NCBI RefSeq assembly: GCF_016125955.1 | Contig: NZ_JADEVE010000388.1 | Location: 62,001-126,000, forward strand | DNA: 64,000 nucleotides | Direction: 5' to 3' | Source: Acetomicrobium sp. S15 = DSM 107314 | Lineage (GTDB): Bacteria > Synergistota > Synergistia > Synergistales > Thermosynergistaceae | Shown here: piece by piece, positions 1-64,000 of the stretch | Layout: every line of letters starts with the position of its first letter | Numbering within the stretch: the stretch's first letter is position 1 | Position numbers and translations under genes: made by a program | Notes under the pieces: generated by a model | What the model was told of the DNA's origin: nothing | Database searches by the model: none | Seen by the model: the letters and a program-made list of their open reading frames with translations, nothing else

Positions 1-578
1 GTCTAAAGGCGCGAAGAGAGACGCGGGAAACCAGACATAACGAGCTTTTGCGCCTCTTGGAGGAAAATCCGCTATTGAGGGACGAAGACCTGGCCCAAAG
101 GTTGAGCGTCAGCGTCAGCACCATACGTTTGGACAGGGCGCTCCTTGGGGTGCCTGAGTTGCGCGAGCGTATGCGGAAAGCAATAGAACAAGCGAGGAGC
201 AGGTTGCGCTCGTTGAAACATGAAGAAGTGATGGGAGAACTATTGGCGCTCGAACCCAACGCATGGGCCATTTCGGTTATGGTCCCTACAAAAGAAATGG
301 CCTTTCGACATACAGATATGGTAGCCGACCATCACATTTACTCTCAGGCCAGTTCACTTGCTGTCGCCGTTGTAGAGGCAGATCTTGTTGTGACTGGCGC
401 AGCGCGCGTCCGTTTTAGGGCTCCTGTGCGAATAGGCGAAAAACTCGTAGCCAGGGCTAAGGTCGGCACTCACAAGAGGAACAGCTATATTGTAAGCGTG
501 AGGAGCAAGGTTGACGAGCGCGAAGTTTTTGTGGGCAAGTTCATCGTGGTAGTGCTGGACGGAGAGAAAAGCGCCTAA
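1..578 (+). CDS. fapR: FapR, transcriptional regulator of fatty-acid and phospholipid synthesis (5' end outside window)
   Basis: FapR represses lipid-synthesis genes and is released by malonyl-CoA. The reading frame is open from base 3 through the first TTG at 48, and the residues before that TTG fit the usual FapR N-terminus, so the true start lies just left of the window. An N-terminal winged-helix part contains DEDLAQRLSVSVSTIRLDR and VPELRER. The C-terminal half is a hot-dog fold with the ADHHIYSQ and VRFRAPVRIGE signatures of the malonyl-CoA pocket. It heads the plsX-fab operon, the usual arrangement in Firmicutes-type genomes. Any FapR operator would be upstream, outside the window. Confidence 0.9.
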   Translation, partial: LKARRETRETRHNELLRLLEENPLLRDEDLAQRLSVSVSTIRLDRALLGVPELRERMRKAIEQARSRLRSLKHEEVMGELLALEPNAWAISVMVPTKEMAFRHTDMVADHHIYSQASSLAVAVVEADLVVTGAARVRFRAPVRIGEKLVARAKVGTHKRNSYIVSVRSKVDEREVFVGKFIVVVLDGEKSA

Positions 579-603
579 AAAGCGCAGAGTGGGGAGGATA
601 GTT

Positions 604-1605
604 TTGTTGCTTGCACTCGATGCCATGGGGGGCGATCATGCTCCCTCTGAAATATGCCGCGGTGCCATCTTGGCGTGCAAAGAACATAGCGATTTGGAAG
701 TAGCCCTTGTGGGCCGAGCTCCGTTGATAGAACAGGAAATCGGGGGCGCCGAGCCTCAGGTGCTTCGAAGGATTCATATAGTCCATACCGATGAATATAT
801 CACTATGGACGAATTGCCGGCCGCCGCCATGAGGAAGAAAAAGAAGGCGAGCCTTCGCCTTGCGATGGAGATGGTCAGAAGCGGAGAGGCGGACGGATGT
901 ATCTCTGCAGGCAACACTGGAGCCATAGTGGCCGGGGGAATACTGGTCATAGGGCGCATCGCCGGCATAGATCGGCCAGGACTGGGTGTTCCCATACCTG
1001 CTTTAAAGCGCCTGACGCTGCTCATAGATGTGGGTGCCACTGTTCGATGTAAACCCTTGAATCTTTATCAGTTTGCCCAGATGGGCAGCTTGTATATGCG
1101 CCATGTGATGAACGTCCCAAAGCCAACGGTGGCTCTCTTGTCCAACGGCGAGGAGGAGATTAAAGGCGACGAAGTCATCTTCGAGGCGCGAGAGATGCTA
1201 AGCAGAAGCTCCCTCAATTTCATCGGTTATGTGGAAGGCAAGGATATTCCCTTCGGCACAGCAGATGTGATAGTGTGTGACGGATTTACCGGCAACGCCA
1301 TGTTGAAATTCATAGAGGGTACAGGTGAAGCGTTGTACACATTGTTCAAAGACGAGATGGGACAGCGACTCCTGCCCAAAGTGGGCATCTTTTTCTTCTT
1401 GCCCATGTTGAAGGAATTGTGGACGCGCTTTGATTACGAACAATATGGAGGCACGCCCCTTTTGGGCGTCAAAGGGGCCGTGATCAAGGCGCATGGTCGT
1501 TCCAAAGCGCCGGCCATCGCGAGCGCGTTGAGGGTAGCGAGGAACTTTATAAAGCAGAATTGTCTTAAAAGCATCGAAGAGGAGTTGGCTCAAGGAGGGG
1601 TATGA
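604..1605 (+). CDS. plsX: Phosphate acyltransferase PlsX
   Basis: PlsX converts acyl-ACP to acyl-phosphate, the first step of the PlsX/PlsY route to phosphatidic acid. The N-terminal ALDAMGGDHAP motif is diagnostic, and SAGNTGA and the later CDGFTGN motif are also present. About 333 residues is normal. The start is taken as TTG at 604, six bases after GGGGAGG (591-597); an in-frame GTG at 589 lies upstream of that Shine-Dalgarno and TTG 607 is an alternative. It sits 25 nt after fapR and directly before fabH, so it is very probably in the same transcript. Confidence 0.93.
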   Translation: MLLALDAMGGDHAPSEICRGAILACKEHSDLEVALVGRAPLIEQEIGGAEPQVLRRIHIVHTDEYITMDELPAAAMRKKKKASLRLAMEMVRSGEADGCISAGNTGAIVAGGILVIGRIAGIDRPGLGVPIPALKRLTLLIDVGATVRCKPLNLYQFAQMGSLYMRHVMNVPKPTVALLSNGEEEIKGDEVIFEAREMLSRSSLNFIGYVEGKDIPFGTADVIVCDGFTGNAMLKFIEGTGEALYTLFKDEMGQRLLPKVGIFFFLPMLKELWTRFDYEQYGGTPLLGVKGAVIKAHGRSKAPAIASALRVARNFIKQNCLKSIEEELAQGGV

Positions 1606-2604
1606 ATGCCGCTTTATCAGGGTAGGCCCGTTTCGCTGTTTGGCACCGGTATATACATGCCAGAGCACGTGCTCACAAACCATGACCTGGAAAAGATGGT
1701 GGATACGAGCGATGCCTGGATAAAAGAAAGGACCGGGATAAGCGAGCGCCGCATTGCTGCTCGAGACGAGCTGACGAGTGACTTGGCCTTGAAAGCTTCG
1801 ATAGAGGCGCTGAGGGATGCTTCTATTCCCCCCGAGGCAATCGATATGGTCTTAGTAGCTACAAATACGCCGGATAGCATCTTCCCAGGCGTTGCTCCGA
1901 AGGTTCAAGGAATGCTCGATGCCTCTCGGGCCGGGGCTTGCGATATTCAGTCCGGTTGCACGAGCAGTGTATATGCCTTAGCTATGGCCGCGTCTGGCAT
2001 AGCTTCTGGCATATGGGATAACGTTTTGGTCATAGGCGCTGAGGTGCTTTCCAGGTTGGTCAACTGGAAGGATCGCAATACCTGCGTCTTGTTCGGCGAT
2101 GGCGCTGGAGCGGCCGTGTTAGGCGCAAGTCGAGATGGAAAGAACCGGGTCATCGCATCAAGTCTCCGTTCTGATGGAACGAAGCATAACCTCATCACCT
2201 TTCTTGGTGGGCTTGTCCAGTATCCGGCAACTCACGATACGATAGACGCCGGGCTGCATCACATACAAATGAAGGGAAACGAGGTCTTCAAATTTGCCAA
2301 CAGGACGCTGCCGTCGTTTTTGGAAGATTTCTGTCGCGATGTTGACTGTCCAGTTGATAAAATAGACTGGTGGGTGTTTCATCAGGCCAATTGGCGGATC
2401 ATAGAAGGGGTGCTGAAGAGGATGGATGTGCCGCTCGAGAAGACCATCGTGAACCTGGATAAATACGGCAACACCTCGTCGGCCTCTGTCTTCGTGGCCC
2501 TTCACGAAGGCCTGCAAAGCGGAAAGATTAAGCGTGGTGACTTGGTTTTGACCGTGAGCTTTGGGTCAGGTATGACTTATGGAGCAATCCTCTTTGAGGT
2601 ATGA
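1606..2604 (+). CDS. fabH: Beta-ketoacyl-ACP synthase III (FabH)
   Basis: FabH condenses acetyl-CoA (or a branched starter) with malonyl-ACP to start fatty-acid synthesis. The nucleophile is Cys118 in the SGCTSS context. The catalytic His lies in WWVFHQAN and the Asn in YGNTSSAS, completing the Cys-His-Asn triad. Length is 332 aa, typical for the family. The ATG directly follows the plsX stop and is preceded by AAGGAGGGG. The gene overlaps the region just before fabK, consistent with translational coupling. Confidence 0.95.
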   Translation: MPLYQGRPVSLFGTGIYMPEHVLTNHDLEKMVDTSDAWIKERTGISERRIAARDELTSDLALKASIEALRDASIPPEAIDMVLVATNTPDSIFPGVAPKVQGMLDASRAGACDIQSGCTSSVYALAMAASGIASGIWDNVLVIGAEVLSRLVNWKDRNTCVLFGDGAGAAVLGASRDGKNRVIASSLRSDGTKHNLITFLGGLVQYPATHDTIDAGLHHIQMKGNEVFKFANRTLPSFLEDFCRDVDCPVDKIDWWVFHQANWRIIEGVLKRMDVPLEKTIVNLDKYGNTSSASVFVALHEGLQSGKIKRGDLVLTVSFGSGMTYGAILFEV

Positions 2605-2614
2605 GGTGAAAAAG

Positions 2615-3571
2615 ATGAGACCAAATAGAGTTACGTCGCTATTGGGGGTTGAGTACCCTGTGTTGCAGGGCGGGATGGCTTGGGTTGCCACCGCTGAATT
2701 GGCTGCCGCTGTGAGCAACGGGGGCGGTTTAGGTATGATCGGCGCCGGCAATATGCCTCCTGAGGTTTTGGATCAAGAATTGAAGAAAATAAAAGAGCTT
2801 ACGGATAAGCGGTTCGGCCTGAACATAATGTTGCTCTCCCCTACGGCCGACGATGCCATAGAGCTGGCTGCTCGGCATCGCGTCCCGGTGGTGACGACTG
2901 GCGCTGGAAGCCCTGGCAAGGTGATAGAGCGCCTGAAACCTCTTGGCACGGTCGTTATCCCCGTCGTGGCGTCTGTAGCTCTCGCGCAGAGGGTGGAACG
3001 ACAGGGGGCAGATGCGGTAGTGGCGGAAGGTACCGAAGCCGGCGGGCATGTGGGAGAGATGACGACAATGGTATTGGTTCCTTTAGTGGCGGATGCCGTG
3101 GAAATTCCGGTCATAGCGGCAGGTGGTATCTCCGATGGTCGCGGCGTAGCTGCCGCCTTTGCGCTCGGCGCTGAAGGTGTGCAGATGGGGACGCGCTTTG
3201 TCTGTGCCGCTGAGAGCACGGTCCATGAGGCTTATAAAAGGGAAATATTGAAGGCGCGTGATCGTTCTACGGTTGTGACCGGCCACACTACCGGTCATCC
3301 GGTGCGCTGCATAAAGAACAAGCTCACCCAGAAGTTCCAGGAGATGGAGAAGGCCGGTGCACCGATTGAAGAACTGGAAAAGCTCGGGACAGGAAGATTG
3401 CGAGCAGCGGTGAAGGATGGCGATGTGGTTTGGGGGTCTGTGATGGCAGGCCAGAGCGCGGCGCTGGTGAAATCGATTCAGCCAGCCGCGGAGATCATAA
3501 GGGAGATCTTCTCCGAGGCTGAAGACGTTATAAGAAACCTAAAGCAGTTGCTATCGCCGGTCGAAGCTTGA
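2615..3571 (+). CDS. fabK: Enoyl-ACP reductase II (FabK)
   Basis: FabK is the FMN-dependent enoyl-ACP reductase that replaces FabI in many anaerobes and is unrelated to it in fold. It belongs to the nitronate monooxygenase-like TIM-barrel family: VLQGGMAWV near the N-terminus, then AEGTEAGGHVGE and AAGGISDGRG, which carry FMN contacts. The ATG at 2615 lies six bases after GAGGTG and gives 318 aa; an upstream in-frame ATG at 2579 would lie inside fabH. The position between fabH and fabD supports this role rather than nitronate oxidation. Confidence 0.92.
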   Translation: MRPNRVTSLLGVEYPVLQGGMAWVATAELAAAVSNGGGLGMIGAGNMPPEVLDQELKKIKELTDKRFGLNIMLLSPTADDAIELAARHRVPVVTTGAGSPGKVIERLKPLGTVVIPVVASVALAQRVERQGADAVVAEGTEAGGHVGEMTTMVLVPLVADAVEIPVIAAGGISDGRGVAAAFALGAEGVQMGTRFVCAAESTVHEAYKREILKARDRSTVVTGHTTGHPVRCIKNKLTQKFQEMEKAGAPIEELEKLGTGRLRAAVKDGDVVWGSVMAGQSAALVKSIQPAAEIIREIFSEAEDVIRNLKQLLSPVEA

Positions 3572-3587
3572 GCTTGGAGGTGCCGAA

Positions 3588-4538
3588 ATGGCCTACGCTA
3601 TTATTTTCCCAGGTCAGGGTGCCCAAGAAGTTGGTATGGGAAAGGAGCTCTTCGACGAGTTCAAAGAAGCCCGCGAGGTCTTAGAATTGGCGGATGAGGC
3701 CCTCTCTTTCCGGTTGAGTCGCTTGATTTTCGATGGGCCGGAAGCCGAACTGCAAAAGACCGAGTTTACCCAACCGGCTATCATGGCAGTCAGCATGGCT
3801 TCGTTCAAAGTTCTCTCCTCTCTGGCTCCAGGAGAGTTGTCTCCGCTCTTCGTGGCTGGACACAGCCTCGGCGAATATACGGCTCTGGTTGCAGCTCAGG
3901 CGCTTTCCCTGGAGGAGGGGCTGCGGCTGGTGCGCCTTAGAGGGCAGTTGATGCAGGAGGCTGTGCCCGTAGGCGAAGGTGCGATGGCAGCTATAATAGG
4001 ATTGGAGGAGAGCGTTATTGTCGAAATTTGCAAGGCAGCCTCAAAAGGTGGTAAAGTCTGCGAGGTGGCCAATTATAATTCAGGCCAACAGCTTGTGATT
4101 TCGGGCCATGCTACCGCAGTGGCGGAGGCCATGGAAGCAGCTAAAAAAGCTGGCGCCAAGAGGGCGGTCCCACTGAAGGTGAGTGCGCCGTTTCATTGTT
4201 CTCTCATGCGTCCTGTGGCCGATACGCTCTCGCGGGCTTTTGAGGCATGTTCTTGGCGGCGGCCCGTTTGGCCCTTGGTGGCCAACGCTACGGCGACTCC
4301 GGTGACGGATATAGGCGAGATTCAAAATGTCCTTCGCCGTCAGACGTATAGCCCCGTCCTGTGGAAAAATTCGATTCAGTTCATGGCGAACTCAGGAGCT
4401 TCTGCATTTATTGAAGCGGCTCCCGGCAACGTCTTGAGCGGTTTGCTCAAAGGATGCGTCTCAGGCGTTGAATCCTACAATCTGAAGGATCTAAAGAATT
4501 TGGAGAAGACCCTTGATTTCATCAAGGGAGGTCTATAA
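3588..4538 (+). CDS. fabD: Malonyl-CoA:ACP transacylase (FabD)
   Basis: FabD transfers malonyl from CoA to acyl carrier protein. The FPGQGAQ motif is at the N-terminus, the nucleophilic Ser is in GHSLGEYTAL and the catalytic His is in VSAPFHCSLM. Length 316 aa is standard. The ATG at 3588 follows a GGAGGTG ribosome-binding site. It is co-oriented with fabK (16 nt upstream) and fabG (1 nt downstream). Confidence 0.95.
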   Translation: MAYAIIFPGQGAQEVGMGKELFDEFKEAREVLELADEALSFRLSRLIFDGPEAELQKTEFTQPAIMAVSMASFKVLSSLAPGELSPLFVAGHSLGEYTALVAAQALSLEEGLRLVRLRGQLMQEAVPVGEGAMAAIIGLEESVIVEICKAASKGGKVCEVANYNSGQQLVISGHATAVAEAMEAAKKAGAKRAVPLKVSAPFHCSLMRPVADTLSRAFEACSWRRPVWPLVANATATPVTDIGEIQNVLRRQTYSPVLWKNSIQFMANSGASAFIEAAPGNVLSGLLKGCVSGVESYNLKDLKNLEKTLDFIKGGL

Positions 4539-4539
4539 A

Positions 4540-5286
4540 ATGGCCTCGTCTTGTAAGGTGGCACTGGTAACCGGCGCTGGTAAAGGGATTGGGCGTGCTA
4601 TAGCTCTGGAAATGGCGAGGAAGGGTTATGTCGTTGCCGTAAACTATCGGAGTTCGGCCGTTGGAGCGCGGGAAGTGGTCGATCAGATAGGAAAGGAAGG
4701 CGGTAAGGCGGAAGCCTTTTGTGCCGATGTCTCCGATCCGAACGAGGCAAAGAGGCTCTTCAAAGATATTGCGCTCAGGTTGGGTGAAGTTTCAATTCTG
4801 ATCAATAACGCTGGTATAACGAAGGATAATCTACTTTTGCGCATGAAAGACGACGAATGGGCCGAAGTGCTCTCGGTGAATTTGAACTCTGTCTATTATT
4901 GCACAAAAGAGGCGCTTCGCTATATGATAAGGGCGCGCTGGGGCCGCATAGTGAACGTGAGCTCCGTTGCTGCGTTGATGGGAAACCCCGGCCAGGCCAA
5001 TTATGCCGCTGCCAAGGCGGGGATAATTGGCTTCACTAAGAGCGTGGCTCGCGAAGTGGCCTCCAGGGGGATAACCGTCAATGCTGTGGCGCCTGGTTTT
5101 ATATCCACCGATATGACGGCTGCTCTGGATGATCCGATAAAAGAAGGGCTTTTGTCGCTAGTACCGTTGGGTCGTCCGGGTGCGCCGGAAGAGGTGGCCA
5201 AAGCTGTAGCATTTTTGGCCTCTGACGACTCCGGTTACATAACCGGACAAATCCTCGCCGTAGATGGCGGCATGACGATGCACTGA
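4540..5286 (+). CDS. fabG: 3-oxoacyl-ACP reductase (FabG)
   Basis: FabG reduces beta-ketoacyl-ACP with NADPH. It is a short-chain dehydrogenase with the nucleotide loop [10 protein letters not shown], the NNAG motif and the catalytic Ser/Tyr/Lys set (VSS, then YAAAK). It has 248 residues. The ATG at 4540 follows GGGAGG and lies one base after the fabD stop; an upstream in-frame start at 4513 would overlap fabD and lacks a ribosome-binding site. Confidence 0.94.
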
Positions 5287-5305
5287 GGAAGGGGGTGAAT
5301 GTTCT

Positions 5306-5557
5306 ATGCAAGCTGATGAGGTTATGAAGCGCCTGAAGGAGATCGTGATGGATCGTTTGGATGTGGAGGAGGATCAGATAAAACCCGAAGCCTCCTTCGT
5401 GGAGGATTTGGGCGCCGACTCTTTGGATATCGTGGAGCTGATAATGGGCATCGAAGAGGAGTTCGATATCGAAATTCCCGATGAGGACGCAGAGAAGCTC
5501 ACGACTGTCGGCGAGGCTTTTGAGTATGTGAAGGGCAAGCTGGGTGTAGAAGAATAG
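5306..5557 (+). CDS. acpP: Acyl carrier protein
   Basis: The protein is a small acidic carrier of 83 aa. The phosphopantetheine-attachment Ser is in [10 protein letters not shown]. The ATG at 5306 is preceded by GAAGGGGGTGA. It lies between fabG and fabF, as in many bacteria. A strong hairpin follows at 5567-5606 and may let acpP be made in excess over fabF. Confidence 0.96.
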
Positions 5558-5566
5558 AGTATATTT

Positions 5567-5606
5567 GAGGTCCCTCTGCGGTTATCGAATTCGAAAGAGG
5601 GGCCTC
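5567..5606 (+). terminator. Hairpin between acpP and fabF (possible attenuator or mRNA 3' end)
   Basis: An 11-bp stem, with one G-U pair, forms between GAGGTCCCTCT at 5567-5577 and AGAGGGGCCTC at 5596-5606. The bases after it are TTCAATT, a weak T stretch. It sits between the acpP stop and the fabF ribosome-binding site. Partial termination or RNA stabilisation there would raise acyl carrier protein above the enzymes. This role is inferred. Confidence 0.4.
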
Positions 5607-5630
5607 TTCAATTGCGAAGGAGTGACCTCC

Positions 5631-6881
5631 TTGAGGAGAGTTGCGATCACAGGAATAGGCGTGGTGAGCCCCATCGGCATCGGGAAGGAATCTTATTGGC
5701 AGGCGCTCAAAGAGGGCAAAAATGGGGTTGGAATCATCACCCTTTTTGATGCCTCCGAGTTTCCGGTCAGGATTGCTGCCGAGGTGAAGGATTTTTCCCC
5801 AGACAAATGGATGGATCGCAAAGAAGCGCGGCGAAGCGACCGTGTGATCCAGTTTGCCGTGGCTGCTGCTGACATGGCGATAGAGGATGCCAAACTTGAC
5901 GTAGGAAGCCTCGATCCTCAAAAGTTCGGCGTTTATTTGGGCAGCGGTGAAGGTGGCATTGCCACGAGCTATGACAATATAAAAGCGTTGGTCGAAAAAG
6001 GACCCTCTCGCGTCAGCCCCTTTTTTATTCCGATGATGATAAGCAATATGCCAGCGGCCTATGTGGCGATAAGACATGGGGCTCGCGGTCCCAATCTGTG
6101 CGCTGTTACCGCTTGTGCTACCGCGACCCACACGATGGGCGAGGCTTACCACGCGATTAAAAGAGGCGAAGCCGACGTCATACTTGCCGGTGGCGCCGAG
6201 GCTGCCATAACGCCTGTGGGGGTTGCCGGCTTCGCGGCTATGAAGGCCCTCTCCACTCGTAACGATGCTCCTGAGCGCGCCTCGAGGCCCTTCGATATCG
6301 ACCGTGATGGCTTTGTGTTGGGAGAGGGCGCCGGCGTTTTAGTATTCGAAGAGTTGGAGCATGCCTTGGCGAGGGGGGCGTATATCTATGCGGAACTCGT
6401 CGGTTACGGAAATACATGCGACGCCTATCACATCACTGCCCCCGATCCTACCGGCGAGGGACCTATTAGGGCTATGGCTTTGGCCGTATCGATGGCAGGT
6501 TGGAAGCTGGATGAAGTCGACCTGATCAACGCCCATGGCACATCTACCCCGCTCAACGACGAGATGGAGGCCAAGGCCATCCGAATGCTTTTTGGAGTCC
6601 ATGCCGATTCCATCTATGTCCATTCAACCAAGTCAATGATCGGCCATGGATTGGGCGCTGCCGGAGCGCTGGAGACGATCGCCACCCTGCTCGCCATCGA
6701 TGAGGGGGTCATACACCCCACCATAAACTTGGAGGAACAGGACCCGAATTGTCCAATCCCCGTGGTGGCTGGACAGGCGAGAGAGGGGAAGATATCAAAG
6801 GCGTTAATGAACAGCTTCGGTTTTGGGGGTCACAACGCAGTTTTGGCTCTGCAACGCTATGAGAGCTCCGAAAATGCTTGA
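5631..6881 (+). CDS. fabF: Beta-ketoacyl-ACP synthase II (FabF)
   Basis: FabF catalyses chain-elongating condensation of acyl-ACP with malonyl-ACP. The catalytic Cys is in TACATATH, and the two His are in NAHGTSTPLND and STKSMIGHGLGA. TTG at 5631 is taken as the start because AAGGAG lies eight bases upstream, giving 416 aa beginning LRRVAITGIG, which matches the family N-terminus. A longer frame from 5565 runs through the hairpin and is unlikely. It is the last gene of the fab operon; no fabZ or acc genes are in the window. Confidence 0.94.
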   Translation: MRRVAITGIGVVSPIGIGKESYWQALKEGKNGVGIITLFDASEFPVRIAAEVKDFSPDKWMDRKEARRSDRVIQFAVAAADMAIEDAKLDVGSLDPQKFGVYLGSGEGGIATSYDNIKALVEKGPSRVSPFFIPMMISNMPAAYVAIRHGARGPNLCAVTACATATHTMGEAYHAIKRGEADVILAGGAEAAITPVGVAGFAAMKALSTRNDAPERASRPFDIDRDGFVLGEGAGVLVFEELEHALARGAYIYAELVGYGNTCDAYHITAPDPTGEGPIRAMALAVSMAGWKLDEVDLINAHGTSTPLNDEMEAKAIRMLFGVHADSIYVHSTKSMIGHGLGAAGALETIATLLAIDEGVIHPTINLEEQDPNCPIPVVAGQAREGKISKALMNSFGFGGHNAVLALQRYESSENA

Positions 6882-6906
6882 CTATGGTCTTTGGAAGTGA
6901 TATAGT
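6878..6906 (+). promoter_or_regulatory. Sigma-70-type promoter of the cold-shock gene
   Basis: TTGACT (6878-6883) and TATAGT (6901-6906) are separated by exactly 17 bp. The -35 box overlaps the fabF stop codon. The resulting leader of about 57 nt contains a small GGTG-CTAT-CACC hairpin before AGGAGG, a plausible cold-responsive leader. Confidence 0.75.
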
Positions 6907-6969
6907 AGCGCGGCTTGCGATGGTGCTATCACCTTCGTAAGAAACCAGTAAGTTTTAGGAGGCAAGGAT

Positions 6970-7170
6970 ATGCGAGGTACTGTCAAGTGGTTTAACGGCA
7001 CCAAGGGGTATGGTTTCATCACCACAGAAGAGGGCAAGGATGTGTTTGTTCACTATAGCGCCATCGATATGCAAGGCTTCAAGACCCTCAACGAAGGCGA
7101 TAGCGTCGAGTTCGACGTTGTCCAGGGAGACAAAGGACCTCAGGCAGCGCGCGTGCGGAAGGCTTCTTAG
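6970..7170 (+). CDS. Cold-shock protein (CspA family)
   Basis: This is a 66-aa single OB-fold RNA/DNA chaperone. RNP1 (KGYGFI) and RNP2 (VFVHYSAI) are intact, and the protein begins [17 protein letters not shown] as is usual. A TAGGAGG ribosome-binding site precedes the ATG. It has its own promoter and terminator and is thus monocistronic. Confidence 0.95.
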
Positions 7171-7203
7171 AGAGCCGTTTTTACGCTTGTATAGCTAAAA
7201 CAA

Positions 7204-9528
7204 TCAGGATGGCAAAATAGGCGAGGGCGTTCCCCTCGCCTTTATATTGGCCATGCGACCCCAGCGAGTTATCCCCACGGCAACCTGGCCGAAGGATACG
7301 CATTCGTCGTTGGGCGGCAGGAAGCGATGCACGAGCGGCAACAGCCCTAACCTTCGCAAAAAAGAGCAGGTCATAGAAAAAAGCCGCCTGTTTTGCCAAG
7401 TGCCGCCCGATAAAGCTACATGTTTAAGGCCAAACATTTCGCTCGCAGTAGAACACGCCTCGGCGAGCGACTTGGATAGACCATCGTGAAAAGCAGCCGC
7501 TATCTTTGCAGGCTCTATGTGGCCTAGCCTTTCTAACGTCCATATTACGGCAGGTCGCCAATCGATCAGGATGTGTTCATTTTGGGCCACGACGGAAAAA
7601 GGGGCAAATTCTCCGGCCCCGCAGGCCATTGCCTCGAGCTCCATGGCGGCTTGAGCGTCGTAGGTTATCGAATCGCGCACTCCGAGGAGTGCTGCAATTC
7701 CATCGAAAAGCCTGCCGCAGGATGTCGTAATGGGAGACGCCTTGGCCGATGTCAATACGGGGCGCATCAGTTCTTCCTTCTTAGGCCACAGGCGAGAGGC
7801 CCATTTTATGGCTTCGCCTTCGCCCAAGGCCGTCGCCATTAAAGACAAAGCATGGCGCCAAGGTTCCAGCACGGATCGGTCGCCTCCGAGCAGCGGAGTT
7901 GGCAAAAGGTGTCCGATTCGGCGGCACGACGACAGACTTCCCGCCAAAAGTTCGCCCCCCCATACGCTTCCGTCTTCGCCATATCCCGTGCCATCCATTA
8001 TTAGACCCATGGCCTCTTCGTAGTGCCTGTTCTCCTGCAGACAAGCGGCAAAGTGGGCGAAATGGTGCTGGACGGGGAGGGAATCCTCTATGCCGCTCAG
8101 TGATCGCTTAGCGATGGATGTGGAGAGGAACTGAGGATGAAGGTCGTAGACGAGAAAACGGGGGCGCACATTGTAGAGCGCTATCATGTGGCTCAAAACC
8201 TCTTCGTATAGAGCTAAAGATGGGAGCTCCTTCATATCGCCGAGGTATTGGCTGGTGAAGATCAGGCGGCCATGGCTCAGCGAAAACGTGGCCTTCATCT
8301 CCGCTCCTGCCCCCAAGATCGGCGGCGCCTCGTCATCGGCTATGAACGGCTGCGGCACGTAACCCCTGGCACGCCTCAAAAAAACGGGCCTGTTGCCAGC
8401 CATGGACATTACCGAATCGTCTATCCTTACATAAATGTCCCTGTTATGCATGAGAAAGGCATCGGCTATGCCTTGTAAGGATTTCAAGGCCTCCCTGTTT
8501 CCCGAAATGAGGGGGGAGTCCGAGATATTGGCGCTGGTCATGATGAGAGCGGGCATGTCCTTCATGATGAGGTGGTGAATCGGGGTATAGGGCAACATTA
8601 TGCCTATTGTGTCCTGAGCTGGCGCGACTGCCGGTGAAATCTTGGCGTTCGCTCTTTTAGGACATATGACTATAGGCCGACGTGGCGAAAGCAACAGCTC
8701 GCGCGCTGCCGGTGTGATGTAAGCCAAGGCATCCGCCTGGTTTAGGTCTGCCGCCATGATGGCGAAGGGCTTGCTCGGACGGCCTTTTCTCTCCCTCAAT
8801 TTTGTGACGACGGCATCTGAGGTGGGGTCGCAGGCGAGATGGTATCCGCCTATGCCCTTTATCGCCACGATCTTGCCGTTTTTCAGTGCGGCTATGGTAA
8901 CGTCGATAGCTTCATCCCCTGTGGCGATGGCCTCTCCGTATGGGCCTGCGAGCCAAATTTTTGGACCGCAGGCACGACATGCGTTGGGTTGAGCATGGTA
9001 TCGTCTGTCTTCTGGGTCTTCGTATTCCTCGTTGCAAGCCTCGCACATGGGAAAACAGGCCATGGTCGTTTGAGCTCGATCGTAAGGGAGCGCCCTTATG
9101 ATCGTATATCTGGGGCCGCAGTTTGTGCAGTTGATGAAAGGGTAGCGGTAGCGCCTGTTAGATGGGTCGTCCATCTCCCTCAGACAGTCGTCACAGGTAG
9201 CTATGTCTGGGGGAATTAGGACCTCTTGTCTATCTTGTCGTTCGCTCTGTTCGATAGCGAAGGAATGGTCAGCTTCCTCTATTGCGATTTGTTTTTTGCT
9301 TTCTATCGTGATCTTTTGTATCGAGGCGATAGCAGGATGCTCATCTTTGAGCCTCCTCAAGAACTCATTTATCCCGTCTTCGCTCCCCTGGACTATGATC
9401 ACGACGCCGGAGGAAGTGTTTTTCACTCTTCCGGAGAGCCCGAGATTGTGAGCCAGCCTCGCTACGAAGGGCCTAAAACCTACGCCCTGGACCACGCCGG
9501 TGACCAAGACGACAAACTCGTTTATCAT
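7204..9528 (-). CDS. hypF: HypF, carbamoyltransferase for [NiFe]-hydrogenase maturation
   Basis: HypF makes thiocarbamate on HypE from carbamoyl phosphate, the source of the CN ligands of the NiFe site. In order there is an acylphosphatase domain (TGVVQGVGFRPFV), two zinc-finger segments (CDDC/CTNC and CEAC/CRAC), a YrdC-like domain (GKIVAIKGIGGYHLACD) and a Kae1-like domain with HHFAHFAAC and MDGTGYGEDG. The start MINEF at 9528 is preferred over an upstream ATG at 9546, giving 774 aa. No other hyp genes are nearby; it presumably serves both hydrogenases in this window. Its last about 20 residues overlap the csp terminator. Confidence 0.95.
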   Translation of the reverse strand: MINEFVVLVTGVVQGVGFRPFVARLAHNLGLSGRVKNTSSGVVIIVQGSEDGINEFLRRLKDEHPAIASIQKITIESKKQIAIEEADHSFAIEQSERQDRQEVLIPPDIATCDDCLREMDDPSNRRYRYPFINCTNCGPRYTIIRALPYDRAQTTMACFPMCEACNEEYEDPEDRRYHAQPNACRACGPKIWLAGPYGEAIATGDEAIDVTIAALKNGKIVAIKGIGGYHLACDPTSDAVVTKLRERKGRPSKPFAIMAADLNQADALAYITPAARELLLSPRRPIVICPKRANAKISPAVAPAQDTIGIMLPYTPIHHLIMKDMPALIMTSANISDSPLISGNREALKSLQGIADAFLMHNRDIYVRIDDSVMSMAGNRPVFLRRARGYVPQPFIADDEAPPILGAGAEMKATFSLSHGRLIFTSQYLGDMKELPSLALYEEVLSHMIALYNVRPRFLVYDLHPQFLSTSIAKRSLSGIEDSLPVQHHFAHFAACLQENRHYEEAMGLIMDGTGYGEDGSVWGGELLAGSLSSCRRIGHLLPTPLLGGDRSVLEPWRHALSLMATALGEGEAIKWASRLWPKKEELMRPVLTSAKASPITTSCGRLFDGIAALLGVRDSITYDAQAAMELEAMACGAGEFAPFSVVAQNEHILIDWRPAVIWTLERLGHIEPAKIAAAFHDGLSKSLAEACSTASEMFGLKHVALSGGTWQNRRLFSMTCSFLRRLGLLPLVHRFLPPNDECVSFGQVAVGITRWGRMANIKARGTPSPILPS
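7220..7245 (+). terminator. Terminator of the cold-shock gene, embedded in the hypF 3' end
   Basis: The perfect 8-bp stem GGCGAGGG/CCCTCGCC with a 5-nt loop is followed by TTTATA. It ends the plus-strand csp transcript. The same bases encode the last residues of HypF on the minus strand. Confidence 0.7.
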
Positions 9529-9598
9529 TGACAAACCTCCAATCAAGAGGCATTTTAGAGCAAGCGCCGTTATCTTACAATATGTGGGAGGAGAGACT

Positions 9599-10129
9599 GT
9601 GCCCGTCCTTGAAAGAGGTTTAATTCATGTCTATACGGGGAATGGAAAAGGAAAGACGACATGTGCGCTCGGTGCGGCTTTAAGGATGGTGGGACATGGC
9701 GGCAAGGTCGCCATAGTGCAATTTCTCAAGGGTTGGGGTTTTTATGGAGAGATAGCTGGGCTTTCATATTTGCCGAATGTGAGACTTGAAAAGACAGGGA
9801 GGGCTGAATTTGTCGACAAGCACACCCCGCTCTTGGATGATTTTACAGAAGCCGAAAGGGGGTTAACCCTCGCGGAGGGATTTCTTGTGAGCGGGGGTTT
9901 CGACATGGTGATAATGGATGAAGTAAACGTGGCCATCGATTATGGGCTCGTTTCGGCGCAAAGCGTGATCGACGCCTTAAAGCGACGGCAACCGTGGGTG
10001 GAGGCGATATTGACGGGCCGCAATGCCCCAGGCGAGTTGATCGCATTGGCCGATGTGGTAACTGAGATGAGAGAGATAAAACATCCCTTCAACAAAGGCC
10101 TGGCGTCTCGGATGGGGGTAGACTTTTGA
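9599..10129 (+). CDS. cobO: Cob(I)alamin adenosyltransferase, CobO/BtuR type
   Basis: The enzyme adenosylates cob(I)alamin to form coenzyme B12. The P-loop variant GNGKGKTT at the N-terminus is characteristic of the CobA/CobO/BtuR family, followed by VAIVQFLKGW and MDEVN. GTG at 9599 follows GGGAGGAG and gives 176 aa; a longer frame from 9500 would run into the hypF start region. It overlaps mnmA by TTGA. A second, unrelated adenosyltransferase (PduO type) is encoded at 44.3 kb. Confidence 0.9.
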   Translation: MPVLERGLIHVYTGNGKGKTTCALGAALRMVGHGGKVAIVQFLKGWGFYGEIAGLSYLPNVRLEKTGRAEFVDKHTPLLDDFTEAERGLTLAEGFLVSGGFDMVIMDEVNVAIDYGLVSAQSVIDALKRRQPWVEAILTGRNAPGELIALADVVTEMREIKHPFNKGLASRMGVDF

Positions 10130-11163
10130 TAGCGTTGGTCGGCATGAGCGGCGGTGTGGATAGCTCCACCGCAGCCTTGCTTCTCAAGGAAGCCGGTTGG
10201 GAGGTAATAGGGCTCCACCTGATAATTTCTCCATGGCAGGAAGAAGCTCGTAGCAGGTTTGAATATATAGCCGATGTGCTTAAGGTGCCGGTCTTGGAGA
10301 TCGATGCATCCGGCCTCTTCGATGAGCTGGTCGTCGAACCGTTCTTGGATGCCTACAGAAAGGGGTTTACGCCTAACCCTTGCGTATTGTGTAACGAGCG
10401 GTTGAAATTTGCCATTCTGACCTCGCAGGCCGATAAATTGGGCGCAAAATACGTTGCCACCGGACACTATGCGACTATTGTGGAAAAAGACGGAGGTCTC
10501 TTCCTGGCCAGGGCTAAGGATCGATCGAAGGACCAAAGCTACGTCCTCTACCGCTTGCCGCGGTCGTGGCTCTCTGGGATCGTGTTTCCGCTTTCGAATT
10601 GGGACAAGGAAATGGTCCGCCGTAGGGCCGGTGAAGCCTTCGGCGACGTCTTTGATGGCGTTCGCGATAGCCGCGATATCTGTTTTATCCAGGAAAAGCT
10701 TCCTCATTTTCTGTCGCGCCGCTTGGGCTGCGAGAGGGGCCCTATCGTCACAAAAGACGGCACAAAACTCGGTGAGCACAAAGGCCTTTTCTGTTACACT
10801 GTAGGGCAGCGCAAGGGATTGAATTTGAGCGGAGGGCCGTGGTATGTGATGCGATTGGACTTGGACCAAAATGCCGTAGTGGTGGGACGCAAAGAAGACT
10901 TAACGGTTAGGCGCATAGTTTGCTGCGATCCTCACTGGCATGAGGAGCCGAAAGTTGAAAGGATCTATTTGGCGCAACATCGCTATAGAACTTCTCCCGT
11001 CGAGGTGATGGTTCAAAGGGAGGGTTCCAGTTTTTTGGCAGAAGCCGCAAAAGAGTGTTTCATGGCCGTCGCCCCAGGGCAATCCCTGGTAGTTTACGAC
11101 CAGACAAGGGTGATCGGCGGCGGTATCATAGAACGGAGCGAAAGGGGTGGAGTAAATATATGA
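10126..11163 (+). CDS. mnmA: tRNA-specific 2-thiouridylase MnmA
   Basis: MnmA thiolates U34 of Lys, Glu and Gln tRNAs. The PP-loop GMSGGVDSS, the first catalytic Cys in NPCVLCNERLKF and the second in SRDICFI are all present. The start is TTG at 10126, overlapping the cobO stop as TTGA. It has 345 residues, slightly shorter than E. coli MnmA. Its stop overlaps the ATG of the next gene (ATGA), indicating translational coupling. Confidence 0.93.
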   Translation: MIALVGMSGGVDSSTAALLLKEAGWEVIGLHLIISPWQEEARSRFEYIADVLKVPVLEIDASGLFDELVVEPFLDAYRKGFTPNPCVLCNERLKFAILTSQADKLGAKYVATGHYATIVEKDGGLFLARAKDRSKDQSYVLYRLPRSWLSGIVFPLSNWDKEMVRRRAGEAFGDVFDGVRDSRDICFIQEKLPHFLSRRLGCERGPIVTKDGTKLGEHKGLFCYTVGQRKGLNLSGGPWYVMRLDLDQNAVVVGRKEDLTVRRIVCCDPHWHEEPKVERIYLAQHRYRTSPVEVMVQREGSSFLAEAAKECFMAVAPGQSLVVYDQTRVIGGGIIERSERGGVNI

Positions 11164-13601
11164 GTTTGATCGATGAACTGAAATTACCGGTAGATAAGCT
11201 TCGAACGAAGGCCAGGGTGGGAGAGCTTGGATTTCAAAGCACTGACGAGATCTGCTGCGAGGAACATTTGATAGGCCAGGAAAGGGCGGTCAGCTCGATC
11301 TCTTTTGGGCTCTCTCTGGAAAGCAAGGGTTATAACATATTCGTTGTGGGAAACCCAGGCAGCGGGCGCACGACATACGCGATGAACAGGATAATGGCCC
11401 TCGCCAAAGATATGCCGGCCCCTGACGATTGGGTGTACGCGTACAATTTCAGCAACCCCAGCGCTCCTCTTGCCATAAATATGCCAGCTGGGCAAGGGAG
11501 GGAACTGGCTAAGGAACTTGACGAGTTGGTCAAGGAACTGAAGGTAGTGTTGAGCAAGACATTTGAGGACAGCCAGTATGAGGATACGAAAGCCCGTTAT
11601 GTGAAGGAGTTTCAGGAGCAGGTTAACGAGTATATGGAGGAACTTCGCAAGGCGGCTTTGGAGAGGGGTTTTTCCATAAAGCGCACTCCGCAAGGATTCG
11701 TCAATGTACCGCTTGTTAAGGTGGTGGCAGAAGACGGGAGTGTCGCTTACAGGGAAATGCAGCAGGAGGAGTTTGAGACACTTGGAGAGGAAGAACGGAA
11801 GGATCTTCAGGGCAAATCTGAGGAGATATCTCAAAAGACCTTGGAGGTCTTGCGCCGTATAAGGGACTTAGAAAAGAGCCTCAGAGAGCGGATAAAGGAG
11901 CTGGAGGCCAACATCTGCCGCAGCGCCATAGGGCCGTATTTGAAGGAGCTGAAGGATCACTTCGGCGCCAATGGCAAACTGAGAGGGTGGATCGACGAGC
12001 TGAGCGAAGACATAATCAAGAATTTCAACATATTCATAGCTGCAGCCCGTGATGAAAGCGCGGAGGTAGATTTTTCTCGCTATGGTGTCAACGTGATAGT
12101 TGAGAATAGGCCAGAGGAAGGCGCCCCTGTAATAAGGGAAACCAACCCGACGTATTACAATCTTATAGGCAAGGTGGAGTATGAGAGCAGACAGGGATAT
12201 CTTTACACTGATTTCACAAAAATAGTGGCTGGTGCCATTCACAAGGCCAACGGAGGGTTTTTGATCCTCGAAGCTGAGGAACTGTTTAGGCATTTCTTAT
12301 CGTGGGAGGCCCTGAAGCGCGTTCTCAAGACCGGGCAGTTGATGATAGAAAATATAGGCGAGCAGTGGGGTTACATTCCATTCTCGTCGCTTCGCCCTGA
12401 ACCTATCCCTATGGATGTGAAGGTCGTAATCATCGGGACGCGATGGATCTACTATCTCCTCAACCTGTATGATCCCGAATTTCCAAAGCTCTTCAAGGTT
12501 AAGGCAGATTTCGACGTAGATATGCCACGCACTGTCGAGGCCGAAAGGGATCTCGCCAACTTCGTTGCAGGCTTCACTCAGAAAGAGAAGCTGCCCCCCT
12601 TCACCGCTGATGCCGTGGGTGAGGTCATTGAATGGGCCTCTCGACTTGCAGATCACGGCAACCGTATGACGACTCGCTTCAATCAGCTCGCAGAGGTGTT
12701 AGTCGAGGCCGCGGCGTGGGCGCGCAAAGAGAATGAAGATCAGGTAGCTGGCTCTCACGTGAGAAAAGCGATCTCGGAAAAGCAATTTCGCACGAATCTC
12801 GTAGAAGAGCGAATGAGGAGAGCCTTTGAAGACGGCACGCTCTACATCGATACGCGGGGAGAAAAAGTGGGGCAGGTCAACGGCCTTACCGTAGTTGACC
12901 TCGTCGATCATAGATTCGCGCACCCTGTGCGGATCACCGCTAATGTCTTCATGGGGCGTGAAGGTGTTGTAAACATCGAGAGGGAGGTTAAGCTAACCGG
13001 GCCGATTCACAATAAAGGCCTTTTGACCCTTTCGAGCTACTTGGGCAGACAATATGCCCAGGATATGCCCCTGGCGCTTTCGGCTCACTTGGCCTTCGAG
13101 CAGGTCTATGGCGGCATAGAAGGAGACAGTGCCTCTTCTACAGAGCTTTATTGTCTCGTATCTGCTCTTTCGGATTTGCCGCTGAAACAGAGCATAGGCG
13201 TTACAGGTTCGGTTGACCAGTTCGGGAATGTGCAGCCCATCGGCGGCGTCAACGAAAAAATCGAAGGTTTCTTCAAGTACTGCAAAGTCCAGGGGTTGAC
13301 GGGGGATCAGGGCGTAATGATACCCGAAAGCAATGTGGTGCACCTCATGTTGGATCATGAGGTCATGCAAGCTGTGCAAGAGGGCAAATTTCACATATGG
13401 GCTATCAGACATGTGGATGAAGGCATCGAGATACTGACGGGCGTTCCTGCCGGCAAGATGGACGAGGCTGGCAATTTCCCCGAAGGCACAGTTCACGCTC
13501 GGGCTAAGCAGAAGTTGAGGGCTTTCATGGAAAGATCTGCCAAGCTCAAAAAAGAGCTCGGGGAGGAACCAAAGAAAAGTGAAGACGAAGGAAACGGTTA
13601 A
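11160..13601 (+). CDS. Lon-like ATP-dependent protease (AAA_32/LonB-like family)
   Basis: The protein has 813 residues. An N-terminal AAA-type region (YNIFVVGNPGSGRTT, then GGFLILEAEELF) is followed by a helical insert and a C-terminal Lon peptidase domain. The catalytic Ser is in GDSASSTEL and the Lys in VNEKIEGFF. The family resembles E. coli YcbZ and LonB-like proteins rather than classical LonA, as it has no LonA N-domain. The Walker A Lys is replaced by Arg (GSGRTT), which may affect ATP use. The start ATG at 11160 overlaps the mnmA stop. No transmembrane segment is evident, so it is probably cytosolic. Confidence 0.88.
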   Translation: MSLIDELKLPVDKLRTKARVGELGFQSTDEICCEEHLIGQERAVSSISFGLSLESKGYNIFVVGNPGSGRTTYAMNRIMALAKDMPAPDDWVYAYNFSNPSAPLAINMPAGQGRELAKELDELVKELKVVLSKTFEDSQYEDTKARYVKEFQEQVNEYMEELRKAALERGFSIKRTPQGFVNVPLVKVVAEDGSVAYREMQQEEFETLGEEERKDLQGKSEEISQKTLEVLRRIRDLEKSLRERIKELEANICRSAIGPYLKELKDHFGANGKLRGWIDELSEDIIKNFNIFIAAARDESAEVDFSRYGVNVIVENRPEEGAPVIRETNPTYYNLIGKVEYESRQGYLYTDFTKIVAGAIHKANGGFLILEAEELFRHFLSWEALKRVLKTGQLMIENIGEQWGYIPFSSLRPEPIPMDVKVVIIGTRWIYYLLNLYDPEFPKLFKVKADFDVDMPRTVEAERDLANFVAGFTQKEKLPPFTADAVGEVIEWASRLADHGNRMTTRFNQLAEVLVEAAAWARKENEDQVAGSHVRKAISEKQFRTNLVEERMRRAFEDGTLYIDTRGEKVGQVNGLTVVDLVDHRFAHPVRITANVFMGREGVVNIEREVKLTGPIHNKGLLTLSSYLGRQYAQDMPLALSAHLAFEQVYGGIEGDSASSTELYCLVSALSDLPLKQSIGVTGSVDQFGNVQPIGGVNEKIEGFFKYCKVQGLTGDQGVMIPESNVVHLMLDHEVMQAVQEGKFHIWAIRHVDEGIEILTGVPAGKMDEAGNFPEGTVHARAKQKLRAFMERSAKLKKELGEEPKKSEDEGNG

Positions 13602-14337
13602 AGTCTGTCAGGCGGGCATCTCACCCGCCGCCGTTCGTCCGATGGCCTTGGCTGTGCCTGAGCGATCGGACGTTCTGTGGGTCCTCGATGTGTTGGAGGA
13701 AACGTGGAGGATGGAAAAACTCTCTCCGGTGAAGGCTCACGAGGACCCATTGGACGGGCTGATAGTCACGATACTATCGCAAAACACGAACGATAAAAAC
13801 CGCGATCGCGCCTTCGCCCAGCTCAAATCGCGTTTTTCGTCTTGGGAAGAAACAGCGGCCTCGGGCATCGAAGAGTTGGCTTCGACCATACGAGCAGCGG
13901 GGCTGGGCGAGGTCAAGGCTCGCTATATAAATCAGGCGCTTAAGGGCATAAAAGAACGCTTTGGAGAATATTCGCTCAAAGGTATGAAGTCTTGGGATAA
14001 AGACAAAGCGAAGACCTTCCTCTTAAGCCTTCCAGGTGTGGGGCCAAAGACGGCGGCGTGCGTCCTCCTCTTCGAACTGGGCCAGCCCGCCTTTCCCGTG
14101 GATACACACATTACGAGGGTCTGCAAAAGGATAGGTTGGGCTCCTTGGAGCGCGACGCCCGAAGACGTTCAGTCGATCATGGAGGCGGTCATACCTCAAG
14201 AACGGTATTATGGTGCCCACCTCAACATCATAGAGCACGGACGCCATATATGCACGGCGCGCAAGCCTGCATGCCCGTCCTGCCCCGTCATCTCATGCTG
14301 CGAGTTTGCCGAAAAAACGCAAAGAGGAGAGGGCTAA
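13579..14337 (+). CDS. nth: Endonuclease III (Nth), DNA glycosylase/AP lyase
   Basis: Nth removes oxidised pyrimidines from DNA. The helix-hairpin-helix LPGVGPKTAA carries the catalytic Lys, and FPVDTHITRV carries the catalytic Asp. A C-terminal Cys set with spacing C-x6-C-x2-C-x5-C (CTARKPACPSC and following) binds a [4Fe-4S] cluster. The GTG start at 13579 overlaps the end of the preceding protease gene. It has 252 residues, with about 35 extra N-terminal residues compared with E. coli Nth, so a later start is possible. Confidence 0.93.
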   Translation: MKTKETVKVCQAGISPAAVRPMALAVPERSDVLWVLDVLEETWRMEKLSPVKAHEDPLDGLIVTILSQNTNDKNRDRAFAQLKSRFSSWEETAASGIEELASTIRAAGLGEVKARYINQALKGIKERFGEYSLKGMKSWDKDKAKTFLLSLPGVGPKTAACVLLFELGQPAFPVDTHITRVCKRIGWAPWSATPEDVQSIMEAVIPQERYYGAHLNIIEHGRHICTARKPACPSCPVISCCEFAEKTQRGEG

Positions 14338-14354
14338 CGAGCCCTCTCCTCTTT
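14321..14354. terminator. Bidirectional terminator between nth and the yerC-like gene
   Basis: A perfect 15-bp inverted repeat, AAAGAGGAGAGGGCT and its complement, surrounds a 4-nt loop. The nth stop codon lies in it. On the minus strand it is followed by GCGTTTTTTCGG, so it also ends the convergent yerC-like transcript. Confidence 0.85.
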
Positions 14355-14392
14355 CTCAAGCTGCGACTAAGCGCCGCAAAGCGTCCCTGCTC

Positions 14393-14689
14393 TCAGGCTC
14401 CCTGCTCTTTTAGCCGCTCGAGAACCAACCTGTAACCGTCTGCTCCATACTCAAGGAACTTCTTGACCCTGCTGATGGTAGCAGTGCTTGCGCCGGTCTG
14501 TTGGGCTATCTGTGGGTATGTTAAACCTTCGCTCAGTAACTTAGCCACTTCGAGGCGCTGAGCCAATGCTCTGATCTCGCCTATAGTGGCTATATCCTCG
14601 AGGAAGTTGTAGACTTCCTCCACGGTCTTTAGTGAGAGGATAGCCTTGCAGAGCTGATCCGTGAGAGAATCTTTCCATTTTTCCGACAT
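14393..14689 (-). CDS. TrpR/YerC-family DNA-binding protein
   Basis: This is a small regulator of 98 residues of the YerC/YecD group within the TrpR-like superfamily. The helix-turn-helix is in LTYPQIAQQTGASTATISRV. ATG at 14689 is chosen with AGGAGG ten bases upstream; an in-frame TTG at 14695 is possible. Its target is not evident from sequence. A short inverted repeat, TGTGA-GATG-TCACA at 14712-14725, lies between its promoter and its start and could be an autoregulatory site. Confidence 0.85.
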   Translation of the reverse strand: MSEKWKDSLTDQLCKAILSLKTVEEVYNFLEDIATIGEIRALAQRLEVAKLLSEGLTYPQIAQQTGASTATISRVKKFLEYGADGYRLVLERLKEQGA

Positions 14690-14711
14690 AACCAAATCGC
14701 CTCCTTATCTT

Positions 14712-14725
14712 TGTGAGATGTCACA
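14712..14725. promoter_or_regulatory. Inverted repeat in the leader of the yerC-like gene
   Basis: TGTGA-GATG-TCACA is a perfect 5-bp inverted repeat with a 4-bp spacer between the promoter and the start codon. An operator role is inferred only from its position. Confidence 0.35.
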
Positions 14726-14747
14726 TGCTTTTCACGCAACGTGCATT

Positions 14748-14776
14748 ATTATAACATGTGCCTTTTCGTATTTCAA
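14748..14776 (-). promoter_or_regulatory. Sigma-70-type promoter of the yerC-like gene
   Basis: Read on the minus strand, TTGAAA (14771-14776) and TATAAT (14748-14753) are spaced by 17 bp, close to consensus. Confidence 0.8.
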
Positions 14777-14820
14777 GACTACAGAAGCAGAACCAAATAT
14801 TTCCACTTCGGAGAAGAGGA

Positions 14821-15894
14821 TTAAACTGTAACTCTGGAACTCGGAAATCCCTCAGCCTGTTGAGTTAGGTCGCAAAAGGCCGAGATTAGAAGCTGCATTT
14901 CGCTCTCTTTGCCCACGGTGACGCGCATCCATGTGCCTTCCCATGGTACGGATATGAATTTGACATGGATCCCCTGTTGTAACAAGAACTCTTCGAGCTG
15001 CTGTCTTTGTAGCGGTGCGCGCACAGCTACAAAGTTCGACGCACTCTCGAAGGCTTGCCAACCGGCGATGCGGTTTACCTCTTCAACGAAGCGGTCGCGA
15101 ATGTAAGATATGGCGTAAACCCTGCCTTCCATCCATTCCCGGTAGGATAGCATTAGCTTGGCTATATCCTGGCTCATCACGTTGACGTTGAAGGGGCTGC
15201 GCGTCTCGTTGAGGATTTGGGAGACACGTTTGCCGCACATGGCGTATCCCACGCGCATGCCGGCCAAACCCCAGGCCTTTGACATAGTCCTCAAGACTGC
15301 GACTTCCCTTGGAAGATCTCCTTTGATCGACTCCAGGATGGAAGTCCTTGAAAATTCGGCATATGCTTCGTCTATCAGGCATATCCCGGGAGAGTGCTCT
15401 ATCACTTTAAGGAGAAAATCAGGCCTTAGGAGCATGCCTGTGGGGTTATGGGGAGAATCCAGCAGCACCAGCCGTGGCGAAGCCTCGTGCAGGACATCCA
15501 ACACCGCTTCTTCTGAGAAAGAAAAACGCTTCCCGTTCACTACGACTGGCACTTTCACTTGCTCGGCGCGGAAGAGCTTGCAGAGATGGTTGTATTCCGA
15601 AAAGCACGGCGATAGCGTTAAAACGCGGTCGCCCTCTCTGATAAGAGCGGCGAACAGCAGGAATAATATTTCATCCCCTCCATTGCCTACCACTATGTGC
15701 TCTGCCGGAAAGCCCGTATACTCGGAGAGGGCTGCCTTAAGGGCTTTGGCATCTGGATCCGGGTAGCGGTTGAGCTTCAGAGACGACAAACTTTTCCTTA
15801 TCTCTTCCTTCAGGGCCGGTGGAGCGTCAAAGGGATTTTCATTTTTGTCTAAGAATATCTCCCTTGTTGACGGTATGTTGGGAAACTGCATCAC
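14821..15894 (-). CDS. hisC: Histidinol-phosphate aminotransferase (HisC)
   Basis: This is a fold-type I PLP enzyme of the HisC family, converting imidazole-acetol phosphate to histidinol phosphate. LDKNENPFDAPPAL near the N-terminus, GNGGDE, DSPHNPTG, IDEAYAEF and the PLP Lys in TMSKAWGLAG are present. It has 357 residues. GTG at 15894 has AGGAGG eight bases upstream. It stands alone without other his genes, so a related aminotransferase activity (aromatic amino acid or cobalamin-type) cannot be excluded. Confidence 0.85.
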   Translation of the reverse strand: MMQFPNIPSTREIFLDKNENPFDAPPALKEEIRKSLSSLKLNRYPDPDAKALKAALSEYTGFPAEHIVVGNGGDEILFLLFAALIREGDRVLTLSPCFSEYNHLCKLFRAEQVKVPVVVNGKRFSFSEEAVLDVLHEASPRLVLLDSPHNPTGMLLRPDFLLKVIEHSPGICLIDEAYAEFSRTSILESIKGDLPREVAVLRTMSKAWGLAGMRVGYAMCGKRVSQILNETRSPFNVNVMSQDIAKLMLSYREWMEGRVYAISYIRDRFVEEVNRIAGWQAFESASNFVAVRAPLQRQQLEEFLLQQGIHVKFISVPWEGTWMRVTVGKESEMQLLISAFCDLTQQAEGFPSSRVTV

Positions 15895-16174
15895 TCGTAA
15901 ATCCTCCTATATATTTATCATAATGAATTATCACAATAGACTCCGCGGCGAAGTTTATCATGCTTTTTAATCTTCGTCAACCCCCCGATGGCTTTGAGAA
16001 ACAAGGTGACCGTCACGTGTTTCTTCTTCGATGTTCGATGCGAAAAGAGCGATAACGCGAAGATCTTTAAGAGGTTTCTCATCGGTAAACTGCTCCCGTT
16101 TCTTTAAGGCTAACGGATCGCTTGGAGGCTACTGCGCTTATCAGCCTGAGCCATCGGTAATTCCACGTAAATTT
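15895..16174. other. Spacer upstream of hisC, with hisC promoter and an unassigned open frame
   Basis: This stretch, with the adjoining terminator, separates hydrogenase operon 1 from hisC. Near its left end is the hisC promoter. On the minus strand, 15967-16128 is an open frame of 53 codons with no ATG, GTG or TTG start, rich in charged residues (for example FTDEKPLKDLRVIALF). It looks protein-like but is preceded by stops, so it may be the 3' remnant of a lost gene. No tRNA or riboswitch was recognised. Confidence 0.4.
15952..15980 (-). promoter_or_regulatory. Probable hisC promoter
   Basis: On the minus strand, TTGACG (15975-15980) and TAAACT (15952-15957) are 17 bp apart. The leader would be about 50 nt. 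Confidence 0.55.
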
Positions 16175-16215
16175 GCTTAAAAAGAAAAAGGCAACCGCCC
16201 AAAAAAGCAGTTACC
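16175..16215 (-). terminator. Terminator of hydrogenase operon 1
   Basis: On the minus strand GGTAACTGC pairs with GCGGTTGCC (two G-U pairs) around an 8-nt loop, followed by TTTTTCTTTTT. It lies 40 bp beyond the hydL1 stop. Confidence 0.85.
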
Positions 16216-16254
16216 TCGAGAAGTTTCAACAGATGTGCCGTTGCGATGGCTTTT

Positions 16255-17676
16255 TTAAGCGCGCTTCAAAACATTCAACGTTTCCCCTGAGAGGGAAAAT
16301 ATTTCGACGATTAAAGGCATCTTTCCGATCGCGTGAGTGGAGCATGAGAGGCACGGATCGTAGCAGCGGATAGCGGCTTCAACGCGGTTCAACATCCCCT
16401 CGGTTATATCCTTTCCCTTTATGAACTCCTTGGCCACTGCCTCTACGGATTTGCTCATGGCATAGTTGTTGTGCCCCGTGGCAACGATGAGGTTTACCTT
16501 TGTCACCATGCCGTTTTCATCGACCCAATAATGGTGGAATAGAGTGCCTCTCGGCGCTTCAATACATCCTACTCCCTCCTCGCGCAGTTCCGTAGATTCG
16601 GCGCGGATCTCCTTAGAGAGTACGTCGGGGTCTTCCAAGATTTCCCGCGTGCGCTCTAAGGCGCAGAGGAGCTCGATCAGTCGGGCGTAATGGTAGTAGA
16701 GCGTCTCCTGCACGGGTGATCCTTCTCCTATAGCTTTAAAGCGCTCGAACTCTTGCGCCGCCAAAGGCGTTGTCATGCGGGATGCTACGTTGAGCCTTCC
16801 GAGAGGGCCGACGCGGTAGACACCATCGGGCCACCTTTTCTTCTTGTAAAAGGGAAATTTTAGATACGACCAATCCTCGACGCGCTCGCCTATATAGGTC
16901 AGATAGTCTTTGGGCTCAAAGTCCTCCAAGACCGTTCCGTCGCAGTCAACGAGGCGAATATCGCCGTCGTAGAGCTCCAAGGCACCATCTTTTACCATCC
17001 CCATGTGACCGGTGTTGAAGTTGGCGAAGCGCTTGACAAGTTCGGAGTTCCCCTCAAGCCATCCGGTGGCGATATTTATGCCTTCCTGGGTGATAGATAT
17101 CATTTCATCCAGACCTGCGAGGACGGCGTCGCGCTCGTCTACCGTCAGGGCCTTGTTGACCCCTCCTGGAACCGCAAATGTCGGATGGACCTTCTTTTCC
17201 CCCAAGGTTTTGATGATCTCCTGGCCGAACTTGCGCAGTTTCACAGCCTTGATTGCGAGCTCGGGGTACCTTTCCACCAGGCCGACCACGTTTCTTATGG
17301 CGGGGTCGGCATCAAATCCCAAAAGCAAATCCGGCCCAGCCAAGTGGAAGAAGTGCATGCCGTGAGATTGAATGATCTGCCCCATGTGCATAAGCTCTCG
17401 CAGGAGGGATGCCGTCCTCGGGGGCTTTACCCCGATTATGGCGTCGCAAGCCTTGGCTGAGGCTAAATGATGGCTCACTGGGCATATACCGCAGATCCTC
17501 GGCGTGATGTTGGGCATCTCAAAAAACATTCTGCCTTCACAGAACTTCTCGAAACCTCTATATTGGTCAACGTGAAAATATGCGCGGTCCACGGCTCCGT
17601 CGTCATCGAGATAAATGGATACCCGGGCATGCCCTTCTATCCGCGTCACCGGCTCTATGAGCAATTTTTGTGTCAT
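16255..17676 (-). CDS. [NiFe]-hydrogenase large subunit, operon 1 (HydL/HoxH-like)
   Basis: This subunit carries the NiFe active site. The N-terminal metal-binding motif is [10 protein letters not shown] and the C-terminal one is [10 protein letters not shown]. After the His a roughly 25-residue tail remains (IGKMPL onward), the peptide removed by the maturation endopeptidase after nickel insertion. Length is 473 aa, identical to HydL of operon 2, to which it is clearly paralogous (for example [20 protein letters not shown]). It is a group 3-type, soluble, cytoplasmic subunit. It is the last gene of operon 1, which has no protease gene of its own; the HoxW-like protease at 39.5 kb may serve both. 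Confidence 0.95.
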
Positions 17677-17688
17677 GGCCGTCTCCTC

Positions 17689-18231
17689 TCAGTCGTACTT
17701 CAAGACTTCGCCGGCCAGCACAGGCCTCCTGCCGGCCACGAGCTCGCTCAAGACGAAGTAAATGGCGTCGGCCGAGGGGGGGCAGCCTGGAAGGTAGACG
17801 TCTACCTCCACGACCTGGTTTACGGGCAACGCTTTGTCGAGGAGTTCGCCCAGGTCTTCTGATTCCGGCACCTTCCCATCCACGGTGCTTTCCGACTCCA
17901 CATAACCCCGCCTCAGCACGTCTTTCGTGTCGAAGAAGTTCCTCATGGTGCATATGCCGCCAAATACGGCACAATCTCCTATAGCCACGAGGGTTTTGGC
18001 CCTCTCCCTCATAAGCTTTGCCGCCTCCACTTGGTGGGAGTTTCCTATGGCCCCAGTCAAAATGCCCACATCGACGCCATCTTTCGGAGGATGTTTCAGA
18101 TCTGTGATGGGGCTCGAACTGAACTCCACATGCTTTAATAACTCCACGAGTCTCTCGTCTATATCAAGGAGGGACATATGGCAACCTGCACACGCCTCAA
18201 GCCAATCGGTCGCTATCTTGATCTTTTTCAT
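17689..18231 (-). CDS. [NiFe]-hydrogenase small subunit, operon 1 (HydS/HoxY-like)
   Basis: This short small subunit (180 aa) holds the proximal [4Fe-4S] cluster only. Its Cys ligands are in EACAGCHMS, GDCAVFGG and PGCPPSAD. ATG at 18231 is chosen: GGAGG lies eight bases upstream and the ATG overlaps the stop of hydA1 as ATGA. It would pass electrons from the NiFe subunit to HydA. It is closely similar to HydS of operon 2. No Tat signal is present, so it is cytoplasmic. Confidence 0.95.
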   Translation of the reverse strand: MKKIKIATDWLEACAGCHMSLLDIDERLVELLKHVEFSSSPITDLKHPPKDGVDVGILTGAIGNSHQVEAAKLMRERAKTLVAIGDCAVFGGICTMRNFFDTKDVLRRGYVESESTVDGKVPESEDLGELLDKALPVNQVVEVDVYLPGCPPSADAIYFVLSELVAGRRPVLAGEVLKYD

Positions 18232-19931
18232 CGCAGCAACCTCCACACTGCATCGACTATCTCTTCATCAGGCAAAGCTCCCTCGGGAGGCTCACAGGCC
18301 CTGTTGAGCTGGCAAAGCCTGCCTTCCGTGTTTGTATAAGTGCCGGAGCGTTCAAACCATGGAGGAGAAGGGAAGATCACGTCAGCCCTCTCTGCGATCT
18401 CATTTACGTAGCTTGACTGGATTATCAAGTTTTTTGCTTTCCTTGACTCCTCTTCGACTTCGCAGGACGCGACATCGTCGGCGATCAGAAGGTATAGGGC
18501 CTCTCTGGTCGAGCTTTCGCTCAGTGGCTTTATGCCGGCTTTCTCCAGGCCGCGGCTGTTAGCTCCCGCAGCTAAACCTATTTGTTTGATCTTATTTTTA
18601 AGGCTATGCAGGTATTTCACCACAGTTGGATGCGTCGCAGGCCCCCATACGAAGACCGGCCTTTCGCTTTTCACGATGAGTTTTTCAAGGTTTGCCACGT
18701 CGTCTTCTGCGAGGATTTTGGCGGCCTTTTTGTCGACCCTTTTGCCGGTGCTTCCCAACACTGCCACCTTGGCGCCCCTGTTGGCGGCGCGTTTGACAAA
18801 GGAACTGACTACATTAAATTCTTCGTCTAAGTCGGTTCCCGCTATGAATATCCAGTCACCTTCTTCGATATCGGAGAGTTTCCCATTGCCCGCTGTCGTC
18901 TTGTAAGGTGTCGTGGAATGTGCGTTTTTGTCGAATAACTTTTTAAAAGAGAAGGCCGCCTCGTTTGTGGCTCGAGGGGATATAATTCCGGTGGTTGCGG
19001 AAGGACCACCGACGCTTATTATTACCTCGGCCGCCAGGTTCAGCGCCTCCTCCCAGGGAACCTCAACGAGAGAACTGCCGCGCCTCGCCATAGGGCTTTT
19101 TATGCGCTTCCTCGTCTCGTATAGCGGCTCAAACCTCCCGGCGACGCAGAGTATGCCTCGGTTAGGTTCGGCCTCCCAATCTCCTTCTATCCTCACAGGG
19201 AGGTCCTCCCTTGTTAGGATATCTATGCCGCACCCTACGCTGCAAAATGTACATGTGCTCTTAGTGCGGTCGAAGTGGATCTCCCTCCCTAAATAGGCGC
19301 TCTTTTTGTCCACCAGTGCCCCTGTTGGGCAGACCTGGAGGCATGTCCCGCAGGAGACGCACGTGGATTCGCCGAAGGGGTAATCCAAATCTGCGCACAC
19401 CAGCGTCTTTGGCCCTCTGTCTTTTAAGCCCAAAACGCCGTGTCCGGCCAATTCATCGCAGGCCCTTACGCATCTCCTGCAGAGGATGCACCTGTTCTGA
19501 TCGAAGAGGAAATATTTGCGGGTCGCATCTACGGGTAGCTTTGGCCAGGAGTAGTCGTATCGCACGTGATCCATGCCATACCTATAGGCGAGGTTTTGCA
19601 GCTCACAGTCGCCGCTTGTCTCGCAGAACATGCAGAAGTGGTTCTTTTCAGAGAAGAGCAGCTCCAAGTTGGCCCGCCTCAGAATGGTGAGCTTTTCGTT
19701 TTCCGTGGTGACTTCCATGCCATTCCTCGCCTCTGTGGTGCAGGCCGGAACAAACCCCCTCTCTCCTTTCGCCTCAACGAGGCACATGCGGCATAGCCCT
19801 CTCTCCGTGAGGCCCTCGAAGTGGCAGAGCGTGGGAACGTCTATGCCGTTCCTCTCGCATATCTCGAGGATCGTGTCCCCTTGTTCCCCTTTGACCTCTT
19901 TGCCATCTATGACGAGCGTTATTATGGCCAT
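18228..19931 (-). CDS. HydA/NuoG-like Fe-S subunit of hydrogenase operon 1
   Basis: This is an electron-wiring subunit of 567 aa related to NuoG and to HydA without an H-cluster. In order there is an N-terminal [2Fe-2S] domain (CHFEG, CRMC, ACTT), a His-Cys [4Fe-4S] segment (HFCMFCETSGDC), two [4Fe-4S] ferredoxin motifs (CILCRRCVRAC and CVSCGTCLQVC) and an N7-type Cys set (CTFCSVGC...C) that starts a degenerate molybdopterin-oxidoreductase-like domain. It is about 125 residues shorter than its counterpart in operon 2, the difference lying in the C-terminal domain. ATG at 19931 has AAGGAG eight bases upstream. Confidence 0.93.
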   Translation of the reverse strand: MAIITLVIDGKEVKGEQGDTILEICERNGIDVPTLCHFEGLTERGLCRMCLVEAKGERGFVPACTTEARNGMEVTTENEKLTILRRANLELLFSEKNHFCMFCETSGDCELQNLAYRYGMDHVRYDYSWPKLPVDATRKYFLFDQNRCILCRRCVRACDELAGHGVLGLKDRGPKTLVCADLDYPFGESTCVSCGTCLQVCPTGALVDKKSAYLGREIHFDRTKSTCTFCSVGCGIDILTREDLPVRIEGDWEAEPNRGILCVAGRFEPLYETRKRIKSPMARRGSSLVEVPWEEALNLAAEVIISVGGPSATTGIISPRATNEAAFSFKKLFDKNAHSTTPYKTTAGNGKLSDIEEGDWIFIAGTDLDEEFNVVSSFVKRAANRGAKVAVLGSTGKRVDKKAAKILAEDDVANLEKLIVKSERPVFVWGPATHPTVVKYLHSLKNKIKQIGLAAGANSRGLEKAGIKPLSESSTREALYLLIADDVASCEVEEESRKAKNLIIQSSYVNEIAERADVIFPSPPWFERSGTYTNTEGRLCQLNRACEPPEGALPDEEIVDAVWRLLR

Positions 19932-19944
19932 TTCAAGCACTCCT

Positions 19945-22900
19945 TTACTCTCTTGTCTCTAAATCGCAGCGCAAACACCTACGCGCCTCCCTGTGAGCCA
20001 CTTCGGGGGTGGGGTAGCCCAAATCTACCTCCCTGAAGTCACAGACCCTGACCTCTGGAGCCAATATGTTGGTCTTGCCCCTCGGTCTTTCGGCGTCCTC
20101 CTCGCTCAGTTCGTAACGCTCTGGTTCAGGCCGATCCAAGAACTGCGCCGGCTCTAAGAGGTCCATGCCTCTCAAATATCTGTGGATGGCCTTGGAGACC
20201 TTGTTGCCTTGGGATACGGCCTCCACCACGCTGGCAGGGCCTATCACCGCGTCTCCTATGGCAAACACTCCTTCTCGGGAGGTGAGGAAAGTCCGCCTTT
20301 GGACGGATATTGTGCCGTCTCTATTCTGGTTTATCCCCTCCTCGCGAAGGAGTGGCATGTTGATGGTTTGTCCCACCGCTGGAACTATTATGTCTACATG
20401 CAAAGTGAAGTAGCTTCCCTCCACCGGGACCGGGCGTTTGCGGGCGGACGAATCGAACTCGGCTTTACCGTGGGCATCGGTGAGGCTCAAGCGCTGGCAC
20501 TTGAGCCCTGTGACCTTTCCCTCTGCTCCCATGATCTCTGTGGGAGCGGCCAAGAAATGAAACTTGGCCCTCTCTTCCTCCGCGCTGATCATTCGCCTCC
20601 TCCATCGCCTGGTGGCGAGATGGAAATGGATTCCCTCTTCCTCTGCTGCCTCTATTTCCTCCGTCAGAGCTGGCATATCCCTGCGTTCGCGCCTGTAGAC
20701 CACGTGAACTTCTGCTGCGCCTAGCCTGAGGAGCGAGCGGGCTGCGTCCATTGCCACGTTTCCTCCGCCTACGACTGCCACCCGTTTGCCTTTGACGAAG
20801 CTCATGTCTTCGCCGGAGTTCAAGCGCCGCAGGAGTTCAACCCCGTGCATGACGCCCTCGAGCTCCTCGCCTGGGATGTCGAGCCTGTGGCTTCCTTGAG
20901 CGCCTATGGCCAAGAGCACAGCGGCGTGTTCTTTCAGCAAGCCGCTCAGCGTCACATCTCTTCCGAGTGCGGTATTCGTTTTTACCTCTACCTTGCCTAC
21001 GCGCAGGATGGAGCCTATTTCATTGTCCAGGACAGATTTGGGCAGGCGATAGTCCGGTATGCCATACCTCATCATACCTCCCAACCTTGGAAGCGCCTCG
21101 TATATAGTGCATCTGTAACCGAGTTGGGCGAGCCTTAAAGCGGCAGTTAGCCCTCCTGGCCCTCCTCCGATTATCGCTACGCTTTCGCTTTTGTCAGACT
21201 CGAGCTGCTCGGGCGTCCAGGGAGCGCTTTCGTGGTCTGCCATGAAGCGTTTGAGGTCCCTTACGGCTACGGGATCATCTACCTCGCCCCTCCTGCATTT
21301 GTCCTCGCAGAAAGCAGGGCAGACCCTGCCGCATACCGACGGGAACGGGTTAGACTGCCGGTGAACTGCTAAGGCCTCGTCATACTTCCCATCAGCTATG
21401 AGAGAAAGATACTCTGGGATATTTACCTCGGCTGGACAACCGCTGCGGCACGGCGATGGGGCAAGAGCTGTACAGGCACCAGCCGGACAACGCTTGTCTG
21501 TTATGTGCGCCTCGAACTCATCCCTGAAGTATCTGAGAGCGGTGAGCACTGGATTTGGCGTGCCTTGCCCGAGGGCGCAGAGAGATCCTTCTTTCATCAC
21601 GCCCGCTATATCCTCGATCACCGCGAGGTCCTCGGCTTTTCCAGCACCTTGGGTGAGGCGGGTGAGGATCTCGAGGAGCTTTTGTCCCCCGACTCTACAC
21701 GGAGGGCACTGGCCGCATGATTCTGCTACGGCGAACTGCAGAAAGAATCTGGCCAGTTCCACCATGCACGTATTTTCATCCACAACTATCATGCCGCCTG
21801 AGCCCATGAGTGCCCCGGCTGCCGTGAGGGAATCGAAGTCAACAGGTAGATTGAGCATCTGAACGGGAATGCAGCCGCCCAAGGGGCCACCGGTCTGAAC
21901 AGCCTTGAACTTGCGGTCTTTGGCTATTCCGCCGCCTATGTCAAAGATTATGTTTCCCAGAGGTGTGCCCATGGGGATCTCCACGAGGCCGGTGTTTTTC
22001 ACCTTGCCAGTTAATGCAAATACCGCTGTGCCTGGGCTCCTGGTGGCTCCTATGCTGGAAAACCAATCCGCCCCGTTTAGGACGATCTGAGGCACAGATG
22101 CGTAGCTCTTTACGTTGTTTATATTTGTCGGTTTTCCCCAGAGGCCGCTGTTTGCCGGGAAAGGTGGCCTAGGCCTGGGCTCGCCTCGCCTACCCTCGAT
22201 TGAGGCTATAAGGGCCGTCTCCTCTCCGCAGACGAAGGCCCCCGCCCCCTCTTTCAGCTTTATCCTAAAGCTATAATTTGTCCCTAAGATGTCATCGCCG
22301 AGGAGGCCGTATTCTTCAGCCTGGGCTATGGCTATCTTGAGCCGTCTTATGGCGAGCGGATACTCAGCGCGACAGTAGACATATCCCTCGTTGGCTCCTA
22401 TAGCATAGCCGGCGATGAGCATCCCTTCGATAAGAGAGTGGGGGTCACCCTCTAAGAGACTTCTGTCCATAAATGCCCCTGGGTCGCCCTCATCGGCGTT
22501 GCAGATAATATATTTAGGCCCACCGTGAGCTTTTCGGGTTAAACTCCACTTCAATCCCGTCGGGAATCCTGCTCCTCCTCGACCCCGTAGGCCCGACCTT
22601 TTGACCTCTTCTATGACTCCGTCCGGCGTCATGGAAAGGAGCGCTTTGGCTAGCGCCTGATAGCCGTCGCAAGCTATATATTCCTCTATGTTTTCGGGGT
22701 CTATGAAGCCGCAATTCCTCAGTATTATGCGGTGCTGTCGATTGTAAAACGGAAGGTCCTTGTAATAGACAATTTTTTGCATCAGCTCTGGGCTCGTATA
22801 GAGCAGTCTTTCTACCAGGCACCCCTTATAGAGGTGTTCTTCGACAATCTCGTGCACGTCCAGGGGTGACACGTTGCAATAATAAACGCCTTCGGGATAG

Positions 22901-23079
22901 ATCACGACGTTGGGTCCTCTCTCGCACATGCCATGGCAGCCAGTTTCCACCAGCATCACTTCGTCCTCTAAACGCTTATCAGCGAGTTCCTTGCGGAAAG
23001 CTTCGAGGATCTCGACTGAGCCGCCTGCGGTACATCCTGTACCGCGACATACCAATACATGGGCACGATATAATGGCAT
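19945..23079 (-). CDS. HydB(NuoF)-NfnB/GltD fusion flavoprotein of hydrogenase operon 1
   Basis: This is one continuous frame of 1044 aa. Residues 1 to about 539 match HydB of operon 2: a thioredoxin-like [2Fe-2S] domain ([11 protein letters not shown]...CHGMC), the FMN/NADH domain ([29 protein letters not shown]), SLBB and the [4Fe-4S] motif [12 protein letters not shown]. At KRCPAGAC, where operon 2 HydB continues into a 2x[4Fe-4S] ferredoxin domain, this protein switches to an NfnB/GltD-like module. That module has an N-terminal Cys-rich Fe-S part ([28 protein letters not shown]), the FAD loop [13 protein letters not shown], a second Rossmann loop [11 protein letters not shown] with [11 protein letters not shown] (NADPH-type) and a terminal RRCLRCD. 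It probably adds an NADP(H) site to the hydrogenase; Stn- and Nfn-type transhydrogenases are the closest known concept. ATG at 23079 is preferred to GTG at 23085. Confidence 0.93.
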
Positions 23080-23385
23080 CGTCACTTACCCTCCCTCGGT
23101 CTATTCTACTTAGCAATTTACTGCAATACAGTTATGGCCCAATCTTTTGACTCTAACGTGCAATGTGTTCAAGGGAAGATTATGGATGTTTTTAGCTAAG
23201 TGAGGTTAAAAATGACTAAATTGTGCGTATCGCGTACGCTACATATTGCATATGATTATGATATGGGTTAAAAGTTCGGGTGGTAACTATGTGATCGCGA
23301 AATTTAGGTATGCTATTAAGCCGATGGTGAATCTTTGGGCCGCTCTCGTCTCCGTTGTTTTTAAACCCGTCGGACCCAGGGTGCT
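23080..23385. other. AT-rich 300-bp gap inside hydrogenase operon 1
   Basis: No convincing gene is visible between hydC1 and hydB1. In operon 2 the same position holds an HATPase gene and an HndB-like [2Fe-2S] gene, so this may be what is left after their loss. It contains the inverted repeat GCGTA-TCGCG-TACGC at 23225-23239. An internal promoter for hydB1 is possible, but no good -35/-10 pair was found. Confidence 0.4.
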
Positions 23386-23868
23386 TCATTCGAGCATATC
23401 GATCATCCTGATCATCTTCTCAGGAGTCAACCTGCCCACCACTTTACCATCTATCATGGCTACGGGGGATAGGCCGCACGATCCCAGACAGTAGACTATT
23501 TCGTAGGTCACTTTCAAATCTTCTGTGGTCTCTCCAGGTTTTATGCCGAGTTTTTCCTGGGTAGAGCGCTTTATCCTCGCGGCTCCCCTCACATGACAGG
23601 CGGTTCCGTCGCATTGCTGGATGAGGTGTCTTCCTCTCGGCGTCAGGTGAAACTGCGCATAAAAGGTGGCGACGCCGAAGACATGACTATAGGAGAGGGA
23701 AAGCTTATCTGCTATTGCCTCGAGCAGCGGTTTGGGCAGGTAACCGTAGTGCTCTTGAGCTCTTTGCAAGATCGGTATTAACCCTAAACCCTCGGCCTTG
23801 ACACTCTCGATGATCTCGTCAAGCGGTTTAAAATCCAACTCTTCATCTCTCTGAATTATCTTCGGCAT
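23386..23868 (-). CDS. HydC/NuoE-like [2Fe-2S] subunit of hydrogenase operon 1
   Basis: This thioredoxin-like subunit of 160 aa binds one [2Fe-2S] cluster. The ligands are in CDGTACHVRG and CLGSCGLSP (C-x4-C and C-x3-C), with FATFYAQFHLTPRG-type spacing typical of NuoE. It shuttles electrons next to the HydB flavin. It is the first gene of operon 1. GGAGGAGGAG lies just before the ATG, and a clear promoter is about 45 bp upstream. Confidence 0.93.
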   Translation of the reverse strand: MPKIIQRDEELDFKPLDEIIESVKAEGLGLIPILQRAQEHYGYLPKPLLEAIADKLSLSYSHVFGVATFYAQFHLTPRGRHLIQQCDGTACHVRGAARIKRSTQEKLGIKPGETTEDLKVTYEIVYCLGSCGLSPVAMIDGKVVGRLTPEKMIRMIDMLE

Positions 23869-23886
23869 ATCTCCTCCTCCAGTTAT

Positions 23887-23904
23887 ATGAGATTTATATC
23901 ACAT
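23887..23904. promoter_or_regulatory. Rex-like inverted repeat at the operon 1 transcription start
   Basis: ATGTGA-TATAAA-TCTCAT (minus strand) resembles the Rex consensus TTGTGA-N6-TCACAA in 9 of 12 positions. It sits just downstream of the -10 box, where a repressor would block initiation. A related site lies before operon 2. Confidence 0.35.
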
Positions 23905-23907
23905 TCA

Positions 23908-23936
23908 CTAATACTCTTAGGATGGAGACAAGTCAA
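23908..23936 (-). promoter_or_regulatory. Promoter of hydrogenase operon 1
   Basis: On the minus strand TTGACT (23931-23936) and TATTAG (23908-23913) are 17 bp apart, upstream of hydC1. Confidence 0.75.
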
Positions 23937-24029
23937 GACCTTACGCTATTGTATACATCAATAGTCTCTGTGGATCTCGTAGTGTTGATAGCCGAAGTGG
24001 TGTGTTGCAGGTGAGAGGTTTATATGGGT

Positions 24030-25313
24030 TCAAGGAATCTCGATGCTTATCGACTTGGGGAGTTTTAAGTCCTTTCTCAGCTTCAACGGCGGCATCGGTA
24101 TTACCACTATGCCAGAATCTTCGTCGAAGTAATATCGTTCTCTGTCCGCTTTTGGATCGTAGCCTATCACGGTGTTCGGAGGGATTACATTGTTTGAGTC
24201 CACGATCACGCGCCTAAGTTTACATCCTTCGCCTATCATGACGTTAGAGCCTATAATGCAATCCTCCAGGACAGCGCCCGGGTTTATCACGCAATTCCTC
24301 GACAGCACGGAACGATGAACGGTGGCCCCTAAGACGCGGCTTCCCTCGGCGCGCAGAGCCCCTATTACCGAACAGTTCTGTCCAAGCACCGGATAGGTAA
24401 AACCTGGTGGGTCGCTGTAGGAGACCGTCCTGACGGGCCAGTGCTGATTAAATAGGTTCAGTGGGGCATCGGCCTGCAGCAGGTCCATGTGGGCTTCCCA
24501 ATAGGCTTTTATGGTTCCCACATCGCGCCAATAAGGGCGATCGGCGCCCGGTATTTTGTTGGTCGAGAAGTCATACGCCATGACGCGGCAATGTTTATAG
24601 AGGTCAGGCAAGATGTTCCTGCCGAAATCGTGAGAACTGTTGCTGTTTGAGGCATCAGCGATGAGGGCCTCCTCTAACACTTCTCGCTCGAAGATATAAT
24701 TGCCCATTGATGCGTATACATATCCCGGCCTGTCGGGGATCTCCGGCGGGTCTGACGGCTTTTCCACGAAGCCGATGACCCGTCCATCTTCATCTGCGTC
24801 TATGCAGCCGAATTGATGGGCTTCGGAAGATGGCACAACGTTGGCAGCCACGGTCATATCGGCCCCGCTTTCGATATGGAAGTTCAACATTTGCTCTACG
24901 TCCATCTTGTATACGTGGTCTGCGGCAAAGATGCATATCCTATCGGCGTCGTAGAGAGTGACCAAATGTAGATTTTGAAAGACTGCATCGGCCGTTCCCT
25001 TGTACCAGTGTTCCCCTGTCCACATTTGAGCCGGCACGACCGTCACGAAGAAGTCACGTCCCCTCAAAGCCGCGCCGAACTGCCAGCCTCGTTCTACGTG
25101 TTCGTTCAACGATTGGCTCTTAAATTGGACCAGTATATAGATGGAGTACAGGCCACTGTTGACCAGATTTGAGAGGGCGAAGTCTATGATGCGGTATTTA
25201 GCGGCGAACGGCACTGCCGGCTTGGCCCGATATAGGGTGAGGGGGTAGAGGCGTTCTCCTTTACCGCCGGCCAGGACAATCCCCAGGACGCGCCCATATT
25301 TGTCGTATATCAT
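24030..25313 (-). CDS. glgC: Glucose-1-phosphate adenylyltransferase (ADP-glucose pyrophosphorylase)
   Basis: GlgC makes ADP-glucose, the glycogen precursor. It has the nucleotidyltransferase signature VLAGGKGERLYPLT, then KPAVPFAAKYRIIDFALSN, the substrate-binding GFVEKP and a C-terminal left-handed beta-helix. It has 427 residues. A good promoter lies in the 70-bp gap to glgA, so glgC can be transcribed on its own in addition to the glgP-glgA transcript. Confidence 0.96.
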   Translation of the reverse strand: MIYDKYGRVLGIVLAGGKGERLYPLTLYRAKPAVPFAAKYRIIDFALSNLVNSGLYSIYILVQFKSQSLNEHVERGWQFGAALRGRDFFVTVVPAQMWTGEHWYKGTADAVFQNLHLVTLYDADRICIFAADHVYKMDVEQMLNFHIESGADMTVAANVVPSSEAHQFGCIDADEDGRVIGFVEKPSDPPEIPDRPGYVYASMGNYIFEREVLEEALIADASNSNSSHDFGRNILPDLYKHCRVMAYDFSTNKIPGADRPYWRDVGTIKAYWEAHMDLLQADAPLNLFNQHWPVRTVSYSDPPGFTYPVLGQNCSVIGALRAEGSRVLGATVHRSVLSRNCVINPGAVLEDCIIGSNVMIGEGCKLRRVIVDSNNVIPPNTVIGYDPKADRERYYFDEDSGIVVIPMPPLKLRKDLKLPKSISIEIP

Positions 25314-25350
25314 GAAAATCCCCCCTCGTGAGGCTTTATTTGCAAGTATT

Positions 25351-25379
25351 AGTATAGTTGAGTAAAGTTACACTGTCAA
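25351..25379 (-). promoter_or_regulatory. Promoter of glgC
   Basis: On the minus strand TTGACA (25374-25379) and TATACT (25351-25356) are 17 bp apart. The -35 box lies just after the glgA stop. Confidence 0.8.
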
Positions 25380-25383
25380 CGGC

Positions 25384-26841
25384 CTACTGGCTGCCGAGAA
25401 GCTGATGATAAAGCTCGGCATAAGCCTTTGCAGAGCGATCCCATGAAAAATCCGCCGACATGCCCCTTAAAATGATTTTGCGCCATCGCTCCTCTTCGCT
25501 CCATGCTGCTATGGCTCGTTCAGCGCATTTCAACAACTCATCGGGACTGGGGTTGCTGAATAAAAAGCCGTATCCCTCCGGGTTTCCGTCGGCGTCTATT
25601 ATGGTGTCCGCCAATCCTCCCACTGCCCTGGCCACCGGCACGGTGCCGTAACGCATAGCTATGAGCTGAGATAACCCGCACGGCTCAAATAACGATGGCA
25701 TCAACAACATATCGCTTCCGGCATATATCAGGTGGGCCAACTCCTCAAAGTAGCCTATGTGCACGCTCAATCCCTTTTTAAGCTTCGCAGCCGCTTCTTC
25801 AAGCGCCATCTCGAAATTTTCGTGGCCGCTCCCTAAAACAACCAGCGAAAAGCCCATTTTCACCAGTTCATTTAGCGCGGCCAACAGGATATCGATCCCC
25901 TTTTGCTCTACCAGCCTGCCTACGAAAGCCGCGATGGGCCTCCCGTCATCGAAGCCGCATCGCTCCGATAGCGCCCTACTGCATTTCTCCTTGCCAGAAA
26001 GGTCATCCTTGCTGTAGATGGCGGGCAGAAATTGGTCGGTAGCCGGGTTCCAGTATTCGTAGTCTAGGCCGTTCAATATGCCGTGGAGTTTGTGTTTTTG
26101 ACTTTCAATAACGCCATCTAAGCCCATTCCGAACGAGGGCGTTTGAATCTCCCACGAGTATCGAGGGCTCACGGTCGTCACCGCGTCGGCGGCGATTATG
26201 CCTCCTTTAAGCAGATTGACGGAGCCATAGAATTCCACTCCATCGATGGAGAACGCCTCGTCTGCCAAACCGATCGAAGGGAGAATCTCCTTCGGCAGGA
26301 TGCCTTGATGGGCCAGGTTGTGGATCGTTAAAATCGCCTTATGACTGTGGGAAAGCTTGCTGTAGTGGCGATGCCAACGCAGGAGTATAGGGATAAGCGC
26401 AGTCGGCCAGTCATGGGCGTGGATGAGTTGTGGCGTCCAATCTATGAGGTTAGGTAACTCTAAGGAGGCCATGCTCAGCAAAGCAAAGGGGAGAACAGAG
26501 GCGCAGTCTAACCTTTGCGGATAAACGCTGTCTGAGTAAAGCTCCGGTTGGTCGAGCAGATATACAGGAATACCGTTAAAATCGAATTCATAAACTGACG
26601 CTTCATAGACGCGCCAGTTAAGTGCTATGTAGAGCTTGCCTATAGGCTTGGCAGACTGGCGACTTTGAAGCTCCTCAAGGAGATTGGGATAAGCGGGGAG
26701 CAATAGGCGGACATCTGCCCCTAATTTTTTTAAGGCTTTGGGCAAGGAGCCTACAACATCTCCCAAGCCGCCCACCTTGACCAACGGGGCCATTTCTGTG
26801 GCCACATGCAGAACCTTTAGGGAAATATCCTCAGAGGCCAT
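25384..26841 (-). CDS. glgA: Glycogen synthase (GlgA)
   Basis: This GT5 enzyme transfers glucose from ADP-glucose to the growing glucan. The ADP-glucose motif KVGGLGDVVGSLPKAL is near the N-terminus, followed by HAHDWPTAL and the C-terminal PSLFEPCGLSQLIAMRYG donor-site motif. ATG at 26841 (485 aa) starts 4 nt after the glgP stop. An in-frame ATG at 26871 would overlap glgP by 26 bp; neither has a strong ribosome-binding site. Confidence 0.94.
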   Translation of the reverse strand: MASEDISLKVLHVATEMAPLVKVGGLGDVVGSLPKALKKLGADVRLLLPAYPNLLEELQSRQSAKPIGKLYIALNWRVYEASVYEFDFNGIPVYLLDQPELYSDSVYPQRLDCASVLPFALLSMASLELPNLIDWTPQLIHAHDWPTALIPILLRWHRHYSKLSHSHKAILTIHNLAHQGILPKEILPSIGLADEAFSIDGVEFYGSVNLLKGGIIAADAVTTVSPRYSWEIQTPSFGMGLDGVIESQKHKLHGILNGLDYEYWNPATDQFLPAIYSKDDLSGKEKCSRALSERCGFDDGRPIAAFVGRLVEQKGIDILLAALNELVKMGFSLVVLGSGHENFEMALEEAAAKLKKGLSVHIGYFEELAHLIYAGSDMLLMPSLFEPCGLSQLIAMRYGTVPVARAVGGLADTIIDADGNPEGYGFLFSNPSPDELLKCAERAIAAWSEEERWRKIILRGMSADFSWDRSAKAYAELYHQLLGSQ

Positions 26842-26845
26842 TTCT

Positions 26846-28582
26846 CTATAACCCACGAAAGGCGATGCCATAGGCCATTTCGCAATATTCCTTGAGCGTG
26901 CGATGAGAGTTGAAATAGCTTGCGTTTAGCGCAATGGCTTGCTTCATCATGGAAACCCACCTCTCTCTTCGCCTGTAATAAGTGGGCATCACTTTGTCTT
27001 CTAACTTCATGTAGAACGCCATGGCGTCTTGAGATTCGTCATAATCTATGAGTTGTACCTCATTTGGTTCTGGCCCTATGGCCCAGCCAGTTGCGTCTTC
27101 GATCCATCCCTCTATCCACCAGCCATCTAAAGTCGAAAGATTTAATACGCCGTTGTGAGCTGCTTTCATGCCGCTTGTGCCTGAAGCCTCCCTCGGCCGT
27201 AATGGGGTATTGAGCCACAGATCGCACCCAGACGTCATGAGGTGGGCCAATTCCATGTCATAATTTTCCAGAAAGACGATCGGCACGACGGAATTTATCT
27301 CCTTTGCGATTTGATAAATCCGTTGCAGCATTGCCTTGCCTTCTTCGTCATTGGGATGCGCTTTGCCAGAAAAGACAAATTGTACTTGACCAGAACAAAT
27401 ATCGACCAACCTCTTGACGTCTTTAAACATCAAATCGGCCCTCTTATAGGTGGCGAATCGCCTTGCAAACCCTATTGTGAGTTTTTCGGGGTCCAATTCC
27501 TCTCCTTTGTCTTCCAAAATGCGCGCTAAGAGTCGCATCTTAGCCGCCTGATGAGCCCTCCACACATCCTCATCAGACAGTTTTAGAGCCAAGATAAGTC
27601 GGCCGGGATCGTTTGCCCAGCCCGGTATGTGCTCATCAAAGAGTTTCTTCAACCCAGAGCATGTCCACATAGACGAATGGACGCCGTTGCTTATGGGGAT
27701 TATGCTGTCATCGTTGAACAGATTTCGGCTCACCTCGGCATGTTTTTTTGAGACGGCATTTTTGAGGTGACTGTAGCGCAGCCCTATATCTACCATCGAC
27801 ACGCCGTCAGGCCCCACCATGTGCCTCAGATATTGCGCGAAGGTGTGGCTCATCACCCTTTCGATCAGCTCGTAGGGAAAGCGGTCTATGCCGGCTGGGA
27901 CGGGAGTGTGGGTGGTAAAGACCAGCTGTTCGCGGATCCTGTCGTAGTCTTCAAAGCCAAGCTCTCTGATCAGCTCTAAAGTCAAAAACCCTGCATGGCC
28001 TTCGTTGAGATGAAAGGTTCGTATATTACTGTAGCCCAGCTCTCTGAGCATCCTCAAGCCGCCTATGCCGAGGATCATCTCCTGGCAGAGGCGATATTTG
28101 AGATCGCCGCCGTACAATACTCCGGTGAGCTTTCGGTCTTCTTGAGCGTTGCCGTCGAAGTCGGTATCCAATAGATACACGGGGACATGGTAGCCTGAAC
28201 TACCCATAACCTCGTAGCACCAAGTGCGCACGCGCACGGGCCGCCCTTCTATATTCACCACCACTTCGTTCGGCAGAAGTTCCAGCTTATCCTCGGGGTT
28301 CCACTCTTGCGGTTTGCTCAACTGCCAACCATTTTCATCGATGATTTGATGAAAGTAGCCTTGTCTGTAAAGCAGGGTGACTCCCACCATAGGCAGACCT
28401 AAATCCGCTGCGCTTCTCAGGATATCGCCGGCTAAAATGCCTAATCCTCCTGCATAAGTAGGGATGTCACTTTCCAAACCTATTTCCATAGAGAAATAGG
28501 CAATAGAGCGAAAGGCCGGATTGTGCTCCATCATATCCCTCAGCGATTCGCCTATATCTTCATGATAACGCATTAAAGCCAA
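26846..28582 (-). CDS. glgP: Alpha-glucan (glycogen) phosphorylase, short form
   Basis: The enzyme releases glucose-1-phosphate from glycogen or maltodextrins. It is a GT35 family member of about 578 aa, shorter than E. coli GlgP (about 815) and like the short bacterial/archaeal type. The PLP-binding Lys is in GTSGMKAAHNG, preceded by TPLRPREASG; RFATYKRADL is also present. The start is taken as TTG at 28582, eight bases after GGGAGG; frames extending further would cross the -10 box. Confidence 0.92.
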   Translation of the reverse strand: MALMRYHEDIGESLRDMMEHNPAFRSIAYFSMEIGLESDIPTYAGGLGILAGDILRSAADLGLPMVGVTLLYRQGYFHQIIDENGWQLSKPQEWNPEDKLELLPNEVVVNIEGRPVRVRTWCYEVMGSSGYHVPVYLLDTDFDGNAQEDRKLTGVLYGGDLKYRLCQEMILGIGGLRMLRELGYSNIRTFHLNEGHAGFLTLELIRELGFEDYDRIREQLVFTTHTPVPAGIDRFPYELIERVMSHTFAQYLRHMVGPDGVSMVDIGLRYSHLKNAVSKKHAEVSRNLFNDDSIIPISNGVHSSMWTCSGLKKLFDEHIPGWANDPGRLILALKLSDEDVWRAHQAAKMRLLARILEDKGEELDPEKLTIGFARRFATYKRADLMFKDVKRLVDICSGQVQFVFSGKAHPNDEEGKAMLQRIYQIAKEINSVVPIVFLENYDMELAHLMTSGCDLWLNTPLRPREASGTSGMKAAHNGVLNLSTLDGWWIEGWIEDATGWAIGPEPNEVQLIDYDESQDAMAFYMKLEDKVMPTYYRRRERWVSMMKQAIALNASYFNSHRTLKEYCEMAYGIAFRGL

Positions 28583-28613
28583 AAGCACCACCTCCCATTC
28601 TAAAACACAAAAC

Positions 28614-28619
28614 ATTATA
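28614..28619 (-). promoter_or_regulatory. -10 box of the glgP-glgA operon
   Basis: A perfect TATAAT on the minus strand lies about 32 bp before the glgP start. The matching -35 region is weak (TAGCTC), so an activator may be needed. Confidence 0.5.
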
Positions 28620-28715
28620 AGCGCTATAAAGCAAGAGAGCTACACTTAAACCTACCTCCAGGGTCTTGTCCGAGTTCCGAGGAAAAACCTGCGGATTTGG
28701 CGAACCCGCCGACTA

Positions 28716-28744
28716 TTGACAGGTTCGTCCAAGTTCGTTACTGT
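28716..28744 (+). promoter_or_regulatory. Probable promoter of the regulatory/hydrogenase gene run
   Basis: TTGACA (28716-28721) and TACTGT (28739-28744) are 17 bp apart. Downstream, 28781-28808 contains an imperfect inverted repeat beginning TTATGCATTGTGATG and ending TTACATAA, possibly an operator. Confidence 0.5.
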
Positions 28745-28845
28745 AGTTACAAAGTTTGCAAATTGGGCATCAGCAGGTAATTATGCATTGTGATGTAGTG
28801 TTACATAAGTTGGTATTAACTTGCTGCGCCTGAGGAGGTTTTTGG

Positions 28846-29211
28846 GTGAACCTAAGAAATGTGAGGAACATCTTAGATGCGGAGATTTTATGGGGCGAAG
28901 AGCTTTTAGATGAAGTGGAGGTGGAATATGCATTTGCCTCCGACTTAATGAGTGACGTGCTGGCCTTTGCCACTCCTGGGTCGTTATTGCTCACCGGGCT
29001 TACCAATGTCCAGATCGTCAGAACGGCCAGCATGATGGATATGCCGGGGGTGGTCTTCGTCAGAGGAAAATGTCCGGGCACCGAAGCCCTCTCTCTCGCA
29101 AAAAATATGAAGATTCCCTTGCTGCTTTCATGCAAGAGCATGTTCGAATCCTGTGGCCTGCTTTATGTAGCCGGCGTTCTTCCTTGCAAAATTCTCCAAA
29201 GGCGGTCTTAA
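28846..29211 (+). CDS. DRTGG-domain protein 1
   Basis: This 121-aa protein matches the DRTGG domain, a small domain of unknown biochemical role found next to [FeFe]-hydrogenase gene sets and in some phosphotransacetylases. It starts with GTG, seven bases after GGAGG. Recognisable features are the N-terminal VRNILDAEIL, a central DVLAF...GSLLLTGL stretch and the hydrophobic strand IPLLLSC. It opens the five-gene regulatory module; a paralogue is encoded at 30966-31301. Confidence 0.8.
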   Translation: MNLRNVRNILDAEILWGEELLDEVEVEYAFASDLMSDVLAFATPGSLLLTGLTNVQIVRTASMMDMPGVVFVRGKCPGTEALSLAKNMKIPLLLSCKSMFESCGLLYVAGVLPCKILQRRS

Positions 29212-29230
29212 TATTTTGGGTGAGCCCATT

Positions 29231-29641
29231 ATGTTGGAGTTCGAGGTTAAACCGCTGGATTTCTTGGCTGCGGGTGAGGCTGCTGAGCGCGTAAAAGAGA
29301 CGCTCAAAACCTTAGGATTGCCTTCCAGCATTTGCAGGAGGGCTGCTGTGGTAGCGTACGAAGTGGAGATGAACCTGGTGATACACGGAGGCGGTGGGCA
29401 CATGGTTCTCAAGGTCGAGGAAGGCCAAATAACCATAATTGCCGTCGATAAAGGGCCCGGAATACCAGATCTATCGCTCGCGATGCAAGAAGGGTATTCT
29501 ACAGCTCCAGATTACATCAGAGAGATGGGTTTTGGAGCTGGGATGGGCTTGTCAAACATCAAGCGCAACTCCGACGAGCTTGAAATAGAGACGGAGGTAG
29601 GCAAGGGGACTAAATTAGTATCTATTATCTACATAAAGTAA
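29231..29641 (+). CDS. Anti-sigma-factor-type ATPase (RsbW/SpoIIAB-like HATPase)
   Basis: This is a GHKL-fold ATPase of about 136 aa. The N box is EVEMNLVIHGGGG, the G1 box is DKGPGIPD and the G2 box is FGAGMGLSNIKRNSDE. Such proteins act as anti-sigma or partner-switch Ser kinases. ATG at 29231 is chosen because GGGTGAG lies just upstream; TTG at 29216 is an alternative. No antagonist STAS gene is adjacent, so its partner is unknown. Confidence 0.82.
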   Translation: MLEFEVKPLDFLAAGEAAERVKETLKTLGLPSSICRRAAVVAYEVEMNLVIHGGGGHMVLKVEEGQITIIAVDKGPGIPDLSLAMQEGYSTAPDYIREMGFGAGMGLSNIKRNSDELEIETEVGKGTKLVSIIYIK

Positions 29642-29658
29642 TAGAGAGGTGATAGTTT

Positions 29659-30969
29659 TTGGCCCATGGAATAAGGGTTTTGGAAGATTCATGCCGCGGT
29701 TGCGTAAACTGCATAAAATCGTGCCCTACCGAAGCGATGAGGGTGATACACGGAAGAGCTCATATCATCGAGGAGTTGTGCATAGCTTGCGGAGAATGCC
29801 TGCGCAACTGTCGTCATCGTGCGCTGCAATTAGCTGAGGATCCATGGGAGGGCATATTTAATAATAAAGACACGGTCGCGTTGATGGTCGATCCGAGTTT
29901 ATGTACTCAGTTTTTGTGGCCCCCCAACACAGATTTTCTCATAGGTCCTTTGAGAGACATAGGGTTAGAACCTATCTCTGGAGTAAACTCCGAAGCTTTC
30001 GATTTGGCGGCGCTTGCGGTATCTCGCGCTATCGAATCTGCAGATTCAAAGGACATGCCCTTGATATCCACATATTGCCCGGCAGTTGTTCGTCTTGTTC
30101 AGATTCGTTTTCCCGAACTATTGAAACATCTCGTCCCAGTTGAGTCGCCGCTGGAGTTTGGAATAGATTTGTGGCGAATTCGAACCCAGCAAAAGGAATC
30201 GGTAGTCTTGGCCGCTTCATGCCCTGCCAGGATAGCCATGGTGCACGATCCGGTCGGCCGCGAAGTCAGTTCGGCGGAGTGGGCCGTTTCTGTAGCTCGG
30301 TTGGCCAAGGAGATAAGAAGCCGTGGTTATGCCAAAGCCGAAATCAAGGCTCCGGCAGAGGGGGAGCGCTGGGTCCAGTGGGGTATGCTCGGCGGGGAGA
30401 CGCTTCACGTAGCATCTTTTATGAATCGTGACTTGAATGCCATTGCCGTATCTGGGATAAGAAACGTCTTCGATCTTCTTCAGGAGGTCGAATTGGGATT
30501 GCATGCGGAGGTCGAGTTTGTAGAGGCGCGGATCTGCGACACCGGTTGCATAGGTGGAATAGGCAACGCCGAATCGCGTTTCCTGAGCCAGCGCAAAATT
30601 AGGTCACAGAAAGTCCGATGGGACAAGACTGCCAGTGAAATTGAGGTGCTGGAGAAGTTGTATCGGGCGCGGATCTGGGAGCTGCAGAGGACAATAGAGC
30701 CGATCAACCGCTTGCCCTTGGGTGAAGAAATTTCTCAAGCCATGGAAAAGTTGAAGGAGATGAACGCCGTTTATGCGGAGTTGCCGCACATCGACTGTGG
30801 CGCTTGCGGGCGTCCTTCCTGTAGAGCCATGGCCGAGGATATCATTCGCGGTCGAGGCGAAGTGGAAGATTGTATATTTAAGCTCAGGAAGCGAATCTCT
30901 GGATTGGCGGAGGAGCTGCTTCTCTTGTCACGCAGGCTCGTGCACACCGTGGTGGAGGATAAACATTGA
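29659..30969 (+). CDS. [FeFe]-hydrogenase-like Fe-S sensor protein
   Basis: The protein has 436 aa. It has two N-terminal [4Fe-4S] motifs (CRGCVNCIKSC and CIACGECLRNC), then a domain related to the H-cluster domain of [FeFe] hydrogenases, and a C-terminal [4Fe-4S] motif CGACGRPSC...C. The H-cluster motifs are degenerate: STYCPAVV (L1), AASCPARIAM (L2) and ARICDTGCIGG (L3). All four cluster Cys remain, but the proton-relay Cys of TSCCP is Tyr and the L2 Lys is Arg. This suggests a regulatory, non-catalytic protein akin to the HfsB/HydS sensory group, though without visible PAS or phosphatase domains. TTG at 29659 has GAGGTGA six bases upstream. Confidence 0.85.
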   Translation: MAHGIRVLEDSCRGCVNCIKSCPTEAMRVIHGRAHIIEELCIACGECLRNCRHRALQLAEDPWEGIFNNKDTVALMVDPSLCTQFLWPPNTDFLIGPLRDIGLEPISGVNSEAFDLAALAVSRAIESADSKDMPLISTYCPAVVRLVQIRFPELLKHLVPVESPLEFGIDLWRIRTQQKESVVLAASCPARIAMVHDPVGREVSSAEWAVSVARLAKEIRSRGYAKAEIKAPAEGERWVQWGMLGGETLHVASFMNRDLNAIAVSGIRNVFDLLQEVELGLHAEVEFVEARICDTGCIGGIGNAESRFLSQRKIRSQKVRWDKTASEIEVLEKLYRARIWELQRTIEPINRLPLGEEISQAMEKLKEMNAVYAELPHIDCGACGRPSCRAMAEDIIRGRGEVEDCIFKLRKRISGLAEELLLLSRRLVHTVVEDKH

Positions 30970-31301
30970 AAATATCGGAAGTCTTTCGTAGCCTTGACCT
31001 CGAAATTCACGTCGAAGGGGATTTGGGAAGAGCGTTATCCGGGGGGGTAGTGGGAGACCTTCTGAGTTTTGTGATGAAGGTCGCCGGAGAGGGGAACATA
31101 TGGATCACAGTACAAAACCACGTTAACGTAGCCGCCGTGGCCGTCTTGAAAGAGATCCCCTTTATCCTGTTAGCTTCTGGTCGCGTGCCTTCGCCTGAGC
31201 TGGTGGATAGGTGTCGCCAAGAGGGGATAACGTTGGCCGCGTCAGCCCTGGATGCCTACCCTTTGTGCGGAAAACTCTACGAGCTCGGGCTTAAAGATTG
31301 A
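30966..31301 (+). CDS. DRTGG-domain protein 2
   Basis: The protein has 111 aa and is a second DRTGG-type protein, similar in plan to the one at 28.8 kb (LSGGVVGDLLSFV, then NIWITVQNHVNVAAVA). The start is TTG, overlapping the preceding stop as TTGA. Tight coupling to the [FeFe]-like gene suggests they act together. Confidence 0.78.
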   Translation: MKISEVFRSLDLEIHVEGDLGRALSGGVVGDLLSFVMKVAGEGNIWITVQNHVNVAAVAVLKEIPFILLASGRVPSPELVDRCRQEGITLAASALDAYPLCGKLYELGLKD

Positions 31302-31305
31302 CCAG

Positions 31306-32076
31306 ATGCATCCCTTATGGGCAGATCTTCATATTCATACTGTACTTTCGCCCTGTGCTGAGCTTGAAATGGGTGCGCCCGATATAATTGAGCGTTGTCG
31401 GCAGGAAGAAATAGATCTTATAGCCATAACCGATCACAATTCGGCGAGGAATGCTAAGGCCCTCATTGAGGCTGGAAAGTTGGCAGGCATAACAGTGCTT
31501 CCGGGTGTGGAGGTGCAGTCGAGGGAAGACATCCACGTGGTCTGCATTTTTCCTGAAATCGAAAAGGCTCTCTCTTTTGGGGAATGGGCGTGGGGTTTAC
31601 TCCCCAGAATTCCGAACAGGCCTGATATCTTTGGGATGCAGTTAGTTATAGACGCGCAAAACAACATTATAGATGAAGTAGAAATTCTGCTGGTTCAAGG
31701 TATAGAAGCTGCAGTCGATGAGATCATCCGCAAAGGACATTCGATGGGAGGGTTGGTGATTTTACCTCATCTCGATCGCCCTTCTTTTTCTTATACTGCG
31801 GTGTTGGGCATCCTACCCGAGGATATAGAGGCGGACGCTCTGGAGCTGTCGTGCCGTTTGAGCGAAGGGGAGGCGGAGGCTTGGAAGAAAAAACTTCCGA
31901 ATCTTCCCATAATTAGGTCTTCTGACGCACATCGCCTCTGCGACATAAAAAGGAAGTGCGCAACGCCGATATTGGCGGATGCGCCGACGTTCGACGAGTT
32001 GTGTTTGGCTCTAAACGGAGAGAGGGGGCGTGCTGTGTTATGGCCTTGGGTCCTTGACATTGATTTGAGAATATGA
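31306..32076 (+). CDS. PHP-domain metal-dependent phosphoesterase
   Basis: This PHP-family protein has about 256 aa. The metal-binding motifs are ADLHIHTVLSPC, AITDHNS, GVEVQSREDIHVVC and SSDAH near the C-terminus. Substrates for stand-alone PHP proteins are mostly unknown (small phosphoesters or nucleotides). ATG at 31306 begins 4 nt after the DRTGG stop. It closes the regulatory module, as in several hydrogenase loci of Firmicutes and Thermotogae. Confidence 0.85.
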   Translation: MHPLWADLHIHTVLSPCAELEMGAPDIIERCRQEEIDLIAITDHNSARNAKALIEAGKLAGITVLPGVEVQSREDIHVVCIFPEIEKALSFGEWAWGLLPRIPNRPDIFGMQLVIDAQNNIIDEVEILLVQGIEAAVDEIIRKGHSMGGLVILPHLDRPSFSYTAVLGILPEDIEADALELSCRLSEGEAEAWKKKLPNLPIIRSSDAHRLCDIKRKCATPILADAPTFDELCLALNGERGRAVLWPWVLDIDLRI

Positions 32077-32088
32077 TATCAATCACAA
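32071..32088. promoter_or_regulatory. Rex-like inverted repeat before hydrogenase operon 2
   Basis: ATATGA-TATCAA-TCACAA matches one half of the Rex consensus TTGTGA-N6-TCACAA perfectly and the other in 4 of 6 positions. It overlaps the PHP stop codon, about 70 bp before hydC2. Confidence 0.35.
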
Positions 32089-32152
32089 TTCGGAGGCATT
32101 TGTTAGCAATAGACGCAAATTTTCCATCTTCATGAGCTAATTTTTAAGGACG

Positions 32153-32638
32153 GTGAAAATCGTGGCCCCGATAGTAAAGGAAGCGGATGTGGCGGAGCGG
32201 ACCAGGAAGATTATAGCCCCCTGGAAGGGGAGCAAAGGGGGAATAATCCCAATCCTCCAGGAGCTACAGAAGGAGTTCGGCTATCTGCCGAAAGAGGCGC
32301 TGGACGTTATGTCGCGAGAGCTCAAAGTTCCGAAGGCTGAACTTTATGGCATAGCGACATTTTACGCACAGTTTCATTTAACGCCGAGAGGGCGCCATGT
32401 CGTGAGGGTGTGCAGAGGCACCGCTTGTCATGTGCGTGGCAGTCTTAAAATTTTAGAGCGGGTTAAGGAAATATTGGGCGTCGATGAAAATGAGACTACT
32501 AAAGACCTGCGCTTCACATTAGAACCTGTAGCCTGTTTGGGAGCGTGTGGACTGGCCCCAGTTATGATGGTCGACGATGAGACCCATGGACGCATGACCC
32601 CGGACAAAGTGAGTGCCGTGCTCGACAGATATCAGTAG
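32153..32638 (+). CDS. hydC: HydC, NuoE-like [2Fe-2S] subunit of the bifurcating hydrogenase
   Basis: This thioredoxin-like [2Fe-2S] protein has 161 aa. The ligands are in CRGTACHVRG and CLGACGLAP. It is clearly paralogous to the hydC gene of operon 1 (IATFYAQFHLTPRGRH is shared in nearly the same form). The start is GTG at 32153 or 32162; AAGGA lies just upstream of both. It is the first structural gene of operon 2. Confidence 0.93.
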   Translation: MKIVAPIVKEADVAERTRKIIAPWKGSKGGIIPILQELQKEFGYLPKEALDVMSRELKVPKAELYGIATFYAQFHLTPRGRHVVRVCRGTACHVRGSLKILERVKEILGVDENETTKDLRFTLEPVACLGACGLAPVMMVDDETHGRMTPDKVSAVLDRYQ

Positions 32639-32657
32639 GAACAGAAAGCTGCCTTTG

Positions 32658-33242
32658 ATGTTGGAGGATCTTTCGCACAGCATCCTGGATATCGCCGAAA
32701 ACGCCGTAAATGCTGAAGCTACGAAGATCGTCATTGAAATTGCGGAGAAGCTCGATGAAAACAAAATCACGTTGACAGTTTCGGATAACGGGAAGGGAAT
32801 GGACGAAGATCTGCTGAGCAGGGTCTCTGACCCCTTCGTCACGAGCCGAAAGACGAGACGCGTAGGTTTGGGCATTCCCTTTTTAAGGCAGGCAGCCGAA
32901 GGATGTGGCGGCTTCTTTGAGATTCGTTCATCGCCTGGCAAGGGCACATCTGTGATGGCCTCTTTCTGCACGGACCACATAGATTGTCCACCTATGGGTG
33001 ATTTGGCAGCTACGCTGATAACGCTGTTGTTGGGCTGGCCAGACAAGCGATGGATCTTTCGTTACAAGATAAATGGTAGGCAATTTGAGTTAGATTCCGA
33101 TGAGATTGTGAAGGTGCTCGGGGATAGAGAAAGCCTTCATTCGTGCGAAGTGGCTGCGTGGCTCAAGGGTTGGATTGATGAAAATTTATCAATACTTCGT
33201 TTAGGAGGAAGTGATCAGTATGCCCAAGATAAGAAATCTTGA
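32658..33242 (+). CDS. HATPase-domain protein in hydrogenase operon 2
   Basis: This GHKL ATPase domain resembles sensor histidine kinases: N box DIAENAVNAEAT, G1 box DNGKGMDEDLL, then DPFVTSRKTRRVGLGIPFLRQAAEGCGG. No dimerisation/phosphoacceptor His domain or sensor domain is visible, so it is not a complete kinase. Such genes are repeatedly found between hydC and hydB in hydrogenase loci, with unknown role. ATG at 32658 is likely (194 aa). The 3' end overlaps the next gene by 23 bp. Confidence 0.8.
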   Translation: MLEDLSHSILDIAENAVNAEATKIVIEIAEKLDENKITLTVSDNGKGMDEDLLSRVSDPFVTSRKTRRVGLGIPFLRQAAEGCGGFFEIRSSPGKGTSVMASFCTDHIDCPPMGDLAATLITLLLGWPDKRWIFRYKINGRQFELDSDEIVKVLGDRESLHSCEVAAWLKGWIDENLSILRLGGSDQYAQDKKS

Positions 33243-33591
33243 AGATCTGCGCAAGGTAAAAGAGAGCGCAAAAGATCTGACGGCAGCGCGATCCGGCGGC
33301 AGAACTCACATCATCGTAGGTATGGGCACTTGCGGCATCGCTGCCGGGGCCCGCGAGGTTATGACCGCTATATTGGCTGAGCTAGAGAAGAGAGGAATAA
33401 AAGATGTGGCGGTGGAGACCACTGGCTGTATAGGCATGTGCCAGTTTGAGCCGTTGGTAGATGTAATCCGACCTGGAGAGCCGCGCATCACTTATGGCAA
33501 CGTATCGCCTGAAGATGTGCCGCGTATCGTAGCGGAGCATCTCATAAACGGCAATGTGGTTGCTGATAAGGTTATAGGGAGAACTGACTGA
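33220..33591 (+). CDS. HndB-like [2Fe-2S] thioredoxin-fold protein
   Basis: This 123-aa protein has ligands in GMGTCGIAAGA and TGCIGMCQFEP, a thioredoxin-like [2Fe-2S] arrangement. It corresponds to HndB of HndABCD hydrogenases and to the N-terminal domain of NuoF-type HydB. ATG at 33220 has AGGAGG upstream. It is absent from operon 1. Confidence 0.88.
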   Translation: MPKIRNLEDLRKVKESAKDLTAARSGGRTHIIVGMGTCGIAAGAREVMTAILAELEKRGIKDVAVETTGCIGMCQFEPLVDVIRPGEPRITYGNVSPEDVPRIVAEHLINGNVVADKVIGRTD

Positions 33592-33606
33592 GGGGGAAGT
33601 GAAGCG

Positions 33607-35400
33607 ATGCCTATATATCGAGCTCATGTATTAGTCTGCGGCGGAACTGGCTGCACTGCGAGCGGTTCGGGCGAGGTCTTCAAAGCCTTTCGCGAGGAAC
33701 TCGCAAAAAAAGGTCTCGACAAAGAGATCATGTTGGTGGAGACCGGTTGCCATGGCATGTGCGAGATGGGGCCGATCGTCGTAGTTTATCCTGAAGGGGC
33801 GTTTTACTGCGGCGTGACTCCCAAGGATGTGCCTGAGATAGTGGAAGAGCATCTCTATAAAGGGCGTCTGGTCAAAAGGCTCCTCTATACCATGCCGGAG
33901 GAGATGCTCAAGGTTCCGCACTATAAAGACATCCCGTTTTACAAGAAGCAGCATCGTATAGTGTTGCGCAACTGCGGTTTCATAGACCCCGATCGCATAG
34001 AAGAATATATTTCTCGCGATGGGTATCAAGCGCTCGCTAAAGTCCTTACCTCCATGAAGCCAGAAGAGGTTATAGAAGAGGTAAAAAAATCGGGCCTTCG
34101 TGGCCGTGGCGGTGCTGGATTCCCAACGGGTCTAAAGTGGGAGTTCGCCCACAAGGCGAGAGGGGATAAGAAATATATCATCTGCAACGCCGACGAGGGT
34201 GACCCTGGGGCGTTTATGGACAGATCAATCTTAGAGGGTGACCCACACTCCGTCATAGAGGGGATGCTGATAGGCGCATACGCCATCGGTTCTGACGAGG
34301 GTTACATCTATTGCCGGGCTGAATATCCCTTAGCGATAAAGCGCCTAAAGACAGCTATAGCCCAAGCAGAGGAATACGGCCTGCTCGGCGATGACATAAT
34401 GGGCTCCGGTTTTTCGTTTCACCTTCACATAAAAGAGGGCGCAGGGGCTTTCGTATGCGGAGAAGAGACAGCCCTTATGGCATCGATCGAAGGAAGGCGA
34501 GGCATGCCGAGACCCAGGCCGCCGTTTCCGGCCAACAGCGGTCTGTGGGGCAAACCTACGAACATAAACAACGTGGAGACCTGGGCCAATGTGCCGCCCA
34601 TTATATTAAATGGCAGCGATTGGTATGCAGCGTTGGGCACGGCGAAGTCTAAGGGCACGAAGGTGTTTGCTCTCACGGGCAAGGTGAAACACACCGGGCT
34701 CATCGAAGTGCCTATGGGGATCACCATGAGGGAGATCATCTTCGAACTCGGCGGCGGCATTCTCGGAGACAGGGGCTTCAAGGCTGTGCAGATAGGCGGT
34801 CCATCGGGCGGATGTCTGAGCGAGCAGCACTTAGACTTATCGGTAGATTATGAATCGCTCACCGGAGCCGGGGCTATCATGGGTTCGGGCGGACTGGTGG
34901 TCATGGACGAAGACACGTGCATGGTGGACGTCGCCAAATTCTTCCTCGAATTCACTCAGCGCGAGTCATGTGGCAAGTGCGGCCCGTGTCGCGAAGGTAC
35001 AAAGCAGATGCTGCTCATGCTCAATGCGATAACTAAGGGCGAGGGCACCTTGGAGGATCTGGACAAACTCGAAAAGCTCGCCCAGATGGTCAAAGAGATG
35101 TCTCTCTGCGGTCTTGGTCAGACGGCTCCAAACCCCGTTTTGACCACACTTCGCTATTTCAGACACGAATATGAGGCGCACATCCTCGAGAAGCGTTGCC
35201 CGGCCAAAGCCTGCGTCGCGCTCATCCGCTACACGATAAACCCGGAGCGTTGTCGGAAGTGCGGAATATGCGCCCGCAATTGCCCGGTCGGGTGTATAAG
35301 CGGTGACCGCAACACTCCTTACGTTATAGATCAAGATCGCTGCATCAAGTGTGGCACGTGCATCGAAGTGTGCCCGTTCCACGCTGTTGAGAAGATTTAG
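33607..35400 (+). CDS. hydB: HydB, NuoF-like flavin subunit of the bifurcating hydrogenase
   Basis: This 597-aa FMN protein is the site of NAD(H) reaction and probably of bifurcation. In order: an N-terminal [2Fe-2S] domain (VLVCGGTGCTASG...CHGMC), the FMN/NADH region ([28 protein letters not shown]), SLBB, [4Fe-4S] (SCGKCGPCREG) and, from about residue 540, a ferredoxin domain with CRKCGICARNC and CIKCGTCIEVC. The C-terminal ferredoxin domain is what operon 1 HydB has exchanged for an oxidoreductase module. Confidence 0.95.
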   Translation: MPIYRAHVLVCGGTGCTASGSGEVFKAFREELAKKGLDKEIMLVETGCHGMCEMGPIVVVYPEGAFYCGVTPKDVPEIVEEHLYKGRLVKRLLYTMPEEMLKVPHYKDIPFYKKQHRIVLRNCGFIDPDRIEEYISRDGYQALAKVLTSMKPEEVIEEVKKSGLRGRGGAGFPTGLKWEFAHKARGDKKYIICNADEGDPGAFMDRSILEGDPHSVIEGMLIGAYAIGSDEGYIYCRAEYPLAIKRLKTAIAQAEEYGLLGDDIMGSGFSFHLHIKEGAGAFVCGEETALMASIEGRRGMPRPRPPFPANSGLWGKPTNINNVETWANVPPIILNGSDWYAALGTAKSKGTKVFALTGKVKHTGLIEVPMGITMREIIFELGGGILGDRGFKAVQIGGPSGGCLSEQHLDLSVDYESLTGAGAIMGSGGLVVMDEDTCMVDVAKFFLEFTQRESCGKCGPCREGTKQMLLMLNAITKGEGTLEDLDKLEKLAQMVKEMSLCGLGQTAPNPVLTTLRYFRHEYEAHILEKRCPAKACVALIRYTINPERCRKCGICARNCPVGCISGDRNTPYVIDQDRCIKCGTCIEVCPFHAVEKI

Positions 35401-35421
35401 CCGCTTAGGAGGTAGGCGAAG

Positions 35422-37506
35422 ATGAAAGAGATTACCCTTACCATAGATGGAAAGACGTGCAAGGGGGAGCTCGGAGACACCGTGCTTCAGGTCGCCCGCA
35501 AAAACGATGTCTACATTCCGACGCTTTGCTTTCTCGAAGGTCTCTCTCCGATAGGCTCTTGTCGTATGTGCGTCGTAGAGACAGAAGGGAGCAACAAGCT
35601 CCTCACCTCATGTACCACTCCTGCGCAGGATGGCATGGCCATAATCACAAAGAGTCCGAAGTTGCATGACTACAGGCGTCAGATCCTGGAGCTTCTCTTT
35701 GCCGATAGAAACCATTTCTGCATGTATTGTTCACAGAGCGGCGACTGCGAACTCCAAAAGCTGGCGATAGAGCACGGTATGGATTCGGTCCGTTTCCCTT
35801 ATCTGTACTCCAAGTTCGACGTCGATACGACGAATGAAGACATAATGATGGACCACAACCGCTGCATACTCTGCCTTCGTTGTATAAGGGTCTGCTCTGA
35901 AAAGGTCGGTGCCCACGCTCTGGACCTTGAGAAGCGCGGATGGCAGGCGAAAGTCGTTTCCGACCTAGGCCAAAAGTTGGGTGAAAGCGAGAGCTGCGTA
36001 GAGTGCGGCGCCTGCGCTCAAGTCTGCCCTACGGGCACTATAACGATAAGAGACTTCGTCTATAGAGGGCGAAGGAATGAATGCGATGCGGTTGTGGAAA
36101 GCATTTGCCCCTTGTGCTCAGTCGGATGCCAAATTAAGGCTTACGTCCGCACCGGAAGCGTAGTGCGGGTAGAAGGATCAAATCTCGAGGGACCCGATGG
36201 CGGCCAGCTTTGCTATCAGGGCCGTTGGTGGCTCCCGGAAGCCACTGAGAGAGAGCGAATATTGACCCCCCTTGTACGCCGTGGAGCTGAATATGTCGAA
36301 GCCAGTTGGGAAGAGGCCCTCAATCTGATCTCTGCAAAACTTGGAGAAGCCCAGAAAAGCGGCAGGGCAGGAGCGCTTCTTTCGAGCCTCTGCACAGACG
36401 AAGAACTCACGCTGTTTTCTGCCTTTTTCAGAAACGCGCTCGGCATAGATAATGTGGACGCCTTTGATGGCGACGTCATGAGGGGTTTCATCAAAGGTTT
36501 TGCTCCTTTCCGCGAGCAGGGCATCTGTCCATTCACCGCAGCCAAGAATATCCTGAACAGCGATTTAATAATGATGCTCTCCGCTGACCCGCAGAGAGAG
36601 GCGCCGGTTGTTGCGAGCTACATCCGCGTGGCGACCCTACATAATGGTGCTTATCTGGTGAACGCATCCTCATACCTCGATCCCTTCCCAGGCATTACGG
36701 ATCTGAGCGTCCGTCTGCCGGAAAACGATGAAGGCCTACGCGCTATCGAGCTTTTGGCTCAAGCTGTGGCGGCGCTGGCGCAGTCAACCGCGCGTGGGGA
36801 GGAGAAGGAATACGAAGCGAGTGAAGACCTGCTGTCTTCGTACAGGGAAGCGCTGGACAGTGCCGCTTCTGCCTTCGATGTGGACAAAAAAAGCTTGGAA
36901 GAGCTCATCATGAAGCTCTCTCAGGCCAAACGTCCAGTTTTCGTCCTTGGCAAAAATTTGACCAAAAACCACAGGATGGTCACGGCGGCTGCCAACTTGG
37001 CCATAGCGTCTCAGGCGTTCTTCGATGACGGGTTGGGCGTTGTGCCCCTCTTGTTCGGCGGCAATGCACTTGGAGCGATAAACACAATCGTGAGCGAAGA
37101 GGCATGGCTTGGCAAGAAAGATCTGGATTTTCTGTATGTGTTCTCTACAGGTATGATACCGGAGGACGCCGCATCACTGGCCGCCATATCGAGCACAAAG
37201 TTTGTGGCTGTTCAAGTTCCGTATATGGTGCGCCCTCTGGTCAACTTGGCCGACGTCATACTGCCGGCGCCGGCGTGGTACGAGCGCAGTGGGCACTTCT
37301 GCACTATAGAGGGAGAGACGCGCAGGCTCAATGTCATAGTTCCGCCGCCTGCCGAAATGCGCCCGTTGTCTTACGTGCTCGATGGGATGGCGAAAAATCT
37401 CGGCGTGACGATAGGCAAGGCACAAGTGCCTCCTTGCGAGGCAATCTTCGCTCAAAAGGTGCCATCGGCGAAGGCGCGGATGGTTCTGCTTCAGGAGGTG
37501 TATTAG
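35422..37506 (+). CDS. hydA: HydA, NuoG-like Fe-S subunit of the bifurcating [NiFe] hydrogenase
   Basis: This 694-aa subunit carries a [2Fe-2S] domain (CFLEG, CRMC, SCTT), a His-Cys [4Fe-4S] segment (HFCMYCSQSGDC), two [4Fe-4S] motifs (CILCLRCIRVC and CVECGACAQVC), an N7-type set (CPLCSVGC...C) and a degenerate molybdopterin-oxidoreductase-like C-terminal domain. It has no H-cluster domain, in contrast with HydA of [FeFe] HydABC enzymes. It links HydBC to the HydSL pair. A GGAGGTAGGCG site precedes the ATG. Confidence 0.94.
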   Translation: MKEITLTIDGKTCKGELGDTVLQVARKNDVYIPTLCFLEGLSPIGSCRMCVVETEGSNKLLTSCTTPAQDGMAIITKSPKLHDYRRQILELLFADRNHFCMYCSQSGDCELQKLAIEHGMDSVRFPYLYSKFDVDTTNEDIMMDHNRCILCLRCIRVCSEKVGAHALDLEKRGWQAKVVSDLGQKLGESESCVECGACAQVCPTGTITIRDFVYRGRRNECDAVVESICPLCSVGCQIKAYVRTGSVVRVEGSNLEGPDGGQLCYQGRWWLPEATERERILTPLVRRGAEYVEASWEEALNLISAKLGEAQKSGRAGALLSSLCTDEELTLFSAFFRNALGIDNVDAFDGDVMRGFIKGFAPFREQGICPFTAAKNILNSDLIMMLSADPQREAPVVASYIRVATLHNGAYLVNASSYLDPFPGITDLSVRLPENDEGLRAIELLAQAVAALAQSTARGEEKEYEASEDLLSSYREALDSAASAFDVDKKSLEELIMKLSQAKRPVFVLGKNLTKNHRMVTAAANLAIASQAFFDDGLGVVPLLFGGNALGAINTIVSEEAWLGKKDLDFLYVFSTGMIPEDAASLAAISSTKFVAVQVPYMVRPLVNLADVILPAPAWYERSGHFCTIEGETRRLNVIVPPPAEMRPLSYVLDGMAKNLGVTIGKAQVPPCEAIFAQKVPSAKARMVLLQEVY

Positions 37507-37509
37507 GCG

Positions 37510-38049
37510 ATGGGGAAGGCAAAGATAGCAAGTGTATGGCTTGAGGCGTGTGCGGGTTGTCATATGTCGTTCCTCGACATAGATGAGCGAATTATAGGGC
37601 TCCTGGAGCGTGCCGAGCTCACCGCCACCCCTATAACAGATATAAAAGAGATCCCTCAGGTGGATGTCGGCGTCATCGAGGGTGCGCTGGGCAATGAAGA
37701 GGAGTTACATTTGGCCAAAGTAATGAGAGAGCGGTGCAAGATATTGGTTGCCTGGGGCGATTGTGCTGTCTTCGGTGGCATAAACTGCATGCGCAACTTT
37801 ACCACCCCTGAGTTGACGCTGAAGGAGGGCTATGTCAACACGGCCAGCACCGTCAATCCCGAAGGGGTGATTCCTCACGAGGATGTGCCCAAGTTGCTTC
37901 CTCAGGCGCTTCCCGTGGACAGAGCCGTAAAGGTTGACGTATATGTGCCCGGTTGTCCGCCTGATGCCGACACGATATATTACGTCTTCGCTGAATTGCT
38001 TGAAGGGCGCGTACCGAAAGTGCCCGTCGAAATGATGCGATATGATTAG
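37510..38049 (+). CDS. hydS: HydS, [NiFe]-hydrogenase small subunit
   Basis: This short small subunit of 179 aa has the proximal [4Fe-4S] ligands in EACAGCHMS, GDCAVFGG and PGCPPDAD. It begins 3 nt after hydA. It lacks a Tat signal and medial or distal clusters, as in HoxY-type cytosolic enzymes. Confidence 0.95.
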   Translation: MGKAKIASVWLEACAGCHMSFLDIDERIIGLLERAELTATPITDIKEIPQVDVGVIEGALGNEEELHLAKVMRERCKILVAWGDCAVFGGINCMRNFTTPELTLKEGYVNTASTVNPEGVIPHEDVPKLLPQALPVDRAVKVDVYVPGCPPDADTIYYVFAELLEGRVPKVPVEMMRYD

Positions 38050-38061
38050 GAGGAATGTCCC

Positions 38062-39483
38062 ATGAGCCGCAAGATAGAGATTAATCCTGTGACGCGCATC
38101 GAGGGGCACGGCAAGATAACGGTGCAGCTTGATGACAAAGGCCAGGTCAAAAATGCTCGCTTCCATGTCACGCAGTTCAGGGGGTTCGAGCTGTTCAGCC
38201 GTGAGCGGGATTTTCGTGAGATGCCTGTCATCACTCCCAGGATTTGTGGCATATGCCCAGTGAGCCATCACCTCGCCTCCGCTAAGGCCTGTGACGACAT
38301 ATTGGGCGTGGAAATCCCCAAAACGGCTAAAAATTTGAGAGAGCTCATGCATATGGGGCAGGTGGTTCAATCACACGCCTTGAGTTTCTTCCATCTGTCG
38401 AGCCCTGACCTACTCTTCGGCTTCGATGCCGATCCCGCGGTGAGAAATGTGGCGGGGTTAGTTGAGTCTTATCCTGAGCTGGCGAAAAAAGGCGTAGTCC
38501 TGCGCAAGTTCGGCCAAGAGATCATAAAGACGTTGGGGGGCAAAAAGATCCATCCCTGGCATAGCATACCGGGCGGCGTGAATCGCGGTTTAAAGCGGGA
38601 TGAGCGCGATGAGATCTTGGGGCAAATCCCACAGATGAAGGCTATTGCCAAAGAGGCCATCGCTTTGATCAAGGGCTACCTAAAAGAACACGCCGCTGAG
38701 GCCAAGAGCTTTGCTACCGTCAGCACTGCTTATATGGGGCTCGTGCGCGACGGCATGCTTGAGCTTTACGACGGAAACATCCGCATCCGCGGTCCTCGGG
38801 GAAGGGTTATAGACGAGTTTGCGTGCTCTGATTATCTGAGCTACATAGGCGAGCACGTGGAGCCGTGGAGTTACCTTAAGTTCCCCTATTACAAGCCCTT
38901 AGGTTTTCCACACGGTAGCTACCGTGTGGGGCCCCTTGGCAGGGTCAATGCGTGCGACGATATCTCCACGCCGGAAGCGTCCGCTGAGCTTTCGGTGTTC
39001 AGACAGGCTTCTGAAGACGGCATCGTGCCCCACACCCTCTATTACCATTACGCGCGCCTAATAGAGGCGCTTTACGGCCTTGAAAGGATAGAAGAGCTCT
39101 TGAATGATCCCGACACGCTCGGAAACGAGCTCAGGGTCAGCTCGAACGAAATCAGGCCCGAAGGGATAGGTGTAATAGAAGCCCCTCGAGGCACGCTCAT
39201 CCATCACTATTGGGTGGACGAGAAAGGTGCCATAACCAAGGTAAACTTGATAGTAGCGACCGGACACAACAATTACGCCATGAATAAGGGCGTGGAGCAG
39301 GTGGCTAAAGAACATATCAAAGGCGAAGACGTGGACGAAGGCGTATTGAATCGAATGGAACACGTCATACGATGCTACGATCCGTGTCTTTCCTGTTCCA
39401 CCCATGCCGTGGGTAAGATGCCCCTGCTCCTCGAGGTGCTATCCCACGACGGAGAGTGCTTGAGGAGGATCAGTAAAGAGTAG
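38062..39483 (+). CDS. hydL: HydL, [NiFe]-hydrogenase large subunit
   Basis: This 473-aa NiFe-site subunit has the N-terminal [10 protein letters not shown] and the C-terminal [10 protein letters not shown] motifs. A tail of about 26 residues after the His should be cleaved by the adjacent protease. The gene is preceded by AGGAGG. Together with hydC, hydB, hydA and hydS it reconstructs an HydABCSL enzyme as described for Acetomicrobium mobile, which couples H2 to NAD and ferredoxin. Confidence 0.96.
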   Translation: MSRKIEINPVTRIEGHGKITVQLDDKGQVKNARFHVTQFRGFELFSRERDFREMPVITPRICGICPVSHHLASAKACDDILGVEIPKTAKNLRELMHMGQVVQSHALSFFHLSSPDLLFGFDADPAVRNVAGLVESYPELAKKGVVLRKFGQEIIKTLGGKKIHPWHSIPGGVNRGLKRDERDEILGQIPQMKAIAKEAIALIKGYLKEHAAEAKSFATVSTAYMGLVRDGMLELYDGNIRIRGPRGRVIDEFACSDYLSYIGEHVEPWSYLKFPYYKPLGFPHGSYRVGPLGRVNACDDISTPEASAELSVFRQASEDGIVPHTLYYHYARLIEALYGLERIEELLNDPDTLGNELRVSSNEIRPEGIGVIEAPRGTLIHHYWVDEKGAITKVNLIVATGHNNYAMNKGVEQVAKEHIKGEDVDEGVLNRMEHVIRCYDPCLSCSTHAVGKMPLLLEVLSHDGECLRRISKE

Positions 39484-39489
39484 TCGATT

Positions 39490-39960
39490 ATGAAGGTTTT
39501 AGTGTTGGGTTATGGAAATCCGTATCGCGGAGATGATGGCGTAGGGCCTCTTTTGGCCGAGCGCATTGCTCAGTGGCTTGCTTCGCTCGGAGAAGCGGTG
39601 GAGCTGTGGGTTGGGCAGCAGCTCTTGCCGGAACTCGCAGAGGATCTCGCAAACCACGATGTAGTTGTGTTTTGCGATGCAAGCGCTGTGCCCTTGAAGG
39701 ACGGTTTTCTGTTGGAAGACATCTGTGTCTCCTCCGATCCGGAGGGACTGACGCTACATTCCGTCTCTCCCCAGTGGCTTTTGGGACTCGCTCAAAGCTT
39801 TGCAGGGCATGCGCCTAAGGCATACCTTTTGAGCGTGGAGGGCGACTCCTTTGATTTTAGCGAGGGACTGACCGCGCGATGCGAGGAGCGGGCAAAAGCA
39901 GCGCTGCAGTGTTTTCAGATTTGGTGGAAGAGTGGCAATGATAGCGCGGTTATGATATAA
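39490..39960 (+). CDS. Hydrogenase maturation endopeptidase (HoxW/HycI-like)
   Basis: This nickel-dependent protease trims the C-terminal tail of the hydrogenase large subunit. The N-terminal GYGNPYRGDDGVGP, the CDAS motif and LHSVSPQ give the expected Glu/Asp and His metal ligands. It has 156 aa. The gene begins 6 nt after hydL. The promoter for the 6S RNA overlaps its 3' end. Being the only such gene in the window, it may process both large subunits. Confidence 0.92.
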   Translation: MKVLVLGYGNPYRGDDGVGPLLAERIAQWLASLGEAVELWVGQQLLPELAEDLANHDVVVFCDASAVPLKDGFLLEDICVSSDPEGLTLHSVSPQWLLGLAQSFAGHAPKAYLLSVEGDSFDFSEGLTARCEERAKAALQCFQIWWKSGNDSAVMI

Positions 39961-39961
39961 T
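39933..39961 (+). promoter_or_regulatory. Extended -10 promoter of the 6S RNA
   Basis: TATAAT at 39956-39961 is preceded by TG with one intervening base (extended -10). TGGCAA (39933-39938) is a partial -35 at 17 bp spacing. It overlaps the stop codon of the protease gene. Confidence 0.75.
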
Positions 39962-39967
39962 ATGCAT

Positions 39968-40146
39968 GGCAGAGAGCCCTGCGGTGTACGTGCCAAACTG
40001 AAGAGCCTTGAGCCAACACCTACCCGAAGGAGGCAGCTCCTGCCCGGTAGAGAAGGCGCAAAAGCGCCATCGAAGCTGAGGGCAGGTAAGCCTCAAACCT
40101 CTTGAGGATCGGGTCAAGGCCTTCCTGGCACGGCACAGCGGGGTTT
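39968..40146 (+). ncRNA. ssrS: 6S RNA
   Basis: An RNA of about 178 nt folds into the 6S pattern. A closing stem joins CCCTGCGGTGT and GTGCCA near the 5' end to TGGCAC and GCACAGCGGGG near the 3' end. A second stem (GCCTTGA/TCAAGGC) leads to a large bubble whose 3' side holds the small hairpin CCTCAA-ACCTC-TTGAGG. The apical arm pairs CCTGCCC with GGGCAGG and is capped by GGCGC-AAAA-GCGCC. This mimics an open promoter and binds sigma-70 RNA polymerase. It starts from an extended -10 promoter. A signal-recognition-particle RNA was considered, but its conserved apical loop is missing. Confidence 0.83.
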
Positions 40147-40155
40147 TAAAATTTT

Positions 40156-40190
40156 GGGGAGGAGTTCGGTCAAAAACTCCTCCCCATTTC
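40156..40190 (+). terminator. Terminator after the 6S RNA
   Basis: An 11-bp perfect stem, GGGGAGGAGTT paired with AACTCCTCCCC, has an 8-nt loop and is followed by ATTTCGATT. Confidence 0.7.
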
Positions 40191-40464
40191 GATTCCCTTG
40201 AAAAAGATTATACCTTCGTAGAGTCCTTCCTCATCAAAAGCGAGCCCGTAAAGACGAGCAGACGAAAACCCCTTTTTGGAGCCTTCTGCCTAAACTCCGT
40301 CTTGCGCTCTCCCTATCCGGATATGCTGGGCATACGTGACGGCCACATATCTCAATCATGAGCAGGCTCTTTGGTTCTCTCGCAGCGGAGGAAGCTTGCA
40401 GTGGAAGCGCTGAGAAATAGATGCTACACTATATGCGAAAAAGCTCAAAGAGGAGGACAATCTA

Positions 40465-41442
40465 TTGAGCATATCACCGCCTTTTTGGCATCCGGCTTTT
40501 TCTCGTGCCTTCATTTTGGACTGGGACGGCGTAGTGGTCGAAACGAAGCTCGATTTTTCTTCAATTTATAAGCGTTTTTTTGGCGGTAAGCGGGTGATGC
40601 TCCTCGAAGTGATGCAGTCGCTGCCTCAAGAAGTTCGCGCAGAGATTGGGCGTTGCCTCGAGGAGATCGAAACGGATGGGTCTCGCAAGGCTCAACCTGT
40701 ACCGGGCTCTTTAGAGCTCTTGTCTTGGCTTGAGGAGAAAAATGTTCCTTGGGGCATCGTATCGCGCAACTCCAGGGCTTCTGTCGAAATTGCGGCGAAA
40801 TGCGCTGGTATCGCTCTGCCTCCTGTGGTCATAACGAGGGATGAAAAAGTTCCGGTAAAGCCTGCGCCGGAGGCTTTTTGGAAGGCATCGGAGCTTATGG
40901 GGGTAGAGCCCTCTTGCACGGTAGTCGTTGGAGACTTCCTGTACGACCTGATCGGGGCGAGGCGGGCCGGAATGAGGTCCGTCCTCGTGCAGCGCATGGA
41001 GAAGGAGTGGCTCGATTGGGTCGAGGCATCATACCCCACCCTTGTGGATTTTGCGAGATCCCTGAAGGAGCCCGAGCCCTTGACGCCGTGGGAATATCAC
41101 CCGCTTGAAGCGAAGAAGGGGAGAGAGTGGTTGGAGAAGTGCTTTAGCTTGACGGTTCAGATCCCACGCGACGTTCGAAAACCCTGTTCGTGGGCTGTGA
41201 TGGTGGCTACGCTTGGCGTAGGCATCATCGCCGTGCCTGAAGGCTTGTGCCTCGAAGCGTCTCATTGGTTAAACGACCCTTACTTTGAGATGGTAGATTT
41301 GTGGCAACCTCTTCCTAAAATTCTTGAGCGCTTCCTGAGGAGTCGTTTCCCCATGACCAAGGTAGTAGAGGGGAACGGCGGGTTTTTATTGCCGGCGGAT
41401 CCGGAGTTTTTGGAGGAAAGCCTGGGAATTTTGGTGCAATGA
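40465..41442 (+). CDS. HAD-superfamily phosphatase with C-terminal extension of unknown function
   Basis: The N-terminal about 210 residues are a HAD hydrolase: nucleophile motif LDWDGVVVE, SRNS (motif II), the Lys in KPAPEAF (motif III) and VVGDFLYDLIGARRAG (motif IV). The C-terminal about 110 residues (from WEYHPLEAKKG) match no family I recognise. It starts with TTG, eight bases after GGAGG. The substrate is unknown; phosphoglycolate-like or nucleotide phosphatases are the nearest relatives. Its stop overlaps the start of rarA (ATGA). Confidence 0.8.
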   Translation: MSISPPFWHPAFSRAFILDWDGVVVETKLDFSSIYKRFFGGKRVMLLEVMQSLPQEVRAEIGRCLEEIETDGSRKAQPVPGSLELLSWLEEKNVPWGIVSRNSRASVEIAAKCAGIALPPVVITRDEKVPVKPAPEAFWKASELMGVEPSCTVVVGDFLYDLIGARRAGMRSVLVQRMEKEWLDWVEASYPTLVDFARSLKEPEPLTPWEYHPLEAKKGREWLEKCFSLTVQIPRDVRKPCSWAVMVATLGVGIIAVPEGLCLEASHWLNDPYFEMVDLWQPLPKILERFLRSRFPMTKVVEGNGGFLLPADPEFLEESLGILVQ

Positions 41443-42779
41443 TAGAACAGCGCAGGTTGTGGGAAGAAGAACCTCAAAAGAAGAGAGCAAGGGCATCTCC
41501 CAAAGAGAACTGGGAGAGGCCGCTGGCCGATCGCATGCGGCCGCGCACCTTGGATGAATTCCTCGGGCAGGAGCATCTCCTCGGCCCCGGGCGTCCCTTG
41601 AGACGGCTCCTCGAAGCGGGCGAAGTGCCTAGTGCAATCCTCTATGGCCCTCCTGGCAGCGGAAAGACTACGTTAGTGCGCCTTATGGCTTCGGTTACGG
41701 GCAGAAAACTGCTGGAGATAAATGCCGTCACGGCCAAGGTAAGCCAGCTTCGAGAGTTGGTAGATGCTGCTAAAGGGGAAAAGGAGATTCGGGGCGGCAA
41801 GACCCCCTTGGCCTTTGTGGATGAGATCTATCACTTCAACAAACAACAGCAAAATGTGCTGCTTCCGGCCGTCGAGCGCGGCGACCTGATACTCCTTGGG
41901 ACTACGGTAGAAAACCCGTACTTTGAAATAAACAAGACGCTGCTTTCCCGTGCGATCGTCTTAGAGCTGAGACCACTGAAAAAGGAAGAGCTCATCGAAC
42001 TCTTGCGCCGTGCCTTGGCCGATGTCGAAAGGGGCCTCGGCAAATTGGGAATAGAGGCGGAGGGTGAAGCGATAGATCGCATAGCCGAGCTTTCCTCAGG
42101 CGATGCCAGGCAAGCCCTAAATCGCTTGGAGGCTCTGGCGGTGGCGGCGTCTAAAAATGGACGGAAAATTACCGCAGCCGATGTCGAAGCCCTCTCCCCC
42201 AAGGCTTTGCAGCGCTACGACAGGGCTGCCGATGAACATTACGCTGTAATATCAGCTTTCATAAAGAGCGTGCGCGGCTCCGACCCGGACGCAGCGGTGT
42301 ATTGGCTCGCCCGCATGCTCGCATCGGGCGAAGACGTGCGCTTTATAGCGAGGAGATTGCTGATATTGGCTGCTGAAGACGTGGGATTGGCCGATCCGCT
42401 GGCGATAGCCATAGCTGCCTCCGCGGCCTATGCCGTGGACTGGGTTGGTTTGCCGGAGGGCCGGATAATCCTTTCTGAGGCCACAATTTACCTGGCCAGC
42501 GCTCCGAAGAGCAATAGCGCCTACAAAGCCATAGACGCGGCCATGTCTGCGGTAGAAGGAGGAGACTTGATGGAAGTCCCTCCGCATCTTCATGCCACTT
42601 CTCCGGATTACAAATACCCTCACGACGATCCGCGGCATTGGATCCCTCAAAACTACCTGCCCGAGCCCAGGCATTTCTATCACCCAGGTTCGTTGGGAAA
42701 AGAAGCGGAGATGCGCGATCGCCTGCGGCAATTTTGGCGGCGCTACCGCGACGATGTCTTGGGCCAGGAGAAATCTTAA
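41439..42779 (+). CDS. rarA: Replication-associated recombination protein RarA (MgsA)
   Basis: This 446-aa AAA+ ATPase of the clamp-loader type acts at stalled forks. The N-terminal LADRMRPRTLDEFLGQEHLLGPG and Walker A GPPGSGKTTL are present. The Walker B region reads FVDEIYHFNKQQQN, where many RarA proteins have DEIHRFNK. The sensor/C-terminal domain ends with HATSPDYKYPHDDPRHW. The ATG overlaps the upstream gene stop. Confidence 0.93.
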   Translation: MIEQRRLWEEEPQKKRARASPKENWERPLADRMRPRTLDEFLGQEHLLGPGRPLRRLLEAGEVPSAILYGPPGSGKTTLVRLMASVTGRKLLEINAVTAKVSQLRELVDAAKGEKEIRGGKTPLAFVDEIYHFNKQQQNVLLPAVERGDLILLGTTVENPYFEINKTLLSRAIVLELRPLKKEELIELLRRALADVERGLGKLGIEAEGEAIDRIAELSSGDARQALNRLEALAVAASKNGRKITAADVEALSPKALQRYDRAADEHYAVISAFIKSVRGSDPDAAVYWLARMLASGEDVRFIARRLLILAAEDVGLADPLAIAIAASAAYAVDWVGLPEGRIILSEATIYLASAPKSNSAYKAIDAAMSAVEGGDLMEVPPHLHATSPDYKYPHDDPRHWIPQNYLPEPRHFYHPGSLGKEAEMRDRLRQFWRRYRDDVLGQEKS

Positions 42780-43549
42780 AACAGCCTTAGGAGGGAGTAT
42801 CCCAAGAGGCCTATTGCCTCCCTTATGGTCAAAAACGAGAGCTCCAAATCCGATGCAGAGGGGAGAAAATCTATGGCCTCAAGTGGACATTGATCTGCGA
42901 GGTATCCGACAGGATAAGGGTATATAGCAATGCCCTCCATTTTCCTCGTGGCCATCCAGAGGGCCCGCCTCATGTGGTAAGCGCTCGTTACCAATACCGC
43001 GTTGCGATATCCCATCTCTTTCAATCTATCGCCGGCTATCTCCACGTTTTCCCATGTGGTGCGCGACTCATTTTCTACGATCGTCGGCACTCTTGGCCTC
43101 CATAGCGCAACCTTGCGGGCCATCGCCTCCGCCTCGGACATTCCGCCTCCTCTGGGCAATCCTCCCGACAACATAAGAGGCCATCCGTGGCGCGATGCCA
43201 CCTCCCAGGCTCCGACTAACCTCTGAAGCCCGTGGGGACTCAGGTCAAATTGATCGGGAGCCGAACCGCGCCACATTCCACCGCTGAGGACCACGACTAC
43301 GGCATTTTCTTCGTCCTCAGGCAAGCTCGGTCTTATTCCTTGCTCCCAGGGGGCTGCTATGTATCGTGTCCCCAACCCTGTGCTCATGACGTAAAGAGTT
43401 GCGGCGCAGAGGAGCAAAAAGCTTGCTACGACTGGGCGGCGCGGCCTTCTCAAGAGTGCCGCCCCCAGGACGAAAAGCAGTAGTATGATTACGCCTGGCG
43501 GCGTTATGGCGGAACCCATAAGCTTGTAGAAGAAAAACCCTATGCTCAA
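42776..43549 (-). CDS. YdcF/ElyC-family membrane protein (DUF218)
   Basis: This 257-aa protein has two N-terminal membrane segments (about residues 15-32 and 38-58) and a periplasmic DUF218 domain with VVVVLSGGM, SGG, ENESRTTWENV and LVTSAYHMRRA. ElyC in E. coli is linked to cell-envelope polysaccharide metabolism. It converges with rarA and overlaps it by 4 bp. Confidence 0.85.
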   Translation of the reverse strand: MSIGFFFYKLMGSAITPPGVIILLLFVLGAALLRRPRRPVVASFLLLCAATLYVMSTGLGTRYIAAPWEQGIRPSLPEDEENAVVVVLSGGMWRGSAPDQFDLSPHGLQRLVGAWEVASRHGWPLMLSGGLPRGGGMSEAEAMARKVALWRPRVPTIVENESRTTWENVEIAGDRLKEMGYRNAVLVTSAYHMRRALWMATRKMEGIAIYPYPVGYLADQCPLEAIDFLPSASDLELSFLTIREAIGLLGYSLLRLF

Positions 43550-43588
43550 TTCTTACAAGCCTTCTTTCAGCCGAGCGCGTTACATGAG

Positions 43589-44254
43589 TTACCCTTTATT
43601 CTTTTTAAAATGATCCACCAGAAGATCTCGAAGCCGTTCCAAGTGGCCGCGCATTGCCGTCTTGGCCCGTTCCTCATCGCGCTCGAGTATGGCGTCGATA
43701 ATTTCCACGTGTTCCGAGGCCAAGGTCTTCAGCGGCAAACCCGCTATGGAATGACGGCGGTATAGCTGTAGCAGGTCGTAGAGATTATTGAATATGGTCA
43801 TAAGGAAGCGATTGTCCGCAGCCTCGCAGAGCGTTGAATGAAACTCCGTGTCCAGTCTTACGAACTCCATCGGATCGTCGCTTGAGAAGGAGGAAAAGAT
43901 CTCTCTGAAACCTTTTAACTCTTCGGGTGGCGTCTTGGAGCAAAGGCGCTCTATTGCCAACAGCTCCAGCGCGAGGCGCACGTCATAAAAGTCTGATATA
44001 TCTTCGGCGGTGAGTTTTCTGACGTAAGCTCCCTTCCTGGGGACGAGTTCCACCAGCCCGCTCTGGGTGAGCTGTCTGATTGCCTCGCGCACGGGCGTGC
44101 GAGATACGGCCAGTTTGTCAGCCAGTTCTACTTCAGACAGCTTCTCTCCCGGCTTTATGAGTCCGGTCACGATAGCGTCGCGGATCTTCTGATAGACGAT
44201 CTGCCGCAGATCCGCGTTATCGGCGGAAGGTGGGACAGCTTCTTCGTTTTTCAT
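43589..44254 (-). CDS. GntR-family regulator, FadR/FCD type
   Basis: The 221-aa protein has an N-terminal winged helix (VYQKIRDAIVTGLIKPGEKLSEVELADKLAVSRTPVREAIRQL in two parts) and a C-terminal FCD ligand-binding domain (DVRLALELLAIERL, DTEFHSTLCEAADN, EHVEIIDAILERD). FCD members usually sense small organic acids through a metal site. It is encoded next to a PduO-type adenosyltransferase and may control neighbouring genes. Confidence 0.9.
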   Translation of the reverse strand: MKNEEAVPPSADNADLRQIVYQKIRDAIVTGLIKPGEKLSEVELADKLAVSRTPVREAIRQLTQSGLVELVPRKGAYVRKLTAEDISDFYDVRLALELLAIERLCSKTPPEELKGFREIFSSFSSDDPMEFVRLDTEFHSTLCEAADNRFLMTIFNNLYDLLQLYRRHSIAGLPLKTLASEHVEIIDAILERDEERAKTAMRGHLERLRDLLVDHFKKNKG

Positions 44255-44297
44255 GTCAACAACCTCCTCGTTGGGCTTAAAAGACGTCCGTTGGGGA

Positions 44298-44807
44298 TCA
44301 TGCGTCCCTGGCTATGCGGTCGGCCCATAGGGCCATGGCGTATATGGCATCGGACAGCCGGTTTAAGTAAGCGTATGTAGCGTCATCGATTTCGCTCACC
44401 CGGACAAGCCTCACGGCCAATCTCTCCGCTCGTCTGGCAACGGTGCGGGCTATGTGGAGTGCGGCACCCAGGGTTGAATCGCCGGGCTTTACGAAGGCTG
44501 GTTTGCCGTCGAGCAGTCTCTTGACATACTCCACGATATCCTCCAGTTTGGCAATTGATGGGAGCTCCAAGCCGGGGTAGAGCGCGAGACATCCCATCAG
44601 TTGGCCTAGATCTTCTTCCATGGCCAGCAATCGTGCCTTGAGCTCTTCAAAGGGGCAGATGGCCCTGGCCATGCCTATGTGAGCCTGACATTCGTCGAGC
44701 GTTCCGTATAGTTCGACGCGAGGGTCGTCTTTTGGCACGCGCGTACCGTTGCCCAAGCTCGTCGTGCCTTTATCCCCGCCCTTTGTGGTGATTTCGAACT
44801 TAGCCAT
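44298..44807 (-). CDS. ATP:cob(I)alamin adenosyltransferase, PduO type
   Basis: This 169-aa four-helix-bundle enzyme has TKGGDKGTTSLGNGTRVPKD near the N-terminus (ATP-binding) and ARTVARRAERL and YLNRLSDAIYAMALWAD near the C-terminus. It makes adenosylcobalamin. It is unrelated in fold to the CobO-type enzyme at 9.6 kb, so the organism has two isozymes, one perhaps dedicated to a particular B12-dependent pathway. Confidence 0.93.
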   Translation of the reverse strand: MAKFEITTKGGDKGTTSLGNGTRVPKDDPRVELYGTLDECQAHIGMARAICPFEELKARLLAMEEDLGQLMGCLALYPGLELPSIAKLEDIVEYVKRLLDGKPAFVKPGDSTLGAALHIARTVARRAERLAVRLVRVSEIDDATYAYLNRLSDAIYAMALWADRIARDA

Positions 44808-44830
44808 ATCCTGCCTCCCGATAAAGAACC

Positions 44831-45274
44831 TTAAACCGTATCTGCTTTCGTTTCTTCCTTAGGTTGAGAGACGAGCACAAAAAGGCCCGTGGCAGAGACA
44901 CAAGGAAGGTCGTCTTCGTCCAAAATTTCGGCCTCCGTAAAGACCTTGCGACCCTTCTGCGTCGTCACCTTGCCGCAGGCTCGATAAGATTTCCCTAAAA
45001 GTACCGGCTTGCGAAAAAGTAGCTCCATCTTGGCCGTGACATAAAAGTCTTGCGATTCCATTTTGGTTGCCCTTGCCATGGCATCGTCTATTATTGCAGC
45101 CAATATCCCGCCGTGCACCATGTCTTCGTAGCCGCACCAACTTTCGTCGGGCACAAAGGGTATCACCACCTGCTTTGTAACCTCGTCCCAAAAGAGCTTG
45201 AGTCCAAGCGTCCTTTTGTTTAGCTTTGCCTCTCCGCACACGAAACAGGTAGGAGTGTGAGGCATCTCTTTCAT
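44831..45274 (-). CDS. PaaI-like hot-dog thioesterase
   Basis: This 147-aa hot-dog protein has the HGGILAAIIDDAMA helix typical of the PaaI/YbgC-like thioesterases and ends in the usual strand CVSATGLFVLV. A short N-terminal Cys pair (CFVCG) is present. ATG at 45274 has GGAGG ten bases upstream; a longer frame from 45316 is less likely. The substrate is unknown. Confidence 0.82.
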   Translation of the reverse strand: MKEMPHTPTCFVCGEAKLNKRTLGLKLFWDEVTKQVVIPFVPDESWCGYEDMVHGGILAAIIDDAMARATKMESQDFYVTAKMELLFRKPVLLGKSYRACGKVTTQKGRKVFTEAEILDEDDLPCVSATGLFVLVSQPKEETKADTV

Positions 45275-45356
45275 AGAAACATCGCCTCCAAGCCTTTTGC
45301 CATCTAAGGCCATCATAGGGTTCTCCGGGGGAGTTATGCTCTGCGATCTGTGTATT

Positions 45357-46169
45357 TTAACCCAAAGCCACGTCTAAAACCATCATAACGGCAAATCCCA
45401 GCATAGCGCTCATGGTGGTTATGTTGGTTTCGCCGCTGCGCTGGGCCTCTGGGATAACCTCTTCCACTACAACGAAGATCATGGCGCCGGCCGCGAAAGA
45501 AAGTGCGTATGGCAATACGGGTTGGGCGACCAATACCATGGCAGCCCCGATGACACCGGCTATGGGTTCGACCATCCCTGAGAGCTGTCCGAGCTGAAAG
45601 CTCTTCCATCGGGATAACCCCTCTCGCCGCAGGGGCATTGAGATGGCAAACCCTTCCGGGAAGTTCTGTATCCCTATGCCAAGAGCGAGCGAGATCGCTC
45701 CTGCGAGCGATGCCGATGGGAGGTCGTAAGCCAATGCGCCGAATGCCACCCCCACAGCCATGCCCTCAGGAATATTATGCAGTGTGACCGCCAATACCAA
45801 TAAAGTGGTCTTCTGCAATGAAGTTTTTATCCCCTCTGCCTCTGAAGTCTTGAGTCCCTTGTGGAGGTGAGGCAAAATCTTGTCGATTAATCTCATAAAA
45901 ACTCCGCCACCTAAAAAACCGACCAAAGGCGGAACCCACACCGGGACGCCTTTGCCTTGCGACATTTCTATAGCTGGAGCCAAGAGCGACCAATAACTCG
46001 CGGCTATCATGACGCCTCCAGCGAAGGCGAGCATACTGTCTAAGAAAATTTTGCTTACCTGTTTGGTTAGAAAAACGCATGCAGCCCCTGCAGCGGTTAC
46101 ACCCCACGTAAAACACGTAGCCAAAAGGGCCTGCATCGTGGGGGATAAATTCAAAAACCATTCAGCCAA
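45357..46169 (-). CDS. ZIP-family metal transporter
   Basis: This 270-aa integral membrane protein has about eight hydrophobic segments. TM4 carries the metal-site motif HNIPEGMAVG and TM5 has QNFPEGFAISMP; a later VVEEVIPEAQ segment is also typical. ZIP proteins import Zn or Fe and related divalent metals. It starts with TTG at 46169. A TATAAT on the minus strand (46224-46229) may drive it. Confidence 0.92.
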   Translation of the reverse strand: MAEWFLNLSPTMQALLATCFTWGVTAAGAACVFLTKQVSKIFLDSMLAFAGGVMIAASYWSLLAPAIEMSQGKGVPVWVPPLVGFLGGGVFMRLIDKILPHLHKGLKTSEAEGIKTSLQKTTLLVLAVTLHNIPEGMAVGVAFGALAYDLPSASLAGAISLALGIGIQNFPEGFAISMPLRREGLSRWKSFQLGQLSGMVEPIAGVIGAAMVLVAQPVLPYALSFAAGAMIFVVVEEVIPEAQRSGETNITTMSAMLGFAVMMVLDVALG

Positions 46170-46240
46170 ACTTTATATCAATCCTTTCGCTCGCTTTTGG
46201 CATCTTGGGTTCGAATAAAACTTATTATAGCAAAGCCTAA

Positions 46241-46278
46241 AAAATAAAGCATGGCCCCTCTGCACAGAGGGGCCATGC
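46241..46278 (-). terminator. Terminator of the YjfB-like gene
   Basis: An almost uninterrupted palindrome at 46249-46278 (GCATGGCCCCTCTG and its complement) is followed on the minus strand by TTTATTTTTT. Confidence 0.85.
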
Positions 46279-46285
46279 GGGCGCC

Positions 46286-46441
46286 TTAGGCTTCTAAGTC
46301 TACGTTTTGTCCAATTCCAAGGCTCTGGAAGAGCTGGGCCGTCATGGCCTTTTGCAGCTCCGCTACCTGCTTAAACGTCGCATACTGAACGGCTAATTGA
46401 ACGTCCTGAGCCTGAGCAGCACCTATGCGTTCTATGTCCAT
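46286..46441 (-). CDS. YjfB-like putative motility-associated small protein
   Basis: This 51-aa protein begins MDIERIGAAQAQDVQLAVQ and ends in a short helix with QLFQSLGI. It resembles the YjfB family (putative motility protein) in start, length and Gln/Ala-rich helix. AGGAGG lies ten bases before the ATG at 46441. The function is not established. Confidence 0.65.
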   Translation of the reverse strand: MDIERIGAAQAQDVQLAVQYATFKQVAELQKAMTAQLFQSLGIGQNVDLEA

Positions 46442-46778
46442 CGGAGCCTCACCTCCTAAAGGACGCCCATCATTATTATCGACCATTTTGCCTTATGATG
46501 AGTAGTGAATGGATGTGAGAGTGGAAGTTAATGTGAGGGTGAGTGTGAGAGCGAGTGTGAATGTGGGTGTAGTTTTATGAATCGACCACATGGAGGGACA
46601 ACCATTCTTTTCACGCTTTACGCATTACTGATCACGCATCACTGTTTTTAGCCCCGACTATAGGGGACAGGGCAGTGATGAGTGATGAGTGAAAGTGAGT
46701 GTGAATGTAGAGGTGGGGGAGTTATACAAACAGAGGCATCGTTTGTTTCTTAGTTGTTGTGCTTCACGCATTACTGAT

Positions 46779-46804
46779 CACTGATCACGCATCAGTGGTT
46801 TTTT
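46779..46804 (+). terminator. Terminator-like hairpin without an upstream plus-strand gene
   Basis: CACTGAT-CACGC-ATCAGTG is followed by GTTTTTT. No plus-strand gene precedes it within about 2 kb, so it either ends an unknown small transcript or is a decayed repeat. Confidence 0.45.
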
Positions 46805-46813
46805 CGGGTTCGA

Positions 46814-46843
46814 TTGACACGGGCGGCTTTGATGTGATACATA
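46814..46843 (+). promoter_or_regulatory. Probable ferritin promoter
   Basis: TTGACA (46814-46819) is perfect. The best -10 is TACATA (46838-46843) at 18 bp. Confidence 0.5.
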
Positions 46844-46888
46844 TACTTCGCAAAATGCAATGATTTTGAATAAGTGGAGGTGTTAACC

Positions 46889-47377
46889 GTGAACGAGAAA
46901 TTGCTCAAGGCTTTACAGGAACAGCTCAACGCGGAAGCTTATTCGGCGTATCTGTATTTTTCCATGGCCTCTTGGTTCGAGTCGGAAAACTTGACCGGGA
47001 TGGCTCACTGGATGAAGGTTCAGGCAAAAGAGGAGCTTGAGCACGCCGAGCGTTTTTACAATTTTATAAACGCGAGGCGGCAGAAGGTGAACCTCTTACC
47101 CATAGACGGACCGAAGACGGAATGGTCTTCTCCTCTCGAAGCGTTTGAAGATGCCTTTAAGCACGAACAGGTCGTTTCGAAGCGCATACACGATCTATTG
47201 GCGCTTGCAATCGAGGTGAAAGATTATCCCACTCAGGAATTCCTGCAGTGGTTCGTCAAAGAGCAGGTGGAAGAGGAGGCTGCCGCTGAGAGCATCGTCC
47301 GAAAACTGCAGCTCGTCGGCGACTCTAAGAATGCCCTTTTCATGCTCGATCACGCTCTCGGAGAGAGGGGCGAGTGA
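46889..47377 (+). CDS. ftnA: Ferritin
   Basis: Iron-storage protein of 162 aa of the non-haem bacterial ferritin type. Ferroxidase-site residues are visible in QLNAEAYSAYLYF, AKEELEHAERFYNF and VKEQVEEEAAAESI. GTG at 46889 follows GGAGG by eight bases; an upstream GTG at 46874 overlaps the ribosome-binding site. It is monocistronic, with its own promoter and terminator. Confidence 0.95.
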   Translation: MNEKLLKALQEQLNAEAYSAYLYFSMASWFESENLTGMAHWMKVQAKEELEHAERFYNFINARRQKVNLLPIDGPKTEWSSPLEAFEDAFKHEQVVSKRIHDLLALAIEVKDYPTQEFLQWFVKEQVEEEAAAESIVRKLQLVGDSKNALFMLDHALGERGE

Positions 47378-47403
47378 GAAAGCGTTAAATTGGGTTAAAA
47401 TTT

Positions 47404-47445
47404 GAGGGAGGCAAGGTTTAACCATGCCTCCCTCATGGTTTTTTT
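47404..47445 (+). terminator. Ferritin terminator
   Basis: GAGGGAGGCA pairs with TGCCTCCCTC (10 bp), followed by ATGGTTTTTTT. Confidence 0.85.
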
Positions 47446-47492
47446 AAACATAGTTTGGACTGTTTCTAAAGATAAACAAAGGGGGAGTTGTT

Positions 47493-48023
47493 ATGGCCGA
47501 GGAGAAGATTCAGCTCGAATCGCTTTTCAGCTTGACGTATGGAATGTATATCGTGAGCACCGCATATGAAGGAAAGCTCAACGGTCAGATCGCCAACGCC
47601 GTTATGCAAATAACGGCCGAGCCGATATGCATCGCTGCTGCGATGCATAAAGATAATTTGACCACAACGTTGGTAGAAAAAAGCGGCATAATGGGCATAT
47701 CGGTGCTGGAAGAAGATGTGCCCATGACGTTCATAGGCAATTTCGGCTTTAAGAGTGGCCGCAGCATCGACAAATTTTGCGACTGCGAATACATCACTGG
47801 AGAGTTGGGCACACCGTTAGTGATAGACCATTGCCTGGCCATCGTCGAGGCGAAGGTCATAAACATAATGGAGGTCTACACTCATAAGCTCGTCGTGGGC
47901 GAAGTCGTCATGGCAAGGGCGCTCAAAGAGGGAGGTACACCGCTTACCTACTCGAACTATCATCTCATCAAGCGCGGCAAGTCGCCTAAAAACGCCCCCA
48001 CCGTCGTCTTCAACGCCCTTTGA
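47493..48023 (+). CDS. Flavin reductase-like FMN-binding protein
   Basis: This 176-aa FMN-binding split-barrel protein is similar to flavoredoxin and to the N-terminal half of high-molecular-weight rubredoxins (GMYIVSTAYEGKLNGQIANAVMQIT, then NLTTTLVEKSG). The rubredoxin domain of that family is absent. It may move electrons between NAD(P)H systems and oxygen- or peroxide-detoxifying enzymes, which would fit its place after ferritin. A GGGGGAG site precedes the ATG. Confidence 0.88.
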   Translation: MAEEKIQLESLFSLTYGMYIVSTAYEGKLNGQIANAVMQITAEPICIAAAMHKDNLTTTLVEKSGIMGISVLEEDVPMTFIGNFGFKSGRSIDKFCDCEYITGELGTPLVIDHCLAIVEAKVINIMEVYTHKLVVGEVVMARALKEGGTPLTYSNYHLIKRGKSPKNAPTVVFNAL

Positions 48024-48835
48024 GCGCAATGCCCGCACCGCAGGAATGCCTTCAAGTATTCGATGAGGTTTATTGTCTTTACAACCGGCGCGAATATGTG
48101 CCGCCGGACCCCCTTCAGTTTTTATATTCCTATCCTGATATCGAAGATAGGGAAATAGTTGGCCTGATCGCTGCAATGCTCGCCTTCGGCAGGGTAGAGC
48201 AGATCATAAAGAGCGTCGGCATAGTATTGGATGTACTTGGCCATCATCCAAGGGTTTCCTTGCTGGGTCTGAGCGATGAGGAGCTCTCCGCGTCGTTTTT
48301 TGATTTCAGGCATCGATGGGTCAAAGGTCCTCACGTCGTCGCCCTCTTGCGGGGGATCAAGGCGACGATAGAGGAGCACGATTCGCTGCAACGCGCATTC
48401 GCCTCAAGCCTAAGCCTGAGCGACGGGGATCTATTGCAAGCCCTTTCTCTCTTTGCGAATGACCTCATACGCCACGCCAGGTTGTCAGAAATGAGCGGTT
48501 TTATTCCCGATCCTGGGAGGGAGAGCGCCTGTAAGAGGTGGCACCTTTATCTGAGATGGATGGTTAGAGCTGATGAAGTTGATCCCGGCGGTTGGGATTC
48601 GATATCTCCCTCGAAACTCCTGATACCCTTGGACACCCACATGTTTCGCCTCGGCAGGACGCTTGGGTGGATCTCTCATAAGGCGCCAGACCAAAAAGCA
48701 GCCGTCGAACTTACCAGAGCCTTTCAGGTTATTTCCCCAAAAGACCCGGTGCGCTACGACTTCTCGCTGACGCGTTGGGGCATACGTCGCGATCTGGATT
48801 TCAGCGAACTACTAAGGCGTCTCGACGTAGCATGA
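48020..48835 (+). CDS. TIGR02757/DUF2400 family protein
   Basis: This 271-aa protein matches the DUF2400/TIGR02757 family: DREIVGLIAAMLAFGRVEQI near the N-terminus, LCKRWHLYLRWMVR-like SACKRWHLYLRWMVR, and PLDTHMFRLGRTLGW. The latter part resembles the HhH-glycosylase fold, but no activity has been assigned as far as I know. It starts with TTG overlapping the upstream stop, or ATG at 48029. Confidence 0.85.
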   Translation: MSAMPAPQECLQVFDEVYCLYNRREYVPPDPLQFLYSYPDIEDREIVGLIAAMLAFGRVEQIIKSVGIVLDVLGHHPRVSLLGLSDEELSASFFDFRHRWVKGPHVVALLRGIKATIEEHDSLQRAFASSLSLSDGDLLQALSLFANDLIRHARLSEMSGFIPDPGRESACKRWHLYLRWMVRADEVDPGGWDSISPSKLLIPLDTHMFRLGRTLGWISHKAPDQKAAVELTRAFQVISPKDPVRYDFSLTRWGIRRDLDFSELLRRLDVA

Positions 48836-48905
48836 AGCAATTTAACGCCACAACAAATTGGAGAGCGCTTTAATTGTTATAGTTTTCAGAATATATCGCA
48901 GAGGC

Positions 48906-48935
48906 TTGACACTTTCGTCATACCTCAAGTATAAA
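48906..48935 (+). promoter_or_regulatory. Promoter of the fructose-bisphosphatase gene
   Basis: TTGACA (48906-48911) and TATAAA (48930-48935) are 18 bp apart, near consensus. Confidence 0.8.
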
Positions 48936-48980
48936 TGTAGTGTTCCGCCAGATGATTCAGTTCCAAGCAAGTTTTGACTT

Positions 48981-49004
48981 GAGGGTTCACTTTTGTAAAC
49001 CCTC
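48981..49004 (+). promoter_or_regulatory. Hairpin in the fbp leader
   Basis: GAGGGTT and AACCCTC form a 7-bp stem around a 10-nt loop in the roughly 95-nt leader. No T-run follows. A role in translation or mRNA stability is inferred only. Confidence 0.35.
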
Positions 49005-49035
49005 ACCAATAACGCTCTCGTAAGGAGGGGTTTTT

Positions 49036-50136
49036 GTGAGGACCACGGTGACGGTCATTAAGGCGGATATAGGAAGCATCGGCGGGCATTTAAAGCCGAG
49101 CGAGGGGCTTCTCAAATTGGTTAAGTCGCGAGTCGAAGCCGAAAAGGGCAAGCTCATCATCGATTGTTACGTTTCGCATACAGGCGACGACATAGCGATA
49201 CTGTGCACTCACAATAAGGGCAAGAACAGCTCTGAGATTCACAAGATGGCTTGGGATACGCTCATGGAAGGGGCAAATCTCGCAAAAAAACAAGGGCTTT
49301 ACGGCGCAGGCCAAGACCTTTTGAAAGATGCCTTTTCGGGCAACGTGAAGGGCTTAGGCCCGGCTGTGGCTGAGCTCGAGTTCGACGAGAGGCCGAACGA
49401 ACCCTTCCTTTTCTTCGCCGCAGACAAGACCGATCCGGGTGCCTATAACCTCCCGCTTTACCTCGGATTTTGTGACCCCATGCATTGCAGTGGCCTCATC
49501 CTTTCGTCGAAGATGGCGAAGGGCTTCCGCTTCGAGATCATGGACGTAAGTTATACGGAAAAAGATAGGATAATCACATTAAACGCACCTGAGGAGCTGT
49601 ACGACATCGCCGCCCTCTTGAGGGATCCCGAGCGCTTCGTCGTCGCTGCCGTATATTCCAAGGAAAGCGGCGAACAGGTCACGGCGGCCAGCACTACGAG
49701 GCTCCACAATATCGCCGGCAAGTATGTGGGCAAAGACGACCCCATAATGCTGGTGCGTGTGCAGGGGAACTTTCCCGCCACGGGTGAGGTGCTGTCGCCA
49801 TACGCGCTCGGGCACTACGTAGCGGGGTTCATGCGTGGCAGCCACAACGGCCCGCTCATGCCCGTAAAGCTCAATTCCACCATATCCTATTTCGACGGCC
49901 CGCCCGTAGTGAGCTGCGCTGCCTTCTGCGTACACGAGGGGCACCTGACGGAGGCCGTTGACGCTTTTGACCATCCCTTCTGGGATTACGTGCGGCAAGA
50001 GGTCTCTAAGAAAGGGATAGAGATCCGTCGCCAAGGCTTTTTCGGCAACGCCATGCTCCCCATGAGCGAGCTCGAATACGGTGGCATAGCCGATAAGCTT
50101 CGGGGACTCGAAGAGCGTTTCGTAACGAAGGACTAA
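49036..50136 (+). CDS. fbp: Fructose-1,6-bisphosphate aldolase/phosphatase (class V, archaeal type)
   Basis: This 366-aa bifunctional enzyme condenses triose phosphates and dephosphorylates the product, driving gluconeogenesis one way. Hallmarks are the N-terminal TVTVIKADIGSIGGH, HTGDD, YGAGQDLLKDAFSGNVKG, DKTDPGAYNLPLYLGF and the late SCAAFCVHEG and YGGI segments. It starts with GTG, after TAAGGAGGGG. This class occurs in archaea and in thermophilic or anaerobic bacteria. It probably feeds glycogen synthesis through glgC and glgA. Confidence 0.95.
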   Translation: MRTTVTVIKADIGSIGGHLKPSEGLLKLVKSRVEAEKGKLIIDCYVSHTGDDIAILCTHNKGKNSSEIHKMAWDTLMEGANLAKKQGLYGAGQDLLKDAFSGNVKGLGPAVAELEFDERPNEPFLFFAADKTDPGAYNLPLYLGFCDPMHCSGLILSSKMAKGFRFEIMDVSYTEKDRIITLNAPEELYDIAALLRDPERFVVAAVYSKESGEQVTAASTTRLHNIAGKYVGKDDPIMLVRVQGNFPATGEVLSPYALGHYVAGFMRGSHNGPLMPVKLNSTISYFDGPPVVSCAAFCVHEGHLTEAVDAFDHPFWDYVRQEVSKKGIEIRRQGFFGNAMLPMSELEYGGIADKLRGLEERFVTKD

Positions 50137-50145
50137 AAGAATTGA

Positions 50146-50183
50146 AGGGCCTTGCGGCTTAGCAGCTTCATGTGCAAGGCCCT
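50146..50183. terminator. Terminator between fbp and the convergent oxidoreductase gene
   Basis: AGGGCCTTGC pairs with GCAAGGCCCT (10 bp) with an 18-nt loop. T-runs are weak on both sides, but its place between convergent genes supports the role. Confidence 0.6.
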
Positions 50184-50194
50184 GTTGTCATGCG

Positions 50195-52117
50195 TTAAAC
50201 CGCAAGTCCTGCCTTGTATCCCTCCTCGACGGCTTCAAGCGCTTTCCTCGGCTTTAAGGCATCGCCTACAACGATGAGCCTTTCGACCTTTCCGCTGAGT
50301 TCGCTTTCGAGCTCGTTCACAGACTTGGCTCCTATAGCCAGTATTATCGTGTCGGCCGGACCTACCCTTTCTTCCCTGCCCTCTCTCGTTACTATTACGC
50401 CGTCGTCTGTTATCTCCTTCACCGGCGAATTGACATAGACCTTCACCTTGTTCTTCTCCAGGTCGCGCATGAGGAAGAGCCGCACGGCCGCCTCTTCGTC
50501 CGTGGCGATTTCAGGCAGCATCTCGACGATGGTCACTTCCTTGCCGTGGTTGGCAAAGTGGTCTGCCGTTTCGGTCCCGACCATGCCTCCACCTATTACT
50601 ATGACTTTGTGTCCCACTGTTACCTTGCCCGACAGGGCATCGAAGGCAGTGACTACATTAGGTTTGTTTACGCCCGGGATGTTTGGAATTGTCGGGGTTC
50701 CGCCGGTAGCCACTATCACGGCGTCAGGTTTTTCAGCTTCCACAGCTTCAGACGTAAGTTCCGTGTTTAAATGCACCCGGACGCCCAATTTGGCAAGTTG
50801 TCTTTTTTGCCACACGATGAAGGCATCAAACTCTCCCTTGTTGGGAGGAATTGAGGCCAAAATAAATTCGCCGCCCAAACGGTCTGTCTTTTCGAATAAG
50901 TGCACCTCATGCCCCCTTTGGGCAGCCACTATGGCTGCTTCCATGCCGGCGATCCCGCCGCCGGCTACAAAGACCCTTTTCTTGGTTTCGGCCGGCCTAA
51001 CGGCGAGTTCCGTCTCGCGGCCGGTTAACGGGTTGACCAGACACCCTATGGGTTCGTTTTTGAAGAGATTACCTATGCACGCCTGAAGGCAGCCTATGCA
51101 GTAGTTTATATCCTCAAGCATGCCGGCTGCTGCCTTGTTGGGAAATTCCGGATCCGCCAGAGATGCCCTTCCCATGGCTACGAAGTCGGCCTTGCCGGAG
51201 GATAAGATCGACTCTGTTAGGAAGGGGTCGTTGATCCTGCCGACGGTGATCACGGGTATTGAGACCACGCGTTTGACCTGAGCTGCTAAGTCGGTGATCC
51301 ACCCGTGAGGCACGGCCGCGGGCGGTACGATGGCTTCAATGGTAGCGTAAACGCCTGCTGAGACGTGGATGGCGTCCACGCCCACCTCTTCAAGTATCGT
51401 GGCTATGGCCTTGGTATCTTCGATATTTCTGCCGCCTGGGACCAGTTCGTCTCCCGAAATCCTGAATATTACGGGAAAGCCCCTTCCCGCCTTGGCCCTT
51501 ATGTTCGCTATGATTTCCCTGGCAAATCGAGTGCGGTTGATGAAGCTGCCGCCGTATTCGTCGGTCCTCTTGTTAGAGTAGGGGGAAAGAAATTGAGCTA
51601 TCAGGTAGCCATGGGCACCGTGGACCTCCACGCCGTCGAAACCGGCTTTTTTGGCGCGCAGGGCGCAGTCGCCGAACTTCTCGATGAGCTCTTTTATCTC
51701 GTCTGCGGTGAGTTCGTGCGGCACTTCCTGGTTTACGGGACACGGTATCGGGGATGGAGCCACGGGCTGGGTGCCGATTATATTGTGATTGGTCTGTCTG
51801 CCGGCGTGGTAGATCTGGGCGAAGATCTTGCCTCCACAATTATGAACGCGCTTGGTCAGGGCGGCATGTCCATCTATTTGAGCATCCTCCCATAAACCAG
51901 GGATGTTTGGGAAACCCTTGCCCCTGGGATCTACGGCGTAATCTTCGGTTATGATCAACCCCCACCCGCCCTTGGCCTTCGCTTCGTGGTAGGCGATGAA
52001 TCGCTCCGTGGCTCTTCCATCATCAGTGCAGTAGTTAGCCACCATGGCGGGTACCACGAGTCTGTTTGACGTCTCGAGTCTTCCGATCTTGCCCGGAGAA
52101 AAGATGTGTTTGAACAT
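50195..52117 (-). CDS. Enoate reductase/2,4-dienoyl-CoA reductase-like Fe-S flavoenzyme
   Basis: The 640-aa protein has an N-terminal old-yellow-enzyme TIM barrel with FMN (NRLVVPAM, QIYHAGRQT, GFDGVEVHGAHGYLIAQFLSPYSN, MGRASLADPEF). A [4Fe-4S] site follows in CIGCLQAC...C, then a C-terminal FAD/NAD(P) module with VAGGGIAGMEAA and IGGGMVGTETADH. The family reduces activated C=C bonds of enoates, dienoyl-CoA or similar substrates and is common in amino-acid fermenters. The precise substrate cannot be told. GGAGGGGATCTC precedes the ATG. Confidence 0.92.
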   Translation of the reverse strand: MFKHIFSPGKIGRLETSNRLVVPAMVANYCTDDGRATERFIAYHEAKAKGGWGLIITEDYAVDPRGKGFPNIPGLWEDAQIDGHAALTKRVHNCGGKIFAQIYHAGRQTNHNIIGTQPVAPSPIPCPVNQEVPHELTADEIKELIEKFGDCALRAKKAGFDGVEVHGAHGYLIAQFLSPYSNKRTDEYGGSFINRTRFAREIIANIRAKAGRGFPVIFRISGDELVPGGRNIEDTKAIATILEEVGVDAIHVSAGVYATIEAIVPPAAVPHGWITDLAAQVKRVVSIPVITVGRINDPFLTESILSSGKADFVAMGRASLADPEFPNKAAAGMLEDINYCIGCLQACIGNLFKNEPIGCLVNPLTGRETELAVRPAETKKRVFVAGGGIAGMEAAIVAAQRGHEVHLFEKTDRLGGEFILASIPPNKGEFDAFIVWQKRQLAKLGVRVHLNTELTSEAVEAEKPDAVIVATGGTPTIPNIPGVNKPNVVTAFDALSGKVTVGHKVIVIGGGMVGTETADHFANHGKEVTIVEMLPEIATDEEAAVRLFLMRDLEKNKVKVYVNSPVKEITDDGVIVTREGREERVGPADTIILAIGAKSVNELESELSGKVERLIVVGDALKPRKALEAVEEGYKAGLAV

Positions 52118-52273
52118 GAGATCCCCTCCTTAGATTCCGAGCATGTAAGAATTTTTTAGATTGATTAAAATTATCTCACTTCATACCTGTGGACGCAATG
52201 ACCGAAAGCCAACCACGATATATGTGCTATTCAAATGAAGATGTTGTCTTATAGCAGTTTGTGGCAAAATTGG

Positions 52274-52279
52274 TATAAT
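52274..52279 (+). promoter_or_regulatory. Extended -10 promoter of the coiled-coil protein gene
   Basis: TGGTATAAT: perfect TATAAT with a TG extension. The -35 region is weak. Confidence 0.6.
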
Positions 52280-52301
52280 CTTAACAAAGGGGGTGTTATT
52301 G

Positions 52302-53564
52302 ATGGTGTCCTGGCGAAAGAGATATCTGTTTGTGGTCATTTTTCTTCTGGTTTCCTCGAGTGTAGCTTGGGGGCAGGCGGCCAATGAGCCCTACGTGGAA
52401 GAAAAACCTGAGGCTTTGGGAAGCAGGATTGAGGAGCTCTCCGAGAGAGTGGACGAGCTTTCCGCAAAAGTGGACGAAATTTTACAATCTGTTCAAGAAC
52501 CCAAGGTCCCGGGTGAAGAACAGCAGAGGTTGACAGCCCTCGAAAGCGAAGTATCATCGATGCGAGGAGAAATCTCGGCCCTCAGGAACGATCTTAACAA
52601 GACGCTTTCGCTCTCTCAGGATGTGGCAAAGATCGGTGACGAGCTTTCTCAGAGCGACGCCTTATTAGGAGACCTCGCGGCGAGACTTGAGGTTTTGGAG
52701 TCGTATGCAAGAGAGGAAAGTGAATTCCTAAAGCAACAGGCAGAGATTCTGAAGGGAGAAACCGATCAACTCAAGACGATTGTTAGGGGTATGGAGGATA
52801 AAAACGCAGCGTTGACACAGAAGCTCGAGGCCTTAGATGACAAGATTGTCGGACTTGAGTCGTTGTCGGGCAATATGGAAGCCCTCTCTAAGGATGTGCG
52901 CGCTACAAAGGAAAGTGGGGAGGCTATATCGAGCGAGGTTGAAGACCTGAAAAAGCGAGTTGGGCGCGTTGAATCAACTATAAAAGAGCTCGAGAAGAGC
53001 GTGAAGGAAGCCAAAACCCTGGGCGATTCCGTGAAGGAGTTGGAAGCAAGATTTGCTGAGGGAGAGAGCGTCAGGAAACAGCTCCAGGAGAGCCTTTCCT
53101 CTGCTGACGCTCAGCTTGCGAGCAGGGTTCAGACTCTCGAAGGGGAGACGGGTACAATTAAGGCGCAGACACAAGGCCTTGAACAACACTTGGATGAAAT
53201 CGCATCCCAAATAAGCGGCATCTCTAAAGATATTAACCAATTGGCCGCTAAAATAGGAGATGTGGAGCAGTTCCGCGCGCAGACTGAACAAGCCATTGCC
53301 TCGCTCAAGGAGGAAATTGCGCCGGTTCAGGAGATTGTAAAGCCTATCGTGGCCACAGTGAAGGAGAAAGATGCGATTGAAGGCAGAATTAAGAGCCTGG
53401 AGTCGGCTATACAAGAAATTAAAGCTGGCCAGGATCAACTGAAGAGCACCATCGACTCCGTTAAATCCTCCACATCTACCGTAACGTTTCTGTCGATATT
53501 AGCAATAGTTTTAGCGCTGGTGTCGTTATACTTCATATTTAAGCCGCCCAAGAAAAGGTTTTAG
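52302..53564 (+). CDS. Membrane-anchored coiled-coil protein of unknown function
   Basis: The 420-aa protein has an N-terminal signal or anchor (RKRYLFVVIFLLVSSSVAWG), about 360 residues of nearly continuous heptad coiled coil rich in Glu, Lys, Leu and Ser, and a C-terminal membrane helix (FLSILAIVLALVSLYFIF) with a short basic tail KPPKKRF. If the N-terminal segment is cleaved after SSVAWGQA, the rod would lie outside the membrane. Such a rod could act as an envelope spacer. ATG at 52302 has GGGGG eight bases upstream. I do not recognise a family. Confidence 0.75.
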   Translation: MVSWRKRYLFVVIFLLVSSSVAWGQAANEPYVEEKPEALGSRIEELSERVDELSAKVDEILQSVQEPKVPGEEQQRLTALESEVSSMRGEISALRNDLNKTLSLSQDVAKIGDELSQSDALLGDLAARLEVLESYAREESEFLKQQAEILKGETDQLKTIVRGMEDKNAALTQKLEALDDKIVGLESLSGNMEALSKDVRATKESGEAISSEVEDLKKRVGRVESTIKELEKSVKEAKTLGDSVKELEARFAEGESVRKQLQESLSSADAQLASRVQTLEGETGTIKAQTQGLEQHLDEIASQISGISKDINQLAAKIGDVEQFRAQTEQAIASLKEEIAPVQEIVKPIVATVKEKDAIEGRIKSLESAIQEIKAGQDQLKSTIDSVKSSTSTVTFLSILAIVLALVSLYFIFKPPKKRF

Positions 53565-53593
53565 GCATAGTTCGACCTTTAAAGGTCTATCTT

Positions 53594-53640
53594 GGGGAAC
53601 CGGAAGCTCACCTTCGGTTCCCCTTCTGGTTTTCTTTTAG
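53594..53640 (+). terminator. Terminator of the coiled-coil protein gene
   Basis: GGGGAACCG pairs with CGGTTCCCC, followed by TTCTGGTTTTCTTTT. Confidence 0.85.
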
Positions 53641-53716
53641 CCTGTGAGCTATTGCGGATCTGCGGGTAAAGGTTTAAATTAGACTAAAAATAGAAATCTT
53701 GCGAGGAGTGTCAGAC

Positions 53717-54493
53717 GTGGTGAAGAACACGCTAAAGGACAAGCTTGAAGCAGGGGAGTTCGCTATAGGTCCCTTTTTGGGCATAAACTCCCCGGATTTG
53801 GTGGAGATCATGGGGCTTTCCGGCTTCGACTTTTTGGTCATCGACACGGAGCACGGGCCCATGAGCCCGGAGTCTATACAACATCTTATACGTGCGGCGG
53901 AGGTAAGAAGCATCGTCCCCATCGTCCGTGTTACGGATCAGGGGGAGACCACAATATTACGGACGCTCGATGTGGGCGCTTACGGCATAGAAGTGCCTCA
54001 GGTCAATTCACCCGAAGCGGCGGAACGGGTCGTGAGCTTTGCAAAATACTATCCCAGAGGAACGCGGGGCGTGGCCTTCCCGAGGGCTTCGGGTTATGGC
54101 ATGTGCTCTCTGGATAGTTACATCGCTGAGGCGAATGAAGAGACCATGGTGATCGTGCACTGCGAAAACAAGTTGGCCTTAGAGTGCCTGGACGAGATCG
54201 CCGCGGTCGACGGCGTGGATGTGGTTTTCGTAGGCCCTTACGACCTGTCGCAATCGTTGGGCGTGCCCGGCAAGGTAGACAGCGCTGTAGTGAGAGACGC
54301 CATAGACCGCGCATTGGAGATGATTCGCAAGAGCGGGAAAGTGGCAGGCATATTCGTAGCCACCGTGGACGATGCGCTCGCGCGCATCGAGCAAGGCTTC
54401 CAGTATATAGGCTACAGCATGGACAGCATCCTCTTCGGCAGCGTCTGCAAAGCTGCGGTCGATGCAATCCGCTCTAAAGGGGCCAAGGCGTAG
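53717..54493 (+). CDS. HpcH/HpaI-family class II aldolase
   Basis: This 258-aa metal-dependent TIM-barrel aldolase cleaves 2-keto-3-deoxy acids or 4-hydroxy-2-oxo acids. Family motifs are GFDFLVIDTEHGPMS, RVTDQGE, GAYGIEVPQVNSPEAAE, CENKLALE and VGPYDLSQSLG. GTG at 53717 is chosen (AGGAG eight bases upstream) over TTG at 53699. The exact substrate is not evident. Confidence 0.9.
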   Translation: MVKNTLKDKLEAGEFAIGPFLGINSPDLVEIMGLSGFDFLVIDTEHGPMSPESIQHLIRAAEVRSIVPIVRVTDQGETTILRTLDVGAYGIEVPQVNSPEAAERVVSFAKYYPRGTRGVAFPRASGYGMCSLDSYIAEANEETMVIVHCENKLALECLDEIAAVDGVDVVFVGPYDLSQSLGVPGKVDSAVVRDAIDRALEMIRKSGKVAGIFVATVDDALARIEQGFQYIGYSMDSILFGSVCKAAVDAIRSKGAKA

Positions 54494-54497
54494 GATC

Positions 54498-55397
54498 ATG
54501 GCGAAAGAGGCAACTGTGGCATGTGAGCCCTTCTCTCTGGAGAGGGGTATGCGATACCTGGATTACTTTAGCTCCTGCTCCCAGAAGTCTTGTGACTACA
54601 GTCTGGTCAACCTGTGGGCGTGGAACGAATATTTCGGCTATCATTGGGCTTGGGATGGCGATTTGGTATGGCTCCTGTGCACACGGCCCTACGAGGCTCT
54701 TCAGGCGCCTGTGGGACGTTGGGAAACCCAGGACTGGAGGGAGATATTCGAGCGTTTTCAGGAAGGGACGTGTTTTGAGCGAGTTCCCGAAAGGCTGGCC
54801 TGCATCTGGAAGAGGGCTTTGGGCGATCAGCTTGAAGTCCGCGACGACAGAGGGCAGTGGGAGTATGTTTACAGGGTAAAAGACCTGGTCGAACTCAGGG
54901 GAAACCGCTATCATAGCAAGAGAAATCTCCTTCAGCAGTTTATGAAAAACTACGACTGGTCCTACAGCCGCTTAGAAGAGCGTCACATACCCGAGGTCTT
55001 GAAAATGCAGCAAGAGTGGTGCGAAAGCCGAGATGCTAAAAATTCTGTGGGCATTGTGGTGGAGGATGTAGCCATAAAAAGGACTTTTGATCGCTGGCGG
55101 GAACTCCCGAACCTGATAGGGGGGGTGCTCTACGCGGGAGGAAAAATGGTAGCATATACGGTGGGCGAGCGCCTTGATGACGAGACGCTTTTGATACATT
55201 TCGAGAAGGGTCTCAGTCAGTATAAGGGAGTGTATCAAGCGATCAACTATCTCTTCCTCTTGAACGAGGGGGCCGAGTTTACCTGGGTGAACAGGGAGCA
55301 AGACCTGAACATAGAAGGATTGCGCAAGGCTAAAATGTCATATCACCCTGCGTTCTTTCTCAGGAAGTGCCGTGTCAAGTGGCTCGGCGTTTCCTAA
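54498..55397 (+). CDS. DUF2156-type acyltransferase-like protein
   Basis: This 299-aa protein resembles the C-terminal acyltransferase-like domain of phosphatidylglycerol lysyltransferases (GNAT-related fold, DUF2156): SLVNLWAWNEYFGY early, GNRYHSKRNLLQQF centrally, and VAYTVGERL, FEKG, VYQAINYLF, VNREQDLNIEGLRKAK toward the end. No membrane domain is fused. ATG at 54498 begins 4 nt after the aldolase stop. It overlaps the phosphatase gene, so it may belong with the kinase cluster. Confidence 0.8.
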   Translation: MAKEATVACEPFSLERGMRYLDYFSSCSQKSCDYSLVNLWAWNEYFGYHWAWDGDLVWLLCTRPYEALQAPVGRWETQDWREIFERFQEGTCFERVPERLACIWKRALGDQLEVRDDRGQWEYVYRVKDLVELRGNRYHSKRNLLQQFMKNYDWSYSRLEERHIPEVLKMQQEWCESRDAKNSVGIVVEDVAIKRTFDRWRELPNLIGGVLYAGGKMVAYTVGERLDDETLLIHFEKGLSQYKGVYQAINYLFLLNEGAEFTWVNREQDLNIEGLRKAKMSYHPAFFLRKCRVKWLGVS

Positions 55398-56259
55398 GGG
55401 TTTTGAAGGGTTCTGGCAGATGGAGGGTGTGCCTTTGCTTTTGGGCAACGCGCAACACAGGGGCAAAAGAAAAGAACAGCAAGACTCCTTTGCCATCTCT
55501 GACGTGAGCGATGCCGTCTTCGTAGAAAAAGGTGGGATTTTGGCTGTTTTGGCGGATGGCATGGGAGGAATGTCGCTGGGGCGAGAGGCCAGCGCGCTCG
55601 CTGTGGAGACGATGCTCGAATCGTATGTCATCAAAGAGGGGAACGAGCCCGTCGTTGAGGCTCTGATGCGCTCGCTGTCCAGGGCGAATATGGCAGTGGT
55701 GGAGCTGGCGCGAAAGCATTGTCTCGAAGGGTCTGTTGGCACTACCATGGCGGCGGCGGTCATCTTCCGAGGGAGCCTTTATTGGGTGTCGGTGGGCGAT
55801 AGCCGCATATACCTGTGTCGTGACGGGAGGTTGATCCAACTTACCGCAGATCACACATATGCCTCGGAGCTTTACGAAGAGGCTTATAGCGGTGAAATCT
55901 CGTGGAACGATGCCCTGCTTCACCCTCAGAGGGGCGCTCTGACCAGCTTCCTCGGCATGGAGCGGATTCCAATTGTGGACAGAAACGCTCAGCCTCTGTC
56001 GCTACGCGATGATGATCGGGTGCTTTTATGTAGCGATGGGCTATATAGAGGCCTTTTGAGCGAGGAGATAGTGGAAGAAATGCGCCTTTCTCCTCGAGAA
56101 GCAGCAGAGAGGTTGGTCTTGCGCGTCTTAGCGAAGGATCTGCCACATCAGGACAACGTGACCGCAATAGTCTTAGCTCCTATGGAGCCATCCTTAGCTT
56201 ATTGCGAGGTAGAAAGACGAGTTGGGGGGATGAGTCATGTCGTGGGTGAGGTGCGATAA
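55372..56259 (+). CDS. PP2C-type Ser/Thr protein phosphatase (PPM family)
   Basis: The 295-aa protein has metal-site motifs RKEQQDSFAI, VLADGMGGMSLGREAS, VSVGDSRIYL, LCSDGL and DNVTAIVL, giving the Asp ligands of PPM phosphatases. It probably reverses phosphorylation by the kinase at 58.4 kb. Start GTG at 55372 overlaps the previous gene by 26 bp and has AGGA upstream; ATG at 55420 is an alternative. Cytoplasmic. Confidence 0.92.
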   Translation: MSSGSAFPKGFEGFWQMEGVPLLLGNAQHRGKRKEQQDSFAISDVSDAVFVEKGGILAVLADGMGGMSLGREASALAVETMLESYVIKEGNEPVVEALMRSLSRANMAVVELARKHCLEGSVGTTMAAAVIFRGSLYWVSVGDSRIYLCRDGRLIQLTADHTYASELYEEAYSGEISWNDALLHPQRGALTSFLGMERIPIVDRNAQPLSLRDDDRVLLCSDGLYRGLLSEEIVEEMRLSPREAAERLVLRVLAKDLPHQDNVTAIVLAPMEPSLAYCEVERRVGGMSHVVGEVR

Positions 56260-56830
56260 AGGGCATTACTATGACGACGATAGGCACAGTTCTTGTCCTT
56301 ATTGCGGCGTGGAAGAAGTGAGCGCCGACGTATCAAATCTTCGATCAGGCGAAGGCATCAAGGCGCCCGCCGCTAATTCGCAGTACGAACGAAGGGACGA
56401 AAACGAAAAGACCGTGCGCCTTGGGGAATTCAAAACAATGGGCGGCGCAGAGGAAGGCGAGACGGTAGCCCTTGTGAGGAGCAATTTGGGAATGGATCCC
56501 GTAACGGGCTGGCTCGTCTGTATCGATGGCCCGGAGAAGGGGAGAGATTTCAGGATCCGAAGCGAGAAAAACAGCATCGGTCGAGCTCCGACGAACGATA
56601 TATGTATTCGCAGCGATGAAACGGTATCACGAGTGCACCACGCTTATGTCATCTACGATCCCAAGAAAGTTGCCTTTCGCCTTCAGGCTGGCGAAGGGCG
56701 CGGCTTGGTCTACAAAAATGGAGAGGAAGTCGTCTTCTCGGAACCCCTTGAGGCATACGACGTTATAGAGCTGGGGCAGACGAAGCTCCTCTTTGTCCCT
56801 CTCTGTGGGGAGCGATTTAAATGGGAGTGA
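56237..56830 (+). CDS. Zinc-ribbon FHA-domain protein
   Basis: The 197-aa protein has an N-terminal zinc-binding segment (CDKGHYYDDDRHSSCPYCG), a linker with charged residues and TVRLG/TVALV motifs containing Thr that may be phosphorylated, and a C-terminal FHA domain (NSIGRAPTNDICI, SRVHHAYVIY). FHA domains read phosphothreonine. It overlaps the phosphatase and VWA genes, so it is surely in the same transcript. A substrate or adaptor role for the kinase is inferred. Confidence 0.88.
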   Translation: MSWVRCDKGHYYDDDRHSSCPYCGVEEVSADVSNLRSGEGIKAPAANSQYERRDENEKTVRLGEFKTMGGAEEGETVALVRSNLGMDPVTGWLVCIDGPEKGRDFRIRSEKNSIGRAPTNDICIRSDETVSRVHHAYVIYDPKKVAFRLQAGEGRGLVYKNGEEVVFSEPLEAYDVIELGQTKLLFVPLCGERFKWE

Positions 56831-58359
56831 GGACGAGCGTGCGCTGTACCATCGCCGCGGTCATCGTGTCAGTCTTGTTTTTCGCTTCCGCATGCAACGC
56901 CCAAGGTGACTTCAAGTTCAGGGTAGTTCAAATGGCTCCCACATATCCAGAACTTGCGGCCTATATGGAAGTTCTCGACGCAGATGGGGCGTTGGTCTCA
57001 GACCTTGAGCCCAAAGACCTCGTGGCTACTTTAGACGGCAAACCTGTTACAGTCAATTCTTTCGCACCAGACGATGGAGGGGCTGCCTTCGTCTTTCTCG
57101 TGGATATATCGCGCTCACTTAGGGCATCCCATATCGTTCAGGTGCGCAAGGCTCTCTCCGAATGGATAGACAGTATGGGGCCGCAGGATAGGGCGGCGAT
57201 CGTGACGTTCGGAGAGACGGTGAAACTCCTTTCGGATTACACGGGCTCAAAAGAGGACTTGAAGAAGATAGCGGAGTCGCTCCAGGCGCAAGATCAGCTT
57301 ACGTTGTTGCACCAAGCTGTCCTCTACGGGCTGGAATTGGGCAAGCGCGCAGACCCCGATCTTGCGGCGCGGAGGTCTCTGGTTGTAATTTCAGACGGTA
57401 TTGACGACTCGAGGGGCAGCGCAACGAAGGACGAGGTTTTGAGGCGCTTAACAGAAGAACCTCTGCCGATCTACGCTGTTGGCTTCTACGTGCCGCCCAT
57501 GAACGAGGCCAAGAAAAGGGGTTTGGAGACTTTGGGCGAGTTCGCCCGTGCCTCCGGCGGGGAGATCTTCGTCGCGGAAGAGGACAATCTCGTGGATACT
57601 TTCCGTCAGGCTATGTCACGCGCCCGTGCCACATATAAAGCGGTGCTGGATGTCTCTTCTTTTGAGGCCAACGGCCAGCCGCACAGGATTTCGTTCGTGT
57701 TACAGGTGAATGACCGCTTATATCGCGAAAGCAGGGATGTGCGCCTCGTCGATTTGAGGTTAGTCCCCGGCATGACGCCTGCGCCTCCCGCTTCAGCGGA
57801 GAGGGTCTCGGCACTTCAGGCAGAAGCTCCAAAGCTTCAGCCAAGCGAATCGGCTGCCAGGCCGGCACCGAAGAAACGATCCTCATTGCCCTCTGTTCCT
57901 GTTTTGGTGGCGATCGCGGCTTTGATTGTAGTGCTGGCGCTGCTATTCTTTATTGGCAAGAAGAGACCTCGCCCTGTCGGGGGAGGCGAAAGCCATACCG
58001 GCGTTAACCCCACTCAAGCGCCATCCTCGACCGCTGCAAAGAGCATCCGCCTGAAGTTGACGGTGGTGAAGGGGGCTGAAGCCTCGAAAGATTACGACAT
58101 TGAAGTTGCGCCGGCCGTTACGATCGGGCGCCTGCCGCGGGACAACGCGATAGTCATAAAGGGAGACGCCGGTGTATCTGGGCGCCACTGCGAGATCTTC
58201 CTGGAAGACGGCAGGCTATATGTGCGCGATCTTAATTCGACGAATGGAACATTTGTAAATGGTATAGCCATTAAAAAACCTCAACCGCTCGACGATAGCG
58301 ATACCTTGCTTTTGGGGAGGACGGAGCTTCGCGTATCGCTCCCAAAGGAAGCCGTTTAG
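56821..58359 (+). CDS. VWA-FHA membrane protein
   Basis: The 512-aa protein has a signal peptide (AAVIVSVLFFASACNAQG), an exocytoplasmic von Willebrand A domain with the MIDAS motif DISRSL and a later SDGIDD, a Pro-rich linker, a transmembrane helix (VPVLVAIAALIVVLALLFFI) and a cytoplasmic FHA domain (IGRLPRDNAIVI, SGRHCEIFLEDG, LNSTNGTFVNG). It could tell the inside of the cell about ligands bound outside, or the reverse. It sits between the FHA and kinase genes. Confidence 0.9.
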   Translation: MGVRTSVRCTIAAVIVSVLFFASACNAQGDFKFRVVQMAPTYPELAAYMEVLDADGALVSDLEPKDLVATLDGKPVTVNSFAPDDGGAAFVFLVDISRSLRASHIVQVRKALSEWIDSMGPQDRAAIVTFGETVKLLSDYTGSKEDLKKIAESLQAQDQLTLLHQAVLYGLELGKRADPDLAARRSLVVISDGIDDSRGSATKDEVLRRLTEEPLPIYAVGFYVPPMNEAKKRGLETLGEFARASGGEIFVAEEDNLVDTFRQAMSRARATYKAVLDVSSFEANGQPHRISFVLQVNDRLYRESRDVRLVDLRLVPGMTPAPPASAERVSALQAEAPKLQPSESAARPAPKKRSSLPSVPVLVAIAALIVVLALLFFIGKKRPRPVGGGESHTGVNPTQAPSSTAAKSIRLKLTVVKGAEASKDYDIEVAPAVTIGRLPRDNAIVIKGDAGVSGRHCEIFLEDGRLYVRDLNSTNGTFVNGIAIKKPQPLDDSDTLLLGRTELRVSLPKEAV

Positions 58360-58380
58360 CGTGAGGAGAGGTAGTCCGCA

Positions 58381-61080
58381 TTGGAGATGGAAGCGTTAGA
58401 GGAAATATGGCCCGAGCGGGTCTGTCTCAATTGTCTCGGCAAGAAGGAACCAGAGCTCGACTGTCCCAACTGTGGGTGGTCTGGGGAAAGTCTTTTCGTC
58501 TCACCTCTTTTCCTGCCACCGGGGACGGTGTTGAAAGAGAAATATCTGGTGGGCAAGGTGCTAGGCCATGGCGGGTTTGGAGTTACCTACATGGCATTGG
58601 ATCTCTCGCTCGCCTTGCGCGTTTGCCTTAAGGAATATTTCCCGGCTAACTTGGCCACCAGGAGCGCTCCACAGAGCCTCTACGTTCAGGTTTTCAGCGG
58701 AGAGGCTGGTGAGCTTTACGACCTCGGACTGCGCAGTTTTCTCCATGAAGCGCAGATCCTTGCCCGTTTTGAGGACCATCCTGGCATCATGTCGGTTCGC
58801 GATTACTTCGAGGCCAACGGCACGGCCTATATGGTGACGAGCTATTTTAACGGAATAACGTTGAAGGCCTACCTGGAGCAAAAGGGAGGCAGCATACCTT
58901 TTTCATTGGCGTTGAAGATCCTGATGCCCGTGATGGATTCACTGAGGAGCGTTCACTCGGCTGGCCTCCTTCATAGAGACATAAGCCCGGAGAATATATA
59001 TCTCACCGATGACGGACAGGTGAAGCTCCTCGACTTCGGCGCCGCGATGCGCATGGAGACTCCTTACGAGAACAGCATATCTGTCGTCGTGAAGCCTGGG
59101 TATGCTCCTGAGGAACAGTATCGCTCCGGCGGGGAGTTGGGGCCCTGGAGCGACGTATACGGCGTAGCTGCCACGTTGTATCGCGCTATCACCGGGATAG
59201 TCCCTCCAGATGCCTTGGATCGCTTGCACCAAGACTCTCTAAAGCTTCCCTCTGATTTGGGCGTGGAAATTCCGAAGCGCGTCGAGAGCGCCCTCATAAA
59301 GGCCTTAGCCATCAACCCCCGAGATCGTTTTCAAGACATCTCCTCTTTTCAGCGGGCCCTTATGGAAGAGAAGCCTCACCAGGTTCAAGCTGAAGAAGAC
59401 CACTCCAAACCTCGTAAGTCCCGCAGAAGGACCCGCCCGCTCGCCATCGTGATCCTCGTTTTTGCCTGCGGCACGCTCTTTTTCCTTTGGAGCGATAGCC
59501 CTGACAGACTATACAGGGAGGGCAAGAGCTTATACGAGCGTGGGAATTACGAGAAGGCTTTGGAATATCTCTTCGAGGCGAAGGGCAAAGCCGGCGGCGA
59601 TCTCCTTCGCCGCATCGATCTCGCCGCCGCCGAGACCCTCTTAAGGTTGAACCGTCCGGAGGATGCCATAGGCGATCTCAAAAAGATCGTCGAAGGGGAG
59701 CCAGGTTCGGCCGAGGGTTGGTCCCTCTTGGGCGACGCCTACAGCCTTCTTTTCCGCCCTGAAGAGGCCTATCGAGCCTATATGAACGCTTGTAACGCTT
59801 CGCCGGAGGACGCAGCGCTGTGGCTTAAGGCAGGAGAGACGGCTGAAGGGCTTGGGCGCGAAAATGAGGCGCTCGAAGCCTACGAAAAGGCGCTCTTGTA
59901 CGGTAACGGACCTCCAGAGCTTTGGTCCAAGGTCGGAGCGCTTTATGAGAGCTCAGGCAGGTTCGATAAAGCAGCGCAGGCGTATCGCAAGGCTGCGGAT
60001 CTCGCTCCAGATAACGCAGAGACGTGGAGACGTTTGGGGTTTGTCCTCGCGAATGCGTCGGATTTCAAGGGAGCCTCCGAAGCATTGAGTCACCTGACGA
60101 ATTTGGTCCCGACCGATGCCGATGCATGGGTGGCGCTCGGAGAGGCGCTCGGGGCCTCCGGCGATAAAGAAGGCGCCATCCGCGCTCTTCGCAGCGGTGC
60201 CCGCTTAGCTCCCGAACGAGCGGACATTTGGGGGAAACTCGGCGTTGCGCTGTTGGAGGTGGGCCGTTACAAGGAGGCGACCGAGGTCCTCCTTATGGCG
60301 ACTGCTCTTTCTCCTGCAGACGGACAGTATTGGTATCAGCTCGGCTTCTCATACATGGCAGGCGGAGACCCTCAATCTGCGGTAGAGCCACTTCAAAGGG
60401 CCGTTGGACTGCGCCCAGATCGAGCGCGGTGGTGGCAGCTATTGGGCAAAGCCCTCGTCAAGTGCGGCAGATACGATGAGGCGACCATCGCCTTGGAAAA
60501 AGCCGTGAAGGCGGATCAGGACGATGTAGAGGGATGGCTCGCCCTGGGAGAGGTCTATCTTAAGCAATCGAGGTTCGAAGAAGCCCTGGAGAGCTTTCGG
60601 AGGGCCGAAGGGATGTCTCCTTGGGATCATAGGGCCTTGTTGGGGCGCGGGAGATCCCTCCTGAGTCAGGGACACCTCGAGGATGCCTCCGGCGCTTTGA
60701 GGGAGGCTGCACGCCTGGCTCCGAATGAAGCGGAGCCTTGGATGGGCCTCGGCGAACTCTATATGAAATTGAATCAATATGACAGGGCAGTGGAGAGCTT
60801 GAAGCGAGCAGTCAAACTCGAGCCCGACGACAACACGGCGTGGAAGCTCCTGGGCCAGGCCTATTATCTCTGGGGACAGTATGACGGAGCAGTTGAAGCG
60901 TATAGCGCCCTTGTGGAGAAGATGTCCGAAGATAAAGGCAACGAGTCCGAATACTACGAGCTCGCCATATCCTATATAAAAGTGGGGGACACGGCATCGG
61001 CGCGGCGCATCCTCAACCTTCTGGAGGAAAGGAACTCCTCATATGCACAAGAACTGCGCAAGGCCCTTCAGGAGCGTTAA
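58381..61080 (+). CDS. Membrane Ser/Thr protein kinase with TPR ectodomain
   Basis: The 899-aa protein has an N-terminal zinc ribbon (CLNCLGKKEPELDCPNC), a kinase domain with LGHGGFGVTY, VCLKEYFP, LLHRDISPENIYL, LDFGAA and PGYAPEEQY, all key residues present, a membrane helix at about residue 355 (LAIVILVFACGTLFFLW) and about 500 residues of tandem TPR repeats (for example AWLALGEVYLKQSRFEEAL). By topology the TPRs are outside the cytoplasm. Start is TTG at 58381 after GGAGAGG, or ATG at 58387. It would act with the phosphatase and FHA proteins just upstream. Confidence 0.92.
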   Translation: MEMEALEEIWPERVCLNCLGKKEPELDCPNCGWSGESLFVSPLFLPPGTVLKEKYLVGKVLGHGGFGVTYMALDLSLALRVCLKEYFPANLATRSAPQSLYVQVFSGEAGELYDLGLRSFLHEAQILARFEDHPGIMSVRDYFEANGTAYMVTSYFNGITLKAYLEQKGGSIPFSLALKILMPVMDSLRSVHSAGLLHRDISPENIYLTDDGQVKLLDFGAAMRMETPYENSISVVVKPGYAPEEQYRSGGELGPWSDVYGVAATLYRAITGIVPPDALDRLHQDSLKLPSDLGVEIPKRVESALIKALAINPRDRFQDISSFQRALMEEKPHQVQAEEDHSKPRKSRRRTRPLAIVILVFACGTLFFLWSDSPDRLYREGKSLYERGNYEKALEYLFEAKGKAGGDLLRRIDLAAAETLLRLNRPEDAIGDLKKIVEGEPGSAEGWSLLGDAYSLLFRPEEAYRAYMNACNASPEDAALWLKAGETAEGLGRENEALEAYEKALLYGNGPPELWSKVGALYESSGRFDKAAQAYRKAADLAPDNAETWRRLGFVLANASDFKGASEALSHLTNLVPTDADAWVALGEALGASGDKEGAIRALRSGARLAPERADIWGKLGVALLEVGRYKEATEVLLMATALSPADGQYWYQLGFSYMAGGDPQSAVEPLQRAVGLRPDRARWWQLLGKALVKCGRYDEATIALEKAVKADQDDVEGWLALGEVYLKQSRFEEALESFRRAEGMSPWDHRALLGRGRSLLSQGHLEDASGALREAARLAPNEAEPWMGLGELYMKLNQYDRAVESLKRAVKLEPDDNTAWKLLGQAYYLWGQYDGAVEAYSALVEKMSEDKGNESEYYELAISYIKVGDTASARRILNLLEERNSSYAQELRKALQER

Positions 61081-61082
61081 GG

Positions 61083-62123
61083 CTATGCTTTCACCGCGAT
61101 CTCGCCATCGCCTCGGATAAACCTTCCGATTACAGAGGCATCGTGCCAACCTGAAGCGCGACATGCCGCAAGGATCATTTCGCTTCCTTCGGGGTGTACG
61201 GCCAAAAGCAATCCACCGGATGTCTGCGGGTCGAACAAGAGCTCCGCTTCTGCTGATGAAATCCCATCTAAGCCACCGATTTTAGGAGCGTAGAGTTTGC
61301 GGTTCCTGTACCCGCCGCCCGGCACAAGCCCCTCCTCTGCGTATTCCAAGGCTCCTGGGATCACGGGCAGGCGTTTTATGCATATCTCAGCCGATAGGTC
61401 CTTTGAAGAAAGCATATTGAGCAGGTGTCCCGCTAAGCCGAAACCGGTTACATCTGTGCAGGCATGGATGCGGGACTTGGCATTCGCATCCAATTTCAGC
61501 GGCAGGTCGTTGAGCCGTCTCATGCTTTCAACGGCCGCGTTTATATGTTCGACCTTGGCCATATCCGCTTTGGCTGCCGTCGAAATCAACCCTGTGCCCA
61601 GGGGCTTTGTGAGGATCAAGACATCACCTTCTTCGGCGCCGTCGATGCGCCAGACATCATCGCGACGCGCTTCGCCGAAGACGACGAGGCCATATTTCGG
61701 CTCCCGGTCCTCTACGCTGTGTCCACCAGCTAAGATTGCGCCAGCCTCTATGACTTTCTTCTGGCCGCCCTGCAATATGCTCTGCAATACCTCAATAGGC
61801 TCACAACTCAAAGGAAAGGCGACGACGTTCAGAGCCACTCTGGGCCGCCCGCCCTTCGCAAAGACATCGCTCAGCGAGTTTGCGGCAGCCACCTCGCCGA
61901 ACAAAACGGGGTCATCCACGATGGGCGTTATGAAATCGATGGTGAGGATGCCCACCCTTTCTTCATCGATAGCCCAAAGTGCGGCGTCTTCCCCTCCCCT
62001 CCATCCGGCCAAGAGGGATTCATCGTCGGACTGCGTGAGTCCTTCTAAGAGTTTATGTAGGTCCGCCGGACCTATCTTGGCCGCTCAACCGGCCGCGCTG
62101 GACATCTGCATAAGTCGGACCAT
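61083..62123 (-). CDS. selD: Selenophosphate synthetase SelD, itself a selenocysteine protein
   Basis: SelD makes selenophosphate from selenide and ATP for selenocysteine and selenouridine synthesis. The frame is open from ATG 62123 (AAGGAG six bases upstream) except for one TGA at codon 13 (62085-62087), within SSAAG-U-AAKIGP. There E. coli SelD has the catalytic Cys17 (GAGCGCKI), so the TGA is read as Sec. A stem-loop immediately follows. The rest matches SelD: TIDFITPIVDDP, NSLSDVFAKGGRP, ILAGGHSVED, LTKPLGTG and CTDVTGFGLAGHL. An annotation from the later TTG at 62012 would lose the active site. Confidence 0.93.
62058..62087 (-). promoter_or_regulatory. Bacterial SECIS element of selD
   Basis: On the minus strand, 17 nt separate the TGA from a 3-nt apical loop (GGC) closed by the perfect 7-bp stem TAGGTCC/GGACCTA. 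Distance, loop size and the G in the loop fit the published bacterial SECIS pattern. Confidence 0.85.
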
Positions 62124-62219
62124 GTCGATCTCCTTCGGATTTGCTCATTTTTCAAAGCAATTATAATTTATCATATCTATCATAAGCAAGCTTTGAAGAT
62201 GAGGAAGGAGAGTCACACG

Positions 62220-62561
62220 ATGGACTTGAGGGAGCAAAAGTGCAAACCCTGTGAGGGAGGAGTGCCGCCGTTCACGGAGGAGGAGGCGAAGGAGTATCTG
62301 AGCGAGGTTCCCAATTGGGAGATCGCTCAGGAAAACGGCAGGCTGTGTATACGCAGGACGTTTAAGTTCAAGGATTTCAAAGGCTCATGGCGTTTCTTCG
62401 ATGAAGTGGCTGCTTTGGCCGAAGACGAGGGACACCATCCCGATATTTTGGTGCGCTGGAACAAAGTGATCATAACGCTCACTACCCATGCGATAAAAGG
62501 GCTTTCGATAAACGATTTCATAATGGCGGCCAAGATCGACGACCTTTACGAAGGCTTGTAG
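62220..62561 (+). CDS. Pterin-4a-carbinolamine dehydratase (PCD/DCoH-like)
   Basis: The 113-aa protein has WEIAQENGRLCIRRTFKFKDF, then EGHHPDILVRWNKVIITLTTHAIKGLS, with the active-site His pair in GHHPD. PCD dehydrates 4a-hydroxytetrahydropterin; in bacteria without phenylalanine hydroxylase it is often linked to pterin or molybdopterin metabolism. ATG at 62220 follows AGGAGAG. A single gene with its own terminator. Confidence 0.92.
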   Translation: MDLREQKCKPCEGGVPPFTEEEAKEYLSEVPNWEIAQENGRLCIRRTFKFKDFKGSWRFFDEVAALAEDEGHHPDILVRWNKVIITLTTHAIKGLSINDFIMAAKIDDLYEGL

Positions 62562-62568
62562 CCAAAAG

Positions 62569-62600
62569 CAAGAGAGGGCACCGAAAGGTGCCCTCTCTTG
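62569..62600. terminator. Bidirectional terminator between the PCD and DHOD-like genes
   Basis: CAAGAGAGGGCACC and its complement form a perfect 14-bp stem with a GAAA loop. Confidence 0.8.
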
Positions 62601-62612
62601 CTGCGCTTTAGA

Positions 62613-63602
62613 TCAGTAAGAGCTGATGAGCTTCACGTAGTTGGCGCGCTCGAAGGCCTTTGGGTTCGCCACGGCCCTCTGGCTGAGATGTCCCCTGATC
62701 TCCTCTGAGCTCTTGAACCCCTTTTCCTCCAAGAAGCGCTTGAACTCTTCGAGCATTACGGAGGCATGGTTTATTCCGTTTTTCAGGAGCGCCGATGCGA
62801 CCATGGCCACCTTGGCTCCGACGAGGATGCACTTGGCTATGTCTTCCCCCCTGTGCACGCCTCCCGTTATCGCTATATCCGCTTTTATGCGCGGCGAGGT
62901 TATGGCGGCCCATCGCAGCCGCAGCAATAGCTCCTGCGGCGTGCTCAATTCGAGACGCGACACCACATCCATCGTTTTGACGTCCAGGTCCGGCTGATAG
63001 AAGCGGTTAAAGATCGTTATGCCTTTGGCTCCGGCCTCCGTCACCATTTTCGCTACGCAAGGTATGGAGCTGTAGAAGGGGGAGAGCTTCACCGCTACGG
63101 GAATTTCTACGGCTTCGCACACGGCTTTCACGGTCTCCAACAGCTCTTCCTCCACCTGTGACGACGTGACGAGGGGATCTGTGGGGATGACGTATACGTT
63201 GAGCTCCAGGGCATCGGCTCCGGCCTCCTCTATGCGGTGGGCGTAATTTGCCCACTTCCCCGGTGAGGTGGCGTTCAGGCTCGCTATGATGGGTATGGAA
63301 GTGGAGCCCTTTGCCGCTTCTATAAGCTTCAGATACGGCTCTGGTCCTAAGCCGTATTGCGGAAGCTCCGGAAAGTAGGTCAACGCCTCGGGGAAACTCT
63401 CAGCCCCTTCCTCGAGGCCTTCGTGCAGCCTAACGCTCTCAGAGGTCAGCTCCTCCTCGAAGAGGGAGTGGAGCACTATTGCTCCAACTCCGGCCTCTTC
63501 GAGCCTCTTTATGTTATTGAGCTGTTTGGTCAGGGGCGAAGCCGAAGCCACCAGCGGATTTTTCAGCTTTAACCCTAAATATGTCGTCGAAAGGTCCGTC
63601 AC
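62613..63602 (-). CDS. Dihydroorotate dehydrogenase-like flavoprotein
   Basis: The 329-aa protein is an FMN TIM barrel of the DHOD family (LKLKNPLVASASPLT, ALELNVYVIPTD, VAVKLSPF, ITGGVHRGEDIAKCILVGA). The stretch that in true DHODs reads NxSCPN, near the catalytic base, is here LNVYVIPTDP, so it is probably not a pyrimidine enzyme. Genes of this type frequently sit beside pyruvate:ferredoxin oxidoreductase, as here: it overlaps that gene by 4 bp (ATGA). The function is unknown. Confidence 0.85.
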   Translation of the reverse strand: MTDLSTTYLGLKLKNPLVASASPLTKQLNNIKRLEEAGVGAIVLHSLFEEELTSESVRLHEGLEEGAESFPEALTYFPELPQYGLGPEPYLKLIEAAKGSTSIPIIASLNATSPGKWANYAHRIEEAGADALELNVYVIPTDPLVTSSQVEEELLETVKAVCEAVEIPVAVKLSPFYSSIPCVAKMVTEAGAKGITIFNRFYQPDLDVKTMDVVSRLELSTPQELLLRLRWAAITSPRIKADIAITGGVHRGEDIAKCILVGAKVAMVASALLKNGINHASVMLEEFKRFLEEKGFKSSEEIRGHLSQRAVANPKAFERANYVKLISSY

Positions 63603-64000
63603 CTTGCATCCTCCTTCCTGCCCAAGATCTGCGAAAGACCTTCGTATAGGGCCCAGCGCTCATGTATGCCATTTTGAGCCGCTTCGAGCAATTTTTCAGC
63701 CCTCTCCGGGAAGGCGTTGTGGAGCATGGCGAAGCGCGTTTCGTTGAGGGCGTATTCCTTGAGCGGGATCTGCGGCCCTTTCGAATCGAGTTGCAGTGGA
63801 GACTTTCCCTCTGCTGCGAGGCGAGGGTCGTAGCGCAAAAGGGGCCAGTGACCGCAGGCCACGGCCTTCTTCTGTTGCTCCAAGCCGTATTTGAGATCGT
63901 ATCCGTGGGCGATGCAATGACAGTAAGCTATGATGATGGACGAGCCTGGATATGACTCTGCCTCTAAGAACGCCCTGATCGTTTGGGCGTCGTTCGCGCC
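63599..64000 (-). CDS. nifJ: Pyruvate:ferredoxin (flavodoxin) oxidoreductase, C-terminal part
   Basis: The frame is open to the right edge of the window and encodes the last 133 residues. IIAYCHCIAHGYDLKYGLEQ, then VACGHWPLLRYDPRL, is the strongly conserved C-terminal part of the single-chain enzyme, where a Cys helps bind a [4Fe-4S] cluster. It oxidises pyruvate to acetyl-CoA and CO2 with reduction of ferredoxin, the low-potential donor for bifurcating hydrogenases. Confidence 0.94.
   Translation of the reverse strand, partial: GANDAQTIRAFLEAESYPGSSIIIAYCHCIAHGYDLKYGLEQQKKAVACGHWPLLRYDPRLAAEGKSPLQLDSKGPQIPLKEYALNETRFAMLHNAFPERAEKLLEAAQNGIHERWALYEGLSQILGRKEDAR

Follow-up and report, generated by a model that had tools for sequence, protein, structure and literature searches.

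[FeFe] hydrogenases of groups C and D are called H2 sensors mainly from their gene position, the PAS domain of group C and slow turnover, and the literature considered here was not found to show a signal output for either group. Group D proteins are marked by a C-terminal Cx2Cx4Cx16C motif and, once matured, hold an H-cluster and show H2 turnover (PMC8163306); in TamHydS, E252 is the proton-relay glutamate of the group (PMC11803613). On the side of the enzymes that such proteins may serve, flavin-based electron bifurcation is known for NiFe-HydABCSL of A. mobile, whose operon includes a gene named HisK; the authors of its structure left the neighbouring HisK, HydD and HydP with a role in maturation and/or regulation (PMC8880783). 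The locus described below, from Acetomicrobium sp. S15, places a relative of the group D proteins upstream of an operon of the A. mobile type.

A five-gene module before a [NiFe] bifurcating operon

Within the window, the 64,000-nucleotide stretch of DNA that was analysed, five genes lie in a row on the forward strand at 28846-32076. They encode DRTGG1, a stand-alone DRTGG-domain protein of 121 residues (28846-29211); a SpoIIAB/RsbW-like GHKL ATPase (29216-29641), starting at TTG 29216 or at an in-frame ATG at 29231; FeH (29659-30969), a group D HydS-like protein with an altered 2Fe pocket; DRTGG2, a second stand-alone DRTGG-domain protein, of 111 residues (30966-31301), whose gene overlaps that of FeH by 4 bases; and a PHP-family phosphoesterase (about 31306-32076). 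As the sequence-only reading had it, these genes are tightly spaced and run into a hydrogenase operon, here operon 2, which begins 76 bases after PHP. The comparison of gene neighbourhoods that it called for found the same order in 57 of 57 related loci having every gene, so that the grouping is not a matter of chance.

The adjoining operon is a [NiFe]-HydABCSL of the BfuABC type, likewise on the forward strand. It opens with NuoE-like HydC/BfuC (32153-32638; PF01257, 1.5e-52) and a HATPase-only protein corresponding to HisK of the A. mobile operon (about 32658-33242; HATPase_c, 1e-17), a gene that follows HydC in most HydABC-linked relatives. A HydD-like [2Fe-2S] protein of thioredoxin fold comes next (33211-33591; PF01257, 4e-5, just under the cut-off), followed by the NuoF-like flavoprotein HydB/BfuB (33607-35400), which is 79-84% identical to full-length Synergistota relatives, and by HydA/BfuA (35422-37506), in domain searches a NuoG-like protein of molybdopterin-type fold without an Fe_hyd domain. 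The [NiFe] small subunit (37510-38049; NCBIfam VhuG-like, 7.7e-46), large subunit (38062-39483; VhuA-like, 1.6e-136) and maturation protease (39490-39960; TIGR00072, 2.2e-20) complete the set. HydC, HydB, a HydA devoid of the H-cluster and both [NiFe] subunits thus stand in one operon, which bears out the earlier view that the catalytic hydrogenase here is [NiFe]. Nothing of the kind adjoins the second NiFe-Bfu operon of the window (16255-23868).

That sets of this kind occur near HydABC loci also holds among relatives: the module is followed by HydC-HisK-HydD-HydB-HydA in Bacillota, in Armatimonadota and on the Acetomicrobium/Thermovirga side of Synergistota. In many Synergistota it lies apart from HydABC, and its position therefore does not force control of that operon. 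A search for a conserved partner of the stand-alone modules found mixed neighbours, with antisense ORFs in GC-rich contigs making the clustering unreliable; within that clustering, RadA-like and SPFH-like genes were seen near the modules of one subgroup.

Across 188 Synergistota genomes, compared from lists transcribed by hand and with shared ancestry ignored, a HydB-type flavoprotein is present in 87/92 genomes with the module vs 56/96 without it (p = 2e-9), and the maturase HydG in 37/92 vs 45/96 (p = 0.38). By this count the module is associated with the flavoprotein but not with HydG. The best candidate for a genome that bears the module without any hydrogenase, G173 (no HydG, no NiFe), carries a catalytic-type FeFe HydA, so that a module-without-hydrogenase test does not separate the readings discussed below.

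Clusters, 2Fe pocket and maturases of FeH

FeH matches Fe_hyd_lg_C (1e-15) and a C-terminal FeS domain (6e-13) in Pfam, and its AF2 model (pLDDT 91.1) has the FeFe-hydrogenase fold. Two N-terminal [4Fe-4S] motifs, an H-domain and a C-terminal Cx2Cx4Cx16C make up the group D signature, and the cysteines concerned (C12/15/18/22, C41/44/47/51 and C380/383/388/405) are invariant in the alignment. In a phylogeny built without TamHydS itself, FeH clusters with Bacillota proteins, called group D from motifs and gene position (support 100/98), separately from group A HydA, and the Synergistota FeH proteins form a branch of their own (100/99). The clade of FeH and group D does not include the 585-residue HydS-like proteins of four genomes (G025, G026, G109 and G122).

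The pocket that would hold the 2Fe half of the H-cluster has been rewritten. Among 35 Synergistota FeH proteins, compared by alignment in CpI numbering, the cubane ligands C140, C188, C293 and C297 are kept in all 35, and all 35 carry A230D, C299Y, M497R, P500D/N and a bulky residue 501. These changes are clade-wide, except for K358R, which marks the loci adjoining NiFe-Bfu (14/14, the window included), lysine being kept in the other 21/21. Where group D has a small residue 299, Ala 230, Lys 358 and Gly-Gly at 501-502, the protein in the window has Tyr, Asp, Arg and Thr. E247, probably the counterpart of TamHydS E252, is invariant in Synergistota FeH.

HydE, HydF and HydG were not found in the near-complete genome, a draft in 438 contigs, in which HydF searches gave matches only at the general GTPase level; all three are absent also from the other genomes sampled in which the module is linked to NiFe. 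Synergistota that do carry HydEFG have FeH proteins with the same pocket changes, and for these we infer loss of the 2Fe site. Because the group D pocket and HydEFG are both lacking here, we class FeH as a relative of the HydS proteins of group D (M2e), described as "putative sensory", and do not count it among the H-cluster-bearing members. A catalytic [FeFe] hydrogenase elsewhere in the genome, which the sequence-only reading had named as evidence against itself, was not found, FeH being the only Fe_hyd_lg_C protein encoded.

Probable redox sensing and its alternatives

The remaining module proteins have the look of a signalling set. DRTGG1 and DRTGG2 score 24.9 and 17.3 bits against Pfam DRTGG, the former just under the cut-off of 25.2 and the latter further below; we count both as DRTGG proteins through their relatives, of which 19/20 and 10/14, respectively, match the family, and through the AF2 model of DRTGG1 (pLDDT 95.5), whose top PDB fold match is the DRTGG structure 2ioj. 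In the fold search with that model, DRTGG folds resembled parts of CBS pyrophosphatase and HPr kinase that have regulatory roles; sequence searches of the PDB with DRTGG1 and with PHP gave no matches. PHP matches its Pfam family at 1e-7, and its metal residues (DxHxH, DH, E, H and DxH) are conserved across related loci. The ATPase matches HATPase_c (2e-8) and has its ATP-binding boxes intact, with E-x3-N, DxGPGI and GxGxG at least 90% conserved.

With no known route in this bacterium to a hydrogen-binding cofactor, FeH most likely reads the redox state of the cell rather than H2. Of the retained H2/redox sensor proposed from the sequence, the redox part thus survives as the best reading, and H2 sensing through an [FeFe] site falls with the missing HydEFG and the rewritten pocket. 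We give a probability of roughly 0.5 to the whole reading, in which an H-cluster-less FeH gates signalling by the ATPase and PHP to adjust NiFe-HydABCSL; its sensor chemistry is well supported, its signalling steps are proposals. FeH would descend from the group D "sensory" [FeFe] hydrogenases and function with the 2Fe half of the H-cluster missing; it would contain [4Fe-4S] clusters only, up to four of them, and its redox state may be set by ferredoxin or by the bifurcating enzyme. Its reduction or oxidation would alter its action on the adjoining SpoIIAB-like ATPase. This enzyme, probably a kinase, and the PHP phosphoesterase working against it would control the state of a target; the simplest candidates are the two DRTGG proteins, which may instead be effectors, and the HisK-type HATPase encoded in the hydrogenase operon. 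As the output, synthesis or activity of NiFe-HydABCSL would be raised or lowered. Against this reading, the module shows no visible output, as it encodes no protein with a recognised DNA-binding domain, and the invariant E247 is not obviously needed by a purely redox protein.

Should Rex, responding to NADH/NAD+, set transcription of both module and hydrogenase, the module itself might act purely post-translationally, a possibility that is compatible with redox sensing by FeH and narrows its output, and which we consider rather doubtful. The genome encodes a protein with a Rex-type DNA-binding domain, and Rex-like palindromes precede DRTGG1 in several Bacillota/Armatimonadota loci (12/12 positions in L096; 11/12 in L063, L067, L073 and L092). 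The tentative counterpart upstream of the module, TCGTTACTGTAGTTACAA (28735-28752, forward strand), is identical in a 97% sister locus (L035), but it fits at 10/12 positions, a score equalled in 5/100 shuffles, and many related loci have no such site. Scanning the module for sigma-70 promoters found no sites.

Nar1 proteins are hydrogenase-like, and by analogy FeH might be an Fe-S scaffold or electron donor within a system that assembles or maintains the bifurcating HydABC core, the ATPase and PHP acting in chaperoning or repair. The module tracks the HydB-type flavoprotein and not the [FeFe] maturase HydG, the cluster cysteines of FeH are all kept while its 2Fe pocket is not, and the maturation and/or regulation roles left to HisK, HydD and HydP by the authors of the A. 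mobile structure (PMC8880783) would fit. Such a system nevertheless seems unlikely, since a kinase-type ATPase, a phosphoesterase and DRTGG domains akin to regulatory regions look like signalling, and since the second NiFe-Bfu operon does without an adjoining module.

A classical anti-sigma partner switch, in which FeH governs sequestration of a sigma factor by the RsbW-like ATPase, is improbable. SpoIIAB structures (1til/1th8, about 1e-6 by phmmer) are the closest structural relatives of the ATPase, yet it scores 45 bits against an NCBIfam SpoIIAB cut-off of 135, and the genome gave no match to STAS domains or the SpoIIE phosphatase and none above cut-off to SigBFG-class factors; the earlier suggestion of such a switch is accordingly not supported in its classical form. 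Least probable of all is a true H2 sensor with a complete H-cluster as in TamHydS, to which the behaviour of matured group D relatives (PMC8163306), the four ligand cysteines and E247 lend some colour, and against which stand the absence of HydEFG from this and the other sampled NiFe-linked-module genomes, five altered pocket positions in 35/35 proteins and K358R in 14/14 NiFe-adjacent loci.

Beyond this locus, and tentatively, at slightly under even odds, a whole lineage of hydrogenase-derived sensors may have shed the 2Fe half, leaving a pure Fe-S redox relay that controls bifurcating enzymes of any metal and whose signal is electron pressure (ferredoxin/NADH), not H2. A lineage that retains the gene set (sensor, kinase-like protein, DRTGG proteins and phosphoesterase) but has no H-cluster machinery is a ready natural control, separating redox sensing from H2 sensing. 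It also suggests that what the module accompanies is the core of the bifurcating flavoprotein and not the catalytic metal, and it points to a presumed kinase and a phosphoesterase whose role in controlling bifurcating hydrogenases can be tested.

Relation to known systems

Literature on DRTGG with hydrogenase and on TM1420-TM1423 yielded no account of the module. The partly consulted operon description for A. mobile (PMC8880783) does not mention it either, in contrast to the locus here, although that NiFe-HydABCSL, of the BfuABC family (PMC9304861), has the same subunits, HisK and HydD as operon 2; among Acetomicrobium relatives, the module precedes such operons too, for example in A. hydrogeniformans (L054). 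The module ATPase shares the GHKL family and ATP-binding boxes with the SpoIIAB/RsbW anti-sigma kinases, but lies below the family cut-off in a genome without their STAS, SpoIIE or SigBFG-class partners. Like FeH, the group C (M2f) HydS of Thermotoga maritima has a C-terminal cluster, does not conserve C299 and is a proposed regulator of the hydrogenase in its operon; it possesses a PAS domain and a working H-cluster (PMC10055695), whereas FeH lacks both a PAS domain and the maturases that would make an H-cluster.

The closest likeness is to TamHydS of Thermoanaerobacter mathranii (group D/M2e; PMC8163306, PMC13104023), which has the same two N-terminal [4Fe-4S] motifs, H-domain and C-terminal Cx2Cx4Cx16C cluster, likewise without a PAS domain, and whose gene also lies upstream of a bifurcating HydABC and beside a histidine-kinase-like ATPase. 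FeH differs from it in having Tyr for Ala/Cys at 299, Asp at 230 and Arg at 497 and 358, in a genome without maturases and in its link to a [NiFe] catalytic unit. The locus is an H-cluster-less variety of an already known kind of system, and that variety is new.

A conserved five-gene module beside a bifurcating [NiFe] hydrogenase

The five genes recognized by the sequence-only reading are present on the forward strand in the order DRTGG1, SpoIIAB/RsbW-like ATPase, [FeFe]-hydrogenase-like protein (FeH), DRTGG2 and PHP (28846-32076); they are closely spaced, DRTGG2 overlapping the end of the FeH gene by 4 bases, and the PHP gene is separated by 76 bases from the start of hydrogenase operon 2. 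In that operon HydC is followed by a HATPase-only protein, a 2Fe-2S protein, HydB, a HydA that has no hydrogenase domain, the two [NiFe] subunits and a maturation protease. These genes match those known for the bifurcating NiFe-HydABCSL of Acetomicrobium mobile (PMC8880783; PMC9304861), for which PMC8880783 lists HisK and HydD as accessory proteins. The module is absent from a second NiFe-Bfu operon (operon 1; 16255-23868, minus strand). HydB of operon 1 (19945-23085, minus strand; 1046 aa) is a fusion protein whose C-terminal domain resembles NADPH-dependent oxidoreductases and is GltD/NfnB-like as judged by eye; similar forms of ~1050 aa are present in related genomes. A HypF-like [NiFe] maturation gene, assigned by sequence appearance, lies near both operons (7204-9546, minus strand).

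Scanning one genome per species with an FeH alignment yielded 71 loci from Synergistota, Bacillota, Armatimonadota and some unplaced bacteria, and the gene order is kept in all 57 loci with every gene in reach (27 Synergistota, 30 others). Bacillota, Armatimonadota and, within Synergistota, the Acetomicrobium/Thermovirga side have HydC-HisK-HydD-HydB-HydA directly after the module, a few loci showing minor order changes; many other Synergistota have the module on its own. DRTGG matches are weak in the window copies and firm in relatives, and the predicted fold firmly supports the DRTGG1 assignment. Counted from the FeH score list (full-length matches plus fragments), FeH occurs in 92 of 188 Synergistota genomes, 55 of which lack HydG; across the 188, in tests that ignore shared ancestry, the module is associated with a HydB-type flavoprotein (p = 2e-9) and not with HydG (p = 0.38). 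Most members of one genus (g17, G046-G088) have HydG but no module.

FeH and the 2Fe pocket

The sequence-only reading allowed for H2 sensing, but sensing of H2 by an H-cluster is not supported. FeH is the sole Fe_hyd_lg_C protein of this genome assembly (99.87% complete, 438 contigs), in which neither HydG nor HydE was found and HydF matches are weak, far under cut-off and like those in 14/14 control genomes. All 35 Synergistota FeH examined retain the four cubane cysteines; in CpI numbering, mapped by alignment to catalytic HydA rather than by superposed coordinates, they carry Asp at A230, Tyr at C299, Arg at M497, Asp/Asn at P500 and Leu, Ile, Met, Phe or Thr at G501. The corresponding residues of 38 other group D proteins are mostly Ala (230), Ala/Ser (299) and Gly (501), with 497 and 500 mixed. 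K358 is Arg in the 14/14 loci adjoining NiFe-Bfu genes, including the window, and Lys in the remaining 21/21 Synergistota FeH. With maturases missing or below cut-off and pocket positions replaced, FeH is, judging from sequence, probably not an H2 sensor in this genome.

In HydA of bifurcating operons (L062-L104, L106-L114), a TSCSPGW motif places Ser at the expected C300 cubane ligand in 33/45 cases. Seven near-complete Synergistota genomes (G126, G139, G173, G170, G116, G124, G111) encode a catalytic-type FeFe HydA with HydE and HydF over cut-off and no HydG over cut-off, which would fit a diverged HydG or a maturation route that dispenses with HydG.

The suggested sigma-factor switch is not supported either. 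The ATPase is nearest to SpoIIAB structures and conserves its ATP-binding boxes, but scores far under the SpoIIAB family cut-off, and this genome has no STAS or SpoIIE match and none of the SigBFG class above cut-off; the module is thus probably not a classical anti-sigma switch.

A putative redox sensor

The earlier proposal is half right: what survives of it is a retained redox sensor, the best reading of the module. Parts list, conservation and residues are observed, and around them we infer where the electrons come from, that the ATPase is a kinase, and what its targets and the output are: FeH would sense redox state with Fe-S clusters only, the ATPase would act as its kinase or switch, and PHP, whose metal residues are conserved, as a phosphoesterase reversing ATPase action; the DRTGG proteins or HisK would be targets, and the bifurcating hydrogenase the thing adjusted. 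Against this scheme, the module has no visible output domain, the relay glutamate of group D (probably E247) is kept without exception, and stand-alone modules mean that position alone gives no tie to HydABC.

Rex-like palindromes lie 5' of DRTGG1 in some Bacillota/Armatimonadota loci (L063, L067, L073, L092 and L096, the last matching at 12/12 positions), with a weak match upstream of the window module (28735-28752). Because of these Rex-like operators and an encoded protein with a Rex-type DNA-binding domain, Rex may set transcription while the module works at the protein level. Weak TTGTGA-N6-TCACAA matches also lie right upstream of HydC in operon 1 (23887-23904) and operon 2 (32071-32088); the window holds 30 such matches, with 18.8 expected.

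Relation to group D sensory hydrogenases

The AlphaFold model of FeH, a confident one (mean pLDDT 91.1), has a predicted fold matching [FeFe] hydrogenases. In the tree, the Synergistota branch (100/99) stands next to Bacillota proteins from the same kind of module, the two together (100/98) being separate from catalytic HydA. The tree did not include the group D protein TamHydS, so assignment to group D depends on the signature, the position of the gene and what has been published: FeH carries Cx2Cx4Cx16C with conserved glutamate and aspartate behind it, in agreement with group D HydS (PMC8163306, PMC13104023). We regard the module as a new form of the set built around group D sensory hydrogenases, one that probably lacks the H-cluster.
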